Below the pieces are notes generated by a model. The model did not search any database, was not told the origin of the DNA, and saw nothing but the letters and a program-made list of their open reading frames with translations. Below, piece after piece: positions 1 through 64,000 of a DNA stretch of 64,000 nucleotides; positions within the stretch are counted from its first letter, which is position 1; the number at the start of each line of letters is the position of its first letter. The position numbers were made by a program, and so were the translations under genes. The stretch is from Mya arenaria (taxonomy: Eukaryota > Mollusca > Bivalvia > Myida > Myidae), in NCBI RefSeq assembly GCF_026914265.1, contig NC_069125.1, forward strand, positions 7,460,117-7,524,116, in the 5' to 3' direction.

Positions 1-277
1 TACATAAAACTAGATCCTGGTCTGGTTGAAACTTCATAGAAGTAACTAGTAATTATCGTTTATGTTTTAATGGGTTTCTTTATGCGGCGAAAGGGGGCCT
101 TTCTGCCGCCTAAACATGCCCTCTGCATGCGTTGAAAATCGCCGCATAATTTTGTTTGACCATCTTTATGCAGCAACACCGCTATGCGGCACCACAATGC
201 CCCGACATATATTGTCTACGAGTCAAAGTCACCAGGGTCTACCAAAGCAGCCCAACAAACCGACAGACAAAACTTAC

Positions 278-477
278 CCTGATAAGAGGTTTCTAGAGGA
301 CCTATAAGGTCCATGCCCACTTGCTTGAAAGCCTCGGCGGGAACTGTGATAGGTCGCAGTGGCTTCTTTGCTTTCTTCAGGTTCACCTTTCTTTGACAGT
401 TGTCGCAGTTCTGTATAAACGTGTGTACATCTTCGAAACATCCTTTCCAGTAAAACCTAGTCGAAATCTTTTCCCAT
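278..477 (-). CDS. Ty3/Gypsy-class integrase-like piece: zinc-binding domain end and start of catalytic core
   Basis: The minus strand encodes a typical integrase stretch: an aromatic RFYWKG segment, the second half of an H2C2 zinc-binding domain (CDNCQR), then VGMDLIGPLE, the start of the RNase H-fold catalytic core with its first aspartate. Both edges coincide with consensus splice signals (an acceptor at 478-479, a GTAAGT donor at 272-277), so it reads as an internal exon. Intron-bearing integrase genes of this kind are known as host-captured descendants of Ty3/Gypsy elements (GIN and KRBA2-like families). No LTRs, gag or reverse transcriptase are visible nearby. The gene runs off the left edge, so whether it is a host gene or an old element copy cannot be settled here. 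Confidence 0.65.
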
Positions 478-1504
478 CTGAAACAAAGCAAACATAACTA
501 TTAGTCCAGATAAGTTACCAAAATACAGTCAACCTTGCCTTAGCGACTCACTGATTTAGACAACTTCCTGCCGTATACGACCCTGTTTACGACCGCCTGA
601 CGTAAAAAAATCTATATAAAGTCACTGACTGAATTAAAAGACTCCCTGTCTGACGCCACAAACGACCGTAATGTTTGCACCCCGTGATGATAATATGGCT
701 TAATTAAACGAATTTCATGCATTTTTCAGTCATTAACATATAGCGCTTCGGATCTTGGATTTCTTACCAGCGTGTTAACTTTACTGTGTGCTATGGCAAA
801 AATGTTTATTTTTCTCTTTTATTATCTGAGTTAAGTCAATTTAACCATAACTTCTAATATGTCCAAAATTGGACGATCTGTGGATGCACGAGTTCATTTT
901 ATATAATCCGTACGAACAACTTTTCTTGTGAGAAAATCGAATTGGAGCTACCAACCTAATTAAAATTTCGAAATTTCAAAATCCCTGCTCCTTTTAGTAT
1001 TACCAAACAATAATAAAATATGATGGAAATATAATCTCATATAAACCTATCCATTACCCGATGAATAAACGCGGGATTTGAAAACTCAACCGATGTGCAG
1101 TAATATGATATCACGGCAGACAAAATGGCTTGCAAAACAAGTAAAAAGGAATTAGACAAATAATAATGCAAATACGTATACATATTCTAAATAGGGAATA
1201 TCTTATATCAATTTAAATACCATAATCCAAGAAAAAGACAGGCATCAGGATTTACAAGAACAAATAATAAATTGAAACACTTGACGTTAGTGGACCTGAA
1301 TTAAAAGACTCCCAGTCATACGTGACCTTTTTGTTAAGGTCTCACGGAAAGTCACCTATTACAAGTTTCACTGTAGTATCATTACTAAAAATAAAGCTAG
1401 CCATGGATGCACCTGAGACAAGTTGAAATCCAATACATGTTGTTCTAAATGTTCTAAATGACGATAGAATTATTAGAATTAGTTTTGAGTTTACATAAGC
1501 AACT

Positions 1505-1600
1505 TTCAATGACTGTGGCGTAGTGGTATAATGGAAGAATGCGGAACACTACACATGTTATGATCATGGGTTCGATCCTCATAAGTGCACAGATACAACC
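1505..1600 (+). repeat. tRNA-derived SINE head (pseudo-tRNA)
   Basis: A pol III A box (TGGCGTAGTGG) and B box (GGTTCGATCC) lie at tRNA spacing. A five-base T-stem can be drawn, but the acceptor stem does not pair well, so a tRNA-derived SINE remnant is more likely than a working tRNA gene. Confidence 0.5.
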
Positions 1601-1796
1601 TTTTCCTTTTCGGCGGAATTCAAATACTTTCCTGGCATTCTTATAGTTTACTTGGAGGATACTGTCTACTTATTATGTGTACTCGGACCTTATTTGAATT
1701 ATACATGCAAAATCGAGATAAGTGAGGTTCTCGTGATTTAGATTTTTACATAACATTACTAAATACAAACTATGTAATTCTTTCCAAAAATGAAAT

Positions 1797-2274
1797 AACA
1801 AGAGCTGTCACTGTAAGAGACAAATGCCCCCCTAGCACATTGACCTTAATTTGACCTTTGACCTTGAAGGATGACCTTGACCTTGAAATGTTTGAACTCA
1901 AAATTTGCAATTCTGTGAAGTTTGATTCAAATCCATTCAATAGTAAAGAAGTTATGGCTGAGACACGAAAAAATTGAACTTTGACCTTTAAGTGTGACCT
2001 TGACCTTGGACCTGGGGGACCCGAGAGTTGGATGCGACACACCGTCTCATGGTGCTTTACAATTCTGTGAAGTTTGATTCAAATCCATTCAATAGTAAAG
2101 AAGTTATGGCCAAGACACGAAAGATTTGAACTTTGACCTTTAAGTGTGACCTTGACCTTGGACCTGGGGAACTGAGAGTTGGACGCGACACACCTTCTCA
2201 TGGTGCTTTACAATTCTGTGAAGTTTGATTCGAATCCATTCAACAGTTAAGAAGTTATGACGAAGACACGAAAC

Positions 2275-2308
<34 letters not shown>

Positions 2309-2368
2309 AACGGACAGACAGTGCAATCACTATATGCCTCCCACTTTGTGGGGGGGGGGGGGGGCATA
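1797..2368 (-). repeat. TGACCTTGACC-type tandem repeat element
   Basis: Two full units of about 151 bp (1915-2066 and 2067-2217) and a partial third (from 2218) share the phrases GTGAAGTTTGATTC, TAAAGAAGTTATGG and TGACCTTGACCTTGG. The left part has further TGACCTTGACC copies and begins CAAGAGCTGTCACTG, a start seen in dispersed mollusc repeats. The right end runs into GGAC-rich short repeats and a poly-G tract (2350-2364). Noncoding; frames across it are chance. Confidence 0.7.
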
Positions 2369-2458
2369 AAAAAAACTTCCTCACTTGAGGTTCGAACCCA
2401 CAACCGCTATCGTCATAGATCTGAACGATACCACTGGGCCAGCGACTCTATATGAGAA
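2369..2458 (-). repeat. tRNA-derived SINE head
   Basis: The minus strand carries an A-box-like GGCCCAGTGGTA and a B box GGTTCGAACC at tRNA spacing. The preceding tandem repeat follows directly downstream on the same strand, so the two may be one composite SINE. Confidence 0.6.
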
Positions 2459-3110
2459 ATTAATATCTGTAATTTCATTAAGTACAGAGCATTTTAGAGG
2501 ACAATTAAATTAAAGTGAATATGCTAATGCATCAAGTAAATAAAATACTTATCAAAACAATAACATTTACCTGGAGTCATCCGATCATTACACCCCTATT
2601 TATTGACAATAAACTCGTATCTCATAATCAGCTTTTTTAAACGGACTATACTTTAATATTGCACACTGCATATCAAAATAAACCAGTATCATTTACTATT
2701 GGCATGAAAAGCGGACAATATATAGACAAAACACTTTATTTCAGTTTTATCTAATAATGGAATGATCCAAAGACCTGTTCACCTATATTATAAACTTTAA
2801 AATCAAGTACCGTTATATATTCTTTACCTTTTTCAGTATAATGGTTTTGTCAGCGAAAACCAAAATATTGCGTTCGGACTGTTCTCACAATATATTTACA
2901 GTTATTATAATCGAAAATTAATCATAACTGATACAAAGATCTAGAGCTTAATGTTAGTTTGTAAAACGACTCATCTGATACGCCTTATTTATACATACAT
3001 GACTGTTTTAAAGCATGAAATAACTTTGAGAGTATCCCCTGCCTGTCGGTTGTTCGCTCTCAGTGTCCGTGTCCGTCATAATCCGTACAAGTCTAATAAC
3101 AAGATAGTTG

Positions 3111-3158
3111 TCTCGTTATAACGAGATACTTAGTCGTTTTTACGAGATATTTATCTCG
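3111..3158. repeat. Palindrome cluster of TCTCGTTATAACGAGA type
   Basis: A perfect 16-bp palindrome (3111-3126) is followed by an inverted pair CGAGATA...TATCTCG (3143-3149, 3152-3158). It lies inside the gap between the integrase-like pieces. Role unknown. Confidence 0.6.
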
Positions 3159-3306
3159 TTATTACGAGTTCAGTCACGTTTTGACGCTTTTGTTATTCAG
3201 CTTTCGTACTAATTTAAATAATCTTAAATGTCATATCTAACACAGGCTCACAGGAATCACAAGTTCCTTTTTGGTCATGATAATGAAATCATTATATCAA
3301 ACTTAC

Positions 3307-3557
3307 GTTTTTGAAACTCCCAAATGTCCTCCGTGATCTGATGCATGCATGCTCTGAATGATGTCATCTGTCTTCCCTTTCTTAACAACTTGCAAACGTT
3401 TTGATGAGCTGGTTTTCTTATAATACAACCCGTCATCAAAAATAAAAGGTTTGCACTTTCTACGAAAATTCCTCTTTTTGTTCTTGTCTTTTACAGAAAC
3501 GGGATACTTCCCATTTTTTACAAACTCTACAACATCTGTGTAATCTTTCTCGTCCAT
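3307..3557 (-). CDS. Ty3/Gypsy-class integrase-like piece: N-terminal part
   Basis: This minus-strand frame starts with ATG at 3557. It encodes a basic N-terminal segment, then LYYKK, a valine-rich strand and HASDHGGHLGVSKT, which supplies the histidine half of the H2C2 zinc-binding motif of Gypsy-type integrases. It ends at a consensus GTAAGT donor (3301-3306). Its partner half is the piece at 278-477, with a 2.8-kb gap that behaves as an intron. The short leader before the zinc domain resembles the starts of KRBA2-like and SCAND3-like integrase genes in invertebrates. Function unknown; domesticated integrase is the leading reading, old element fragment the alternative. Confidence 0.6.
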
Positions 3558-4349
3558 GCTGCAAGGTTGGACTGACTGCTTACCACAGACCTTTATATAT
3601 ACACGCGTTTACGTAGAACTGCTTTCGGTGTCGCTGTCGTTTTCTTTGATGTTGAACGAGCGGCTTTTCTGAGGTAAATCAAAGGAACTATTTTTAGAAA
3701 TGATGCAGTCTGCATAAAACATAAAAAACACCGCTCAGTGACATCATGGACTTTGATGTAAGTCATGGCACGAACAGTGACTGCTTAAATAGCTCCTCAA
3801 AGCCTTGCATTTTTAACACATTCGTTTTAAGCAATGCCTCCACGGTATGAACAAAGGCTATCTAACGTCAGATGAAGTAGAACAATGTTGTCTTTGAAGT
3901 TGAATCATATACAGCTACGTTAAAGCGACTTATGTATATTGTATTACATTGATGATAATTTAAATGAAATTCAAATGGAAGCAATTTTATATTTCATTTC
4001 AATAGATGTAGACACAGCAGCTTCTGCAGCAGTAACATGCAGCGGCTCCAGAAGCAAAAACAACAACAACAAATATAAAAGCCATAGAAACACGACAGTG
4101 ACTTGAATTGATATAGATATGTTAGTAACAGGCTAAGTGGGGGGGGGGGGGGTCAATATTTTACAGATAAAATCGGGGGGTCATTATTTTATAAGGGGAG
4201 TCAGTATTTTATAGAAAATGGTCATTATTTTATATAAAATAATGACCGGGGGGTCATTATTCTATGGGGGTCACTTTACAACGTTACACCGGCATTCCAT
4301 CTTATCTGAAGATTCCAAGCTGAGCTAAAAAAAACTTGCAGCATGGCCT
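3558..4349. other. No gene seen; G-rich tract and palindrome
   Basis: Upstream flank of the integrase-like start, with no supported exon. A poly-G tract at about 4140 is followed by repeated GGTCATTATTTTATA phrases and a perfect 28-bp palindrome at 4220-4247 (arms 4220-4233 and 4234-4247). Confidence 0.5.
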
Positions 4350-5015
4350 GCTATTCTCCGGTCAATAGACGCGAAATCCTTTTATATTCAACTACAGCTT
4401 GAAAGAGCATATCTTAGAAGCGGATACATTCACCAAATACTAAGGTGTCCATCTTTCTGAAAATATCTCCTAAAATACAAACCACAGGCCAACGACACTT
4501 AAATATGATTTCTTCGACGGAATTTGCGAATCTATAATGCAACTGTTAAGAGCAATGGCTATACGTTTATCTGTCCAACGACGCCATTTTTATTATTACT
4601 CCACTAAATTATGGAATCTATTAATCAAAACCCAGACTCATAAGATGATAAGCTATAAAAAGGAGAGCTCGTACCTAAGCTATAAAAAGGAGAGCTCCAA
4701 GGTACGCCACCAACCGCTACTATAACCATAATAGCAATGAACCCATGCTGGATCAACTGCAGACGGAAACACGGAAGAACAGATAAATCAAGGCAACCCT
4801 GAACATGCTTTTCATGATGGTCAGTGACCTAGTAAACATTAGGCACGATCAGTTCTTAACACCAGTCAGAACAAACACTCCAGCTTCAGATTCTCCGAAG
4901 TACATCAACATCTTCATCATAAGTTACTGTTTGTTTCCAAGATCAACAAAAACTTAGAACAACCTGTCTACAGCCAGAGTACCCTTCAAGCGGCTGCTGT
5001 CAAAAGTATATATAA
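4350..5015 (+). mobile_element. Decayed LINE 3' fragment (end of reverse-transcriptase ORF)
   Basis: Scattered forward frames keep the landmark order of the end of a Jockey/CR1-group LINE ORF: LKEHILEADTFTKY then GVHLSENIS (the usual KYLGV...LSW block), then STKLWN, FLTPV-type and RTNTPASDS-like phrases near 4860-4890. It is broken by several stops and frameshifts, with no endonuclease or reverse-transcriptase core. The family assignment is approximate. A 24-bp duplication containing CTATAAAAAGGAGAGCTC lies at 4653-4697. Confidence 0.55.
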
Positions 5016-5739
5016 ATATATTTCAAATGTAGGGTCCCAGCTGCAAGAAAAATGGCCATTGATTATGTCTGTGGTTGAGTTTTATAACCGGAGAGACTTT
5101 GGCGAGTAAACCAAACACGCAGAAGGGTAGTACTTCCTTGTTTCCTCCTTTTATATATCAAGATGTTCTTTTCAGCCTTCACTAGCGGATCCAGAAAAAA
5201 ATCGTCCAAGTTTACGTTTCAGTTAAATATATGAGAAAATAATAACAAAATACTCCCAAAATGCACCAGTTCGGGCTAGATATTGGTAAATTATCTGGTG
5301 GGGGTACCCGCAAACCACCATGCTCACACTTTTAACCAAACAAACTTTCGCTTCTGAGAAAGGGGGCAAGTCAAAATGTTACGCCCTGTAGTTACGCCCC
5401 CTCTTACGTGAAAACTGCCCCTGGCCTTACTTACTTCATTGCTATTCATGCTTTATTTATAACCAATTACCACCGATCACATAACATCCAAGTGGGACAG
5501 AGACAATGTTACCTATCAGTGGATGCAACTATAAATGTTAATTTTGCCGTGTAATAATGCACTCTTGCGCACAGTGGTCAGGAATTGGCTCCTGAAGTGT
5601 GAGCATTATTTGATAAGCTCATAGAGAGCTGAATTTTCTACCTTCTGTACCCTGTGCGTAGGAGTGAATGGCACGTCGTCATAAACTCAACATGTCTAAT
5701 ATACATGAAAATTGTCAAATATCGACAAAATTTAATGTT
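5016..5739. other. No gene seen; MITE-family fragment at about 5176
   Basis: No coding signal was recognised. From about 5176 the phrase CACTAGCGGATCCAG, followed by ATCGTCCAAG and TATGAGAAA, matches in inverted orientation the edge of the MITE-like insert at 37514-37793. These look like two copies of one inverted-repeat family. Confidence 0.4.
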
Positions 5740-5817
5740 TGATGATCAAATCAAATTTTATTTTCAGTCGGTATGACATAACAGAGAAAACATGAGCTAT
5801 GAATATCTATTGACCGA

Positions 5818-5856
<39 letters not shown>

Positions 5857-7199
5857 TATATATATATATATATATTATTACAAGCATATATCTATAAAAT
5901 ATTTAAGTATTAAAGAGATTGTATCTAATTAAGAATTAGCACATGATTAAGACAAAATACAGATATCACATACTTATACATATGTACAAAAACTAAAAGT
6001 GAATTAGCACATGTGTTGTACCGTGCGTTTTTAGCTATAAACGCGTTATTTGACACCTATGGGGAATTAGCTATTGAAGTCCAAAACAAAATCCTTTTCA
6101 CGACACCAAGTTCTTTTCACGATTTTATTATGTTGTTCTTTCATTAACAAATACTTGATGTAATAACACAGTGTGTGTAGTCCAAAAATTAACACCAAAT
6201 ATATTGTACAACAGCGACAACGCTATAGATTGCTGGACTGTGGTAAAACCACCATCGATCTCAGACAAATTTCAAGAGTCCGTTTTCTATGAAGAACTAC
6301 ATTTTTTTGCTCTCTTTTTTAACAATTAAAAAATATGTTACTTTATATTGTTCAGCCCGGTCATGCCTACCATAAATTAAACCAATAGAAAAACAGGAAA
6401 TACTTCATAAATGCTGTCAGCTCAGCTCAAACTAATTACTTCTGATTTCAAATAGTTCTTAATCAAAACGTATGTCAAGGTGCTAAATTAGATACAAAGA
6501 AACAATAAAACAGTAAGCTAAGGTCAATATGGCTTCGACTGACACCTCCTTTGTTTGGCAATTAGCAACATCCTAAATCGTTGGCGTTTGCCAACCTGTT
6601 ACAAACACAGTTGCATATTTCAAATAACAGGCGTCAAAACATCTAACAAATAATTTGTAAATAACCCAACGCTGAAATTATGAAAATGGTTTCAATTAAC
6701 AAAACAATTTTAACCAAAGTATAGCGTGACGTACAGCATAACACATGATTAAGACAAAAAATACAGATATCACATACAGTATACACATTTAAAAACTGGG
6801 ATGCTGGCGCTAATCTTGACCGTAGTCTAAAAAGATCTTGAGATGAAAATTTATTTAAAAAAAAAAACTGAGCGGAAAAAATAGCGTGCATTTCTTAAAA
6901 GGATACTAAAACACATATCAGCTTGAATCAGATTCAAGATGGCCTGATTAGCACTAGTCTCTCAGAAGTTGCAGCAAACATTTATGCAGTGAACATACAA
7001 GCACATAAATATAATTTAAAGCAAAGGATATCTATGACAAAAACACTGATTAGAAATAGATATGATTGATGCAATACAGGCTAAGTAAGCACTAAGCATA
7101 ACTAAACCAAAAAGCATGGCAAAAAGCAAAGCATGACAAAAATCAAAGCGTGGCATAATGACAAAAACAGTCAGGGTAGAAACAAAAAGAGGGGAAGGT
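5740..7199 (-). mobile_element. Probable 3' untranslated region of a minus-strand LINE
   Basis: It lies downstream, on the minus strand, of the LINE reading frame that ends at 7200. Its far edge reads TAAAATTTGATTTGATC on the minus strand, a short-repeat tail of the kind seen at CR1/L2 3' ends. A phrase of about 40 bases (ACATGATTAAGAC...ATATCACATAC) occurs twice, near 5940 and 6741, suggesting an internal duplication or two overlapping element copies. It includes a CA/TA microsatellite. Confidence 0.4.
5821..5874. repeat. CA then TA microsatellite
   Basis: An uninterrupted CA-dinucleotide run is followed by a TA run. Confidence 0.9.
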
Positions 7200-10154
7200 T
7201 TAACTATGAAAAGCGCAACAAGAACACCTACAACTCTGTCCGTTCCATGCGTTGACCAAACTCCGAAACTGACTCAGGTTTGTTTCGTCACGAAAGTGCT
7301 GAGGTAGTGAATTCCAGAGTTTGGTCGCTGCTGAACGGAAAGAATTGAGGCCATACTTTGTGGTCCCTACCTGGGGTACCTCTGCGGTGTTACTATGCCT
7401 AAAAGAATAAGAGTTTTTTTGTTTTATTTTAACTAAATCGTGAAGATAAACTGGTGTTTGTTTGTTTGTGATCTTAAAGGTTTCTAAGGCAATAGTTCTC
7501 AGTCTTCTAATTTTTAATGATGGTATATGTGACTTAATTAATAAAGAAGAATAATTTGATGTATGATCATTGTAGATATTAACCGTAATGCTCTCTCTTG
7601 AATCTTTTCAATCTTATTAGTATTTACTTCTTCACAGAAATGCCAGGTTAAGGCACAGAAATTTAAGTTTGACATAATAAAAGAGTAGTAGATGTTAAGT
7701 TTACCTAATTTGCAGAGATTTTTCTCAATGCGTTTTAGCACATTTAATTGCCTTGATGCTTTCTTACAGGTGTTTGAAACATGAGTATTGAAATTTAATC
7801 TAAAATCTATAGTAACATCTAATAATTTTACTTCTTCTTCGCACGGGGTGATACTATTCTCAAGTTTGATGGTTAAATTGCACTTTTTAGATTAAGGTCT
7901 GGACCTATAGCTATGGCTTGAAATTTGTCTAGGTTTAATTGCATTTTGTTATCTGAAAATTTGATTAAGTTAAGTGCATTTTCACGGCGCGTTCAAATTT
8001 TTTTGACATTACTGGAAGAATACTGACTGGACGATAGTTGCCCTTCTCGAGATTACTGTTCTTTTTATGTAAAGGAGTAACTTGTGCCATTTTTAAACTA
8101 TCAGGAAAAGTTGATGTTGAAAATGTCTTGTTTACGATTGGCGATGACAGGTTTAGCTAATTTGATCAGTTTAGATGAGATACCATCGGCGCCTGTTGCT
8201 TTTTTGATACATAATTTATCAATTTGTTTATCAATAAAGCTAGAATTCACAGGTTTAAAATGAAGTTCGGTTTGTGTTAGGTTGTTTTGTTTAATTCATA
8301 CAATACTTGGATGGTTTTCATTTACATCAAGAGAATTATTTCCAATATTTTTGGCTACGTTGACAAAGAAATCATTGAAAACATTGCATACTTCTTGTTG
8401 ATCTGTTACTAGTTTTGTGTTTTCAAGTATGATGGTATCTTTGTGCTTTATGTTCCCCTTATAAGTAAGAAAAGGTTTGACAGTAGGTCAAAAATCAGCT
8501 GATTGGCAACCCCACACATCTGTCAATGAAATATTTATTTAAAGATTTTCTACTCAAACTAGTTACTAGGTTTCTTTGTTTCCTGAAATTTTCCCAGTTT
8601 TTGGTTGATTTGTTCATATTGAATTTATTGAAAAGCATTCTTTTTTTATAAATGGCATTTTTTATTCATGAATGGGTCTGGTATTTGGGGAATCTTTCTT
8701 TTTTAATGGGTCATGTTTGTTTGCAGTTTCAGTAAAAGTTTTGCTAAATTCATTTTACATTTTGTTTACATCTGTCTGGCACATATCTACAGTTAAAAGG
8801 TTTTTAGATAAATCATGGTTAAAATTTTCAATATTAAGATGTTTAAAACTTCTATAAGTGCAGAACCTATTCTTCATCTTATCTATTTCCTGTTTGAACT
8901 GTACACCAATAAAATTATGACATGAAATTATCACTAAGTCCACAATCAAAATTAACAATGTTGCCGAGTAGGTTCTTGCTTGTGGTTAAAATAACATCTA
9001 ATAATGTAGAGGGCTACTGTTAACAGGGTAGCAAGTAGGATCTTTAACAATAGTTTCAAGGTCAAAAATATCACAGCAATTTCTAAGAGGTACACATTTG
9101 TCATCAATAAGCATGTTAAAATTTAGGTCTCCAATAATTAACAAGTTGTCATGTTTGTTTAAAGACTTATCTAGAGTTAAATCAGAGTTTTCTTGAAAAA
9201 CGACCTTGTTCAAAGATGGTGGTTTATAAGTACCATAGATGATCCATTTAGAATTGTTTAATTTTACCTCAACACATACAGATTCTATGTCTTTGAACTC
9301 AAGTCCTGGATTTTCTTTTACCGGCAATGTCTGAACGCAGGTGGGCTATGATGCCTCCTCCCTTCGATGTCCTGTCAGCTCGCCTCATATGGTAGTTGTC
9401 CACTGCGAAATGAGAATTAGGAAAGGAGACATCAAGTTTAGTTTCTAGAATAAACAATAAATCAACTGTATTTTCCAATAAAATTTCCTGGATGCCATAA
9501 CATTTATTTCTTAAACTGTTTATATTTAAACATGCGCATATGAATCTTCTAGGGTGTTGTTGCTGTAGTTTGGTGAGAGGTTCGAAGTTGTTGATTTTTT
9601 TTCTCTGAAGATGTTGAACAGAAGGAATCGTTAATAGAGTGACATGACTGATAAAAAAAGCTGTCTGTAAAATGAAAGTTTGAACACTGGAAACATAGCC
9701 ATGGGGTTTCACTAGTTACAAGTTTGTTATATTCATTTGAAGTTACACGGGCATATTCTATATGCCACCAGAAATAACAACCATCACAGTATATGGCATG
9801 GTGGCTTTAAGCAACTGGCTTAGCGCAGTCTCCACATGGATACCGGACAGGTCCAGGGTTTGTAGCAACATCACCTGATAGCAGGATCAAGAATAATTTG
9901 ACACAGTATCTAAAATTAACTGGTCGAGATCTAACGCGCCTGGAATGGTTGAAATGGAAAAATATCATGTATGACACCCTAATATTCCACTGGTTACTAA
10001 AATAGATAGAGGAAGATGGTATTCTTGAGTCTGTTAACTGAAATGTATGGTTCAATAAGTCTTTCTTAGAGTGTTGTGCTATAATAACAACGTTTTGTTG
10101 GGTACATGTGCTGTTTGCTGGCTCCACTCGGGATGTATAATCATCAAAACTCAC
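7200..10154 (-). mobile_element. CR1/L2-like LINE, decayed, with 2A-like motif, PHD finger, endonuclease and partial reverse transcriptase
   Basis: Reading the minus strand from 10154, an N-terminal segment ends in LLSGDVATNPGP, a 2A-like ribosome-skipping signature, then CGDCAKPVA, which opens a PHD-type zinc finger (next frame: CDGCYFWWH...CFQC). The AP endonuclease spans about 9640-8998, with LNINSLRNK and IIGDLNFN. Part of the reverse transcriptase spans about 8530-7985 (TGADGISS, then NYRPVS). The ORF ends near 7200 with KYGLNSFRSAATKLWNSLP. Several frameshifts and stops are present. Near 7985 the sequence jumps from the block after NYRPVS to one beyond the YADD motif, so the palm catalytic centre is deleted. 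The copy cannot move itself. The 2A plus PHD layout is known in invertebrate CR1-type elements. Confidence 0.85.
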
Positions 10155-10977
10155 TACTGATCACTCATTGTTATATGAAATTGATTATTGAAATATACAT
10201 GTATATCTATGCTTCATTTATCGAACACATAAACCATGATATGCGTTTTTCCGAGCCGAAACGTACAAATAAAATTAAAGGGTAAGAACCGGTGCATGCT
10301 TGTGGAAATGTTATATAAAAAAATGGTAGTCTGTAGCCGCATTGTCGTGAAAGGCGCTTTGCGGTATGTTTGATCACGTGACATTTCGTCCTGCTGCAGC
10401 TTGATTTTCTGTCAATTTTTCTACATTTTCAAGTACGTTATGGTACAATATTTGCAGTCAAGCTCTTAAAAATGATATAAATCATATTTCCCCTTTGTCT
10501 GATCATTGTTCAATACCCACTCAACGACTCAATTTTATTTCAATTCCATTATTCCAAGAAAAAAATATAGCACCTCAATTTCAGAACACTGAACAGATGA
10601 ATTTAAATGTCCAGAAATAAGTCAGTACAACCTAATTCAGACAATAACTTTAATTATCCAGTCTTGAAGAAATGTAAATCGCATTAGTAACTCCACAATG
10701 TTATGCTTCTTTTGCGTTATTTAAAAAGTAAACAGCCTTGTTTAGACGACATTTTCATTATTTATTATCCAATCATGATAAACATTTTCAAGACAGCATT
10801 TCAAAGCATATTAAATTGCTCAAGTTTGTTCGCCTTATATATTACAAGTTACAAAAGCACCGTCACAACACATGTATAATAAAATTCAATTGTAGCTCAA
10901 TTCACCACAGTTACTTGGTATTTGGACTGCATTTTTTGTCCAGTCAAACGATTGGTCACTAGGGTGATCTCTTGGAC
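10155..10977. other. No gene seen
   Basis: Intergenic DNA between the LINE and the next inverted-repeat element. No conserved frame, repeat or RNA gene was recognised. Confidence 0.5.
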
Positions 10978-13165
10978 TGATACAGTACACTCAACAAGTT
11001 AGACCCACTTTCCTCACTCACTCCGAGGGATAAAGTCGATGATTGCGGGTTTCCTCCGAGGGTAAAACTGTTGCCCTCGCTAAAATCCCCCTGAGTTCCT
11101 CCGAGTGGCTGGCTTACCGCCGAGTTTAATATGAACGATAGCGTTGAGAATCGTCCAATTTTATGATCCCACGGCGGAACTCCCAAGTCTAATCAAATAA
11201 GCAAGAAATCGTTCTTGTTTAAAAGTTATTTATTTTTATGCTTATCCACATTGTTAAGCGTAAAAGATTCTTACATGTACCAATGTTTGATTTGTATTTA
11301 TGTCCGTAAACACCAATTGAATATTTCTGAAATTATAAACATTGAATCATTAAAGTATATCCACTAAGTTATTGCATTATAAAGCAGCCGACTATTTACA
11401 CGATTCTGAAACATGACCTCTGACGTAAAGCGCGTGATCAATACAATGTAGAATATACTATTTATTATTGGTGGTTAAAAATAGCTATGACGTTTCATGG
11501 AATTTTCCACATAAAACGAGGCAAGAAGGCCTTCAAAACCATGCGCTGTGAACTTTGAACGCGTGTTTGACCTCCTGATTTTCCGAAAATGTGTAATATA
11601 GAATTTCTCGGAAGAAATGTGTTTATCAGTCATCAGCAAAAACACGTTTATAAGATCATACATGCCATATCACCCGGAGGGGGATAAAATCCCGCGGAAT
11701 TTCGGTCCATCCCCCGGTCCCCCGGCGGGAGATGCAAATCCCCCGGAATTTCCAAAAAAAAAAATGATTATTTTTTTTAAACCTCCGCTTACGAGCGTGT
11801 TGTCACTGGTTTTATTACCCGAGATTTGATCCGCGTATTTACGGTAAGGAATTTGATGCGCTGTATTTTACATCTGGATTATCGATTGATGGTGTGTATA
11901 CAGCCTTGCACAAACTGCCAATCAGTAGGGTACATGTTTTGATTGTTACACAGTGTGCCATGATAGCGCCTTTGATCTCTGCGTTATACGGTCGAAAGGT
12001 CGCAATAAATTTGTATAGGGGTCACTAATTGTTTGTTTGTTTTTAACCCTGTAAGGGTGTTGACATTAAATTACAAATGAAGATGTTAACACGCAACTAT
12101 TGGACAATTTTCCGACGTGTGAAAATGTTACGGTATACTGTACTCTTTCTGATAATGATGGATTATTCGACAGACAGCTGCCTGGCAGATCACAGAGGCA
12201 GTTTCCTACCATTCCAAAGGTTGCTCTGGCATGCTTGGCAATTCCGCATTCAGATGCTGACCCAGAGCGTTGTTTCAGCATCTTGAGAAAAATTCAGACA
12301 GACTCAAGGTCAAGATTGACTTCAGAAACAATTCACAATCTGCTGAGTGTAAAGTTTAATGAACATAACATTTGCAGCTCATTTGTTCCTTCCAAGGACA
12401 TGCTATATAAATCAATCAATTCATGCAATTAAATGTGCATGTGTTTGCTATCCTGATTGTCATGTGGACCTAGTGCTGTGAAGTGCCTAAAAATTCATTT
12501 TTTTTAGTAGTGCTTTTTGTAAAAATTCACTTTTTTTATTATTTAACATTTTATATATATATATATATACATTGAAGTGTTATATGCATAATATATTATG
12601 AATTGATGTTAGTTCAGTTGTCATTGCAATATTGAATGAATATTTTTATATAATTATGTGAATAAAATACAAAAAATTGATATTTCGTGAACTTAGACTT
12701 TCGATATAAAATCCCCCTGAATACTTTCCAAATCCCCCTAAATTTTAAGCATTTTGACCAAATCTCATGGAATGGTCTCCAAAAAATATGGCATGTATGT
12801 AAGATACATGTGCAACTAGTGAAATACGACTGCATTCTTGTGGTAAGCTAACTTTATGCAAAACGGGCAGAGGAAAAATAATAATAGCATTTTACTGGAG
12901 CTGTCTTAATCGGTTTAAAATATTAATAAAATAAATATAACTTTAGCGTAGATTCTTATCTAGTGTCGGCAGAGTTTCGCGGAGTTAACCCCTCCGAGGA
13001 ACGCCAAGTTCGTTATTCTTCGGTCGACTGATCACCCTCCGAGGGCCTTAAATTCAAACTCCGAGGAACGCGGACAGTTGATAAAATCATTGTGTTGGCC
13101 GCGATAGCAAAAATCCGCAGAGGGAAACGGAAAGTGGGTCTAACTCGTTGAGTGTAGTGTAATCA
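10978..13165. mobile_element. Terminal-inverted-repeat DNA element, non-autonomous, split by a nested hAT
   Basis: The left end (from 10978) and the reverse complement of the right end (13165 inward) share about 37 bp, including the phrases TACACTCAAC and GTTAGACCCACTTTCC. Both sub-terminal regions are rich in CTCCGAG motifs. With the nested hAT removed, about 1 kb remains and contains no transposase of its own. The terminal phrase CACTACA is reminiscent of CMC (CACTA/Chapaev) ends, but no clear target-site duplication is visible, so the superfamily is open. Confidence 0.65.
11657..12799 (+). mobile_element. hAT transposon, internally deleted, nested
   Basis: 14-bp inverted ends CATACATGCCATAT (11657-11670; reverse complement at 12786-12799) are flanked by the 6-bp direct repeat TAAGAT (11651-11656 and 12800-12805), a probable target-site duplication. 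Inside, frame 12100-12432 encodes the C-terminal hAT dimerisation domain, with FPTIPKVALACLAIPHSDAD and CFSILRKIQTDSRSRL. The rest of the transposase is absent, so the copy is defective. A 6-bp duplication fits hAT subgroups with shorter-than-8-bp duplications. Confidence 0.8.
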
Positions 13166-13765
13166 TAAAAAATGTGTTTTGGTACTTTATTATACACATA
13201 ATAAACAAATAATCAACTTTTTGTGTTCTTGGCAGAGTTGTCAAAGAAAATTGCGAAAACGCTACTAGTTTGTGCTTGTTGAGCGATTGCACCTTGGAGA
13301 TAACTTCCTTCTGAACATGCATGCGACGTATACAGTTGTTTTATCGAAAAATTCTTGTAGGTCTGAGCTCGTTTCCACATACATTCTTTATCATTCACAA
13401 GTTATGAAGGTTAGCAGATTGTATACAAAAAAAGACACACATTTTTTATAAGTTCATCATGAATACTTCATTGAGTGTAGGCAGAACAAGAAAGGATCGT
13501 TAGTCTCTTTTAATCGTGCAGACACTCAGCACCCAATTGGCTAGAAAACAACAAGATTGCATAGCCTTAAATTATGAAACATTAAGTAAAAATAGTGAAA
13601 CTACAGACATTGACATACTTATTCATACTTATGGTATCCAATAAGTTGTTATTCCACCAGCTACTGATTTTTTTGTACAGATCTAAATTCCTCAGCCCAA
13701 AATTCAAAGCAAGATTATAATGTTACATGAAACCTAGACATACACAACTTTCTATTTTTTTGCAG
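13166..13765. other. Upstream region or intron of the cysteine-rich gene
   Basis: No coding frame supported. A pyrimidine-rich acceptor ends at 13765, so at least one untranslated first exon and the promoter must lie upstream. They could not be placed. Confidence 0.4.
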
Positions 13766-13903
13766 GTGACAGGTTGAAGCAGAAGTGACCATGGACATGC
13801 GGTGATCAAGATGGCATTGCCTATTGCAGCGATAGTGTGTATCGTGCTCGCATGCTGGGTGCTGGTAGTTTTAGGACTATTTGCATTATACATTTTCCTG
13901 AAG
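13766..13903 (+). CDS. Cys-rich gene, first coding exon (signal anchor)
   Basis: Acceptor TTTTTTGCAG ends at 13765 and donor GTAAGA starts at 13904. Coding begins at 13811. The 31 residues encoded here are nearly all one transmembrane helix ending in IFLK. The exon ends on a complete codon. Confidence 0.75.
13791..13805 (+). promoter_or_regulatory. Short upstream ORF in the 5' leader
   Basis: ATG GAC ATG CGG TGA ends five bases before the proposed start codon at 13811, with a second in-frame ATG at 13797. Such a close uORF could lower translation of the main frame. The main ATG has a purine at -3 and G at +4. Confidence 0.5.
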
Positions 13904-16900
13904 GTAAGATTCGTTTTAAAAGTGAAGTGTTTTTCTACACAGGAAATTTTGAAGTATGAAAGGATTTTTTTGAAGGGATGTAGGTGATAACAGCAGTCAT
14001 GGAAATTAGAGTTCTGGCTGAACAAGCCCTAATTCTTCTACTATCGCTCGGCATCAAATTTGTTAACAAGCCATGCTATAAAAATTCAGAATTTGAGCAG
14101 CCTGGAAGACAATTAAACAGTGCAGGGAGTGGTGTCCCCTCTACTTTCCAAAAAAATCTTATTCATTAATTGTGCAATCCTTACATTGATTTGCATAGTT
14201 TCCAATTTGATCCAGGTTTTACCATGTCTAATGATAAACTCTTGAGAACTTTTAAGAAGTGCTTATTAGTTTTAGTGTGTTCCGGCATAAGTACTATACA
14301 TAACAGTTACGTTTGCATGGGTTAGAATGTTCTTACGGGGTGTGTAAGCACCGAAATGTACTTGCTATGCAATCAGTTCTCAAAATATGCACAAGTCTTA
14401 TTCGGGAGAAAAGCTCCTGGCACCACAGTTTGCACAATATTGAAACAAAATAGTAACCAGCCTACAGTAGAAGTGTTCTTACACGGTACCACATTCTCCG
14501 ATTTTCGAAATATGTCCGTTTAATGAAATTATCAAATAAAATATAAGTCATACTCACGTTTGTTCATGTAAACATAGGGCACAGCTCCATCACGAAAGTG
14601 TTGACAGCTCTTTTTCTTTGCACCACCGTAAAGTGGTGGAGCTGGCATTTAGAGGCCGTGTATTAAGAACATAGTTTTAAGACAACAAAATCTATAATTT
14701 TGAGACCAATAAGTATATAATAACTAATCATGAAAGATTGATAAAACAATTCTTATCAAAAAATTAAAGATCAGGAGTATCCCAATAAACACATTTATAA
14801 ATACTGGTATAACTTTATATAAATTATTATTGCCTTAGAATATTAGAGGAAAATGATACCAAAACATTTGAGATAATCAACGATCAATGCAAGTAAAGAA
14901 CAATTTTAACACTATAGTACAACTTCATTTTTTATTTTTTTAATGTAATTAGTAGCCTTTTTCTGCATTTGTATTATATAATAAACGATACCTTAAATCT
15001 AATAAATTTTAAATGCTATCACAATTAATTAGTAAGTATGACTATAAAACATTCGTTCTAGTAATTTAGTAAAGTTAAATAAAATAGACGTTTGAATATT
15101 AACTTAGTGAATACCATAACAAAAACAAATTTTTCACCTTAATAGTCAAATCAAGCATCCGAACATTCATAAACGTGAAGACAATTTTAATGATAATTAT
15201 CATTCATTTTCTAGTATTTAACCCCAGCTTCACCGGTAAGATTAACAATTAGCCAGAAAAGTTCCTGGGAAAAGCAGATACGGTAACTGATTGTAGCACC
15301 TCTGTTGTTGAATAAATACAGCCTAATTTATTGGTAAAAGGTTACAAGTATAGTTAGCACCTTTTTCCACTGTAAATAGTTTACATTTTGTTTGGATGAA
15401 TGTATCAACTGTACTTGGAACCTTTTACCTGAACAAATTTTTCCTGTAAGTAGTTGCTAAATATAATTCTATTAATTTTGCCCAAATAAGGAATGAACTT
15501 GAACTAGAAAATTTACCCACACATAAAAGGTACATTGTATAATTGAACAAACACAAAATGTCATATTTGACCAAAATTGATGTTGGCACTCTTTACATTT
15601 GAGCCCTTGCATTGATGGATTACCATATTACTTGGTACAAATTTTGTCCTTATTGAGACAATGTGCAGTGACCTTGACCCGGATCCATACCTCAATGGTC
15701 AAGGTCACATCTGACATTTAAAGGTCATAGTACATAGTCACATGCTTTTACATTTACATTTAGCAGTGTATCCATGTCAATTCTTACTGGCTTTATTGAC
15801 CTTAAACATTTCATGTACTTTTAGCAACAATAACTTTAATGATCAAAGTGAAGAACTCAAACCAATTGCAATTTGTGCCAGTAATCCATCATGAAGTTTC
15901 AGGTCCATATTATGACATTAATGCTTAATAGAGGATAAGATATAAATGTTAATTGAAGGTGTTAAACAAGTGGCACAGATTGATACTTAGTGCACTCTAC
16001 CAAGCATTATCATTATGTGCAACAAGTTTAATATTTAAAAAAACAATGAACACAAATGTGAAAATATATTTATAACATGTGTTATCTCTTCAAAAGCAGT
16101 AAAACAATGTTATGACGTCACCACAATATATATGTATCACTTTATCGAAACTACTTAAGGCTTGCTATTTCATCGATGTTATAAATCAAGGACTCATTTT
16201 CCTTCCTATTTTTAGCCAAAATAACCTTGACATTGATCTTGAATACACTACACACAATATGAAAAACTTTAACAAATATCCTTTTATAATATCATTTTAT
16301 ATGTTCAAATATCCAAGAATATTTAAGTTACCTATCAAACAACTTGTATTTCCTATATTCTAACTCTTGACCAGTGGGTGTGTACAATTTTTGTCAAATT
16401 CAACGTACCTGTCAGGTTGCGAGAAAAACAAAATATACAAAAAAAACAACGGAGGGGGATATAGCCGTCCTTTGGAATGCCTTGTTTAGATTATAATTGG
16501 TCTGGCTTACGACTAATAAATATCCTGCTTTTTGTTCTTGATCACTTGATGGTCTGCATCGTCAAATGTAATATTTTTTCCCTCTTCAGCACCTGGACAG
16601 TCTTTACAGCAACTGCATATGACATTGGAATTCTAAAATATATTGCATTCTGCTCAAAACTGGGGCAATGTTTAAAGTGCCAATCTACTACAATGTAATA
16701 ATAAAATTAGCAACATTTTTGCTTATTTAAATCCTAAAGCAGAAATTGGCGTAAAATATAGTTTTTATACATTTGAGCATGCTATTTTATATGAATAGGC
16801 TAGCATTTGCAATACACTGCAGAAAATGTTCTTTGTAATTATTTTTTGACATACTAAATACATGTAAGAGATTGCAACGAAATGGTACCCAGGTTTGAGG

Positions 16901-19900
16901 AGAGAAATTTTACTCACATTTTACAACTTCATAGGCAGCTCTTGACCACTGGTTTAAAGCTGCACTCTCACAGATTTACCATTTTTATAACTTTTTTATT
17001 TTTTGTCTTGGAAAGAGCAAATGTTTTCATAAATATCTGCAAATCAATGATATAAGTTTGCTGACAAAAAATCAGATCTTAGATTTTCATATTTCCGTTC
17101 GAAAATTTATGTTTAATGGCTTAAACCGTTACTAACAGTTTAAGAAAAATGCATAAAACATCATTTTTTAAACTTAAATATAAAAATTTGCACTCTAATA
17201 TTTTGGCAGCAGTCTTATATAACAGGTTTCCATGGATTCTCGCAAAAATTGGCTCGTCCCAAGACAAAAAATAACAAAGTTGTCAAAACGTTCAATCTGT
17301 GAAAGAGTAGCTTTAAAGGAGAGTGAAAACAGTTTGATACACTATAAAATATGATACACTATAGAATATAAGGAGTTTGTATCCAGAATTCAGCCATTCA
17401 AGCTCTGAATACATTTCATTGTCTTTGATAAAGTTGAATAAATGTTTTTATCTTCGTAGGGTCGTGGTTCGTGTCAATGTGAGTGTCAGGCGTGCGGCAA
17501 AGAAGGAGACGAGAGCTGTACTTGTTGTAGAAACCTTGGTCAAGCTGAGTGTTGCGCCTGCGATCCCAGCTTGCAACGCTGTCTCAACTCTTGTTGTCCA
17601 AAAAAGGTTTGATATATATTTTATAAAACCCCTGAATGTATCAATTTGAACTGTAGATTGTCATAACTTTGTGTCTATTTAAGAGTACTGGCAAAATTGT
17701 GAGGTTTAAAATTTTGCAACTCTTGCATTAACATTGCAAACAATGATAAACTGATGTTGCATGAGGTTTTAAACTGCAACTTGATCCATTCTTGAATTTT
17801 ATTTAATAATAACCTTGAGCAAAAGATCTGTATATAAAATATAGTTTTTCACCATTCCTTAAATAAACTGCCTTTTGGCAATTGCAGTTATCATCTGATG
17901 AACGCAACATCTTCCGATATGTTTGGAACACAAATCATATTAAAAATCATTTATCTTGTAATTGTTTGTATTGTGTGAGCAGGCACCAAAAACTTAAATC
18001 AACATGTTAGAAAGTGTATATTTATTATGTGTTAAATGTATTGTTGTCATTAGTGTTGAATTTCAAGTTAAAAAGTGATTTTAAATGATTGATTTTTATC
18101 CGTGTAATTGTGACGTCATTTGATAAACTGTTTCCGATTATGGACGGTTCGTTCTATTTACATGGATGAGAAAGAATTACTGTTAAGGTTTTCTTTAATG
18201 AAATGAAGTATTTTTTTTAACAATTCATGAATGAAATATTGCTGGTGTTGATATAAGTAATGAATTGCGGGATTGATGTCATTATCAGGGATTATGTGGA
18301 TATGAACACAATTGGGCTAGTTTTAGTTTTAAGTGTGGAGTCCTCAGGAGCAATCCTGCAATTTTTTCCTTAAGTGAATCTATTATGGTTAAATCATGAA
18401 TGTATGTTTTAACTTCTTCATGACTGTGTTTGTTTAAGGAATGAATTGCGGGCTTGATGTCATTATCGGGGTATGAACGCAATTGGACTGGTCAAAGTGT
18501 GTGGAGTCCGAAGGAGATTCTGTAAATAGAACGACCCGACTGTTACCGGAAGCATTTATTTCAAATGACGTCACAATATCGCGGGAATAGATCAACCACT
18601 TGAAATCACTTTTAGACGTAAAATTCGAACAGTTACGGCAACTACACATTTAAATTTAAGAAAAATAACACTTTCTAAAATGTTGATTTATCTTTTACGG
18701 GACCTTCTGACACAATACAAACAATAACAAGATAAATATTTGTCATGTATATTGTTATGTAATGAATTTAGATCCGAACATATCCAAAGATGTTGGGTTC
18801 ATCGATTGATGAACGCAATTGCCAAAAGGCAATTCATTTAAGGAATGGAAGTTGAGGTGTAAATATTTATTGTTAGAAATGTACTATACGCATAATGCTG
18901 AAAATGGTGTATGTTACAAGAAAATCTCCGTGTTAATCAGTGTTATAAACTTGAAACAATGAATTAGAATTTCTTCAAAAGGACTTGGAGATTGATATCT
19001 GCCTAATGGAAAAGCAAAGGAATCTTAAATTACTGTTTGGTTCCCTTAAGGCTCACTGTTTCTTCCTATTATTGCTTAAAAAAATCATAATAATAATATT
19101 GTCCTTATTTTATGTGGAGAAGATATTTGACAATGAAATACGGTCCACTCATAAAATAATATGAACTCAGCGTCCACACGAGAGGGCGACTCGGGTGAAG
19201 TTGTCACCTAAAATCTCCAGGCTTTCGTCATATGTAACATCAAAGTAATATTGACTTCTACAATTTTTAGATCTGTCAACCAGCGAGTATTTGGTCACTG
19301 CTCCAGTCAAAACATGGCAATTATCCATTTATAATCAGTAATCTCCTAATCTGATAATTGGGTCGTGAATCATCCAATTATCGAACAACGCCAGTTGGTG
19401 GAGCTATTGAACATCAACTAATCAGAATGTTCATTCAGAAGACCTTGTTATAGTGAAAAAAGTACAAAATGAACACAGAAATTTATCATTTCTAAAAGAA
19501 GTATGAGCTCATTTTAATATCATATGTACATATCAGTACAACAGCAAACAAGAATTAAAATTCATGAATATTTTATGCACATGGTTATATTATAAAATAC
19601 ATGTTTTATATTACAGAAGTGCAGTTGTGTTGACATACTGCTGTGCCAGTGTTGCGCTGAGGAAGGCCAGGACTCATGTCTTGTGAATGTAAGTGAAACC
19701 TGTCTACTTTCTCAATGTTGTTTGTTGTTTTGTTTCATTCCGGTTACAAATGTTAAGCATCCCCCTTCAATGTTCATCGTGCTGTTAGGATCTGATGAGA
19801 TTCATCTAAAATTTAAAATAATTTCAAATTTCTAATGCAGAACAATTTGCTAACCTTTGGCTAAAATATGAGATCTAAAATGTTGTACACAATATTAATG

Positions 19901-22900
19901 TCAAAATAAGTATAGGCCTGCAAGCCAGCCCTTCACTGGTAGAATGTTTGCAGAGCTAGTTCAAATTCTGAATGTTGTATAGCCGGGCCTGTTACGAAAT
20001 CGGGCTTTAACCAAAAGTCTCATTTCAATGACTGCAGTTTGTGCATGATACTAAACATGTTAAGCTAAGTCTCTATACAAATATAAAATATCGGATTGAA
20101 ATTTTACCCGTACACTGTATTGATAGGAATAAAATGTTAAAACGTTAAGGCTTTTAGAGCAAATTATAAAAATCGTTTTCAGTCAATGCTATACTTGATT
20201 TCTTTGTGTCATTTGTTATAAGGATGAGCATGTGGGATGTGGCATCTAGTTACAAGATGCATTGGCTGCACATATTATATCAATTAAATAGTATAAGTAT
20301 TGCAAAAGGCTATAAATGCCCTGCTTTCTTTTAAAAGCAAGCTTTGTAGGCATAGATTAACTTTAAATTTAAATGCTTTTTCTTCATTTCATTTTATGGT
20401 TTGATTTTTTTTTTGTAAATTTATGATTCAGTATTTCCAATAATTTAAATGTGTCTTTTTGAATATTATCTATGTATAAATGTGATAAAATAAGCCACCA
20501 AAGCCAGATATCTAACCCAGGTCGCTGGATTGCTGGTCTAAGCTATTATATGTATACAGGGGTAATAAAAAAAACCGCTGGAATTTATAATAGCACCTTT
20601 TCATTTTGACTAAGATTTATAGATCATCATTACTTTTTTCTACTGTTCATACCTTTCATGCAAGCATGTTTCTTTTTTTGTCCAGTTGTGCAAGGACTGT
20701 GGAACGCTGCAGAATCAGCCTATAACAGGCAGATAATCGCACAGACACTTATTTCCATATAGTTTCATACACTCATGTGTTGTCTTTCTGTTGTAAGTAT
20801 GTCAAGGATATAGAGCAAAGGGGATATTGCCAGCCTTGATTTTTGATACTCTTTTAACAAGACTTCACTATCATAATTACTTCCCTTGGTATCAAACATG
20901 GCCAGGTTCAAGCATTAACTATGAAAACTAAGGTTCACTCTTGTCCTGTCAATCTCAGTGTTTGATATTAGCACAAAGCTGCAAGCCCTGCACTTGTCCT
21001 TGAAGTTGTCGAATTCTTGACTTTTAATAGGAGGTCTTAATATAATTTGAAATGGCAAGCACTTGTATAAAGACTCAGAATTATTCATCCAAAAGTCTTA
21101 TTCTAATGACTACACTCTTCAATTGAAAGGAGGAAAAGTTGTACAGAGGTAGAATATTCAAAAGAAAACAGACTTTATTGCTATAATACTAATAAAAATA
21201 ATGATATAAATTACAGGGACAAGCCCAGTATAAAGAGTCCAAACGACTGCAAGAGACAAACACATACAAACACTATAAACAGATCATAGACACATAGCTT
21301 ACCACAGCTTAAAACAAAGAAAAATAAAGAAAAACTTGTAAGTTTTGGGTCATTTATAATGTAAAGTCGGAATACCTCCGTTACATTGTATAACTTTCAA
21401 TACTTGACTGAAGTGCTACAAGAGTGAAAAGATTTGAGTCTAATTAATATGTGTAATTGCGTGAACCTAGTTACCATAGTTAGCGCTTAAAACTGGCCAC
21501 TATATTAACATCATCATTAACAACTGTTGGACACTGAAGTATTTCACTGTATCATTTCTAACCTGTACTTGTATACTTGTACATACATTAAATAACATGT
21601 GAACATAATAATATTAATTTGTGTTTATATTGAGCTAGAATGCATTATTCGCTTGACATTTGTCAGAATTTTTGCTGATTTTTTAATGAACTTTTTCTTT
21701 GTGAAAAAAATGTGATAATTATTTCAGAAAAATGATAAAAATTCTGGCAATGTAAGTAAACTATTTAAAAGCATTAATCATGGGGCAATTGTGTGAGCAA
21801 TATGTACTAGAATTCATCAAACATTTAATAATACCATAAAGCTTATGTTGAGTCAGAAAAAATGCCAGCTTTCATATATTCAGTCTTTCTAGAAGTGTGT
21901 GTTCCTGTGAGTTTTAAGACGCTATTGCTCTCCAGGTCGTGGTGCAACCATTTAGAGCAAAATGATAAGCCAAAAAACTACTCATGCACAGAGTTTTGCT
22001 CATTTTAGTTTTTTTTATAATGATATATAATATAAATTACAAACATGAACTTGACGGGTGTTCTGTCAAATCTACTGCTTTAGGGGACACTTGTTTTTAT
22101 GTAATTTATGAACAATTGTTTTTTTTTAAGTCGTATCAATTTTCAAATAAAAATTATTTGATTTCTAGAGTCCTCTTGTATTGACAACACATTAAAGTGC
22201 TGCTGCTGCTGCTGCTGTAAATAACAGAAATATAGGTTTACATTTGCCTACATAGATCGAAGAGCCTTCTGAATAATAATCATTTAAACAGTTTTATGTT
22301 CAAGGGAGTACCCCCACTAGAGGTGTATTGTTACAGAAGTTTCTGTGAAACCCACAAGCTCTAAATCTTTGATCATTGTTTTGCTTAATAGACAAACGCT
22401 TATATCGCTTTACCTTTAATTTTAAAGATACATGATTTAGCACGATTGCTTCTGACACACAGTCATGTTGCTTTATTTTGTTGATAAAATCATTTTATGC
22501 TTAAAATGTTTCTCTGTGGCAAGTCTTTTTTCTTTTATTTTTACAATATTAAAATTTAGAAAAATGCAGGAAAGTGCCCAGTAGTTAAACCTACAGTCCA
22601 AACTTGCTATGTCGAATTTGTCGGGACCTAGGAAAAAAGTTCGAGAAAACGAACAATCGACACATCCGCATACAAAAATAAAGCACCAAACCCAACCCAT
22701 TTGAGTCTGAATTTTGTCTAATGTTTAAATCCTCAATGTAATATATCGAGTTTGGACTGTATTAGAATTTACAATATAAATCAGATTTAGAGGTGCATGG
22801 TGAGGGCACAAGTGACACTGCTAGTGATGCAATCACCACAAACAGACCTCATAAACCACGACTTATATTTGCTCTTCATATGATCCATTTTCATTTTTTT

Positions 22901-25900
22901 TTTCAATTTGTTTGTTTTTGACAACCAAGTAAATTTCTGCTTTTTAATTGGGCTTTTTCCTACATAGTTGTATTACACATTTATAATGGTCACTTTACAT
23001 TCAGACTTTTCTCTCTATTTAGAATATGCTTTCCAACAAAGTGCTTTGGGTGCTTTGCTGGTGAAGGTTTATTAATTCAGCATTCCCTTACATGAATGTA
23101 ACTGGCAAGGGTTATGAGCAAGATGTTGTTGAACTTTTTATGTGCAAGTTTTTCTCTGATATAATGACACTTTGATTTCATACTGCTTCCATACAAATTA
23201 TTGTGAAGTAAAATAACTAATTACTTGTTATTACTGTTAGCAACATTTCCCAAATCAATGGATATTACAACATTTCATCCACAATTTGTTACTGCTGCTT
23301 AGAATTTACGTTTTATGTTGCATTATTCATACATGATTCACATCTTCCACACACTTACTCAATTCAAAGTTAATGTGTCATGCAGTACAAATGGACTAAT
23401 CTTTAAACATTCTTTTTGAGTCTTTATGCCAACAAAGACTTTATACTTCAAAGTAATCAAATTACATTTAACATAAATTAAAAAAATAAACTTATTTGTA
23501 CTTGATGGCCTGTGCTTTAAATCCAACATTACCACAAAATATACGAGTTTCGAAAAAGGTATATTTACTTAGAGAATACGTCGCCTCACCTCTTTAACTT
23601 GTTTTCAATTATTAGTAGAAATGTAGCTGTGGTGACAAAAGTTGATCAGATGATTTTATGTTTTGTCTTAGTAACTGTTTTGCTTTTGCTATGTTTTATG
23701 TACTTTGCACAGTAATCATACACATGTCAATTAATAATAATAAATCAATGAAAATGTGAAAAATATTTTATTGAAGTTTTGTCTTCATATTTGCGGTCTG
23801 TTTTCATTGACTGTCGGTATAGTACTGATTATATAGATAGACATATTTAACATATTGTGTAATCATTAGCATTCCGTTATTTTAACATGTTTATGATGTG
23901 TTTGTGTGAAGGAAAAAAGTACAGATTACAGTTTGTAATATTCATGGGATTAAAAAAATTTAGAATGCAATGATTACACAAATGATAGTGATATGATACT
24001 AATCTTCATCAACTAACATTTTGTGTGCTTTTCTTAGGCAGTGTTTGCATTATTTGTGTTGCACAAATTAACTGACGAAATAAATTCCATTTTAAACCTA
24101 AAATACTAATGACGATTTATTCAATATGTGTTTAAGAAATAAAAGTTCAAATTATTTCATAATTGAGGATTTGTTAGGTCTATTATCTGCTTACCTGTTA
24201 ACTCTGTTCAATTCAAGAAAATTATTTGCTTAACTGTGTTCATTTCAAGGAACATTATATTACATTTCAAATTTTATCAGAACAATGTTTATTTTGACTA
24301 TCAAGGTTAGCATTGATTACAAGTTTTTGATAAAATACAGTTTAATAAACATAATAATAATTATACTAGTATCACTCCATTTCCTGTAGGTGTTTGGGGT
24401 TCATAAATTGTACAAATATCTGCACTTTGTATATAATAATATTTCCCTCTCCTATTAACAAAACTTTTTTGCTGCTTTTAATGAGTGTATGGAACTGTCC
24501 GTTTTTCATAAGCTTCGATTCTTGTTGCAAATGGAAGTGGAAAAAAAAACATGCTAGCTTTGATATGTCAAAATAATGTGTTATTTGCCTGTTTGTTTTG
24601 TGTATAAGTTTTGTGAAATTCAATCATTTGTCCGACTTAAATTTTATAGAAAGATTTCATGAATTGCTATAATTTTATCAGCATGTTTATGTTTGAATGT
24701 ATGATATAACTTTTAAATTCAATATTTCCTTTCCTTTCCCAGAAGCTAGGCTGCAAAACAGGGCTCGGGTGTTGCGGTACTGATTGTTGCGATTGTAGGC
24801 CTAGCTGCGATTTGTGTAATTGCTGTGAAAGCTGTGGACCTTTTATATGCTGTTGCCTAGAGATAAGACTTGTTTCCAAATCTTCATCAACTGCAAAATA
24901 TAGAACACAGTCTTCTTCATCGTCTGTTGACCAGGCTGGTATTTTTAAACCCCAAGAGGAGAAAGAAACGCCAAGAATTGTTCCCTCCGAAAGAAATGCA
25001 GTACAGAACCAAAGAAAAAGGCCTGTGCAGACCGTGAAAATGCATAGTGACCCTAATGTATCTTTAAACAAAATGAAATTCAAAAGTAAAAGTCAGCCGT
25101 TTGATATAAAGGACAGTAAACCTGTAAGAAAGGTAACTATAGATAGAAAGACTCCGGGAAAGACACCAAGGTCTTTACCCAAACCTCCGGATCTTGGAGA
25201 AAATAAATCCGTTCACAAAGCTGCTAGAACTAAACTACCAGCAGCCAGTGAATTGAAAGAAGTGCCTGTCAGTTGTCTAAATAATGTGCCTTTACATCAC
25301 TCTAATGGTAGACATTCAGGGAGAGTTCAAAGTGATCCTGACCTTATACTTGGACTACCTCAGCACTGTGACATTTTATCTCTTTCATATGGAAGTAACG
25401 CAAGTATGTCAAATATACGATTGAGTATGAATGAACAGTTGGAGCCTGGTTCTATTCTTGATGGTTCTGGAACACACAGAAGTTCTGCAGGAGACTCTGT
25501 GTTCTATGGTGTAACCAGCACACCTAGAGTTCAAGGTCAGGTGCCTACCTTGACCTCTCCACGACCCCTGCCAGTGCCAAAGGATAGATAGCACATTCTC
25601 ATGTTCTGTTCTATGTAAGTTTTACATTGGTAATCTATATTGTATGCGCATCTTTATGAACACATTAACATAGCTTTCTTTCTTAAATACAGATTAACAG
25701 ACTTAGTGAATTGAAAGGTGATATGGTAAGGCATGGTAAGGGTTATGTTGACTGTTTAAAAGTTTAGTTAAGTTGCTGTTATTAAGAAAACTACATCACA
25801 ATTGTATTTGCCAACTGTTGCAAAGGAGCTGTGAAGAATAACACGATATTGTTAGATGTAAATTTTAGGAATCGAGTAATTATTGTTCTGAAAAATAATT

Positions 25901-28900
25901 TACCTTATATGAAAATATGTAAACAATTTGAAAGTTTTGAAATGATAACATTTTTACTCTTTTCTTATAAACATTAGAGTAACTATTATTACCATTTTGT
26001 AGATAACCTTAGTTGGGTGAAATATGTCTAAATTGGCTTTTTCAAGCAAAATGATCGGGGTTTCTTTTCTTTTGTGTCTTTCAAGCTTGACGATTTATTT
26101 TAACACATTACTCTCATGTCTTTGAAATAAGTAAGCTACAGCCGGTTATTTCTTATTTACCTGCTTGACCTTTTATTCTTCTCAAATCTTTTATGTGTTT
26201 TTTATCATTGTTTGCTTTCAGCTGTGTAAATGCCAGTATGACTGCAAATATACCATCGACGACTGGAGCGACAGACTCCAAATGAAATGTAGCCAGTGCC
26301 AATGCGACTGTTCTCGCTTAGCCTTTAATTCTGCCTGCTGTCTTTGCATCATTGCCAACAACTTGTTCAGTAAGTTTAAAACAGACTTAACGGAGTGCCA
26401 GATTGACCAATCCAACTATAAAGAAGTTCTGATTTGCTGCAGAAGAATCGTATGTTGTTGGCCCACTGACAACTACTGTGCACCATGTTGTTACTTTTGT
26501 AAGCACCAACTCTGTAAAAAGAATGATAATTGCTGTAAAGCTCCAGATTGTTCTGATTGTAAAGATTGTAAAGATTGCAAATTTGATTTAGATTGTGATT
26601 TGGATGATTGTTACTGTTGCCAAGATAGAACACGTTTCAAAAAAGGTTGTTGTAGCGACCAATTTAGTAACATTTGTACATGTGTAAATTGTCTAGAAAA
26701 TGGGAAACAAGTTCACTGGGATGTTACAATAGACAATGACACCTTTAAAGTTTGTCAAGGGTGTCATATTGTGTTTCAAGAGTTATCCGTTAGTGATGCA
26801 GAGTGCTGCGATAGTTATGAAAGGCTTCATATGCATGGGAGAAGATGCACATGTTTTGGATGCCACATTTATGGCATCCTACCATACCCTTTAAATGGCA
26901 AGTTTAAATGTTTAGGGCTACAGAGGAAAGACCAAGACTATTATTCAAAATGTCCACTTCATTGTACTGCTAATAATTTTGTTGTAGGAACCGTTGCAAT
27001 TGCTTTCCAGATATGTTACTTCTTCGTTTATAATGTTATCTCGATTGTGCTTGCCATTTTAGCAGTGCCACTTAGTATATTGATTAAGGTTTTCAAAGTA
27101 CTGTTTTGCAAGTGCTCCGACTTGGTTGACAGTGGGTTTATCCTGTGTCTACATTGGAAACAGACACAGGGGGAAAGTAGTGAATCTTCAGGTATACCCC
27201 AACCTGAAACTGTTACCATAGATGAACAGTACACTGCATGTGAGTTCTGCTGCTGTTGTGCATTGCACTATTGTAATATCTTAGACTGCGACCTTAGTCC
27301 AAAATCTCGGAAGCAATTACATCAGTCTATTGACCAAACGAGGCGTGCCCAAAGTGAGCCTGGGTTTAATAGTGGCTTGATACCAGCTGGATTACAGTTG
27401 AGGGCAATACATTCATCTCCCTATCCAGGATCAAACCCATCGCATTATACCGGTAGACATCCCTCTCCACTTTCTCTTGTGGTTGAGGAGAATGAAGATG
27501 AAGATCAAGCAAATGATGAGGCTCTTCAGAGAAGTAAATATACACATAGAGAATCTAATTTAAGAGCACAAATGGGTAGTCAACATTATGATTTACCAGA
27601 TAACTACTTTTCAAGTGTAACCCAACAGCCAAGTAGATTACCAAGCACAAACCTCGATGACATTTCTAGACTTTTTAATCGCCCGGAGTCGCGATTGACT
27701 GAAAGAAATGGTGAATATTATGAAAACTATGATCCATACGCTGAAACAAGCACCCCTTTGTATGCAAATATTGATCGTGGTCATTTAAGGGAACATTTCC
27801 CCCAAAGTGATGATTCAATTCAACGTCCAGCATCAGCACATGATTATGAAAACATGCAACAGATAATTACTGCACAACCGTCATCAAAAGGAAGTTCCCA
27901 TGCTGCAACTTTGTCTAGTAGACATTCAACACAGGGCAAGCCTGGACCCATGGAAGACAGAACTACTTTTAGAGAACCAACTAGTATGGATGAGCTGCCG
28001 ATTCGTCAACCTTTGGATAGAAGGCGTTCTCATGAGATTGCCAGTAACCGATCTCTACGTCACAAGTACTCTCAAGAATATCTAAATAAACGAGAATCTC
28101 GTGGCGAGTTGAGATCACACTTACGATCAAACGCTGAAGAGTTGAACAATTTATCCAGCATGTCATGTGAATATGACGGAAGTGATGTTACTAGTACTGA
28201 AGAATCTGAAAACGAAGTGACACAAAATCAATTGTATCTAGATCATCTTATGAAAGACGATAAAACAGTCCGCATTTCAAATCAAGGAGCTCGTTCAAAG
28301 ATGCTAAGCACGAAATCAATAAATGTAAATCAAAGTAAGCTTAGTTCCCAGAGCAGCGGTTACTTAAAACCACGAGTGGGTCGACAATACTCAGAGCATG
28401 ATTATGATGAACCTGTGTTCTACGAAGATTTGCAGAAATATTCCAGTGAAGAAGAAAACATTTATGCTTCACCACGTAACTTAAGTCAGGCATGTATGCC
28501 CTCACAGAGAGCCAAAAGAGCAAGTCGCGAATATCAAAATCAGAAAAGCATGGAAATCCTAGTTAAAAAGTCAGAAAGTAACAAACGAAAAATGTCACCA
28601 GTAAAGAAAAAACACGATGTAGAATCGAATGGTGGTCTCGAAAAAGGTTACAAAGATGGAACAAATGAAAATGGTAATGATGGAACAGAATATGGAAAGG
28701 GTTCTAAATCTTTAGAGAAGTCCGGGACAATAAGTGAACGGCTGAAAAAAATACGGTCACGGTCATCAGTTTCAGTAGATCCAGGTACTAAATCGTCTGC
28801 CTTTGAAGAGGAAAGTTCAGCTAATAACTCGGCGACGGTAAGATCCCCATTTGAATTATTCCAAGCAAAGTCAGTAGGTGGGGAAGAGATGACTGTTGTT

Positions 28901-28933
28901 GACATTGAAGGTTTTGAGGAAGATCGATTGTAA
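13811..28933 (+). CDS. Membrane-anchored cysteine-rich protein, alternatively spliced (longest isoform)
   Basis: Not a family I recognise. Coding exons of the longest form: 13811-13903, 17460-17606, 19617-19688, 26222-28933, all joined in phase 0, about 1007 residues. Exon 1 is almost wholly a hydrophobic signal anchor (residues about 4-29, AAIVCIVLACWVLVVLGLFA). The next two exons are dense in cysteine (13 of 49 and 6 of 24 residues) with CxC and CC motifs (CQCECQAC, SCTCC). The last exon adds about 250 Cys-rich residues, a hydrophobic stretch of about 40 residues and a long hydrophilic Ser/Tyr-rich tail. Two other 3' exons start in the same phase (20686, 24743), so the gene probably makes proteins of about 120, 386 and 1007 residues sharing one anchor. 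CxC clusters suggest metal binding, and juxtamembrane CC runs suggest palmitoylation; both are inference. Confidence 0.75.
13904..17459. other. First coding intron of the Cys-rich gene
   Basis: No exon recognised. It contains a TTAA-flanked MITE (16954-17316) and a diverged TGACCTTGACC-like phrase near 15670-15700. Confidence 0.5.
16954..17316. mobile_element. TTAA-flanked MITE, copy 1
   Basis: TTAA duplications bracket inverted ends starting AGCTGCACTCTCACAGATT. The inverted repeat extends about 65 bp, through TATTTTTTGTCTTGG. A second copy lies at 58924-59268. TTAA targets are used by piggyBac and Kolobok elements; no coding capacity. Confidence 0.8.
17460..17606 (+). CDS. Cys-rich gene, second coding exon
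   Basis: 49 codons, 13 of them cysteine, with motifs CQCECQAC, CTCC, ECCAC and CCPKK. The acceptor ends TTCGTAG; the donor GTTTGA is weak but phase-consistent. The density resembles metallothionein-like CxC clusters, without full family similarity. Confidence 0.75.
17852..18848. mobile_element. Foldback DNA element with long inverted arms
   Basis: The left arm from 17852 and right arm to 18848 are diverged inverted copies: CCATTCCTTAAAT, GCCTTTTGGCAATTG, then further in TGACGTCATTTGA and CGTTCTATTTAC. Arms are roughly 300 bp. The centre holds a direct duplication (GAATTGCGGG...TTGATGTCATTATC) at about 18260 and 18440. No transposase; target duplication unclear. Confidence 0.75.
19617..19688 (+). 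CDS. Cys-rich gene, third coding exon
   Basis: 24 codons, six of them cysteine (KCSCV, CQCC, SCLVN), between acceptor TATTACAG and donor GTAAGT. It starts and ends in phase 0, so it can be spliced to any of the three terminal exons. Confidence 0.75.
19905..20060 (+). repeat. Dispersed repeat of the CAAGCCC...CTGCACTGG type
   Basis: Shares the phrases CACTGGTA, CAAATTCTGAAT, TATAGC and CAAAAGTCT in order with a copy at 52990-53170 inside the CARF-like gene, and more weakly with 20960-21120. Family unknown. Confidence 0.5.
20686..20736 (+). CDS. Cys-rich gene, alternative terminal exon A (short)
   Basis: After a strong acceptor (TTTTTTTGTCCAG) the frame reads LCKDCGTLQNQPITGR then stop. Its first residues mirror the LCKC opening of the long terminal exon at 26222. 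There is no donor before the stop, and an AATAAA-type signal lies within the next 500 bp, so it would give a protein of about 120 residues ending soon after the Cys cluster. Confidence 0.55.
   Translation: MCKDCGTLQNQPITGR
20737..24742. other. Intron between alternative terminal exons A and B
   Basis: Besides the candidate microexon at 21728 and a short CTG-triplet run at about 22199-22218, no gene or element was recognised. It probably includes the 3' untranslated region of the exon A isoform. Confidence 0.45.
21728..21751 (+). CDS. Candidate 24-nt microexon of the Cys-rich gene
   Basis: A phase-0, stop-free 24-base segment encoding KNDKNSGN sits between a pyrimidine-rich acceptor (TTATTTCAG) and a perfect GTAAGT donor. 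It would insert eight polar residues without changing frame. No other support; chance occurrence in 4 kb of intron is possible. Confidence 0.3.
24743..25591 (+). CDS. Cys-rich gene, alternative terminal exon B
   Basis: After acceptor TTTCCTTTCCCAG the frame gives 282 residues to a TAG stop. It opens with KLGCKTGLGCCGTDCCDC and FICCCLEIRL, a Cys cluster, then becomes a basic, Ser/Pro-rich, probably disordered tail. Notable motifs are RVQSDPDL and KMHSDPN (R/K-x-x-S-D-P, 14-3-3 mode-I-like where arginine is at -3) and a PxxP-rich end PRPLPVPKDR, a potential SH3 ligand. A nominal ATG-like start inside the exon is not needed; the exon is read through from upstream. Confidence 0.7.
   Translation, partial: KLGCKTGLGCCGTDCCDCRPSCDLCNCCESCGPFICCCLEIRLVSKSSSTAKYRTQSSSSSVDQAGIFKPQEEKETPRIVPSERNAVQNQRKRPVQTVKMHSDPNVSLNKMKFKSKSQPFDIKDSKPVRKVTIDRKTPGKTPRSLPKPPDLGENKSVHKAARTKLPAASELKEVPVSCLNNVPLHHSNGRHSGRVQSDPDLILGLPQHCDILSLSYGSNASMSNIRLSMNEQLEPGSILDGSGTHRSSAGDSVFYGVTSTPRVQGQVPTLTSPRPLPVPKDR
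26222..28933 (+). CDS. Cys-rich gene, alternative terminal exon C (long tail)
   Basis: A 2.7-kb stop-free exon after acceptor TTTGCTTTCAG, giving 903 residues. Residues about 1-250 are Cys-rich with CSQCQCDC, CCRRIVCCW and an Asp/Lys/Cys run (CSDCKDCKDCK). Residues about 253-295 are hydrophobic (VGTVAIAFQICYFFVYNVIS onward), either a hairpin or a long membrane helix, followed by FCKC and CEFCCCC. The rest is hydrophilic, with RRAQSEPGF (R-x-x-S-x-P) and a series of SH2-type tyrosines: YDLP, YENY, YDPY, YANI, YENM, YDEP, YEDL, YASP. This looks like a docking scaffold. No enzyme domain is visible. Confidence 0.8.
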   Translation: MCKCQYDCKYTIDDWSDRLQMKCSQCQCDCSRLAFNSACCLCIIANNLFSKFKTDLTECQIDQSNYKEVLICCRRIVCCWPTDNYCAPCCYFCKHQLCKKNDNCCKAPDCSDCKDCKDCKFDLDCDLDDCYCCQDRTRFKKGCCSDQFSNICTCVNCLENGKQVHWDVTIDNDTFKVCQGCHIVFQELSVSDAECCDSYERLHMHGRRCTCFGCHIYGILPYPLNGKFKCLGLQRKDQDYYSKCPLHCTANNFVVGTVAIAFQICYFFVYNVISIVLAILAVPLSILIKVFKVLFCKCSDLVDSGFILCLHWKQTQGESSESSGIPQPETVTIDEQYTACEFCCCCALHYCNILDCDLSPKSRKQLHQSIDQTRRAQSEPGFNSGLIPAGLQLRAIHSSPYPGSNPSHYTGRHPSPLSLVVEENEDEDQANDEALQRSKYTHRESNLRAQMGSQHYDLPDNYFSSVTQQPSRLPSTNLDDISRLFNRPESRLTERNGEYYENYDPYAETSTPLYANIDRGHLREHFPQSDDSIQRPASAHDYENMQQIITAQPSSKGSSHAATLSSRHSTQGKPGPMEDRTTFREPTSMDELPIRQPLDRRRSHEIASNRSLRHKYSQEYLNKRESRGELRSHLRSNAEELNNLSSMSCEYDGSDVTSTEESENEVTQNQLYLDHLMKDDKTVRISNQGARSKMLSTKSINVNQSKLSSQSSGYLKPRVGRQYSEHDYDEPVFYEDLQKYSSEEENIYASPRNLSQACMPSQRAKRASREYQNQKSMEILVKKSESNKRKMSPVKKKHDVESNGGLEKGYKDGTNENGNDGTEYGKGSKSLEKSGTISERLKKIRSRSSVSVDPGTKSSAFEEESSANNSATVRSPFELFQAKSVGGEEMTVVDIEGFEEDRL

Positions 28934-29640
28934 TGGAATGTATGAGCGTAAATGTGGTGCACTCGAACTTGAGACATGCAGAATGGTACTAAATGAAACG
29001 TATTATTTTAGTTTAATTAGATGAACCAGTACTGCCTTCACGCGTTTAATATAACTGATTATGAACATAAACGTTCAGCCCTACTTGCTCATATTCTTTA
29101 TGCATGCATGTGATTTTGTGCATTGTCACATGGAATTTTATTCCTGTGTAATTTACGCAAAACATATTACGAGCAACTGTGATGTACTGTATTCCGTCCA
29201 AATGTTCTTTGTTTTATTTTTCCTTTCTTTGTTTTTGAACACAGTATAATATGTAATCCATATTTTATTGTATTTATGTTTACACTCTTTGGGAATGTTT
29301 TAATCTTAGTCATGTAAATGTTATTGCACTAAATGTTTGCTTTTATGACCCATTATTCTCTTAAGTAGAATTTCAATTCAATTTGTTTATCGATTTCATG
29401 CATAATTAGGAATGGTTATGTATTATTATGCCATTGAACATTTTAAGTATTATTATGAGGAAAACTCTTTTCTTATTCACTGATAAAGGTACCTGTCATT
29501 TTTAGTCATTTATAGATAAATTGCCTCATAATATTTCTTGAAATGCGTTTTGCAAGTTAGTTTATGCATCTCTTTCATCATGTATTAATTTATTATTGTT
29601 AGTTGAGAGTTTGAATAAATAATGCTATTAATTGTACTAT
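28934..29640 (+). other. 3' untranslated region of the long isoform
   Basis: AT-rich sequence after the TAA stop, with a canonical AATAAA at 29614-29619 as likely polyadenylation signal. The exact cleavage site cannot be seen. Confidence 0.55.
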
Positions 29641-30572
29641 TCCCTTTCTTGTTTGATTGGACCGTTTAAACATGAATACACAATGCATACAATCAGTTAT
29701 AAACTGTTCATGGTCAATTGTTGAAAGTCACGGTGCGGATATTGAAATAATTCAAGAAAAACATAACGCGATGACAAACCTTATGAACGTCCTCGATGAT
29801 AACATTTTGTTGTCCTCGCTGATAACATTTTGTTGGCATTATGACTTCGTGTATATTGATGTTTGTAAATGCAAATGGTGATGGTGATGGGTTGCGTGCA
29901 AGTGTCACAGTTTGGGTATTTACGACAACGTTACAATTCACTGATACAGTGTGTATATACCACGTGTTAAATTGCGTCATAAATGCTTTGTTGGAAGGCA
30001 ATATCTTTTCTTTTCTTCACCATTTTAAATTAAACATTGCGCAGTCTACTCCGCTTACAAGATAATTATTTTGGAAACAGGTTTGTTGAGAAAACTTCAT
30101 CATCTATTCAAATTCCGGTAATAAAACGAAGTTTAGGGTTTAGTTGGCATTTTCACTGATATCTCCAATACCCTTAATTCAATTCGCTTAATACTGCACA
30201 TAGTTGTTCAGGACCATCTTACAATGAGGTTACATATATCCCTATAACACGTATCCTAAATACACATTGTGGTACCTGATTGACCCAGGAACTTGTTAAA
30301 TTGTTAGGGCAACTTTTGTCTGGTTAAAGTTCAAGGGCAAGTTATATATTCACTCATCACTTCTATACCCTCTGATTTAATTGACTGAATACACATAGTT
30401 GTTCACGGCCATCACACATTTAGGTTACATAACTGCGTATTTACTCTAAATAGTAAATACAAATTATCACCCTTAATTGACTTGGTATTTTAATTGCCTT
30501 TGACTGGCACGTTTGTTTTTATATTTCTAACCAAAGTGAAACCTGGTTATAAGAATGATGAACGTCGTCGCT

Positions 30573-31150
30573 AAGGTCAAGATCAATGCTACTGAAAATA
30601 GATAACCGTTTGGTACTGAATAACTTGAGTTAGGGTTGACATATTGTGACCAAACTTGGTATAAAGATAGAGTTTATATAGACCTTTCATGGAATTGTGT
30701 ATGGACACAGAGAGTCATGGTCAAGGTCACTGTTACTAAAATAGAAAAATAGTTAGAACTGAATAACTTTATAGTGCTGACATATTGTGATCAAAGTTGG
30801 AAGACCTTTCATGGGATAGCGTTTGGGGCCCCTGGGGTCAAGGTCACTGTTACTAAAAATAGAAAAAATGTTGGTTACTGAGTTAGTTAGGGTGACATAT
30901 TGCGACCAGGCTTGGTATATAGGAAGAGTTTATGGAGACATTTCATGGGAATGCGTTTAGGCCCATATGGTCAAGGTCACTGTTACTTAAAGATAACCGT
31001 TTGGTACTGAATAACTTGAATTATGGTTGACATATTGTGACAAAACTTGGTATGTAGAAAGTGTTTATGGAGGCTTAACATGGGCTTGCATTTTGGGTCC
31101 ATAGGGTAAAGGTCACTGTTAATACAAACAGAAAAGAAGTTAAAACTGAA
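30573..31150 (+). repeat. Minisatellite of about five 117-148 bp units with GGTCAAGGTCA
   Basis: Phrases TCAAGGTCACTGTTACTAA, GACATATTGTGACCA, CTTGGTAT and TTTCATGG recur in order, with unit starts near 30573, 30721, 30838, 30971 and 31107. Copies are diverged by substitution and small indels. Noncoding. Confidence 0.8.
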
Positions 31151-31995
31151 TCTCACAACGAAGGCTGAAGTCTTTTTGTCAATCATTGAAAACCTGATTT
31201 CCTGGCATTGTGGCATTTCTTGTTTACTCTTCAATTTGCTTTTTATTACTTTTGCCTTTTGAAAGGCGCATATTACACCATAAGTATTATCAGTTCTAAG
31301 ACGAATCGACGTATAGTCGAGCACGCTGTACTACGACAAGTCTTATTAGTAGATGAGATGTATCGCTTTCAATCAAAAGGTCAATACAGTCACGTCTAAG
31401 AAAAATGTTTCCCCAGAGAACACAAGAAAAAAGTTGATGCATAGCATCAAGTCAGCGCAATGAAATTAGAAGAAAAACGTGCATGCAGATAACAAAAAAA
31501 TGGTTATTATTTCAATGATAATATTTTTATGTTGGATGTAGGACGTTATGGACATAATGGTTAACAATAGCCCGGAATTATAGATATTCTGTTGTTGTTT
31601 TCCTAAGCTAATCATCCGGTTAAAACTAAATTATGACAAAAATATACATACGTTTCTCGGAAGAAATAGAGTCAATGGTCTAATACATAGATTTCAATAG
31701 CATGAAATTCAACTTTTATTTGTACCGGTATGTTATGTGAATTCCTTGCTTTATATTTTGTATAAGATTTTGTAACACATTTCACTCATATGAGTATATA
31801 GAACGGGGATAAAAATACTATACATTAAGAGGGAACTAACTGGAGTTCATTCTTTCGAATGACATTTTCAAAACAAACAAACTCAAGGTTAGTTTTTCAA
31901 AACTCGGCATTTTTTGCTGTCACCAAGGGAGATTACTGCGTAGGAGGTTTACAAACATAAATGATATTGTAATAGTACCGTGTAGCCTTTATCTA

Positions 31996-32513
31996 TCTGG
32001 ACGGCAAACTCCGCGCAGTGTTACTTCCCTTGCAGTACAGTAATCACTGCCACCACAAGATTTTCATCCAAAATTGGATGAAAACTTTTAATGGCATTTT
32101 TTTTAATCATATATATTTATTCTTATATCCTTTCTTAAATAATTACTTTACGCCAGTTGATAGGCATAATATGTTTTATAAAAAAATAACAATTAAAAAA
32201 AACATTCGGAAATGTTCGGTCTTTTTTCAAATTGAAAGTAGGATTTACAAATTGCAATATCAACATGGATGTGTTGTTAGCTATTCAGACATGTATCGAA
32301 CGTTTTCGTCTTCCGTTGCATTTTTTCCTTTTATGGAATAAAATCGTTTATTTTCTAAACAAATGAAACATGTTGCTGGAATTTCTTTTAAAGGTGTTCC
32401 GTCCATTTTGTAAATTGCAATCACGTGCCGTTTCTATCATCACGTGATATTTGTGAAGGCAGTGATTACTGTACTGCAAGGGAAGTAACACTGCGCGGAG
32501 TTTGTCTGGACGG
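31996..32513. mobile_element. MITE with perfect 47-bp inverted ends and 9-bp target duplication
   Basis: The ends at 32005-32051 and 32458-32504 are exact inverse copies (starting CAAACTCCGCGCAGTG). TCTGGACGG flanks both sides (31996-32004, 32505-32513). The 500-bp body has no transposase. A 9-bp duplication with long inverted ends fits Mutator-like (MULE) elements. Identical arms imply recent insertion. Confidence 0.9.
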
Positions 32514-32866
32514 ATGCAGTCGGAGCTCCTCGGCCATTTTTTTTTCAAAAACAACCTCGGATGTATGCCGGTACATCAGTTGAAGTAGATCGTAAAATTT
32601 TGAATTATATCATTAATTAAATGTAGTGTTTTAGAGTTGTATTTATTGATCTAAGTTTAAATTGATTGCCATTGAATTTTATTATTGCAAACATAATTAA
32701 GAATCCCAAGAGTTAAGTCACAAAGTTTAACTGCTAAATAAAATTACTACGCGATCTACATGCAGCGGACTTAAACGTACCACTTTTTGAGTATGTAAAC
32801 TGTCCCAATACATCCGAGGTTGTTTTTGAAAAAAAAATGGCCGAGGAGTTCCGAATGGGACGGATG
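32509..32866. mobile_element. MITE with 8-bp target duplication (hAT-like), copy 1
   Basis: The inverted ends contain CTCCTCGGCCAT and continue to AACAACCTCGGATGTAT. The 8-bp repeat GACGGATG lies at 32509-32516 and 32859-32866, bracketing a body of about 340 bp at 32517-32858. Three relatives lie at 35470-36230. The 8-bp duplication suggests hAT; no coding capacity. Confidence 0.8.
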
Positions 32867-33131
32867 GTGATATCAATCGGAACACCATTGCCTGTATCTA
32901 TCTCGGAGATGGCCGAGTTGTTATGATTGAGTTGGTATTAAAAATCAAAATTTTCAAAATGATAATGAGGGCTATTATAATTTAAAGTTTCATTATCAAT
33001 TAAAGTGTAAAGTTTTATAAAACATACTAAACTTCATATTTTATCATGCAACGTGGAAACTATTGAAGGCATTGTACTGCAATTTATGAACTAGTCCCTA
33101 AGTTGGAATATTTTTAAAGTAATAACAAATA

Positions 33132-33169
33132 TAGTCGGCGCCCTTCTGGGCGCAGAAGGGCGCCGACTA
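33132..33169. repeat. Perfect 17-bp-arm hairpin
   Basis: The arms at 33132-33148 and 33153-33169 are exact inverse copies (TAGTCGGCGCCCTTCTG) around a four-base GGCG loop. It is very GC-rich against an AT-rich background. Possibly two abutting transposon ends, or a structured RNA or DNA site. Confidence 0.85.
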
Positions 33170-33502
33170 ATAATAAGAAACTACGTATTACACAGGGAAA
33201 CAAAATGCCATATTGTAATTATTATAGTTAGATCTTGACCAGCACTTGGTGTCAATTCAATTTGTGCATTATGTCGGTGGTAAATGTAACAGTGACACTT
33301 CTATTAAAACTTCTTGTAAAAACTAGGACATAGCCTAGGATCATGATCTCAATAGGCACATTGCTTTTCAATAGTATTTGACCTCTCTTGAAAATCAGGA
33401 CGAACGTTCAGCCATTTAACGGTACTTTGTTCAGTCAATTAAAACATAACGGGCCTTTAAATGTGATATATATTAACGTCAGAAGCAACGAAGGAAACAG
33501 TT

Positions 33503-33503
<1 letters not shown>

Positions 33504-33548
<45 letters not shown>
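33504..33548. repeat. TG microsatellite followed by CG run
   Basis: A TG-dinucleotide run grades into CGCGCG. Frames across it are chance. Confidence 0.9.
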
Positions 33549-33549
<1 letters not shown>

Positions 33550-34326
33550 ACGTGTGTATGTGTACTTGAGTTTGTGTATGTGCGTGCGTGCCTACGTGTG
33601 TTTCCAGTGAAACTCACTTAAAAGTCGTGATAAAGTCGTCGTCAGTGCCACGAAATAACTTGGTCGTATTTCCAACACCATCGGAAGTATATTGACATGA
33701 ATATTGCAATATAAACTAGGTACAACCCAGCAGCCTTAAAGAATATCACAATGACACACACCTTCTTATTCATAAGAGGTTTGATAATGATAAATGGTAC
33801 GCATAGCATCATCACTCTGGGGACCGGGGCACACAAGGATCAAGGACTGACATACTCGACAAGTGGAGCAACTTCACCAGACAACAAACGCAACATTCAA
33901 AATAGCGTTATTTATAAATGTTGACATTGCCGCTGCAAAAGATATAAGGATAAAAAGGACGTGCTTTTGCAGCTGAGCATGACTGCATGCAATGGCTATG
34001 CAATTAATTTATAGCACATAACTAAGTAATCTAAATGCTTGTGCAAGGTAAATTGCGTTGCTACTTGTTATTTATGTTACGTTTAGAGACCACAACTGCT
34101 TGAAGTTGTTACTAATGTGAACGCTATTTATTGAAATATAAAATACATGTATATAAATTGAAAGTAAAGCCGAATTAATTCAGTGTTTACCTTGTTTTGA
34201 ATTGAACGCCATCCTGCTTAAATCGCCTGAGATATTCAATAAAGTGTACTTGACAGAGAACGAGGGAGGTGTATGACTCTTTTTTAAATAAAAATAAAGT
34301 GCCTCCACAGCCTGTTTGTTGAAAAA

Positions 34327-34332
34327 TTTATT
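34327..34332 (-). terminator. Polyadenylation signal of the CYYR1-like gene
   Basis: AATAAA on the minus strand, about 70 bp past the stop codon. Confidence 0.6.
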
Positions 34333-34400
34333 CAAATGTATCTGAAACATACAATAAACAACAAGAAAATGGTGTGCCTGTATCTGTCACTCTATGTGTA

Positions 34401-37400
34401 TTAGTGAACATTCATGCCTCCACTGGGTTGATAGGCTGGTGGCGGATTAGAGGGTATGACTTGCGTGTAAGGCGGCGGTTGGACGGGCAATTGGCCATAG
34501 GGGGCGGCATATTGACTGTTGATGGCCGGGTTAATCTGAACGACGCCTCCTGGAGTGCCGTACGGGTGGCCATATTGCTGACCAGTATACACCACTGAAT
34601 AAAAAGATAAACAGAATAGAAAAAGATTGTGAACATCTGAAAGAGAACCATAGATCAGTTTTCACGCACCATTCAAGAAATAATGCTACACTCTCCTTAG
34701 AACTATTAAAGAACGATTTGACTACTTACATAGTCTGAATCACTGCGCGCATATACATGACAACCACGAATTGTCACATATCTATACGCACACTATTTTC
34801 ACCACGCACTTAAGAGTTCAGCGAAAAAAAACATTTACTTTATTTAGTGGGAGAAAAAGCATCTACCATAGCCGCTGTTGCATGTGAGCTCAAATATTCC
34901 ATCGTTTACCAGTTAGTGTTACATTAAAATATCAGCCACAACGAAACCAGCGTCGCCTTGCTCCAAAAATAATGTCGTGATTGGAGCTGATTATCTAGGC
35001 CTCCAAAAAGAAACGGATACTTAATTACATTAGCTTTATCGAAATAGAATTAAAATCTTTAGCTGGCTTTACAGTCGAACTGCATATTATTAATAATATT
35101 TGAATAATTAAATGGTAGCATACATACGAACCTGAAAGTGACTGGTTGACGTTTTGAGGGTTTATCACGTGACCGGGTCTCTTGTTCTTTTTGACAGCTA
35201 GGACAACACACAAGGCGCATATGCCGAGGACAACGAAAGAAGCGAGCACGATACCAACGATTGCTCCACCACCTAAGTTAGCGTATCTGCTGAAAGAATA
35301 ACACATTGATTATATAGCCAGTATATTTACCAGTTTACATTTAACCGTATTTCTGAAGTGCCAAGTCATCATGAGTATACTGTTAACATATACTATGCTT
35401 TACGAATATTAATATATTCAGAGAAATCGTGACACGGAATATGAGTCAAAGAAGCTTGGACTGACAATACACGGAGCTCCTCCATTTTTCAAACGAAGAA
35501 GTAGTAGTAGATCGTAAATTTTAAATATTATTTATATTGAATTGTTGTGTTTTGACGTGTTTTTTTGGTATTACTAAGTTTAAATTGATCGCCAGTGAAG
35601 TGTATTATAACATGAACATAAATAAAATGGAAAATAGCCGAGGAGTTCCGAATGCCAATAGATGATCTTCATTGGGGCCATTCGGAACTCTTCGGCAATT
35701 TTTATCGAAACCAACTTCGGATGTATACTGGTACATCAGTAGAAGTAGTTCGTAAAATTTTGAATTATATCATTAAATAAATGTAGTGGTTTAGCTTATA
35801 TTAGTTGATCTAAGTTTAAATTGATTGCCAGCGGAGTGTATTTTAGCACACATAATTAAGATTACCAAGAGTTAAGTCATTAACTTTAACTGCAAAATTA
35901 AATTACTATACGCGATCTACTTGCAGCGGACTTAAACGTACCAATTCCTGAGTGTGTAAACCGTCAAAATACATCCGAGGTTGTTTCCGATGAGAATGGC
36001 CGATGAGTTCCGTATGCATGGGGCTAGCTCATTCGGAAATCCCCGGTCATTTTCAATCGAAAACAACCTCGTATATGTCGGCACATCAGTAGAAGTAGGT
36101 CGTAAAATTCTAAATAATAGATAAAATATTTTGTAGTGTTTGAACCTATGTGTATTGCTAAGTCTAATTATTTGCCACTGAAGTGTATTATTGCATAAAT
36201 AAATACGCTTCCTAAGTGTTACATGGCCACCAATTCCCCTGTTAAAAAGACAAAATATCTGTACACATTTTCATCTTGTATGTCTCTTTTTGTTTTGATC
36301 ATATCCAGAAATGTGTCGTTCGTGGTGGCATAGATCATCACTAGCAGGCAAGGACTCAACGGTGCAATGTGTAGAATAATCGAGAATATAGAATTAATGA
36401 AAATGAATAATCAGATTTATTGAAAATAAATTATGACTTATACAATTAAGTTAAGAATATTTTTCCACTGTATTTCAAAAATGCAAAGAATGCCTTCTTA
36501 CTAATACTATCCGTTTGATGTTGTTTTTTATCTGAAAATGATATTTTTGCCCCAAAGGAAGCAGTTCTGCAGTCCATGTCACAATTTATGTATTTGAACC
36601 TACCAGCACTGCATGTTATCCTCGCAGCAGTAGTACCCGCTCTCACAGTATGTATAGGCGTAGCCATAGTGGTAGCAAATGTCCGTGTCCGCCTTGACCG
36701 GCCACGCTGGAGATGTAGAATGTTCGGTTAAGTTTTATTGTCAACATACAGTAGTTCTGTTTCTTTGTCTTATAATCGTATCAATAAATCGTGTACCAAT
36801 GTAATATGTTTGAAATTACTGCATTGCGTTCTGATCGATGTATTCGACACGAATATATTTGTGGTGATATCAAGAGCGTTTTGTGACGTCGTACTAACTT
36901 CGAGCAATGATACCTTTTAGGATGTGACGTCAGAAGAGTGGAATAGATTAACGTTTGTGCCTGCAGATTGTGAAAGTCAAAATGAATATAATATGATACT
37001 TAAACATATTGTGTACCGCTATGGGGCTGCCAAGCATTTGACCATGTAGCTATGCAAGTCTTTTGGGGGAAATGAACACGAATAGACATGAAAGTGAAAT
37101 AAATGGGTTCAAAAATTTCAAGTGCACCCTTATTCAAAATCAATACATACACATGTATAACAAACATCCATTTTGACTGATAAACCTTTAACTACTTACT
37201 AAATAATGCATTTATGGAAAATATTAATTACTGATAACAAGATTATAACCGTGTATTTAACAGAAGAACACGCCAAAATGTTAAATGATTGGCGAATGCT
37301 AAAATATTTACTGTGATCTTTTATAGTCTCGCAAGGTAGAAATACCGTGTTTTATGCACACTTCTTTCAAATTATGCTCGGTGTCCGTCGTAAGAACCAT

Positions 37401-38357
37401 TGTTTTTCGACATTCATTCATCCTTTTTGGAATATTAAAACACTATTATTCATTATCACGGGTTAGTCTTATTTGTGAGTAGGAGTGCATCTTCAATACA
37501 CTTGCAAATGATTACAGGGGCGGATCCAGGAATTGACGTTAGAGATGTTGTAACCTAGGAGCACAACTTTTTGACCGTGATTGGCCACTCCCTCAGCACC
37601 GAACTAAACTGGTTTAAAATGTTAGCGGGGTTAAGGGGTACTCGCCCTAGAAAATTTCTTGTCCGGATTCGTGCATGTTTAGCGTATTTCATTACCTTTT
37701 TCTCAGATATTGACATAAAATGTAATCTTGGACGATTCTAAAGGGGCGAACGCCGGGTGCCCCCACCCCCCTTAAATCCGCTAGTGGGTCATACATTATT
37801 CAGCTGATTCGGTACCCTTCTGTGCCTAAGCATTTCCGTGGTCATAATACCAAATCATAGCAAAACAATCGTGACAGATGATTTAAAGATGCACTCTTAT
37901 TTCCAAATAAGATTTACCACAATTAATAATATTGTTTTAATATTCCAAAAAGATGAATAAATTACGAAAACAATGGTTCTTATGAAGGACCCCAAGTTGA
38001 ATTTGAAAGAAATACGCACAGCAAATATTTTAGCATTCACCAATCATTTAACGTTTTTGCGCTTTCTGCTGTTAAATACACGCTTACATCTTGTTTACAG
38101 TAATTTATATTTTCCATAAATGCATTATTCAGTAAGTAGTTAAAGGTTATATATGTTTTTTTATGAATAAAAGGATCACCTCTTAGTGATTCCAAAAAGA
38201 AAAAAAGTAGTTAAAGGTTTGTCAGTCAAAGTTGATGCCTGTTATACATGACAGTGTATGTATTGATTTTGAATAAGAGTGTCACTTTAATTAACTTACC
38301 AATAAACACTGTAAGATATATAAGAATAAATCCAAATGAATGAAAAGTATGTCTCAT
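34401..38357 (-). CDS. CYYR1/Shisa-like cysteine- and tyrosine-rich single-pass membrane protein
   Basis: Four exons with consensus borders and matching phases: 38357-38300, 36706-36604, 35289-35132, 34594-34401, giving 170 residues and a TAA stop. Residues 1-19 are a signal peptide (FGFILIYLTVFI). The ectodomain is short with paired cysteines (ICYHYGYAYTYC, GYYCCED, QCC). A transmembrane helix follows a triple glycine (AIVGIVLASFVVLGICALCV), then a basic stop-transfer KKNKRP. The cytoplasmic tail is Pro/Tyr-rich with PPPYTQV and PPPAYQP. This is the plan of CYYR1 and Shisa-type proteins, whose PPxY motifs bind WW domains of NEDD4-type ligases. PPPY here is a PPxY motif; PPPAYQ is not an exact one. 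It is divergent from the INO80E gene. The exact orthologue (CYYR1 versus Shisa-like) is uncertain. Confidence 0.85.
35470..36230. mobile_element. Cluster of three MITE copies in a CYYR1-like intron
   Basis: Copies at about 35470-35655 (internally shortened), 35678-36016 (near full length) and 36029-36227 (right part lost) share TTCGGAAC/CGAGGAGTTCCG ends and internal phrases CATCAGTAGAAGTAG, TCGTAAAATT and AAATTGAT with the copy at 32509-32866. Head-to-tail packing of the same family suggests local transposition or tandem duplication. Confidence 0.75.
37121..38286. mobile_element. Long inverted-repeat (foldback) element in intron 1 of the CYYR1-like gene
   Basis: The left arm 37121-37493 and right arm 37884-38286 are diverged inverse copies. 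Shared phrases read in the same order on opposite strands: CTTATTCAAAATCAATACAT, CCTTTAACTACTT, ATAATGCATTTATGGAAAAT, TTAAATGATTGG and TTTTTGGAATATTAAAACA. The right arm has an extra segment of about 70 bp flanked by AGTAGTTAAAGGTT. A partial relative lies at about 60730-60900. Confidence 0.8.
37514..37793. mobile_element. MITE-like insert between the foldback arms
   Basis: The left edge reads AGGGGCGGATCCAGG; the right edge, in reverse complement, reads CACTAGCGGATTTAAGG. The right part matches the fragment near 5176 (TCGTCCAAG...). Ends are imperfect; the family is unnamed here. Confidence 0.45.
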
Positions 38358-39732
38358 TTGGATGCAAATGTCCATTTTTAATTACAAACTTTTAAAACGT
38401 ATATTTTTCACCAAGTCAGTTTAAACATTGTGTGTGAATATCTTATATAAAGTAGTACATTTATACGAGCATTTGTTGTCAACCGGTCAGCGACCGTCTA
38501 TTATGTTTTGATTGAAGTTTATCCATTAATCAATACTGATCGGTTTAATAATTTTGACCATTGTCGATTACATAAAATAGTTCAATTGGTACCTCGGCTA
38601 AGGCCAATATTCAGCAATGACATTCATCACCGTACTTCCACATTGTAATGTCCAATACTTAATACATAATACTTGTGCATAGCTTTTATGGAATAAAAAA
38701 TAAAACAAAATAGAACGAAACCTTGTTCTAAATGATTATAAAAACGGAATATGTTTATTACAATATCATATGTTTTATCATTTTTATGATTAATCCCTCA
38801 AAATCCTCAAAATATTTATTGCAAAGTAATTAATGCAGAAAATAATACTAATAAAGCATCACAAATACAAGTATCTGGGAGTAGGATTATTATTGGTCCG
38901 ATTACATACATGTATATTTATCTAAATTGCCAGACATGTGATTAAAGTATTAGTTGTTTGTAGCCCCAATTTATTCGAAGAGTTACTCCCCTTCGACTGA
39001 AATTTGAAGAAGTGATGAAAACACAAACCTGATTTATTTCACAACTTGCTGGTTAATTCAATTTATTACTATAATCAGGTATGCTTAATTTACCTTTATC
39101 ACGTTTGAAATGGACGAATTAATGATCATAGTATCATATGCAGTCGCTATTAAACTGAAACCTGCCCGTTTTCGGACGCAATTATGATTCGGACAAGCGT
39201 TTTATTTTACTTTTGTTATTGTCAATTTATTTTCCATAGTAGTAAAGTATGAAACTGTATGAAAATGACAGAAACGCAAAAAATGAAGTGTAAGCAAAAA
39301 TGTCATTTCATATGTCACTATTATTTAAAAATATGTATCATTTTCGAAAGCTACCACACCTGTTTAAATATTGTGTGTTGGAAACTCGCACAACAAGTTT
39401 TTTTGTAATCCTTTACCCAACTTTAAACCACTGCATTCACGCTGCACTGCGGGGCCACCTGGAAGGTAAAAACACGTCCCATTTCATAATGGTGCATAAA
39501 TATAAACTGATTAATCGTCGAAAAGCTTCAAGAATGGCTTGAACCAAGGATGCTCGTTTCCAGTGTGTGATACCTTCAAATTTGTAAGAAGATACCTGAT
39601 TGTGCAAACAGAATCTATTTTTTCTATTATTCATGCAATAATTATCTACATTTATTTTTCTCAGTTTCAGCTTATACATTCAGTGACAGTCACTAGTTAA
39701 TCCATAAGTCACCATCTAGTGCAACTTCTCGA
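38358..39732. other. Divergent intergenic region between CYYR1-like and INO80E
   Basis: About 1.4 kb separates the two start codons, so promoters of both genes probably lie here. No TATA box, RNA gene or repeat could be assigned with confidence. Confidence 0.4.
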
Positions 39733-42700
39733 ATGGATAACCAAATTGACTACAAACAAAAGTACAAAGTCCTCAAAAAGAAATTGAAATTTCTTGTCTA
39801 TGTGAGTATAATCTTGATTGTTTGAATCTTACAGAACCACATATGATAAAAAGTTAGTAAGTATAAATAGACGCCAGAGGTCTTGAAAATAATTAGTTGT
39901 GGTTTGTTAATCGAAGGGAAACATGAAAATGCCTTTATTAATATGATAAAAAAGTGAATGCTCTCTATTGTGGCTAGATAAACAGATATGTCATTTCTGA
40001 TGATTGTGTTCATTCTAAAATCAAATATAATTTTGTATGTTAAACTTTTTTGTATTATTTATAAATTAAAAATACTGTTGCTTGAAAATTACCATTCGAT
40101 AAAAATATTTTATGTTAAAGAATTAAAGGATTTTTTTCCAAGGTAGCGTCAGTATCATTAAAGGGTCATGATGCTTTGGGAAAATTAAGTTCCTCATGTT
40201 AGTTTACTGAACTCCTTTCATGTTACAGGAGCAGGAATGTTTTCTTGAAGAGCTGAGAAAGTCTCAACGCCGTTTGCTGAAGGTTTCCAGGGACAGAAGG
40301 TTACACTTTCCAACATAAATCATTATTATCAATATCTTTCATAACGTGTTGAGTACTGGTTGATAAAAAAAGTTTTACATCATGTTACATTTTTCAGGGA
40401 TATATATATTGTATACAATGAATTATTCTTCAATAACCCTATATTGTCATTGTCTTCACAGCCAAGTGATCTAAGCTGCTGTTTAAAAGGGTACAATATA
40501 GGTTGATAGAATTTTATCTAATTTTAAGGCAATTGAGTTAAAAAGTGATAATGCATTAAAATTTAAAAAAAATGTATTAATTAACCTTTATTGTGCTCCT
40601 TTAAGTTTGTAGTGACAAATAATGCATAGTTAATTTAAGCTTTTGCCAGAATACTTATTTCTACAGGAAAACATTAGAGTTTCTATGCATATTTCTGCAT
40701 TGGTACGCTGCAGAACCCTTGAAAAGACCTCATAAATTATTTTTGATTACGATATTTTTCAAGTCGCCCATGGTACAAAACAACACATAGCACAGTAGTT
40801 TATGGGGGGTTTGCGATGATGGTTATTTGTTTATCATATGTCAGTGAGAAAGATGTGGAATTTTAGTATGAAGAATAAATAATGTACCAAAATTTAGCAC
40901 CGGTAAAAATCTATAAACAAACTAAATAAGCAACATTTTAGGATAAACACATTCTGAAATGTTTTGTATAGGCCCATTTCTGTGTAACAGTTAGATGGCA
41001 ACATAAATTGCCTTTAATTTGTCTCCATAAATGTACATGTGTATTACTTCATGTGGAAATTAACTTTCTAGTAAGTTATTTTTTTTCCTTTAGTTTTCTT
41101 CTTGACCGGCTTCTGCAGTATGAAAAGGTTGACGAATCGTCGGGAGACTCAGACATGACAGCCTCCAGCGACAGTGAACCCGAATCTCTCAGGCCGGAAG
41201 GCTCATCTGCTAAAAGGTACGTTACCTTATCCCTCAGTCATGGGTTTGATCTTACTAGAGATCAGACAGCATTATTTCTTTCTTTATAAGTGCCTTTATA
41301 AAGAAAATATTTTTATGGTAAATTTATAATATTCTAAACTTTAGGACTATAGACCTTCTTTAACTTTAACTTGTTTGTGTGGATAATGTTGTATTGATTC
41401 AGGATTACCGTTATAAATATCATTTATTTAGGGAAAAATTGGTTATGCCTATCCCCAGTCCTGTATTGGAAGAAATTGAGGAAATTGTGTGGATACTTTA
41501 TTTTCTCCCATTTGTTTCAAAAAGTTTAAGCCAAATCCAAAAACAAAAAAATAAAGCGGTGTGTTCTTGATTTATAATCTTGGTAGATACTGCAGAACAC
41601 ATTTTCATAATAAGTATCAGTTACCTTTTGAAATGGTATAACTACTGTATACATTTTTATTCCTGTCAGAAAGAGGAGCAGTCTACCAGCAGGTTTCGAC
41701 CCCTCAGCAGTCCTGGGAGGTATGGGGTTTACCACAATCCCACAACAGGTATGTCAGTGTTATACATGTATGTATATCTCAAGTCTTAATGGCAATTAAT
41801 CAAGATTGCGAATTTACCAGGTGGGATTTCAATGTTGTATACCACAGGCACTCTGCCAGTTGTTCTACATTTTTTGCTTGTCTTTTTTTCTGAGGGAAAG
41901 TGAAGATATTGTCATAGCCATGGTATTTTCGGCATTAGAGTTAATTTATATAAACTTTAATCTTGGCCATAACTCAAAAACCCTGCTGAAAAGTTTGAAC
42001 GTACCATATAAGTTCATCTTCTGGAACCAGCTACTGAACGGTTCACAAACACTGAATTTGTTCACCTGATGGTACCAGTTACTGAACTGAAGGGTTACCA
42101 CAAAGTGTATTAATGCACCATTCTGATGGTTCCTGTAACAATGAATGATAATTTATGTTTAAATAAATTCCATTATTTGTTATTTTGTAGGGATCGTCTA
42201 AAAAGAAAGCAAAGACAAGTATTAAAAAGAAACGTAAGTAATGAAACTTATGATCGATTAAATTATATGATTGATTTAATTTTAATTTCCTGAAACAAGT
42301 ATAAAAGTGTTACAGTGGTAAAATACCTTTCAAATGCTATGAGAACTGATCTAAAAGTGTCACATGGTTTCATCTTAAATTTGGAAAAATGATACCATCC
42401 TGCAATAATTATTATAACAGCAGTTTAGATACCAGTATATGTACAGGGGTAATTTGCATTTTATAGTTATCTGTTTTGCGGAATAAAGTTTCAATTACTA
42501 AGGTATATTCTATTGTATAGATGCTAAGTGTGAGCTAAATGGTAAACTGCGAGGTATGTTCGGAAAGTTCCCGGACTGTACTAATAACTTTGTTAGTTTT
42601 CAACGTAGAGCTTTGAAACTTCGGCCAAGTTGAGACACATATATATTCATTTTGATAATAAGCGGACATTCGCCTAAGTCAATACATTCTTAACATATTG

Positions 42701-45700
42701 TATCCATAGCAACATAATATTTGCTGTTGTGGAGCAAGCCATATATTTTCCTATAATGTTCACATTAAACGCATTTTGTAACGTTAAAAAACGCGGGATA
42801 CGTCATCTTGACGTCGAACCACAACATGACGTCATTAGTAAAATACGCATGACGTCATTTGAACAGACACCGCCTCGCAAAACAAACTCCAAAACAGGTG
42901 CTCAAAGCAAACATGCAACGCGAAATTATTGAAAAACAGCGTGTCGTGATACAGTTTCTCCAGAGTTTAGATGTTTCACCGTCGAAACATTGATACAGTT
43001 GAAGAAATCGTTTGGAGACCAAACTTTGAGTCGCACAGCTGTTTTTGAGTGGCACAGACGCTTTAAGGAGGGGCGCGAGTCAACATCCGACGACGAGAGA
43101 TGTGGGAGGCCGGCACTTGTGGCGAAAAAGCGCGAAATGGTAAAGTGCATGCTTGATAGGGACCGACGAGTGTCTACACGGGAAGTGGCCGAGGAATGTG
43201 ACATTGGGGTAGCAACAGTTAATTACTGTTAATTACTGAAGAGTTTAAGATGACAAAGGTGTGCGCACGTTGGATACCAAGGCTGTTGGATGACAATCAG
43301 ATGAAGGATAGGGTGAATAAATCATTGAACTTTTTGAGGTCCTATCGACGTGAAGGGGACATATTTCTTCAAAGAATAATCACAACAGATGAAACGTGGT
43401 TTCAGGACAATGCCCCAGCGCACAGGGCCCGGTACACAGAGTTGGAGCTGGATGTTCTCGGGATCGGCAGATTGGAGCACGCCCCCTACAGCCCAGACCT
43501 TGCGCCACTTGATTTTGCGCTTTTCCCGGCCGTCAATGCCCAGCTACGCGGAATCCGATTCGACGATCTCGAGAGCCTACGTTGTCACGTGCAGACAATT
43601 ATGTCTTAATTTGATAAACAATGGTTTCAAACTGTTTACACATCATTGGTCAGGAGACATGAACGTTGCGTGCAAGCACATGGCCGCTATTTCGATAAAG
43701 AGTAAACTGAATTGATGTTGACGTTATAAATTTTAACGTCGGGTTGCTCCGCCATATCGTTGGTAGATGTTTTAAATTTATTGTACCTTTTTTACTGTTA
43801 TATGTATGGAATCAAAATTTTAGAGTGAAATGGAATAAAAGATGTAGTAAATCCGTACTAAATTTTATTATAATACAATGAGCCTTTCAAAAGGAATGCG
43901 TTCAATCCGGGAACTTTCCGAACATACCTCGTATATAATGTGTGTATACCACATGATAAACAATGTCATAAATGCTACGCCAGAAGGCAATATTTTGCTT
44001 TAAATGAAGACTCAGCCCTGCCTTCAGTCTTTTACTAGTTTGATTGAGAGTTTAGTTTCTTAAAACACTTTGACAAACCATTTTGCAGGACTGATGGAGC
44101 ACTGTCAAAACATAATTTTGAAAATAGGTTTGAGGAAACTAATAACCTAATCAAATTCTGGTAATAAAACAAAGGTGGGGCTCTTGAAATGACATAGACT
44201 GCCATTTGTTTCATTTAAAATGGTAAAAAAAGGAAAAGTTACCTTTGTTTTAAGACATTATTCGAAACAAAATGTTGCCTTCGAAAGTAGCAAGTAATTT
44301 ACACATGGTATACACACACTGTATATGGTGAAATGTCATATTTTCAGACCTCTAGTGAAGTTTATACACTACATATTCTTTACTGTTTGAACAATCAAAG
44401 TCCAAATATATTATACTTATCTTCAATAATGTTATACTAAAATATAATAAAATATATACATGGAACAACTTCTCCTGATATGCTACGACATAGTAGTTGC
44501 TCTCTTGTAACCACTCTAGATTTTTTTATTCAGCCACCAAGAAGCAAGCCACTAGTTCAAATCCAATGTCAAGGGCAGAGTTAGAAAGACATTTAGAGTC
44601 CAAACAAGAACTATTCAGCATAGAAAAGACGCCATCATTTCTGCCTTCAGAGATCTTCAGCAATGACAACTCTAACATAGACAGGTATTCATGCTTATAT
44701 TGAAGTGCTGGTTCAACAGGGGAATAAACCTTAGTTTGGACTTGCACCAGTTGAACCTCCCTTGTAACTCAATGATAGTGTCTTTCTAGGCCAGGAAGGC
44801 ATGGTGGACATATGATAAGTGGCCCCTTCACCTGGAACTCTGCTTAAAGAAATTTGGGGAAACTTGAAGTACTCTGACAGTACTGATCAAACCCAAGGTT
44901 GTCTCCTGTGTACCGTACATTTAAGAACCAAGGTGTCTGTTTAAAATAAGAGTAAAGATAACTCATCCTGACTCCCATTTATCGCATGGACCTGATCATC
45001 AATTACCCACCATTACCTGAATACTCAGCTGAGCAGTATGTTCACGACATATATAAGTAACCAAGAAACCATGTGGTCTGAAACAGAATGTTCACTTTGA
45101 CAAGCAGCAGAAGAAAAGGCTTACTTAATAACACCCCATAAGCACCAAACTATGTCTATGGATGGTATTGCTGCATTGCTCTGGGTCCAGGAACTTGTAC
45201 CAATGTATCTGTCAAAATGTGCCCTGCCTCTGAGTACCATGTCCCACTCCTGAGTAACAACTTAACAACCCTTCTGAATTTAAGAACATTGCACCTTCAT
45301 GGGCTTTCTGCGAGCTGATGACCCTGGACCCGTATTCATTAACATCTGTCTGAATTTCAGGATCAGGTTCAGAAAAATGATTTTTTTCTCATCTTTCCAA
45401 ATATTCGTTATATAACTTATTTTGACAAAAGATGTGTGCCTGATTGTAAAACAGATTATTTATAACCCCCCCCCCATTTTTTACGGTCTTTGCTCATAAA
45501 ATAGCATTTAAACAACAAAAAATCATTTTTTTTTATTAAGTCTTAGTCTTATATTCAGACTCAAGACATTAGTGAATATGAGGAATGATACACATAAATA
45601 CAGTGGAGTCTGAAGTTTTATTTATCTTACCAGGATATATATATAACAGATCTGTTGCTGTAACTTCAATGTCATAGTACTGATTAAGTTCAATATGCAA

Positions 45701-46297
45701 CAATATATACATCAATACATATATATTGAAGTATAGATATAATGTTTGACAATATGGTATCGCAATACGATTTCCATCATGTCGATATATTGTTTATAAA
45801 TTGATAAAAAATCAATGAAGTGTTAACTGTGTTTAGTTGTCAATGTTCATATTTTTAGATGATAACAAAAAAAAAGTAAAAATGAATGGTTTGTTTATAT
45901 CATTTTATTTGAACCTTTATTATTTATGGAAATCCTTATGATGGGTGATTCAAATCTTATATTAAGAAATCTTAATTACAAACAGAAGAGGCGAAAGAAA
46001 ATGATCAAATATCAATATATTGCAATAAGGCATTTGCATGTTGCAATATATTGCAAAACAGTAAACTGTATTTGGCATATAATTCTACTATGGTTTTATC
46101 AATGCATTCCCATACACACATCAATATTTCTTGAGAATCGGTCAAGATGGCTGAAGGTGGGATAAAAAGTATGTCATATTATTCATATGGTACTTACCGT
46201 ATTTAACATTATGACTGTTTCTTCTCTTTGCAGTGATGCGATGTTAGAAATCAAAGATGAAGATGACGAAGATCTCATAATCGATACTCCACAATGA
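39733..46297 (+). CDS. INO80E: INO80 complex subunit E
   Basis: Seven exons with consensus borders and agreeing phases: 39733-39801, 40229-40299, 41094-41216, 41670-41748, 42191-42233, 44534-44684, 46234-46297, giving 199 residues (human protein 244). The N-terminal block IDYKQKYKVLKKKLKFLVYE, then CFLEEL, RRLLKVSRD and FLLDRLLQYEKVDE matches the conserved coiled-coil start of INO80E. A Ser/Asp-rich stretch (SGDSDMTASSDSE) and a Lys-rich middle follow. The end DEDDEDLIIDTPQ corresponds to the conserved acidic C-terminus. INO80E is an accessory, metazoan-type subunit of the INO80 nucleosome-remodelling ATPase complex in the nucleus. Intron 5 carries a mariner. The coding exons look intact. Confidence 0.93.
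42550..43931 (+). mobile_element. Mariner transposon, internally deleted, in INO80E intron 5
   Basis: Inverted ends start CGAGGTATGTTCGGAAAG and continue TTCCCGGA at both sides (from 42550; to 43931). The right flank is TA; the left is TG, so the TA duplication has probably lost one base by mutation. Frames 42903-43232 and 43250-43609 encode the helix-turn-helix (AVFEWHRRFKEGRES, DDERCGRP) and the catalytic motifs TTDETWF and YSPDLAPLDF. The block between the first and second aspartate motifs is missing (TTDETWF runs straight into DNAPAH) and there is a frameshift, so no active transposase. Confidence 0.9.
43937..44180. repeat. Dispersed repeat, related to 29945-30125
   Basis: Shared ordered phrases: GTGTGTATA, TCATAAATGCT, GAAGGCAATAT, AATAGGTTTG-like and GGTAATAAAAC. 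The mariner lies directly next to it, so the mariner may have inserted into this repeat. Confidence 0.45.
44685..46233. other. INO80E intron 6; no element recognised
   Basis: AT-rich, with a short poly-C tract at about 45467. No conserved frame seen. Confidence 0.4.
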
Positions 46298-46917
46298 AAC
46301 AATCAACATAAACATTGAATAATACTTTCAAGATGGAAACATTTTGGACGGACAAATGGCTTAAAAGAAGTTTCTTACATTGGATATCTGAATGTGATTG
46401 TAGAGTTTTGTTGCTAGCCTCCCGGAGAGCCAGGCTTTTATTGTCTGCCTTTTCATTTGAAAAGTGCAGGATGTATTGATAATGGATAATTTACAATGCA
46501 AAACATTTGTTATTTGAAAACAGCATGACTTATTGTTTGGTATTATTGCATGTATTGACACTTGGTACTTTGTTATTTGAAAACAGCATGAATATATTAA
46601 TGTTAAGTACATTTTATTAATTTTATTTTCCTATACTTTTTAAATATTTAACACTTTTCCATGACTTTGCCATCATTCTTTTTTCATGATAATGTAGGCT
46701 AACATATTGTGTACACGACAAAATAAAACAGAACATTAAGATAGAACAAGAGGCTAGGAGCATGCAAAATGTTTTACAAGAAGTTGTATGTTTACTTTAA
46801 CCTCTGTGAGAGTTAAAAAGTCTGCAAAATAAATGATTGAAAATGAGTTTTTGTCTTCCCCCTTATCAAGAGCAGGCTGGCATGTTGCTGGTGTGTTGAA
46901 ACATCATACTGGTGTTT
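46298..46917 (+). other. INO80E 3' untranslated region and flank
   Basis: AATAAA signals at 46722-46727 and about 46827 are plausible polyadenylation signals. No other gene. Confidence 0.5.
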
Positions 46918-47113
46918 GGGTCTGTAAGTTTATTTACTTGCACTGGGGTAAGTCCCATTTAACCCTGGTTCGAGCTACACTGGTTCGTTAACATGCACGA
47001 GTGTAAAGCACTGTCACACAGGACTCCCAAAAGTATTTTTAGTGGTGCTGCAGGGAATCGAACCTGCAACCCCTGGATTGACAGTGAAGTGTTGCCACTA
47101 AACCACTGATCAG
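46918..47113 (-). repeat. tRNA-derived SINE
   Basis: The minus strand carries an A-box region TGATCAGTGGTTTAGTGG and B box GGTTCGATTCC with a good T-stem (GCAGG/CCTGC). A body of about 120 bp follows (GGGAGTCCTGTGTGAC, TTTACACTCGTGC). The tRNA head plus extended body is why it is called a SINE and not a tRNA gene. Confidence 0.7.
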
Positions 47114-47603
47114 CCACTCCGTGTACTAACAGGAGTGACATGTATCAACGATCAGAATTTAGCAAAAGGATTGACCCTTGCTAAATAAAATGCCTATTCT
47201 GCTAGTTGTAAGTTTCAACTTACTGATTTGTTTATTGTTAATTGTATGCTCCGGTTTAGCACTGACAAGGTACATCGGTAGCTTGTGAACGGCCTTTTAC
47301 CATTGCGAACTTAAGATGTATTAAGGAACAACATATTTCACATTCATAAAAGCCCAAATATACGTTATTTTGACTATTGAACCTTCAAAGAAACCTTGAC
47401 CTTTAAGACTGGGTTTTGAAGCGCAAGAAAATTTGATTATTTACCCCAAAGTGTGCCCTTGACCTATGACTTACAGATCTTGATCTTTATTGCAACACAG
47501 TATCATCTTAACATTAGTAAATATTTTTGCAAAGTAATTTTAAAATCTGAAAGTGCATCAAGACAATCTAAAGCTAAATTGTTTTATTTTCATCACTGAC
47601 CTT

Positions 47604-49391
47604 TCTTGTGCGCAACACTCGCTAGCCATGTGCCCAACACTCGCTAGCCTTATGCCCAACACTCACTAGCCTTGTGCCCAACACTCGCTAGCCATGTGCC
47701 CAACACTCGCTAGCCATGTGCCCAACACTCGCTAGTCTTGTGCCCAACACTCGCTAGCCTTGTGCCCAACACTCGCTAGCCTTGTGCCCAACACTCGCTA
47801 GTCATGTGCCCAACACTTGCCAGCCTTGTGCCCAACACTCACTTGCCTTGTGCCCAGCACTCACTGGTCTTGTGCCCAACACTCGCTAGACTTGTGCCCA
47901 ACACTCGCTAGCCTTGTGCCCAACACTCGCTAGCCGTGTGCCCAACACTCACTAGACTTGTGCCCAACACTCACTTGCCTTGTGCCCAACACTCACTAGA
48001 CTTGTGCCCAACACTCACTTGCCTTGTGCCCAACACTCACTTGCCTTGTGCCCAACACTCACTAGTCTTGTGCCCAACACTCACTTGCCTTGTGCCCAAC
48101 ACTCACTAGTCTTGTGTCCAACACTCACTAGACTTGTGCCCAACACTCACTAGACTTGTGCCCAACACTCGCTTGCCTTTTGCCCAACACTCACTAGTCT
48201 TGTGCCCAACACTCACTTGCCTTGTGCCCAACACTCGCTAGTCTTGTGTCCAACACTCACTAGACTTGTGCCCAACACTCACTAGACTTGTGCCCAACAC
48301 TCACTAGACTTGTGCCCAACACTCACTAGACTTGTGCCCAATACTCACTAGACTTGTGCCCAATACTCACTTGCCTTGTGCCCAACACTCACTAGTCTTG
48401 TGCCCAACACTCACTTACCTTGTGCCCAACACTCACTAGTCTTGTGTCCAACACTCACTAGACTTGTGCCCAACACTCGTTAGCCTTGTGCCCAACACTC
48501 GCTAGCCGTGTGCCCAACACTCACTAGACTTGTGCCCAACACTCACTTGCCTTGTGCCCAACACTCACTTGCCTTGTGCCCAACACTCACTAGACTTGTG
48601 CCCAACACTCACTTGCCTTGTGCCCAACACTCACTTGCCTTGTGCCCAACACTCACTAGTCTTGTGCCCAACACTCACTTGCCTTGTGCCCAACACTCAC
48701 TAGTCTTGTGTCCAACACTCACTAGACTTGTGCCCAACACTCACTAGCCTTGTGCCCAACACTCACTAGACTTGTGCCCAACATTCACTAGCCTTGTGCC
48801 CAACACTCACCAGACTTGTGCCCAGCACTCACTTGCCTTGTGCCCAACACTCACTTGCCTTGTGCCCAACACTCACTAGACTTGTGCCCAACACTCAGTT
48901 GCCTTGTGCCCAACACTCACTTGCCTTGTGCCCAACACTCACTAGTCTTGTGCCCAACACTCACTTGCCTTGTGCCCAACACTCACTAGTCTTGTGTCCA
49001 ACACTCACTAGACTTGTGCCCAACACTCACTACATTTGTGCCCAACACTCACTAGACTTGTGCCCAACACTCACTAGACTTGTTTCAACACTCACTACAC
49101 TTGTGCCCAACACTCATTAGACTTGTTTCAACACTCACTACACTTGTGCCCAACACTCACTACACTTGTGCCCAACACTCACTACCCAACACTCACTAGA
49201 CTTGTGCCCAACACTCACTAGACTTGTGTCCAACACTCACTAGCCTTGTGCCCAACACTCGCTAGCCTTGTGCCCAACACTCACTTGTCTTGTGCCCAAC
49301 ACTCACTTGTCTTGTGCCCAACACTCACTAGACTTGTGCCCAACACTCAACTGTCTTGTGCCCAACACTCACTAGACTTGTGCCCAACACT
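47604..49391 (+). repeat. 22-bp minisatellite, about 80 copies
   Basis: The core TGTGCCCAACACTCACT repeats every 22 bp with few indels. Variable positions (ACTAGA, ACTAGT, ACTTGC, GCTAGC; TGTCC for TGCCC) recur in fixed orders, showing higher-order duplication. Since 22 is not a multiple of three, all three frames cycle through the same 22-residue peptide; the stop-free runs are an artefact. There are no unique spacers, so it is not CRISPR-like. Confidence 0.95.
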
Positions 49392-50784
49392 GTCTCATTG
49401 TGGTGTTATTCTAAAATACTCTGCTAAATGTTGGCTGGATCATTTGCTGAAATTAGTGCTTACGGAAAAACTACTGTTGAAGGAGGGGTGGAAGTATCAG
49501 TTTTTCTTTTCGAGACAAGATCTTGTTTTTTAACTTTTATTTCATACTTTCTCCATCATTTGTATGTGCCTTGAAACGTGACCTGTATGCAAATACATTT
49601 ACAATAAATGCTTGACATTTTAATTAATTTCTTACCGCCAACCCTCTGTTTTTTATAGTGCAAGTAATGATTGTCCAAACATGATATATATCGTTTATTA
49701 ATACCAATTCTTCAACATTCAAAGTAAATACCATTATTATATTAAGTTTTAAACACACAAAGTTGCATGTATACCTGTTAAGTTTTCTTCACCAAAACAC
49801 GGACAATAAATGAACTGTCATTTCTTAAATTTAACTCAAACTTGAGAAAATAATCTCATAATATAAAGCAACATACCAATTGTTCAGAATTAAAGGTAAC
49901 CATAACAAATTTCAACAATATGATTCTTCTCAAAACAAATTTCTAAGTAGATATTGGCCTGGAAGGTCGATCATTCTCCTAAAATCCTAAAAAAATGTCC
50001 GTTTCGGGTAACCCGACCCTACCTTTAAAAATGCGCTGACCCTAACTATTTTTTCCGTTTCTGAGCAAAAAAATATTCGTTAGCGAATAGAGAGTTACGA
50101 AGAGTGGATAAATGCAGATTTTAATCAGAATTATTGTTTATATGATAAAACAAAGTCAGGCAATGACAGTAATGTAGGAAAGACTGCCATGTGAAAGAAA
50201 ACACTCTAAACTTATAACAGATTTTGAAAAAAAATAAAAATTAATAAATCCCTACCTACCCTACCTAGAAATTTTGGGAAGGTTACCCTAAACAATTATT
50301 TTTTTTGGCCCCATATGAAAATTTAAACATTCTATAACTGACTACAAAGGTTTAATGCTATTTGAGGTGCTGTCTTTTGCATACACAACTATTTTTATTT
50401 CACAAATCAAATTAGGCATACCAAGATAGCACTTAACATTGATGAATAGCTTTAAATATAAATAAATGAAACTATTTCTGAATCGTATTACGACCATTTT
50501 ACGCAATTTTATCAACAAATGTCCACAACTTGCATTGACCATATTCAGTTTCTGCAATAATTATCATTGAACACTATTATAATGCCATGTTTCAAAATCC
50601 ATTCATCACTGTTTGAAATAATAATTAATACCAAACAATAATACACTTTATAACACAAAGGTCTGGGCAGCATTACAGAAGCATCACTTAGAGAAGCATC
50701 ACAAGATAAAATTGTACCTTTTTTCATAAATTCAACAATTACCAATGTTTTGTTATACCACTGGTAGGAAGTGCAAATCACTCG
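49392..50784. other. Intergenic, including the 3' untranslated region of the CARF-like gene
   Basis: No gene seen. At 49990-50310 a dispersed-repeat-like stretch starts GGGTAACCCGACCCTACC and ends with an imperfect inverted CCTACC...GGTTACCC. AATAAA on the minus strand at 50394-50399 is the likely polyadenylation signal of the gene ending at 50785. Confidence 0.45.
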
Positions 50785-53700
50785 CTACTGGTTTGCAACC
50801 TCTTTCCGTATCAACCTTGTTCGGGGTTTTTTCCTGACCGGTTCAACCACTTCTTCGACAACTGTTTCGTCATGATCCTGTTTAAACTCAGTTTGGAGAT
50901 GGACTTCAATCGACTCATCATAACTGTGATCTGAAACCCTATCACCATCATCAAAAGTAACATGCTTTCCGTGCAAGTGTTCCACTTTCTCTGTACCATC
51001 GTCCTGTTCAATGCCATCAGTAGCTTCATTAATACTGTTACTCTGAATAGCACTCTCAACAATATCTGTGCCATGTTCTTGGTTCATGGTAGCTATCAAG
51101 TTACTTTCTTCCGCATTCCGTGTACTAATATTAACACTGACAGTCTGTGGACTGTGGAAGTTTAAAGCATGACCAAGACCAGAATTAAGAAGACTAGTTC
51201 CCTGAGGAATTGACTGGGTCATGGGGTTGAGTATTATCATCTTTGTAGTGGTAGTAGGTGTGGACTGGTTTGAGGTGAGCCTTAGAGTGTTGTGGACGTG
51301 TTTCAGCTGCTGTCGGATCAATTCCTTGTGCTGGTTTTCAAGAGTCTTACACATGTCCTGGATGGTTTTGTCATTTGGTAGAGCCATCTGCTCCAGCAAT
51401 TCTTTTTCTCGAGCTTTATAGGAAGCAACCTAAAACAACACACAGAATATTGTTATATTGTAAAGAATATTAGGTTTGTAACATGAGTTTTACAATATAT
51501 AAGAGTACCTCTTCATAAACATGGAGAGCATCTAGATGCTTTTTAATGAAATCCACAGAAACTGAAATCTTGTTTATGCAAACCCTAACCTTTGCCTCTA
51601 AAGCTTGAATTTTCATTTCTCTTATGGCAGCTTGTCTTTCGAGCTCAGAAACCTTGTCCTGTAGTTGCTGGATCCTTAGCTCGGAGGTAGAATCTATGGT
51701 GGGTGTGGCATGGATATAGGTGGGACTTGTTGACACTGTTTCCTATATAGAAATAAGCCAATGAGAGTTCAAATAATAACACTCATCAGGTGTATTCATT
51801 TCAAAGGACAGCAATCAGTGATTTAAGGTATTAAAGTATAAGTCACAATCACACAATACCAAACAATGTATCTGAAAATTTAAGGGCTAAGACTTATTTT
51901 TAAAAAAGAAATATGGTAATATACAAGTAAAAGTTCTGCCCATTGAAACAAATAAAATAGAAATTTCACTTTCAAAACAGTTGCACAAAATCTAGCATAT
52001 AATGCTAAATAGCAATTAATTTCCTACATTCAGGGTAATTTTGCTGTCAGAGAATTAAGAACATTTTTTAAAATTTTTAACCCATCACAAAAAAAAAACT
52101 AGATACTGAACAAGTTTCATCGAGATACAATCAAATCTGAAGGCTGTATCATCTTAACAAGGCATTGTTTACAGGCGCACTGATTTTTTATACTATCAAG
52201 GCCCATAATCTAGGCATGCATGGACCGATCTGGCTGGTTTTCGAAAGGAACCAAGCTCTAATGGATATGTATATATACTGTACAAGTTTCATCGCGATAC
52301 AATCAAAACTGAAGGCTGTATCATGTTAACAAGAATTTGTTTACAGGTGCACGGACGCACATACTACATACACATTTCCATCGCATAAGCTTTTCTGGCC
52401 TTTGGCCTGTAGACTAACTAGGGCATTTCAAAAAAGAAGAAAAAAGTGAAAAAAATCCTACTTAAACACTAAGGATAAGTAAAACCCGCTTAAAAGCCCG
52501 AACAGAGTTCATGGTACAGGTACCTGTTGGGAGTCTGACAAGGCTGGAATGTGTCCACTCTCATCCTGGATAATCATGATTGTTTGTGTGTCATTGAGTC
52601 CGACCGTCTCAATGGCCCCTACCCCAGTAACCATCCCGTCCAAGCCACGGTGAGTCATAGACATGTCCGAACTGTGCGTATACGCTAGAAAATGGGCAAC
52701 ATTGGTGATTAGCATTGCTGCATGACTATCAAATTATGGGCAGATCACTAGCCTAAATCTATATATGAAACCTTAACTTGATGTAATGATTCAGTATTTC
52801 GTAACAACTACCTACCTGTTATTTTATTAACAAAGAATAATCTAATCATGAATGAAATGGTAACAAAATAACATTGCTTGATTTTTGACCTATGCAAAAA
52901 TACAAATGATTTTATTCTTAAGAATTGAAAATGTTGCTTCTACTATTGTGAATGGGGCCAATTTTTCTGCATGGCCAGTGTTAAAAAACACATTCACAGT
53001 GGTCGAAATTAGCACAAGCCCGCAAGCCCTGCACTGGTAAAATGTCTTCTGGGCTTGCTCAAATTCTGAATATTATATAGCAGGGCTTGTTCAAAAATTT
53101 GATTCCAAGCAAAGTTATAAGAATTCGGGCTTGTTCATCCAAAAGTCTAATTTTGATGACTGCATTCATGCTGATTTAAAGTGAGTCACTTCAAGTCCAA
53201 CTTACGACTTAGGGTGTCGTGAAGGTTGACAGATCCAGAGTGGATGGAGTGGATGGAGAAACCCTCAGTAGGAATGGATGCTGCTGCCTCTTCATTCTCA
53301 AACCCCACAGATACTGGCTGGTTTATGTCCTGTTATGAAAAGAATGAGTATAATATCATAAAAAATATAACTTTAGATTTTAGCTGTGAAGGGTAATGAA
53401 AGGGTGATACACACTGTAATTGTGCCCTCGTTGAGAAAATGTGGGCATTCTTCAATCCATAGAAATGAATGATTTAACCTGCCAAATATTTCTTTTGTTT
53501 TGCTGAAAAATGAAAAAATGATTATAAAAATACACACATTACTTTAAATAAACACAATTCTTTACAATTTCTGTCAAATTCATTATGTTCAAATTATTCA
53601 CAACCAACTTGGAATTTTCACCCTTTTCTGTAGTACCACGTCCTAAAAGCTTGGCTTAAACCCTACTTTAAATCCCCCACACTTGCCCACTTACGCATTA

Positions 53701-56700
53701 TAACAGTAATTTATCCATGCATTATTATCAATTATCATGATTACCACAAATTGTTTTATTTACATAGGTTAGAAGTTTTTTTGTGACAATGTTATTTATT
53801 TTGACACAATTATATTTAAATTCAAACCTCATTACAGTAGTATGTACATCAAAGCATCCTGAACACAGTTCTTTTAAACTCCAAAATGCCTCTAACATTA
53901 ATTTAATGCATTACAATGCTTAATTCGCCTACCTGTGTGATTTGAATCTGGAATGTAGTTTGTGGATTTCTGAAGTGTGTCTTGTAGTGTTTGATCGCCT
54001 CATCCCGCCTGTTGAAGCCATTCTTACACTTGTAGCAGTGCCAGTGAGCTCCCTTAAATCGCTTCTCTCCCTTTATAACTCCCACAATCTCACAGTTGGA
54101 ACAACAGCGCAAGACCTTCAGACCTTGAAAATAAATGGTAGACTCAGTGTTTTCAAAAAGAACCAGCTGCTGGTCAAAAATGGACGGTTTATACCGCAAT
54201 TGTACCGGTTCAAATCTTGAAAAATAAATAAATTTTAAGTAGAATAAATAAGTAGTAGCTGTTTGGTAGTTTTACTATTTGAGAAGGTTCAACCCGAAAC
54301 TTATTCAGGGGTCGACACTAACCAAAATTTGAAATCAGGTGTCCCTTCCTGAAATTAGGAGTCCCTTCAATTTTTTTTACATTTTTTCATCACTTAACCT
54401 GTTTTAATATTAAATTAAATATGCAAATACCGTGTCTTTCAAACACCATATTATACATGTTTTCAACAGCATGTTATGACAAGTAAGTAGCACAATGTCA
54501 GACATACGAAGCTCTGGGAATGGCAAAAAGACTCAATCTTCTCATCATTTGTTTTATACATATAACTCTGCAAAAGTTAAACTGTCATTTTTCTCTTAAA
54601 AAATGGGAAATAATTTTCTAAGTTACCAGCAAACTCAATCCCCTTGTCAACATGCTTGACTCGGTAGTGTGCCTTGAGAATGGTAGGGTCAGTGTAGTAT
54701 TCGGACTTCACACAGAAGGGGCAATGCATGTGGGGGGCTCGGTCTATGCAGCTTGCATCAAAACATTGCTCCGGCTGATAGTTGGCCTCTGTTCCTTTTA
54801 TTCTTACACTTGGATGAGTCTGCAAGAGATAGGAATGTAGGACGAAGCGAACCACTTCCCAAGTGAACCAGGACTAAGTGAACCACTTGGTGAGACGAAG
54901 TTCACTTGGTCCTGAAATGGTACACTTAGGAACTGGTTCACTTGTGAAATGGTTCACTTCGTCTGGCACCCAAGAGATATCAAGCCTTCATTTAAAAACT
55001 TTGCAAGATCACAGCCTTCCTCTGACTGTTTTATCAACATTGGCACCAGGGCATGAAATATGTGGGTCATCAATGATCAAGGCTGTTAAACCACAAGCAT
55101 ACAAACTCTCATGCCTCGATCTACCGCTCAAGAACATACTAGTTAGTTAATGTGGCTAATGAACATCCTTACAAAAAAAATATTATAAAAGTCTTGAAGG
55201 CAAGAAGAAAATGAAATCCAATTTTCCTACTATGAATGTTGTCATTGCGGTGTATGTTGTATGTTCGCTAAGATGCCGATGGTGAAATAATTTGTTTGAA
55301 TTGTAGCTGGGAAAATCTACTTCCTTTTCTAAAAACGTCAGCAAAATGGAGAAAATGGCGTCCAAAACAAAAATTTAAAACCCATGCCCTAATGGCTTTG
55401 GTTACATTACACTATTAATGTATGGCGTACCATTCGCGTCATATTTTCACGCAATTTCGGAAAAACGGATGAACCAAGCAGTTTCATCTGCGTCAATAAT
55501 TAACAATTTGCAAAAGACACATTTCTTTTAATTTATATGTATAAAATATAGTTACTAGTTTTGGAATAATCAAATGGTTGCAGGTCAAGAAGTCCATGAG
55601 TCAAAACCATTCATCATTGACAAAGGTCTTTGTGTAAAATTGTAATATAATTCCCCTTAATTCATAAATTGCGATCGTACAGTGAAAAACAATTACTCTC
55701 TGAACAATAATTATTGTTCAACAAAATAGCATCTACAGTTCTTCTTAACAAGCTACAATGTACATGTAGGAATAAGAATAAATAATGAAAATCAGATTTT
55801 CTTTATTTTCTTTATTAAGAGGAACACTGTAGATTTATATGTTTTCAACTGAGTCCAGAGATTTAATTTTACTCAGTTTTGTTCATTTCACTTCCTTTGC
55901 CCTTTGTACACATTTTTTCTTAATTATTTATTCATTATTTTCTTCAAACTTGAGGTACATGTATACCCATAAAATATTTTTATTTCTATATATGTACAAA
56001 AAAACCTGTCAAGCATAAAATGTTTTCCTTACCTTTATTACTTCATTTCCATCATCATCATGAAAGGATTCACCGCCACTGTAACCCGCTCCAGTATCGT
56101 CATCGCCAACATCATCATCTTGATGATCATGTTCGATTTCCTTTTCTTCTTTAATCTTTGCATATCGTTTGATGTGGTTCCTGACAATTTTACCATCTGG
56201 GAAGAACCTCTTGTTGTATATACTGGTAACATCCGGACAGATTGTCAGTGCATACTCGTGCAACATTTTTTTAACTGTATGAGTGTCCGTAATACCTTGG
56301 GAACAAATTTCATAGATTTTTTGTATGAGTCGCTTGTCCGCATGTTCGAGAGCACCTCCTTCCTGTCAAAGTAAATAATATTCATGTTATGGTTTGACCT
56401 TCACAGTCACTCCTAACCTTTGTGAAGATCATATAATACTGGGAATTGGTTATAGAATGATGACCTTGACTCATGAACTTTATGAAGACCATACAATACT
56501 GGGAATTGGGTATGGAAGGATGATCTAGACTCATGACAGTTTTGAAGATCATATTATACCAGGAATTGGTTACAGAATGATGACCTTGCTCCTGACCTTT
56601 GTTAAGGTCATATAATACTGGGAATCGGTTATAGAATAATGACTTTGCTCCTGGCCTTTGTTAAGGTCATATAATCAGGGTTCCCGCTGGCGATCGCCAA

Positions 56701-59700
56701 TGTCGCCATTTGCGACAAAATCGCAAAAGTGGCGACAACTTTTCAAATTTGGCGAATTTATGGCGACAACGATTTTTTTCTAAAATATTTTCTTAAAATG
56801 ACGTAAGTGGTGACCATGCGGCCTGCATGATAATCGAATCTGTCACTGTCATAAATCAAGCGCATCTGCTGGTGCGACAACAAAAATTAATCCGATAATT
56901 AGGGCAAGCAGTCACGGCCCAGTCAACACCTCGCTAATTATTGCAGAATTTTATTGCTTTCACGGATAAACAATGACATCCTTTAACTGTTATGTCTCTT
57001 ATTAGCAAACAATTTTAATATTTAGCTCAACAGCCTTGTTGTTGCGTAATTATCGTGTTAGTTTTAAATATGCAAATCGTAGAATTTTATGTTGTCGGAA
57101 AGTCACGTGATATGCAAATTTCGTAATGACGTTTACGCGCTAAAAATAGACTTGCTTTCGGTTTTGTCGCAATTTGTAATTGCTATAAATGCAGCATTCT
57201 AAGAGTTCAAAAAGTGTCAAAAAGATTAACAGAAATCAAATAAATAGGATTAAACCCCATTTGATAAGGCTTCTAATATGTTGGCTGGAGTAAAGAGTAG
57301 GTAGACAAATTTCTATTAGGAAAGTTATGGCCCTAGTTTGACAATGTATATTTCTTTGAGTTTCCATTTATTTTAAATTTATCTCATAATTTCACAAATG
57401 TATTCTTTTATTGTATGCAGGCATTAGACTGAAATCAACATATTGATGTTTATGTCACATTTTTTGCAATATTTTTTTATTTATATACTAGTCCATATAC
57501 AATGAATTTTGTCAACAGAATAACAATTTGCTATTAATATCTTGTGCTTCATGTACAACAAAATGTTATGATTTGCACGACAATGTGCTAATTAAATGCA
57601 ATTTAAGGCTCTTAAAATGCTTAAACCCCATGAGCTTCAGGGGGCTTCGCCCCCTTGGCCCCCACAAGGGCGCTGCCCTGGACCCGTAAGGGGGCCTATC
57701 GCGGCCCCCTTAACCCCCCGCGAAAAAGTGGCGACAACTTTTTAGAACCCAGGGGGAACCCTGATAATACTGGGAATTGGTTATAGAATGATGACCTTGT
57801 CTCATGACCATTGTGAAGATCATATAATACTGGTAATTTGTTATGGAATGATGACCTTAACTCATTACTTTTATGAAGATCATACAATACTAGGAATTGG
57901 TTATGGAATGATGACCTTGCTCCTGACCTTTGTCAGATTTATTTCCAATTCAAATAATGATTCGTTAGATTATAAAAAGTTAAAGTACATCATGTTGTAA
58001 GAATCATTTTCATCCATCAGGAATGTTGCCTTGTTTGTAAACATATGGAGCCTAATTTTTAATTATATAAATAATCAGCAATCTTGCAAAGCAAAATAAT
58101 ATCTACATACTAGACCAACGGGGTGGTTCTGATGTTCATCCTTCCCAGGTAGTGTGAAGAGGAACGCCTTCTTCCAAACAGCACTGCCATGTTGTATAGC
58201 CATCCTTAAGCGTTTCTTTTGATTTTCCTTAGTTGCTTGAGAGTCATCACTTGCCTAAATAGTCATAATATTTTTATATGGCTGCCAATTTAGTGTACAA
58301 ATACATTTAATGATGTCAAACTCAATGAAATTGTTTAAGAGCTATGTACATGTACATAAAGGATTAAGATATAGTTATTGGAGGGTGTTGCACTCTTGGT
58401 TTTTTGAAAGCCTGATGAATGAGAATGCTTTAAATTAAATGGGATGTACTCTGTAAGATGAAATAGCCAAAAAAAAGAAAATTGTCAAAAACTGACATAA
58501 ACTTGGTAATGATGTGTACATTGCGTTGAAACTTACTTACTGAACACAAGTTTACAATTTATTTATTTTTCACAGTTTTTTTCGAATTTTTCCATTAAGA
58601 AAGATTACTAGGTATGTCTACCTAGTAGAATTCATTTCTTATGCATGATTGGCTAGTTGATTTTATCATGTGATATTACAAAGTTAGGTGTTAAGCTTAA
58701 ATATTCCAACTGTTTAGGGTAAGCCTTCGTAGCACAGTGAATACAACACTGGACTGCAATTTTGGCGACAGCAGTTCGAACCCGGTCTCCGACTCTATAT
58801 TTTTTTACATTCTGGTATTTCTTTTACAATTGTGATATCAAAGAGTAAAACATTTTATTAAATAGTTGTCCAGAGATTTGATACAGAATTTTTTTTATGG
58901 TGCCAATCTTGTGTACAGTCCCTTTAAAGCTGCACTCACACAGATTTACCATTTTTACAACTTTTTTTATTTTTTGTCTTGGAAAGAGCAATTTTTTGCG
59001 TAAATATCTGCAAACCAAAAATTCAGATCGTAGATTTTCTGATTTCGTTTGAATAATAAATGTTTTATAGCCTAAACCGTTACTAATGGTTTAAGAAAAA
59101 TGCATAAACATCAATTTTTGAACTTAAAAATACAAAAATCTGCGATCTATTTTTTTGCCAGCCATCTTATTTAGCTAGTTTCCATGGATTTTCGCAAAAG
59201 TTGGCTCGTACCAAGACAAAAAATAGAAATGTTGTAAAAGCATTCAATCTGTGAGAGTGCAGCTTTAAATAAAACCCCTCATTTTTGACAATAGGGAAAA
59301 TATCAGCTACCAGGAATACAAATAAAGATGCAATACTCAAGATTTAAACTAAAATTTTACCTTACCAAATGTTCATGAAAGTAGTTTAAAAGCAATATAA
59401 TATGTTCCTGCTTTAGTGATACAACTAATCAACCAAAGCTTAAAAAACAAATACTAATAAAATTCCTTGTTGTTACCTCAAACTTTGGGAAAAGAGCAAC
59501 TTCTCTGATGTCTATAAGTGCAGGACAGTCTAACTTTTTTGTGGGTTTGATTATTACCCTTGACTTGACATCTTTTCCTTGGCTTGCCTCTAACTGCTTC
59601 ATTCTCTAAAATAAACAAGTATATAACATCATGAAATACTCATCAATGGAGTATGTTAAGTTCTGTGTTTTTTATTTACCATTATAAACCAAAAGAAACT

Positions 59701-61114
59701 GAAAGTCTTTGTAAACAGTTTCAAAGGGGCTAGGCACCAGATTTACATGGGTTGGCGACCACATAATTATATTCCAGAATAGTATGTTTATCTGTACTCA
59801 TAAACAGATTTGATTTAAACTGGCAAACCGTTATGCACTTTTAATTATAGAAAAACAGATGCGACAGCAGTATGTATTATCTGCCACCTACTAGCTTGCA
59901 TTGCATTTTCTAGACTTGTTTTGAGGAATTTTTGGACCATCTGGTGTCTAGTCCCTTTAATGGTACACCCTTGAGAGTATTCACTTACTTGTTTTCCTTA
60001 TCTTTTTCAACGCAAATCTTTAACATTTGGTAAGTGTTATATAAATAGGTGACCGTGTGCAGACGGTAAATTTTAACTGTCACAAAACGTATTACCGTAA
60101 ACTAAAATATGGTTTTTAAAGTACATAATAATAGCAAACATTTTATTGTAAATCATACTAATTACAAGTGTACTAACAAGTAAATGTGTTCCATAAGTAT
60201 TTGTAAACTATATAAAAAATGAAACACATAAACAATCTAATGTATAACAATATAATATATTGGAAATTTTACCAAAATTTCATTCCTCCTAGCTCTTTTT
60301 CGATTGTGATTCTTTCCTAGATGGCACATAATTCTCTTCCGTCCTTGATTAATGAATGGCATTCTTCCTTCCCAAAGGATTTTAAACGATTTGCCTGGGA
60401 TCCATGCATCTGATTAAACACACACATAGTTATAATATATATACATTGGCATAAGTATAGTAAACAGGCTTGTAATCTTGTTATTTGAACAAGCCCAGAT
60501 TAAAATGGACAAACCTGAAAATCTCAAACCCTGAGATGTGCGAAAAACACTACCAGGACTGAGTAAATCTTAACAACCATAAGGAACATATTACAGTTCA
60601 AAACGATGGATATTTTTGTTTTATTTGATGAAACAAACAGATGGAAATTTATTGAAGTTGAACATTTTCTGAAACTTGATTATATTCTGAGGAGAATGCA
60701 AGATGTTTAGAGACAATTGGTCAAAAATAAGTTAAAAACCAAAAAGGATAAAATATCAAAAACAATGATGCTTATGTAGAATACAATTTTTAATTTGAAA
60801 GAAAGGTGCAGAAAACCAGATGATAGTAGATAACAGAAAATCTTTTAGCACTCACCAATCAAAATATTCTTTTCTTTTCAGTTATTAAAACAGCAAGTAT
60901 TTTCATTTGACCCTTAGTGTACGCCATACCATTATGCTCAAAATCATACACTTATGTTTATTTGCAAAATTACGGATTCTTGCTAATAACTACCCCATTT
61001 GCCGAAATCCTTCGTCGATGAACTGGCTGCATAGCGCGTTCCGGTGGCAAGTTCATGTTCGAGTATCGCTGCATTTACTTCTTCTTCGGTTGACAAACAC
61101 AATCTGGATGCCAT
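50785..61114 (-). CDS. CARF-like (ALS2CR8-domain) transcription factor with C2H2 zinc fingers and coiled coil
   Basis: Eleven exons, all with GT/AG borders and matching phases: 61114-60994, 60409-60273, 59605-59477, 58254-58111, 56362-56033, 54819-54627, 54123-53933, 53329-53206, 52684-52524, 51742-51509, 51429-50785, giving 802 residues. Residues about 40-250 match the ALS2CR8 DNA-binding region of calcium-responsive transcription factor: RMPFINQGRKR, LDCPALIDIREVALFPKFE, then LIQKIYEICSQGI and KRFFPDGKIVRNHIKR. An acidic linker (HDHQDDDVGDDDTGAG) follows, then finger-like CPFC...HYRVKH and a classical C2H2 finger CYKC...HYKTH. Next are a coiled coil (LRIQQLQDKVSELERQ) and a C-terminal basic KKPRTRLIRK that may be a nuclear signal. 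Vertebrate CARF binds calcium-response elements in neuronal promoters; that role here is inference. Confidence 0.85.
52106..52420. repeat. Dispersed repeat with internal duplication, CARF-like intron 9
   Basis: CAAGTTTCATCG, GATACAATCAAA, CTGAAGGCTGTATCAT and TTGTTTACAGG recur in two blocks about 165 bp apart, ending in TTTCTGGCCTTTGGCC. Noncoding. Confidence 0.6.
52990..53170 (+). repeat. Dispersed repeat, second copy of the 19905-20060 family
   Basis: AAATTAGCACAAGCCCGCAA, CACTGGTAAAATGT, CAAATTCTGAAT and CCAAAAGTCTAAT are in the same order as in the Cys-rich gene intron copy. Confidence 0.5.
54841..54965. mobile_element. Small foldback element next to the exon 6 acceptor
   Basis: Diverged inverse ends GACGAAGCGAACCACTTC and its partner ending GGTTCACTTCGTC, with AAGTGAACCA-type phrases repeated on both strands throughout. 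It lies 21 bp upstream (minus strand) of the exon 6 boundary, inside the expected branch-point region. Confidence 0.65.
56394..57941 (+). repeat. 60-bp minisatellite in CARF-like intron 4, split by a transposon
   Basis: About eight units share TGACCTTGCTC, TGAAGATCATATAATA and CTGGGAATTGGTTATAGAAT, starting near 56394, 56460, 56520, 56580, 56639, 57791, 57851 and 57911. The fifth unit is interrupted by the insertion at 56676-57763. Confidence 0.85.
56676..57763. mobile_element. Non-autonomous hAT-like element with 5-bp target duplication
   Basis: The inverted ends start CAGGGTTCCC. GTGGCGACAACTTTT lies near both ends in inverted orientation. ATAAT sits immediately outside each end, and the interrupted minisatellite unit shows the empty site directly. 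A GC-rich block near the right end (GGGGGCTTCGCCCCC and relatives, about 57640-57715) is typical of hAT sub-termini. No transposase frame. Confidence 0.85.
58722..58806 (+). repeat. tRNA-derived SINE
   Basis: A-box-like TAGCACAGTGAATA and B box GTTCGAACCC at tRNA spacing, followed by a T-run that could end pol III transcription. Located in CARF-like intron 3. Confidence 0.6.
58924..59268. mobile_element. TTAA-flanked MITE, copy 2
   Basis: Same inverted ends and interior (GTCTTGGAAAGAGCAA, AAACCGTTACTAA, CATGGATTTTCGCAAAA) as 16954-17316, with TTAA on both sides. Confidence 0.85.
59721..59960. mobile_element. Short MITE in CARF-like intron 2
   Basis: Inverted ends AAAGGGGCTAGGCACCAGAT (left) and its inverse with two changes (right, ending near 59958). 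TCAA and TTAA flanks suggest a worn TTAA duplication. No coding capacity. Confidence 0.7.
60730..60900. repeat. Fragment related to the foldback at 37121-38286
   Basis: Shares AATTTGAAAGAAA, TTTTAGCA(C/T)TCACCAATCA and a following CAG(C/T)T-rich phrase with the right arm of that element. Only one arm is recognised. Confidence 0.45.
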
Positions 61115-62821
61115 ATTGTCGACCACAGATCTCGTGACGTAACACACATCTAGATCGCGGAGCAGTTTGACTAAAATACGAAAATATGTTCTAACATTCG
61201 CGAAAATAAGATTTTTAACTAAAAAAAGAAAATAAAGTTTATTTTCGTATTTCTTTTGTTTAGAAAAGTTTGTTATGAATGGATTTCTTGATAAGTTAAA
61301 AAAAAATATATCAATTTATAAATAAAGATAATGCTAATCAAGCTAATAAGATTATCATCGTTTGTTAATAAAAGAGAGCTATACTGCCCAGTATTTATAA
61401 AAGTTTTCATTTCGAAAAAATATGTAAATTAATAACATAATTTATTAAAGTTGTATTATAATTTCGACATTCTTTTTTAAATGAACTTTATATATATACG
61501 TAATAATAATATATGAAACAGAGCATTCTATATATAACAGTAATCAGATTATTGGTATCACAGGAGTAAGGTAAAGTTTAGCTCAAAACTTGCCCAAGTT
61601 GGGCCTTGGTGGGTCACGGTGCTCTGATAAGATTGTTCTATATTTTAAGTGATTTTATCAAATTTTATTTACAAATTTAAAGAAATAAAATTCCACACTA
61701 AAAGAAAGAAAGTTTGCTTCCATTAACTATTCTGAATATTGAAGTATTTGTTGCAGAGCACACTTTTGACCATTAGTGCTAAAATGGAGGTGGAAAATAT
61801 ATGACGACCGGACAAAATGTCATTACCGCAACATATTTCAAAGTACGAAATATTCCCAGATTTTAAAATAAAATGTCCATTTTTTCTTATTGTTATGAAG
61901 CTAATGAGCGTAATTTGTTGTACGCAATGACGAATATGTCCAATGGTGTCATAAATATGCTTTGATAATTAACTCAATTGCGATTATTCAGAAACAAACA
62001 AATTTGATGTATGAAAGTAGTCGATATTAATGATTTGCTGAACATATGTCATTTGATCGTTCAGTTATAATCGTCTTTTCATATGAATAACGTGTTTGCT
62101 AATAGAATAAGTTTAAAACAGTTTTCATTTCTGAAGGTAAATAATAAAAACACACTGTTTCGGTAATGACTCAATGTTGCGGTAATGACGTCACTAGTTG
62201 CGGTAATGACAAACTAGATTTGTATACAACTCATTTTATTAGAATGACGTATTCTTGATAATAATGCATTATAAGGACGTCCATATTCATGTTATAAGTT
62301 TATACATTTCTTATCTATATAAACAATCCCATAAAGGTTGGTTTTGATACCAATCAACACGCACACACATAACTCGTAAATGGTACATCTAACAATATTT
62401 CATTAACAAGAGCGCCGCAAAACGCCAACGCCTGTCCATTTATTTAAGTCGAAACAGACATAACTAAATCATTTTTAAAGTCTTAGTTACGCCTTTGCTG
62501 AACACATGCAAATGGTCTCCTATAACGTGTATTCCAAGTTCCATTTTGATATCGTAATTGTATTAATTATGGCTGTCGGTTTAAGATTTTGCATGAGGAC
62601 GAGCTACCGCCGCCGAGAGTATCAAAATTCCTCGAAAAAAAAACAGATGGGGAAAATCAGTTAAATCATCTATAACAATAACGATTTGCCCCTCTAGCTC
62701 TACATGCAGTATATACAATAAAGTAAGTCATTGTGTGACAAATATTGCATTAAAACAATCAAAACATGAATAGAACAGCAAATTAATAACTAGTTTACAG
62801 TTCAACCAATGGGATAACACG
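61115..62821. other. Intergenic, upstream of the CARF-like gene
   Basis: The CARF-like promoter should lie here. Three copies of CGGTAATGAC at 62160-62210, two of them in TTGCGGTAATGAC, surround a CRE-like TGACGTCA. An exact inverse of GTTGCGGTAATGACA lies at 61819-61833. No gene seen. Confidence 0.45.
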
Positions 62822-64000
62822 TTATAAAGCCTTCTTTCCCGCTTCATCAAGCCCCATTTTCTCGAGGATGCGTTTCCACATACAAGAGTCAATGTGGCGG
62901 TGTCGCTTTGTGACCAATGCCGGTTCCTCTTCAAGTAGGGTTATAAGCTTTTCATTGCCGTACCACAGGCGGTCTTCGACGAGTGGCCAAAAGAAACGAT
63001 TAGGACCTATTCTACACATGGCCGTGACCTCTACTGTGTCTTCGTCGACATCCATAATGAGGCCTGGATATGGAAGCCCCTCATAATCAACCACACAGTA
63101 GGAACCAATCAGCGAATCACTCAATACTAGTGGCCGGAACGGATCGTTCGTACTCTATAATGAATTTAATATACATGATATACATTTTCAAGCCATACAA
63201 GAAAACGATAGCCATATAAATCACCGTTAGGATATCGTTGTTTGCCTGTAATGGTTTTACACATTGAAACTGCAGATGAAACAGCATCAACATTGCGAGA
63301 ATAATTGGTTCAAAATCGTAAAATAGTCTGAACTGTTAAGACATATAACTTTACATGTATGCATATTATGTTAAATGTATTTTGCAGCGTTAAAATATAC
63401 ATTCGTTTAGCCGATGTAAAGCGTTGATATATTAAGCTACACTACAAATTATAATCAAACCTGGATGAAATCGTCGGCAACAACATCGGCAGAACTGCCA
63501 CCGCTGGAGCCCCCAGGATTCTCCTGAAATTGATATTCACTAAATTATTACTTGATTATTTCTTTCATTTTATATATATCGTAACAAACTTTAGGGTAAA
63601 ATGTGTGACACTTACATGAGACACGTTCTTGCTCATACAAGTCAGAACTGGCGAGTAGCATTCGCAGTCTTTGAAGCAGAAGCAGCTCAGTGGTCTGGAA
63701 CTTATCAGCCCTCTATTGACAACCGTAGCCTGTGGAAAGTAATGTGCAGCATAGTAATGACAGTATATTTTTGCCAATTTAAGTCGATTTATTACTTAAG
63801 GTATCCGACGCGCAAATTACGTTGTTCTTTTGTTTGGCCATTGTCCGTAATGTTAACTTTTTATGCATGGTGATCCCATATCATTATTTATGTATACATG
63901 TAGATAAACCTTTATCATTTCATGTACCTGGTGCATTTTCATAGTTTCAGGCACTGCTGGTATTGTCACATTGGCGATTTGCCTTTCGTAGTTTGCCACT
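62822..64000 (-). CDS. Unrecognised protein, last four exons (5' part beyond the window)
   Basis: Exons 64000-63928 (partial), 63729-63616, 63523-63461 and 63154-62822 join in phase with GT/AG borders and end in TAA. The encoded C-terminus has a short conserved-looking TIPAVPETMKMHQ, a Cys-rich SCFCFKDCECYSP (possible metal-binding knuckle), a Gly/Ser-rich linker, and a compact final domain, SYCVVDYEGLPYPGLIMDVD then NRFFWPLVEDRLWYG. That domain has the look of a small Tudor/SH3-like barrel seen in other uncharacterised invertebrate proteins. I do not recognise the family, and whether it is host or transposon-derived cannot be told from this end. Confidence 0.65.

Follow-up and report, generated by a model that had tools for sequence, protein, structure and literature searches.

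Transmembrane adaptors, as described in PMC2803307, have a short outside part, one transmembrane segment and a long region with Tyr sites. Four of the seven (LAT, LIME, NTAL and PAG) carry a CXXC acylation motif, and the Tyr motifs hold SH2 proteins at the membrane. Genes in which one upstream part is followed by alternative 3' exons with their own stops are known, too. In PMC5928244 this applies e.g. for skipped terminal exons of the IgM type and for intronic polyadenylation, the switch in IgM being one of anchor loss. MDFI and MDFIC, named as PIEZO partners in PMC12626003, combine dense Cys with a link to the membrane.

Here we describe a candidate gene on the + strand of a window of 64,000 nucleotides at C4:7460117-7524116, the whole stretch of Mya arenaria DNA that was analysed. 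For the genome of this soft-shell clam, RNA-seq from six tissues has been produced (PMC10663159). Three exons (e1 to e3) would encode a common N-terminal part, the head, and three possible terminal exons (4a, 4b and 4c) would provide different protein ends. All splice-site ranks were obtained with an approximate matrix and refer to the + strand of the window (n = 3214 AG sites for acceptors, n = 3672 for donors).

13766..13810, +, 5' UTR part of the first coding exon
13811..13903, +, e1: start codon, MALP and a likely transmembrane helix (about residues 5-30); donor rank 6/3672
17460..17606, +, e2: Cys-rich module with juxtamembrane CxCxCxxC; acceptor rank 86/3214, codon usage
19617..19688, +, e3: Cys-rich module, last residues CLVN, phase 0; acceptor rank 263/3214, donor rank 57/3672
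20686..20736, +, 4a: possible terminal exon, LCKDCGTLQNQPITGR and stop; acceptor rank 9/3214, LCK start
24743..25591, +, 4b: 282 residues and stop; acceptor rank 1/3214, codon usage, open-frame chance
25132..25133, +, possible internal phase-0 donor AAG/GTAACT in 4b, which could splice part of 4b to 4c; splice matrix
26222..28933, +, 4c: 903 residues and stop, with Cys-rich part, hydrophobic stretch and Tyr-motif tail; acceptor rank 29/3214
26978..27109, +, 44-residue hydrophobic stretch of 4c, isoform residues 357-400; hydropathy
27587..28543, +, span of nine Tyr in YxN, YxxP or YxxM; residue positions converted to window coordinates by hand
27587, 27719, 27761, 27845, 28079, 28361, 28403, 28463, 28532, +, Tyr codons of the nine motifs
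29614..29619, +, AATAAA, which probably marks the 3' end of 4c transcripts, and perhaps also that of 4b transcripts

The protein predicted from the head and 4c resembles LAT, PAG/Cbp, LIME and NTAL in that very few residues precede its one N-terminal hydrophobic helix, in a Cys motif including CxxC soon after this helix and in a long tail with SH2-type Tyr motifs (in 4c, as motifs only) and no recognised enzyme domain. It differs from the transmembrane adaptors by a 73-residue Cys-rich module behind the transmembrane segment, by the additional Cys-rich region and hydrophobic stretch of 4c, and by the alternative tails that would come from one gene. Homology to LAT/PAG was judged by family searches, which gave no Pfam or NCBIfam family; head plus 4c is therefore classed as working like the adaptors and not as a member of them. 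An earlier note on this DNA knew of no family with this layout. The sequence searches agree, whereas the working layout of head and 4c resembles that of the transmembrane adaptor proteins.

The exon arrangement is like that of the IgM type, with one upstream part and alternative 3' exons. In contrast to IgM, the anchor would be common here and the tails would change, and no separate AATAAA/ATTAAA for 4b is present ahead of 4c. The dense Cys with a membrane link recalls MDFI and MDFIC, and the TCCR...CC...CCP look of e2 recalls granulin.

The proposed common head

Translation of the spliced segments 13811-13903, 17460-17606 and 19617-19688 yields a head of 104 residues, 21 of them Cys, from exons of 93, 147 and 72 nt with every junction in phase 0. 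It starts with MALP and a hydrophobic part (about residues 5-30), which is followed by KGRGSCQCECQAC. The hydrophobic segment comprises about 26 residues with a maximum Kyte-Doolittle value of 3.1. There is no charged residue before it; KGRG stands behind it, and the charge over the next 15 residues is +2. A juxtamembrane CxxC motif, CQAC, is present at residues 40-43 and is preceded by C36 and C38. Head plus 4b has one transmembrane-like segment, and head plus 4c adds the 44-residue hydrophobic stretch.

The acceptor at 13766, in front of the start codon, ranks 5/3214, which makes a non-coding first exon further upstream probable. The 5' UTR part contains a uORF of 4 codons (13791-13805). Scored by a codon usage trained on 4c, both e2 and e3 have positive log-odds in frame 0 and negative ones in the other frames. 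The value for e1, which encodes the hydrophobic helix, is -0.49, so that e1 is unsupported by this measure. The e2 donor (AAG/GTTTGA at 17606) is weak with a rank of 470/3672; reading through it would add 1 residue before a stop. Together with this donor, the e2 and e3 acceptors (ranks 86 and 263) and the mere 16 codons of 4a are the weak points of the model, which the earlier note left unmentioned.

The protein ends of 16, 282 and 903 residues at 20686, 24743 and 26222 that had been proposed for this locus were confirmed by translation: all three continue the head in phase 0 to a stop of their own, giving isoforms of 120, 386 and 1007 residues. Their acceptors, previously called strong, rank 9, 1 and 29 of 3214 in the approximate matrix. 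The sharing of one anchor by all three ends is partly supported for the two long tails and suggestive only for 4a.

Two long ends and a possible third

4b and 4c are coding, as seen from their open frames and codon usage. With the stop frequency of a 200-kb sample (20 stretches of the same genome, 34.7% GC), the chance of 282 open codons is 1.2e-8 and that of 903 open codons 4e-26. Both halves of 4b have positive codon-usage log-odds (trained on 4c) in frame 0 only, and in the 630 nt past the 4b stop the values are negative in all frames. The earlier description of the ends as Cys-rich fits the opening stretches only, of about 50 residues in 4b and about 370 in 4c, beyond which both tails are poor in Cys. 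In 4b, 14 Cys are found in the first 52 residues, and the following 230 residues are basic, with 2 Cys, 3 Tyr and 31 Ser. In 4c, 46 Cys fall into 275 residues and 10 into the next 95, and the last 533 residues contain 2 Cys, 24 Tyr and 78 Ser.

The Tyr of the 4c tail often stand in motifs of SH2 type, of which YxN is the kind bound by Grb2, YxxP that of Crk and YxxM that of PI3K. Nine of the 24 Tyr in the last 533 residues lie in such motifs, against 3.1 expected; nine were reached by 1/2000 shuffles, the motif classes having been chosen after the tail had been seen. YxN occurs 5 times (1.4 expected, P 0.0095) and YxxP 4 times (1.3 expected, P 0.03). YxxM is not enriched (1 versus 0.5 expected, P 0.4), and its Tyr is also counted in YxN. 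Acidic residues around the Tyr of these 533 residues showed no significant enrichment (P 0.06 to 0.18). Of the 15 Tyr in the preceding 370 residues of 4c, two stand in the same patterns, as YCAP and YCN. A search of 4b for YxN, YxxM and YxxP gave 0 matches; it carries one R-x-x-S-x-P and one RSLPKPP of the SH3-ligand type, neither commoner than in shuffles. The 44-residue stretch of 4c may be a membrane hairpin or a second transmembrane segment, since its hydropathy fits a hairpin and also a crossing helix.

As a third end, 4a is suggestive only, combining a good acceptor and an LCK start with the lack of a coding signal (codon-usage log-odds of -0.12, trained on 4c). We consider it an even bet that 4a reflects an acceptor arisen by chance or is the remnant of a dead exon, leaving two tails only, and this would be compatible with our best explanation. 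Sixteen open codons are expected by chance with a probability of about 0.36 (stop frequency of the 200-kb sample), the codon usage is unsupportive, and the DNA around 4a shows no similarity to the surroundings of 4c. The AATAAA at 21191 and 21323 behind 4a are uninformative because the background amounts to 1.75 AATAAA/ATTAAA per 630 nt. Against chance stands the acceptor, ranking 9/3214, and a comparison with 1416 acceptor-like control sites (score >=2; 200 kb plus window, both strands; the five acceptors of this gene excluded). An open frame of >=16 codons with two Cys among its first six was found at 8/1416 of these sites, and LCK as first codons, or a start aligning to that of 4c as well as 4a's does, at 0/1416, both features having been selected after they were seen. 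The starts of 4a and 4c, TTGTGCAAG and CTGTGTAAA, differ by three synonymous changes. In the genome, the DNA around 4a has itself as its sole match.

Searches for relatives

Searches of the genome itself (1,216,080,610 bases in 18 contigs, with only the best candidates scored) returned the Cys part of 4b, the three head exons, the 4c front, the whole of 4b and the 4c back as themselves only. Ten of 11 overlapping protein pieces had no Pfam family at E<=10, and the remaining one matched PPL4 at E 0.11, below the cut-off of that family. No NCBIfam family was found for 3/3 pieces at E<=1. In PDB, the 4c front had no relative. The head with the 4b Cys part gave nothing significant there (three matches at E 0.15 to 0.17), nor did a 4c piece, for which 17 sequences of retinol-binding proteins came up with E from 0.3 to 0.65. 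There was no Rfam family at cut-off within the window. Long-shot searches of viral contigs (4c front, 4b) and prokaryote contigs (whole 4c) confirmed no relative, and none of the literature titles listed concerned such a gene or with invertebrate adaptors of this kind. Within the libraries searched, Pfam and NCBIfam, a family for the predicted gene was thus not found.

Likenesses suggested by the Cys were tried individually. The I-mfa domain of MDFI (PF15316), suggested by the appearance of 4b and 4c, was unmatched by the protein pieces. A search of the genome for PF15316 gave no match at E<=10, and as 14 control genomes were equally blank, this is no proof of absence. Pairwise I-mfa scores were reached by few plain shuffles for 4c (2/500) and the head (7/500), a favourable result, and by 102/500 for 4b, which is not. 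Cys-preserving or block shuffles attained the head and 4c scores in 5 to 23 of 500 cases and the 4b score in 144 and 151. The values for head and 4c are nominally low, yet they are the best of several tries. In hhalign with a two-sequence profile, all four pieces stayed within the range of 40 Cys-preserving shuffles each, and an I-mfa identity is not supported. We rejected granulin, since e2 plus e3, compared with two granulins, scored under the average of Cys-preserving shuffles and had no Pfam match.

A tandem duplication of the tails was likewise rejected, the 4b tail matching the 4c tail no better than shuffles. The score between the Cys parts of 4b and 4c was reached by 35/500 shuffles. 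Comparisons of e2 plus e3 with 4b or 4c, and of the DNA around the three acceptors, were no better than shuffles. The LCK start of 4a and 4c is the sole remaining likeness among the tails.

A putative docking scaffold and other readings

There is no in-frame ATG in 4b before codon 100, and the first in 4c is codon 21, the open codons upstream of both acceptors being included in this count. The Cys module of 4b therefore needs an upstream phase-0 exon, and 4c, where the context of Met21 (CTCCAAATGA) is weak, probably needs one, too. Between 19700 and 26221 there are six candidate first exons running from ATG to a phase-0 donor (>=15 codons, donor score >=1): three in the frame of 4b, one in another frame inside 4b and two elsewhere (21862-21906, 22986-23060). 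As a control region contained 20 in 33.9 kb, i.e. 3.8 per 6.5 kb, none of the six is outstanding among candidates of at least 15 codons. The head appears to be the best upstream partner seen for the tails, short of proof, and the DNA is most simply read as one anchor serving two or more tails, a reading that is partly supported.

According to PMC5928244, 84% of human skipped-terminal-exon events are accompanied by AATAAA/ATTAAA. Neither occurs in the 630 nt that separate the stop of 4b from the acceptor of 4c (chance about 0.17), where TATAAA (25966) and AATACA (25686) are present as variant signals, so that 4b and 4c may share the 3' end at 29.6 kb. From the sequence we lean towards a choice of acceptor with a 3' end common to 4b and 4c. 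If 4b and 4c differed in the acceptor alone, the 4c sequence would be the 3' UTR of the 4b mRNA. The 4b acceptor being the strongest of the window on the + strand, the distant 4c acceptor would presumably need help, or 4b a block.

Our best reading, to which we assign a probability of roughly 0.38, is a single gene whose product is held in the membrane by an N-terminal anchor. The 3' acceptor joined to exon 3 would set the cytoplasmic end of this protein, which as head plus 4c would work like the adaptors LAT/PAG; splicing, topology and function are inferred. The N-terminus of 4 residues would lie outside and the Cys inside, probably S-acylated. Head plus 4c would form a docking scaffold, in which a Cys-rich, perhaps metal-binding part is followed by a membrane hairpin and by the 533-residue tail with its nine Tyr motifs. 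The hydrophobic stretch is read as a hairpin here because the motifs of the tail need the cytosol. Head plus 4b would retain anchor and Cys and carry a Ser-rich basic tail which, having no SH2-type site, would hold the same place at the membrane without recruiting SH2 proteins. The choice of acceptor would in this way turn phosphotyrosine docking on or off, and 4a, if used, would give a nearly tailless anchor. A bolder form of this proposal is a LAT/PAG-like scaffold of independent origin outside vertebrates with an off-switch of its own (903 residues as scaffold, 282 as docking-silent form, 16 as tailless decoy); we regard it as a long shot. The second hydrophobic stretch, the weak e2 donor and the lack of a sequence relative of an adaptor in the family searches are points that we count against the best reading. 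The same goes for the YxxM and acidic residues without significant enrichment, for the choice of motif classes after the tail had been seen, and for the chance of about 0.17 and the variant signals in the 630 nt after the 4b stop.

The main rival to this proposal, unlikely in our view, is a receptor-like topology. The first segment would then be a signal peptide or an anchor with its N-terminus inside, and the Cys-rich parts would be disulphide-bonded and lumenal. The 44-residue stretch would cross back, so that only the Tyr tail of 4c is cytoplasmic; 4a and 4b would stop on the lumenal side, where they might act as decoys. Modules dense in Cys are often extracellular, and a second hydrophobic segment does stand ahead of the Tyr tail. 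The charges around the first segment, none before it and +2 in the 15 residues behind, point the other way, and about 26 residues are long for a signal peptide. Furthermore, one N-glycosylation sequon is present ahead of the second segment, the 17 CxxC motifs are divided into 15 before this segment and 2 after it, and no granulin-like identity was found.

Other transcript structures would leave the topology aside and change what the tails are joined to. With fair phase-0 donors in 4b at 25132 and 25540 (CAG/GTGCCT) and all frames compatible, 4b and 4c might be used in series, the protein being head, part of 4b and 4c; a further donor is present at 25614, 23 nt past the 4b stop. This is improbable, since over the 153 codons past the donor 25132 the frame of 4b remains open and coding-like (P 5e-5), from which it follows that at least some use is made of the 4b stop; an extra isoform of this kind is compatible with that. 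Highly doubtful is the division into two genes, one made of head and 4b and the other a separate downstream 4c transcript starting at Met21 or in an unseen first exon. The bulk of 4c does lie after the ATG at codon 21. The first 20 codons bear Cys behind a phase-0 acceptor, however, and the weak context of Met21 and the lack of a conspicuous rival first exon (>=15 codons) argue in the same direction.

The likeness of head plus 4c to LAT and PAG is a testable proposal, not a result. Other genes already provide examples of alternative tails; for the protein itself, no family turned up in the libraries searched. Should the gene model alone prove correct, Mya arenaria would have a well-defined gene without a family in these libraries. 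We know of no LAT/PAG-type adaptor in this animal group. Should the proposal be true, two unrelated long C-terminal tails, each encoded by a single exon, would sit on one anchor, and splicing alone would decide whether this membrane anchor recruits SH2 signalling proteins.

Repeats and other open reading frames

The window contains a minisatellite and two arrays of a 60-bp repeat (56409-56675 and 57764-57933), which are about 1.1 kb apart and seemingly share the same unit.

47605-49391: minisatellite, 22-bp unit CTTGTGCCCAACACTCACTAGC, about 72 copies or more

GC skew is strong at the minisatellite (-0.40 in 48001-50000). At 12070-12432 lies an ORF in which Pfam PF05699 identifies the dimerisation region of hAT transposases (E 4e-9), and an ORF on the minus strand (56012-56365) matches ALS2CR8 below the threshold (PF15299, E 0.002). 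In L009, a background locus, similar open stretches that carry a run of Cys, laid out as an acidic stretch followed by EECFCCCC..., occur seven times in 10 kb; they form a repeat of some kind.

Exon-2 donor

The donor of exon 2 at 17606 (AAG|GTTTGA) is very weak. Unspliced read-through at this site adds one residue before the protein stops, so that skipped splicing here is a possible source of a fourth protein end.

uORF ahead of the main start codon

A short uORF ends 5 nt in front of the main ATG at 13811.

13791-13805, + strand: uORF of four codons, ATGGACATGCGGTGA, read from the sequence

Its ATG lies in the context ACCATGG, that of the main ATG being AAGATGG. Translation of all isoforms could be tunable by this uORF.
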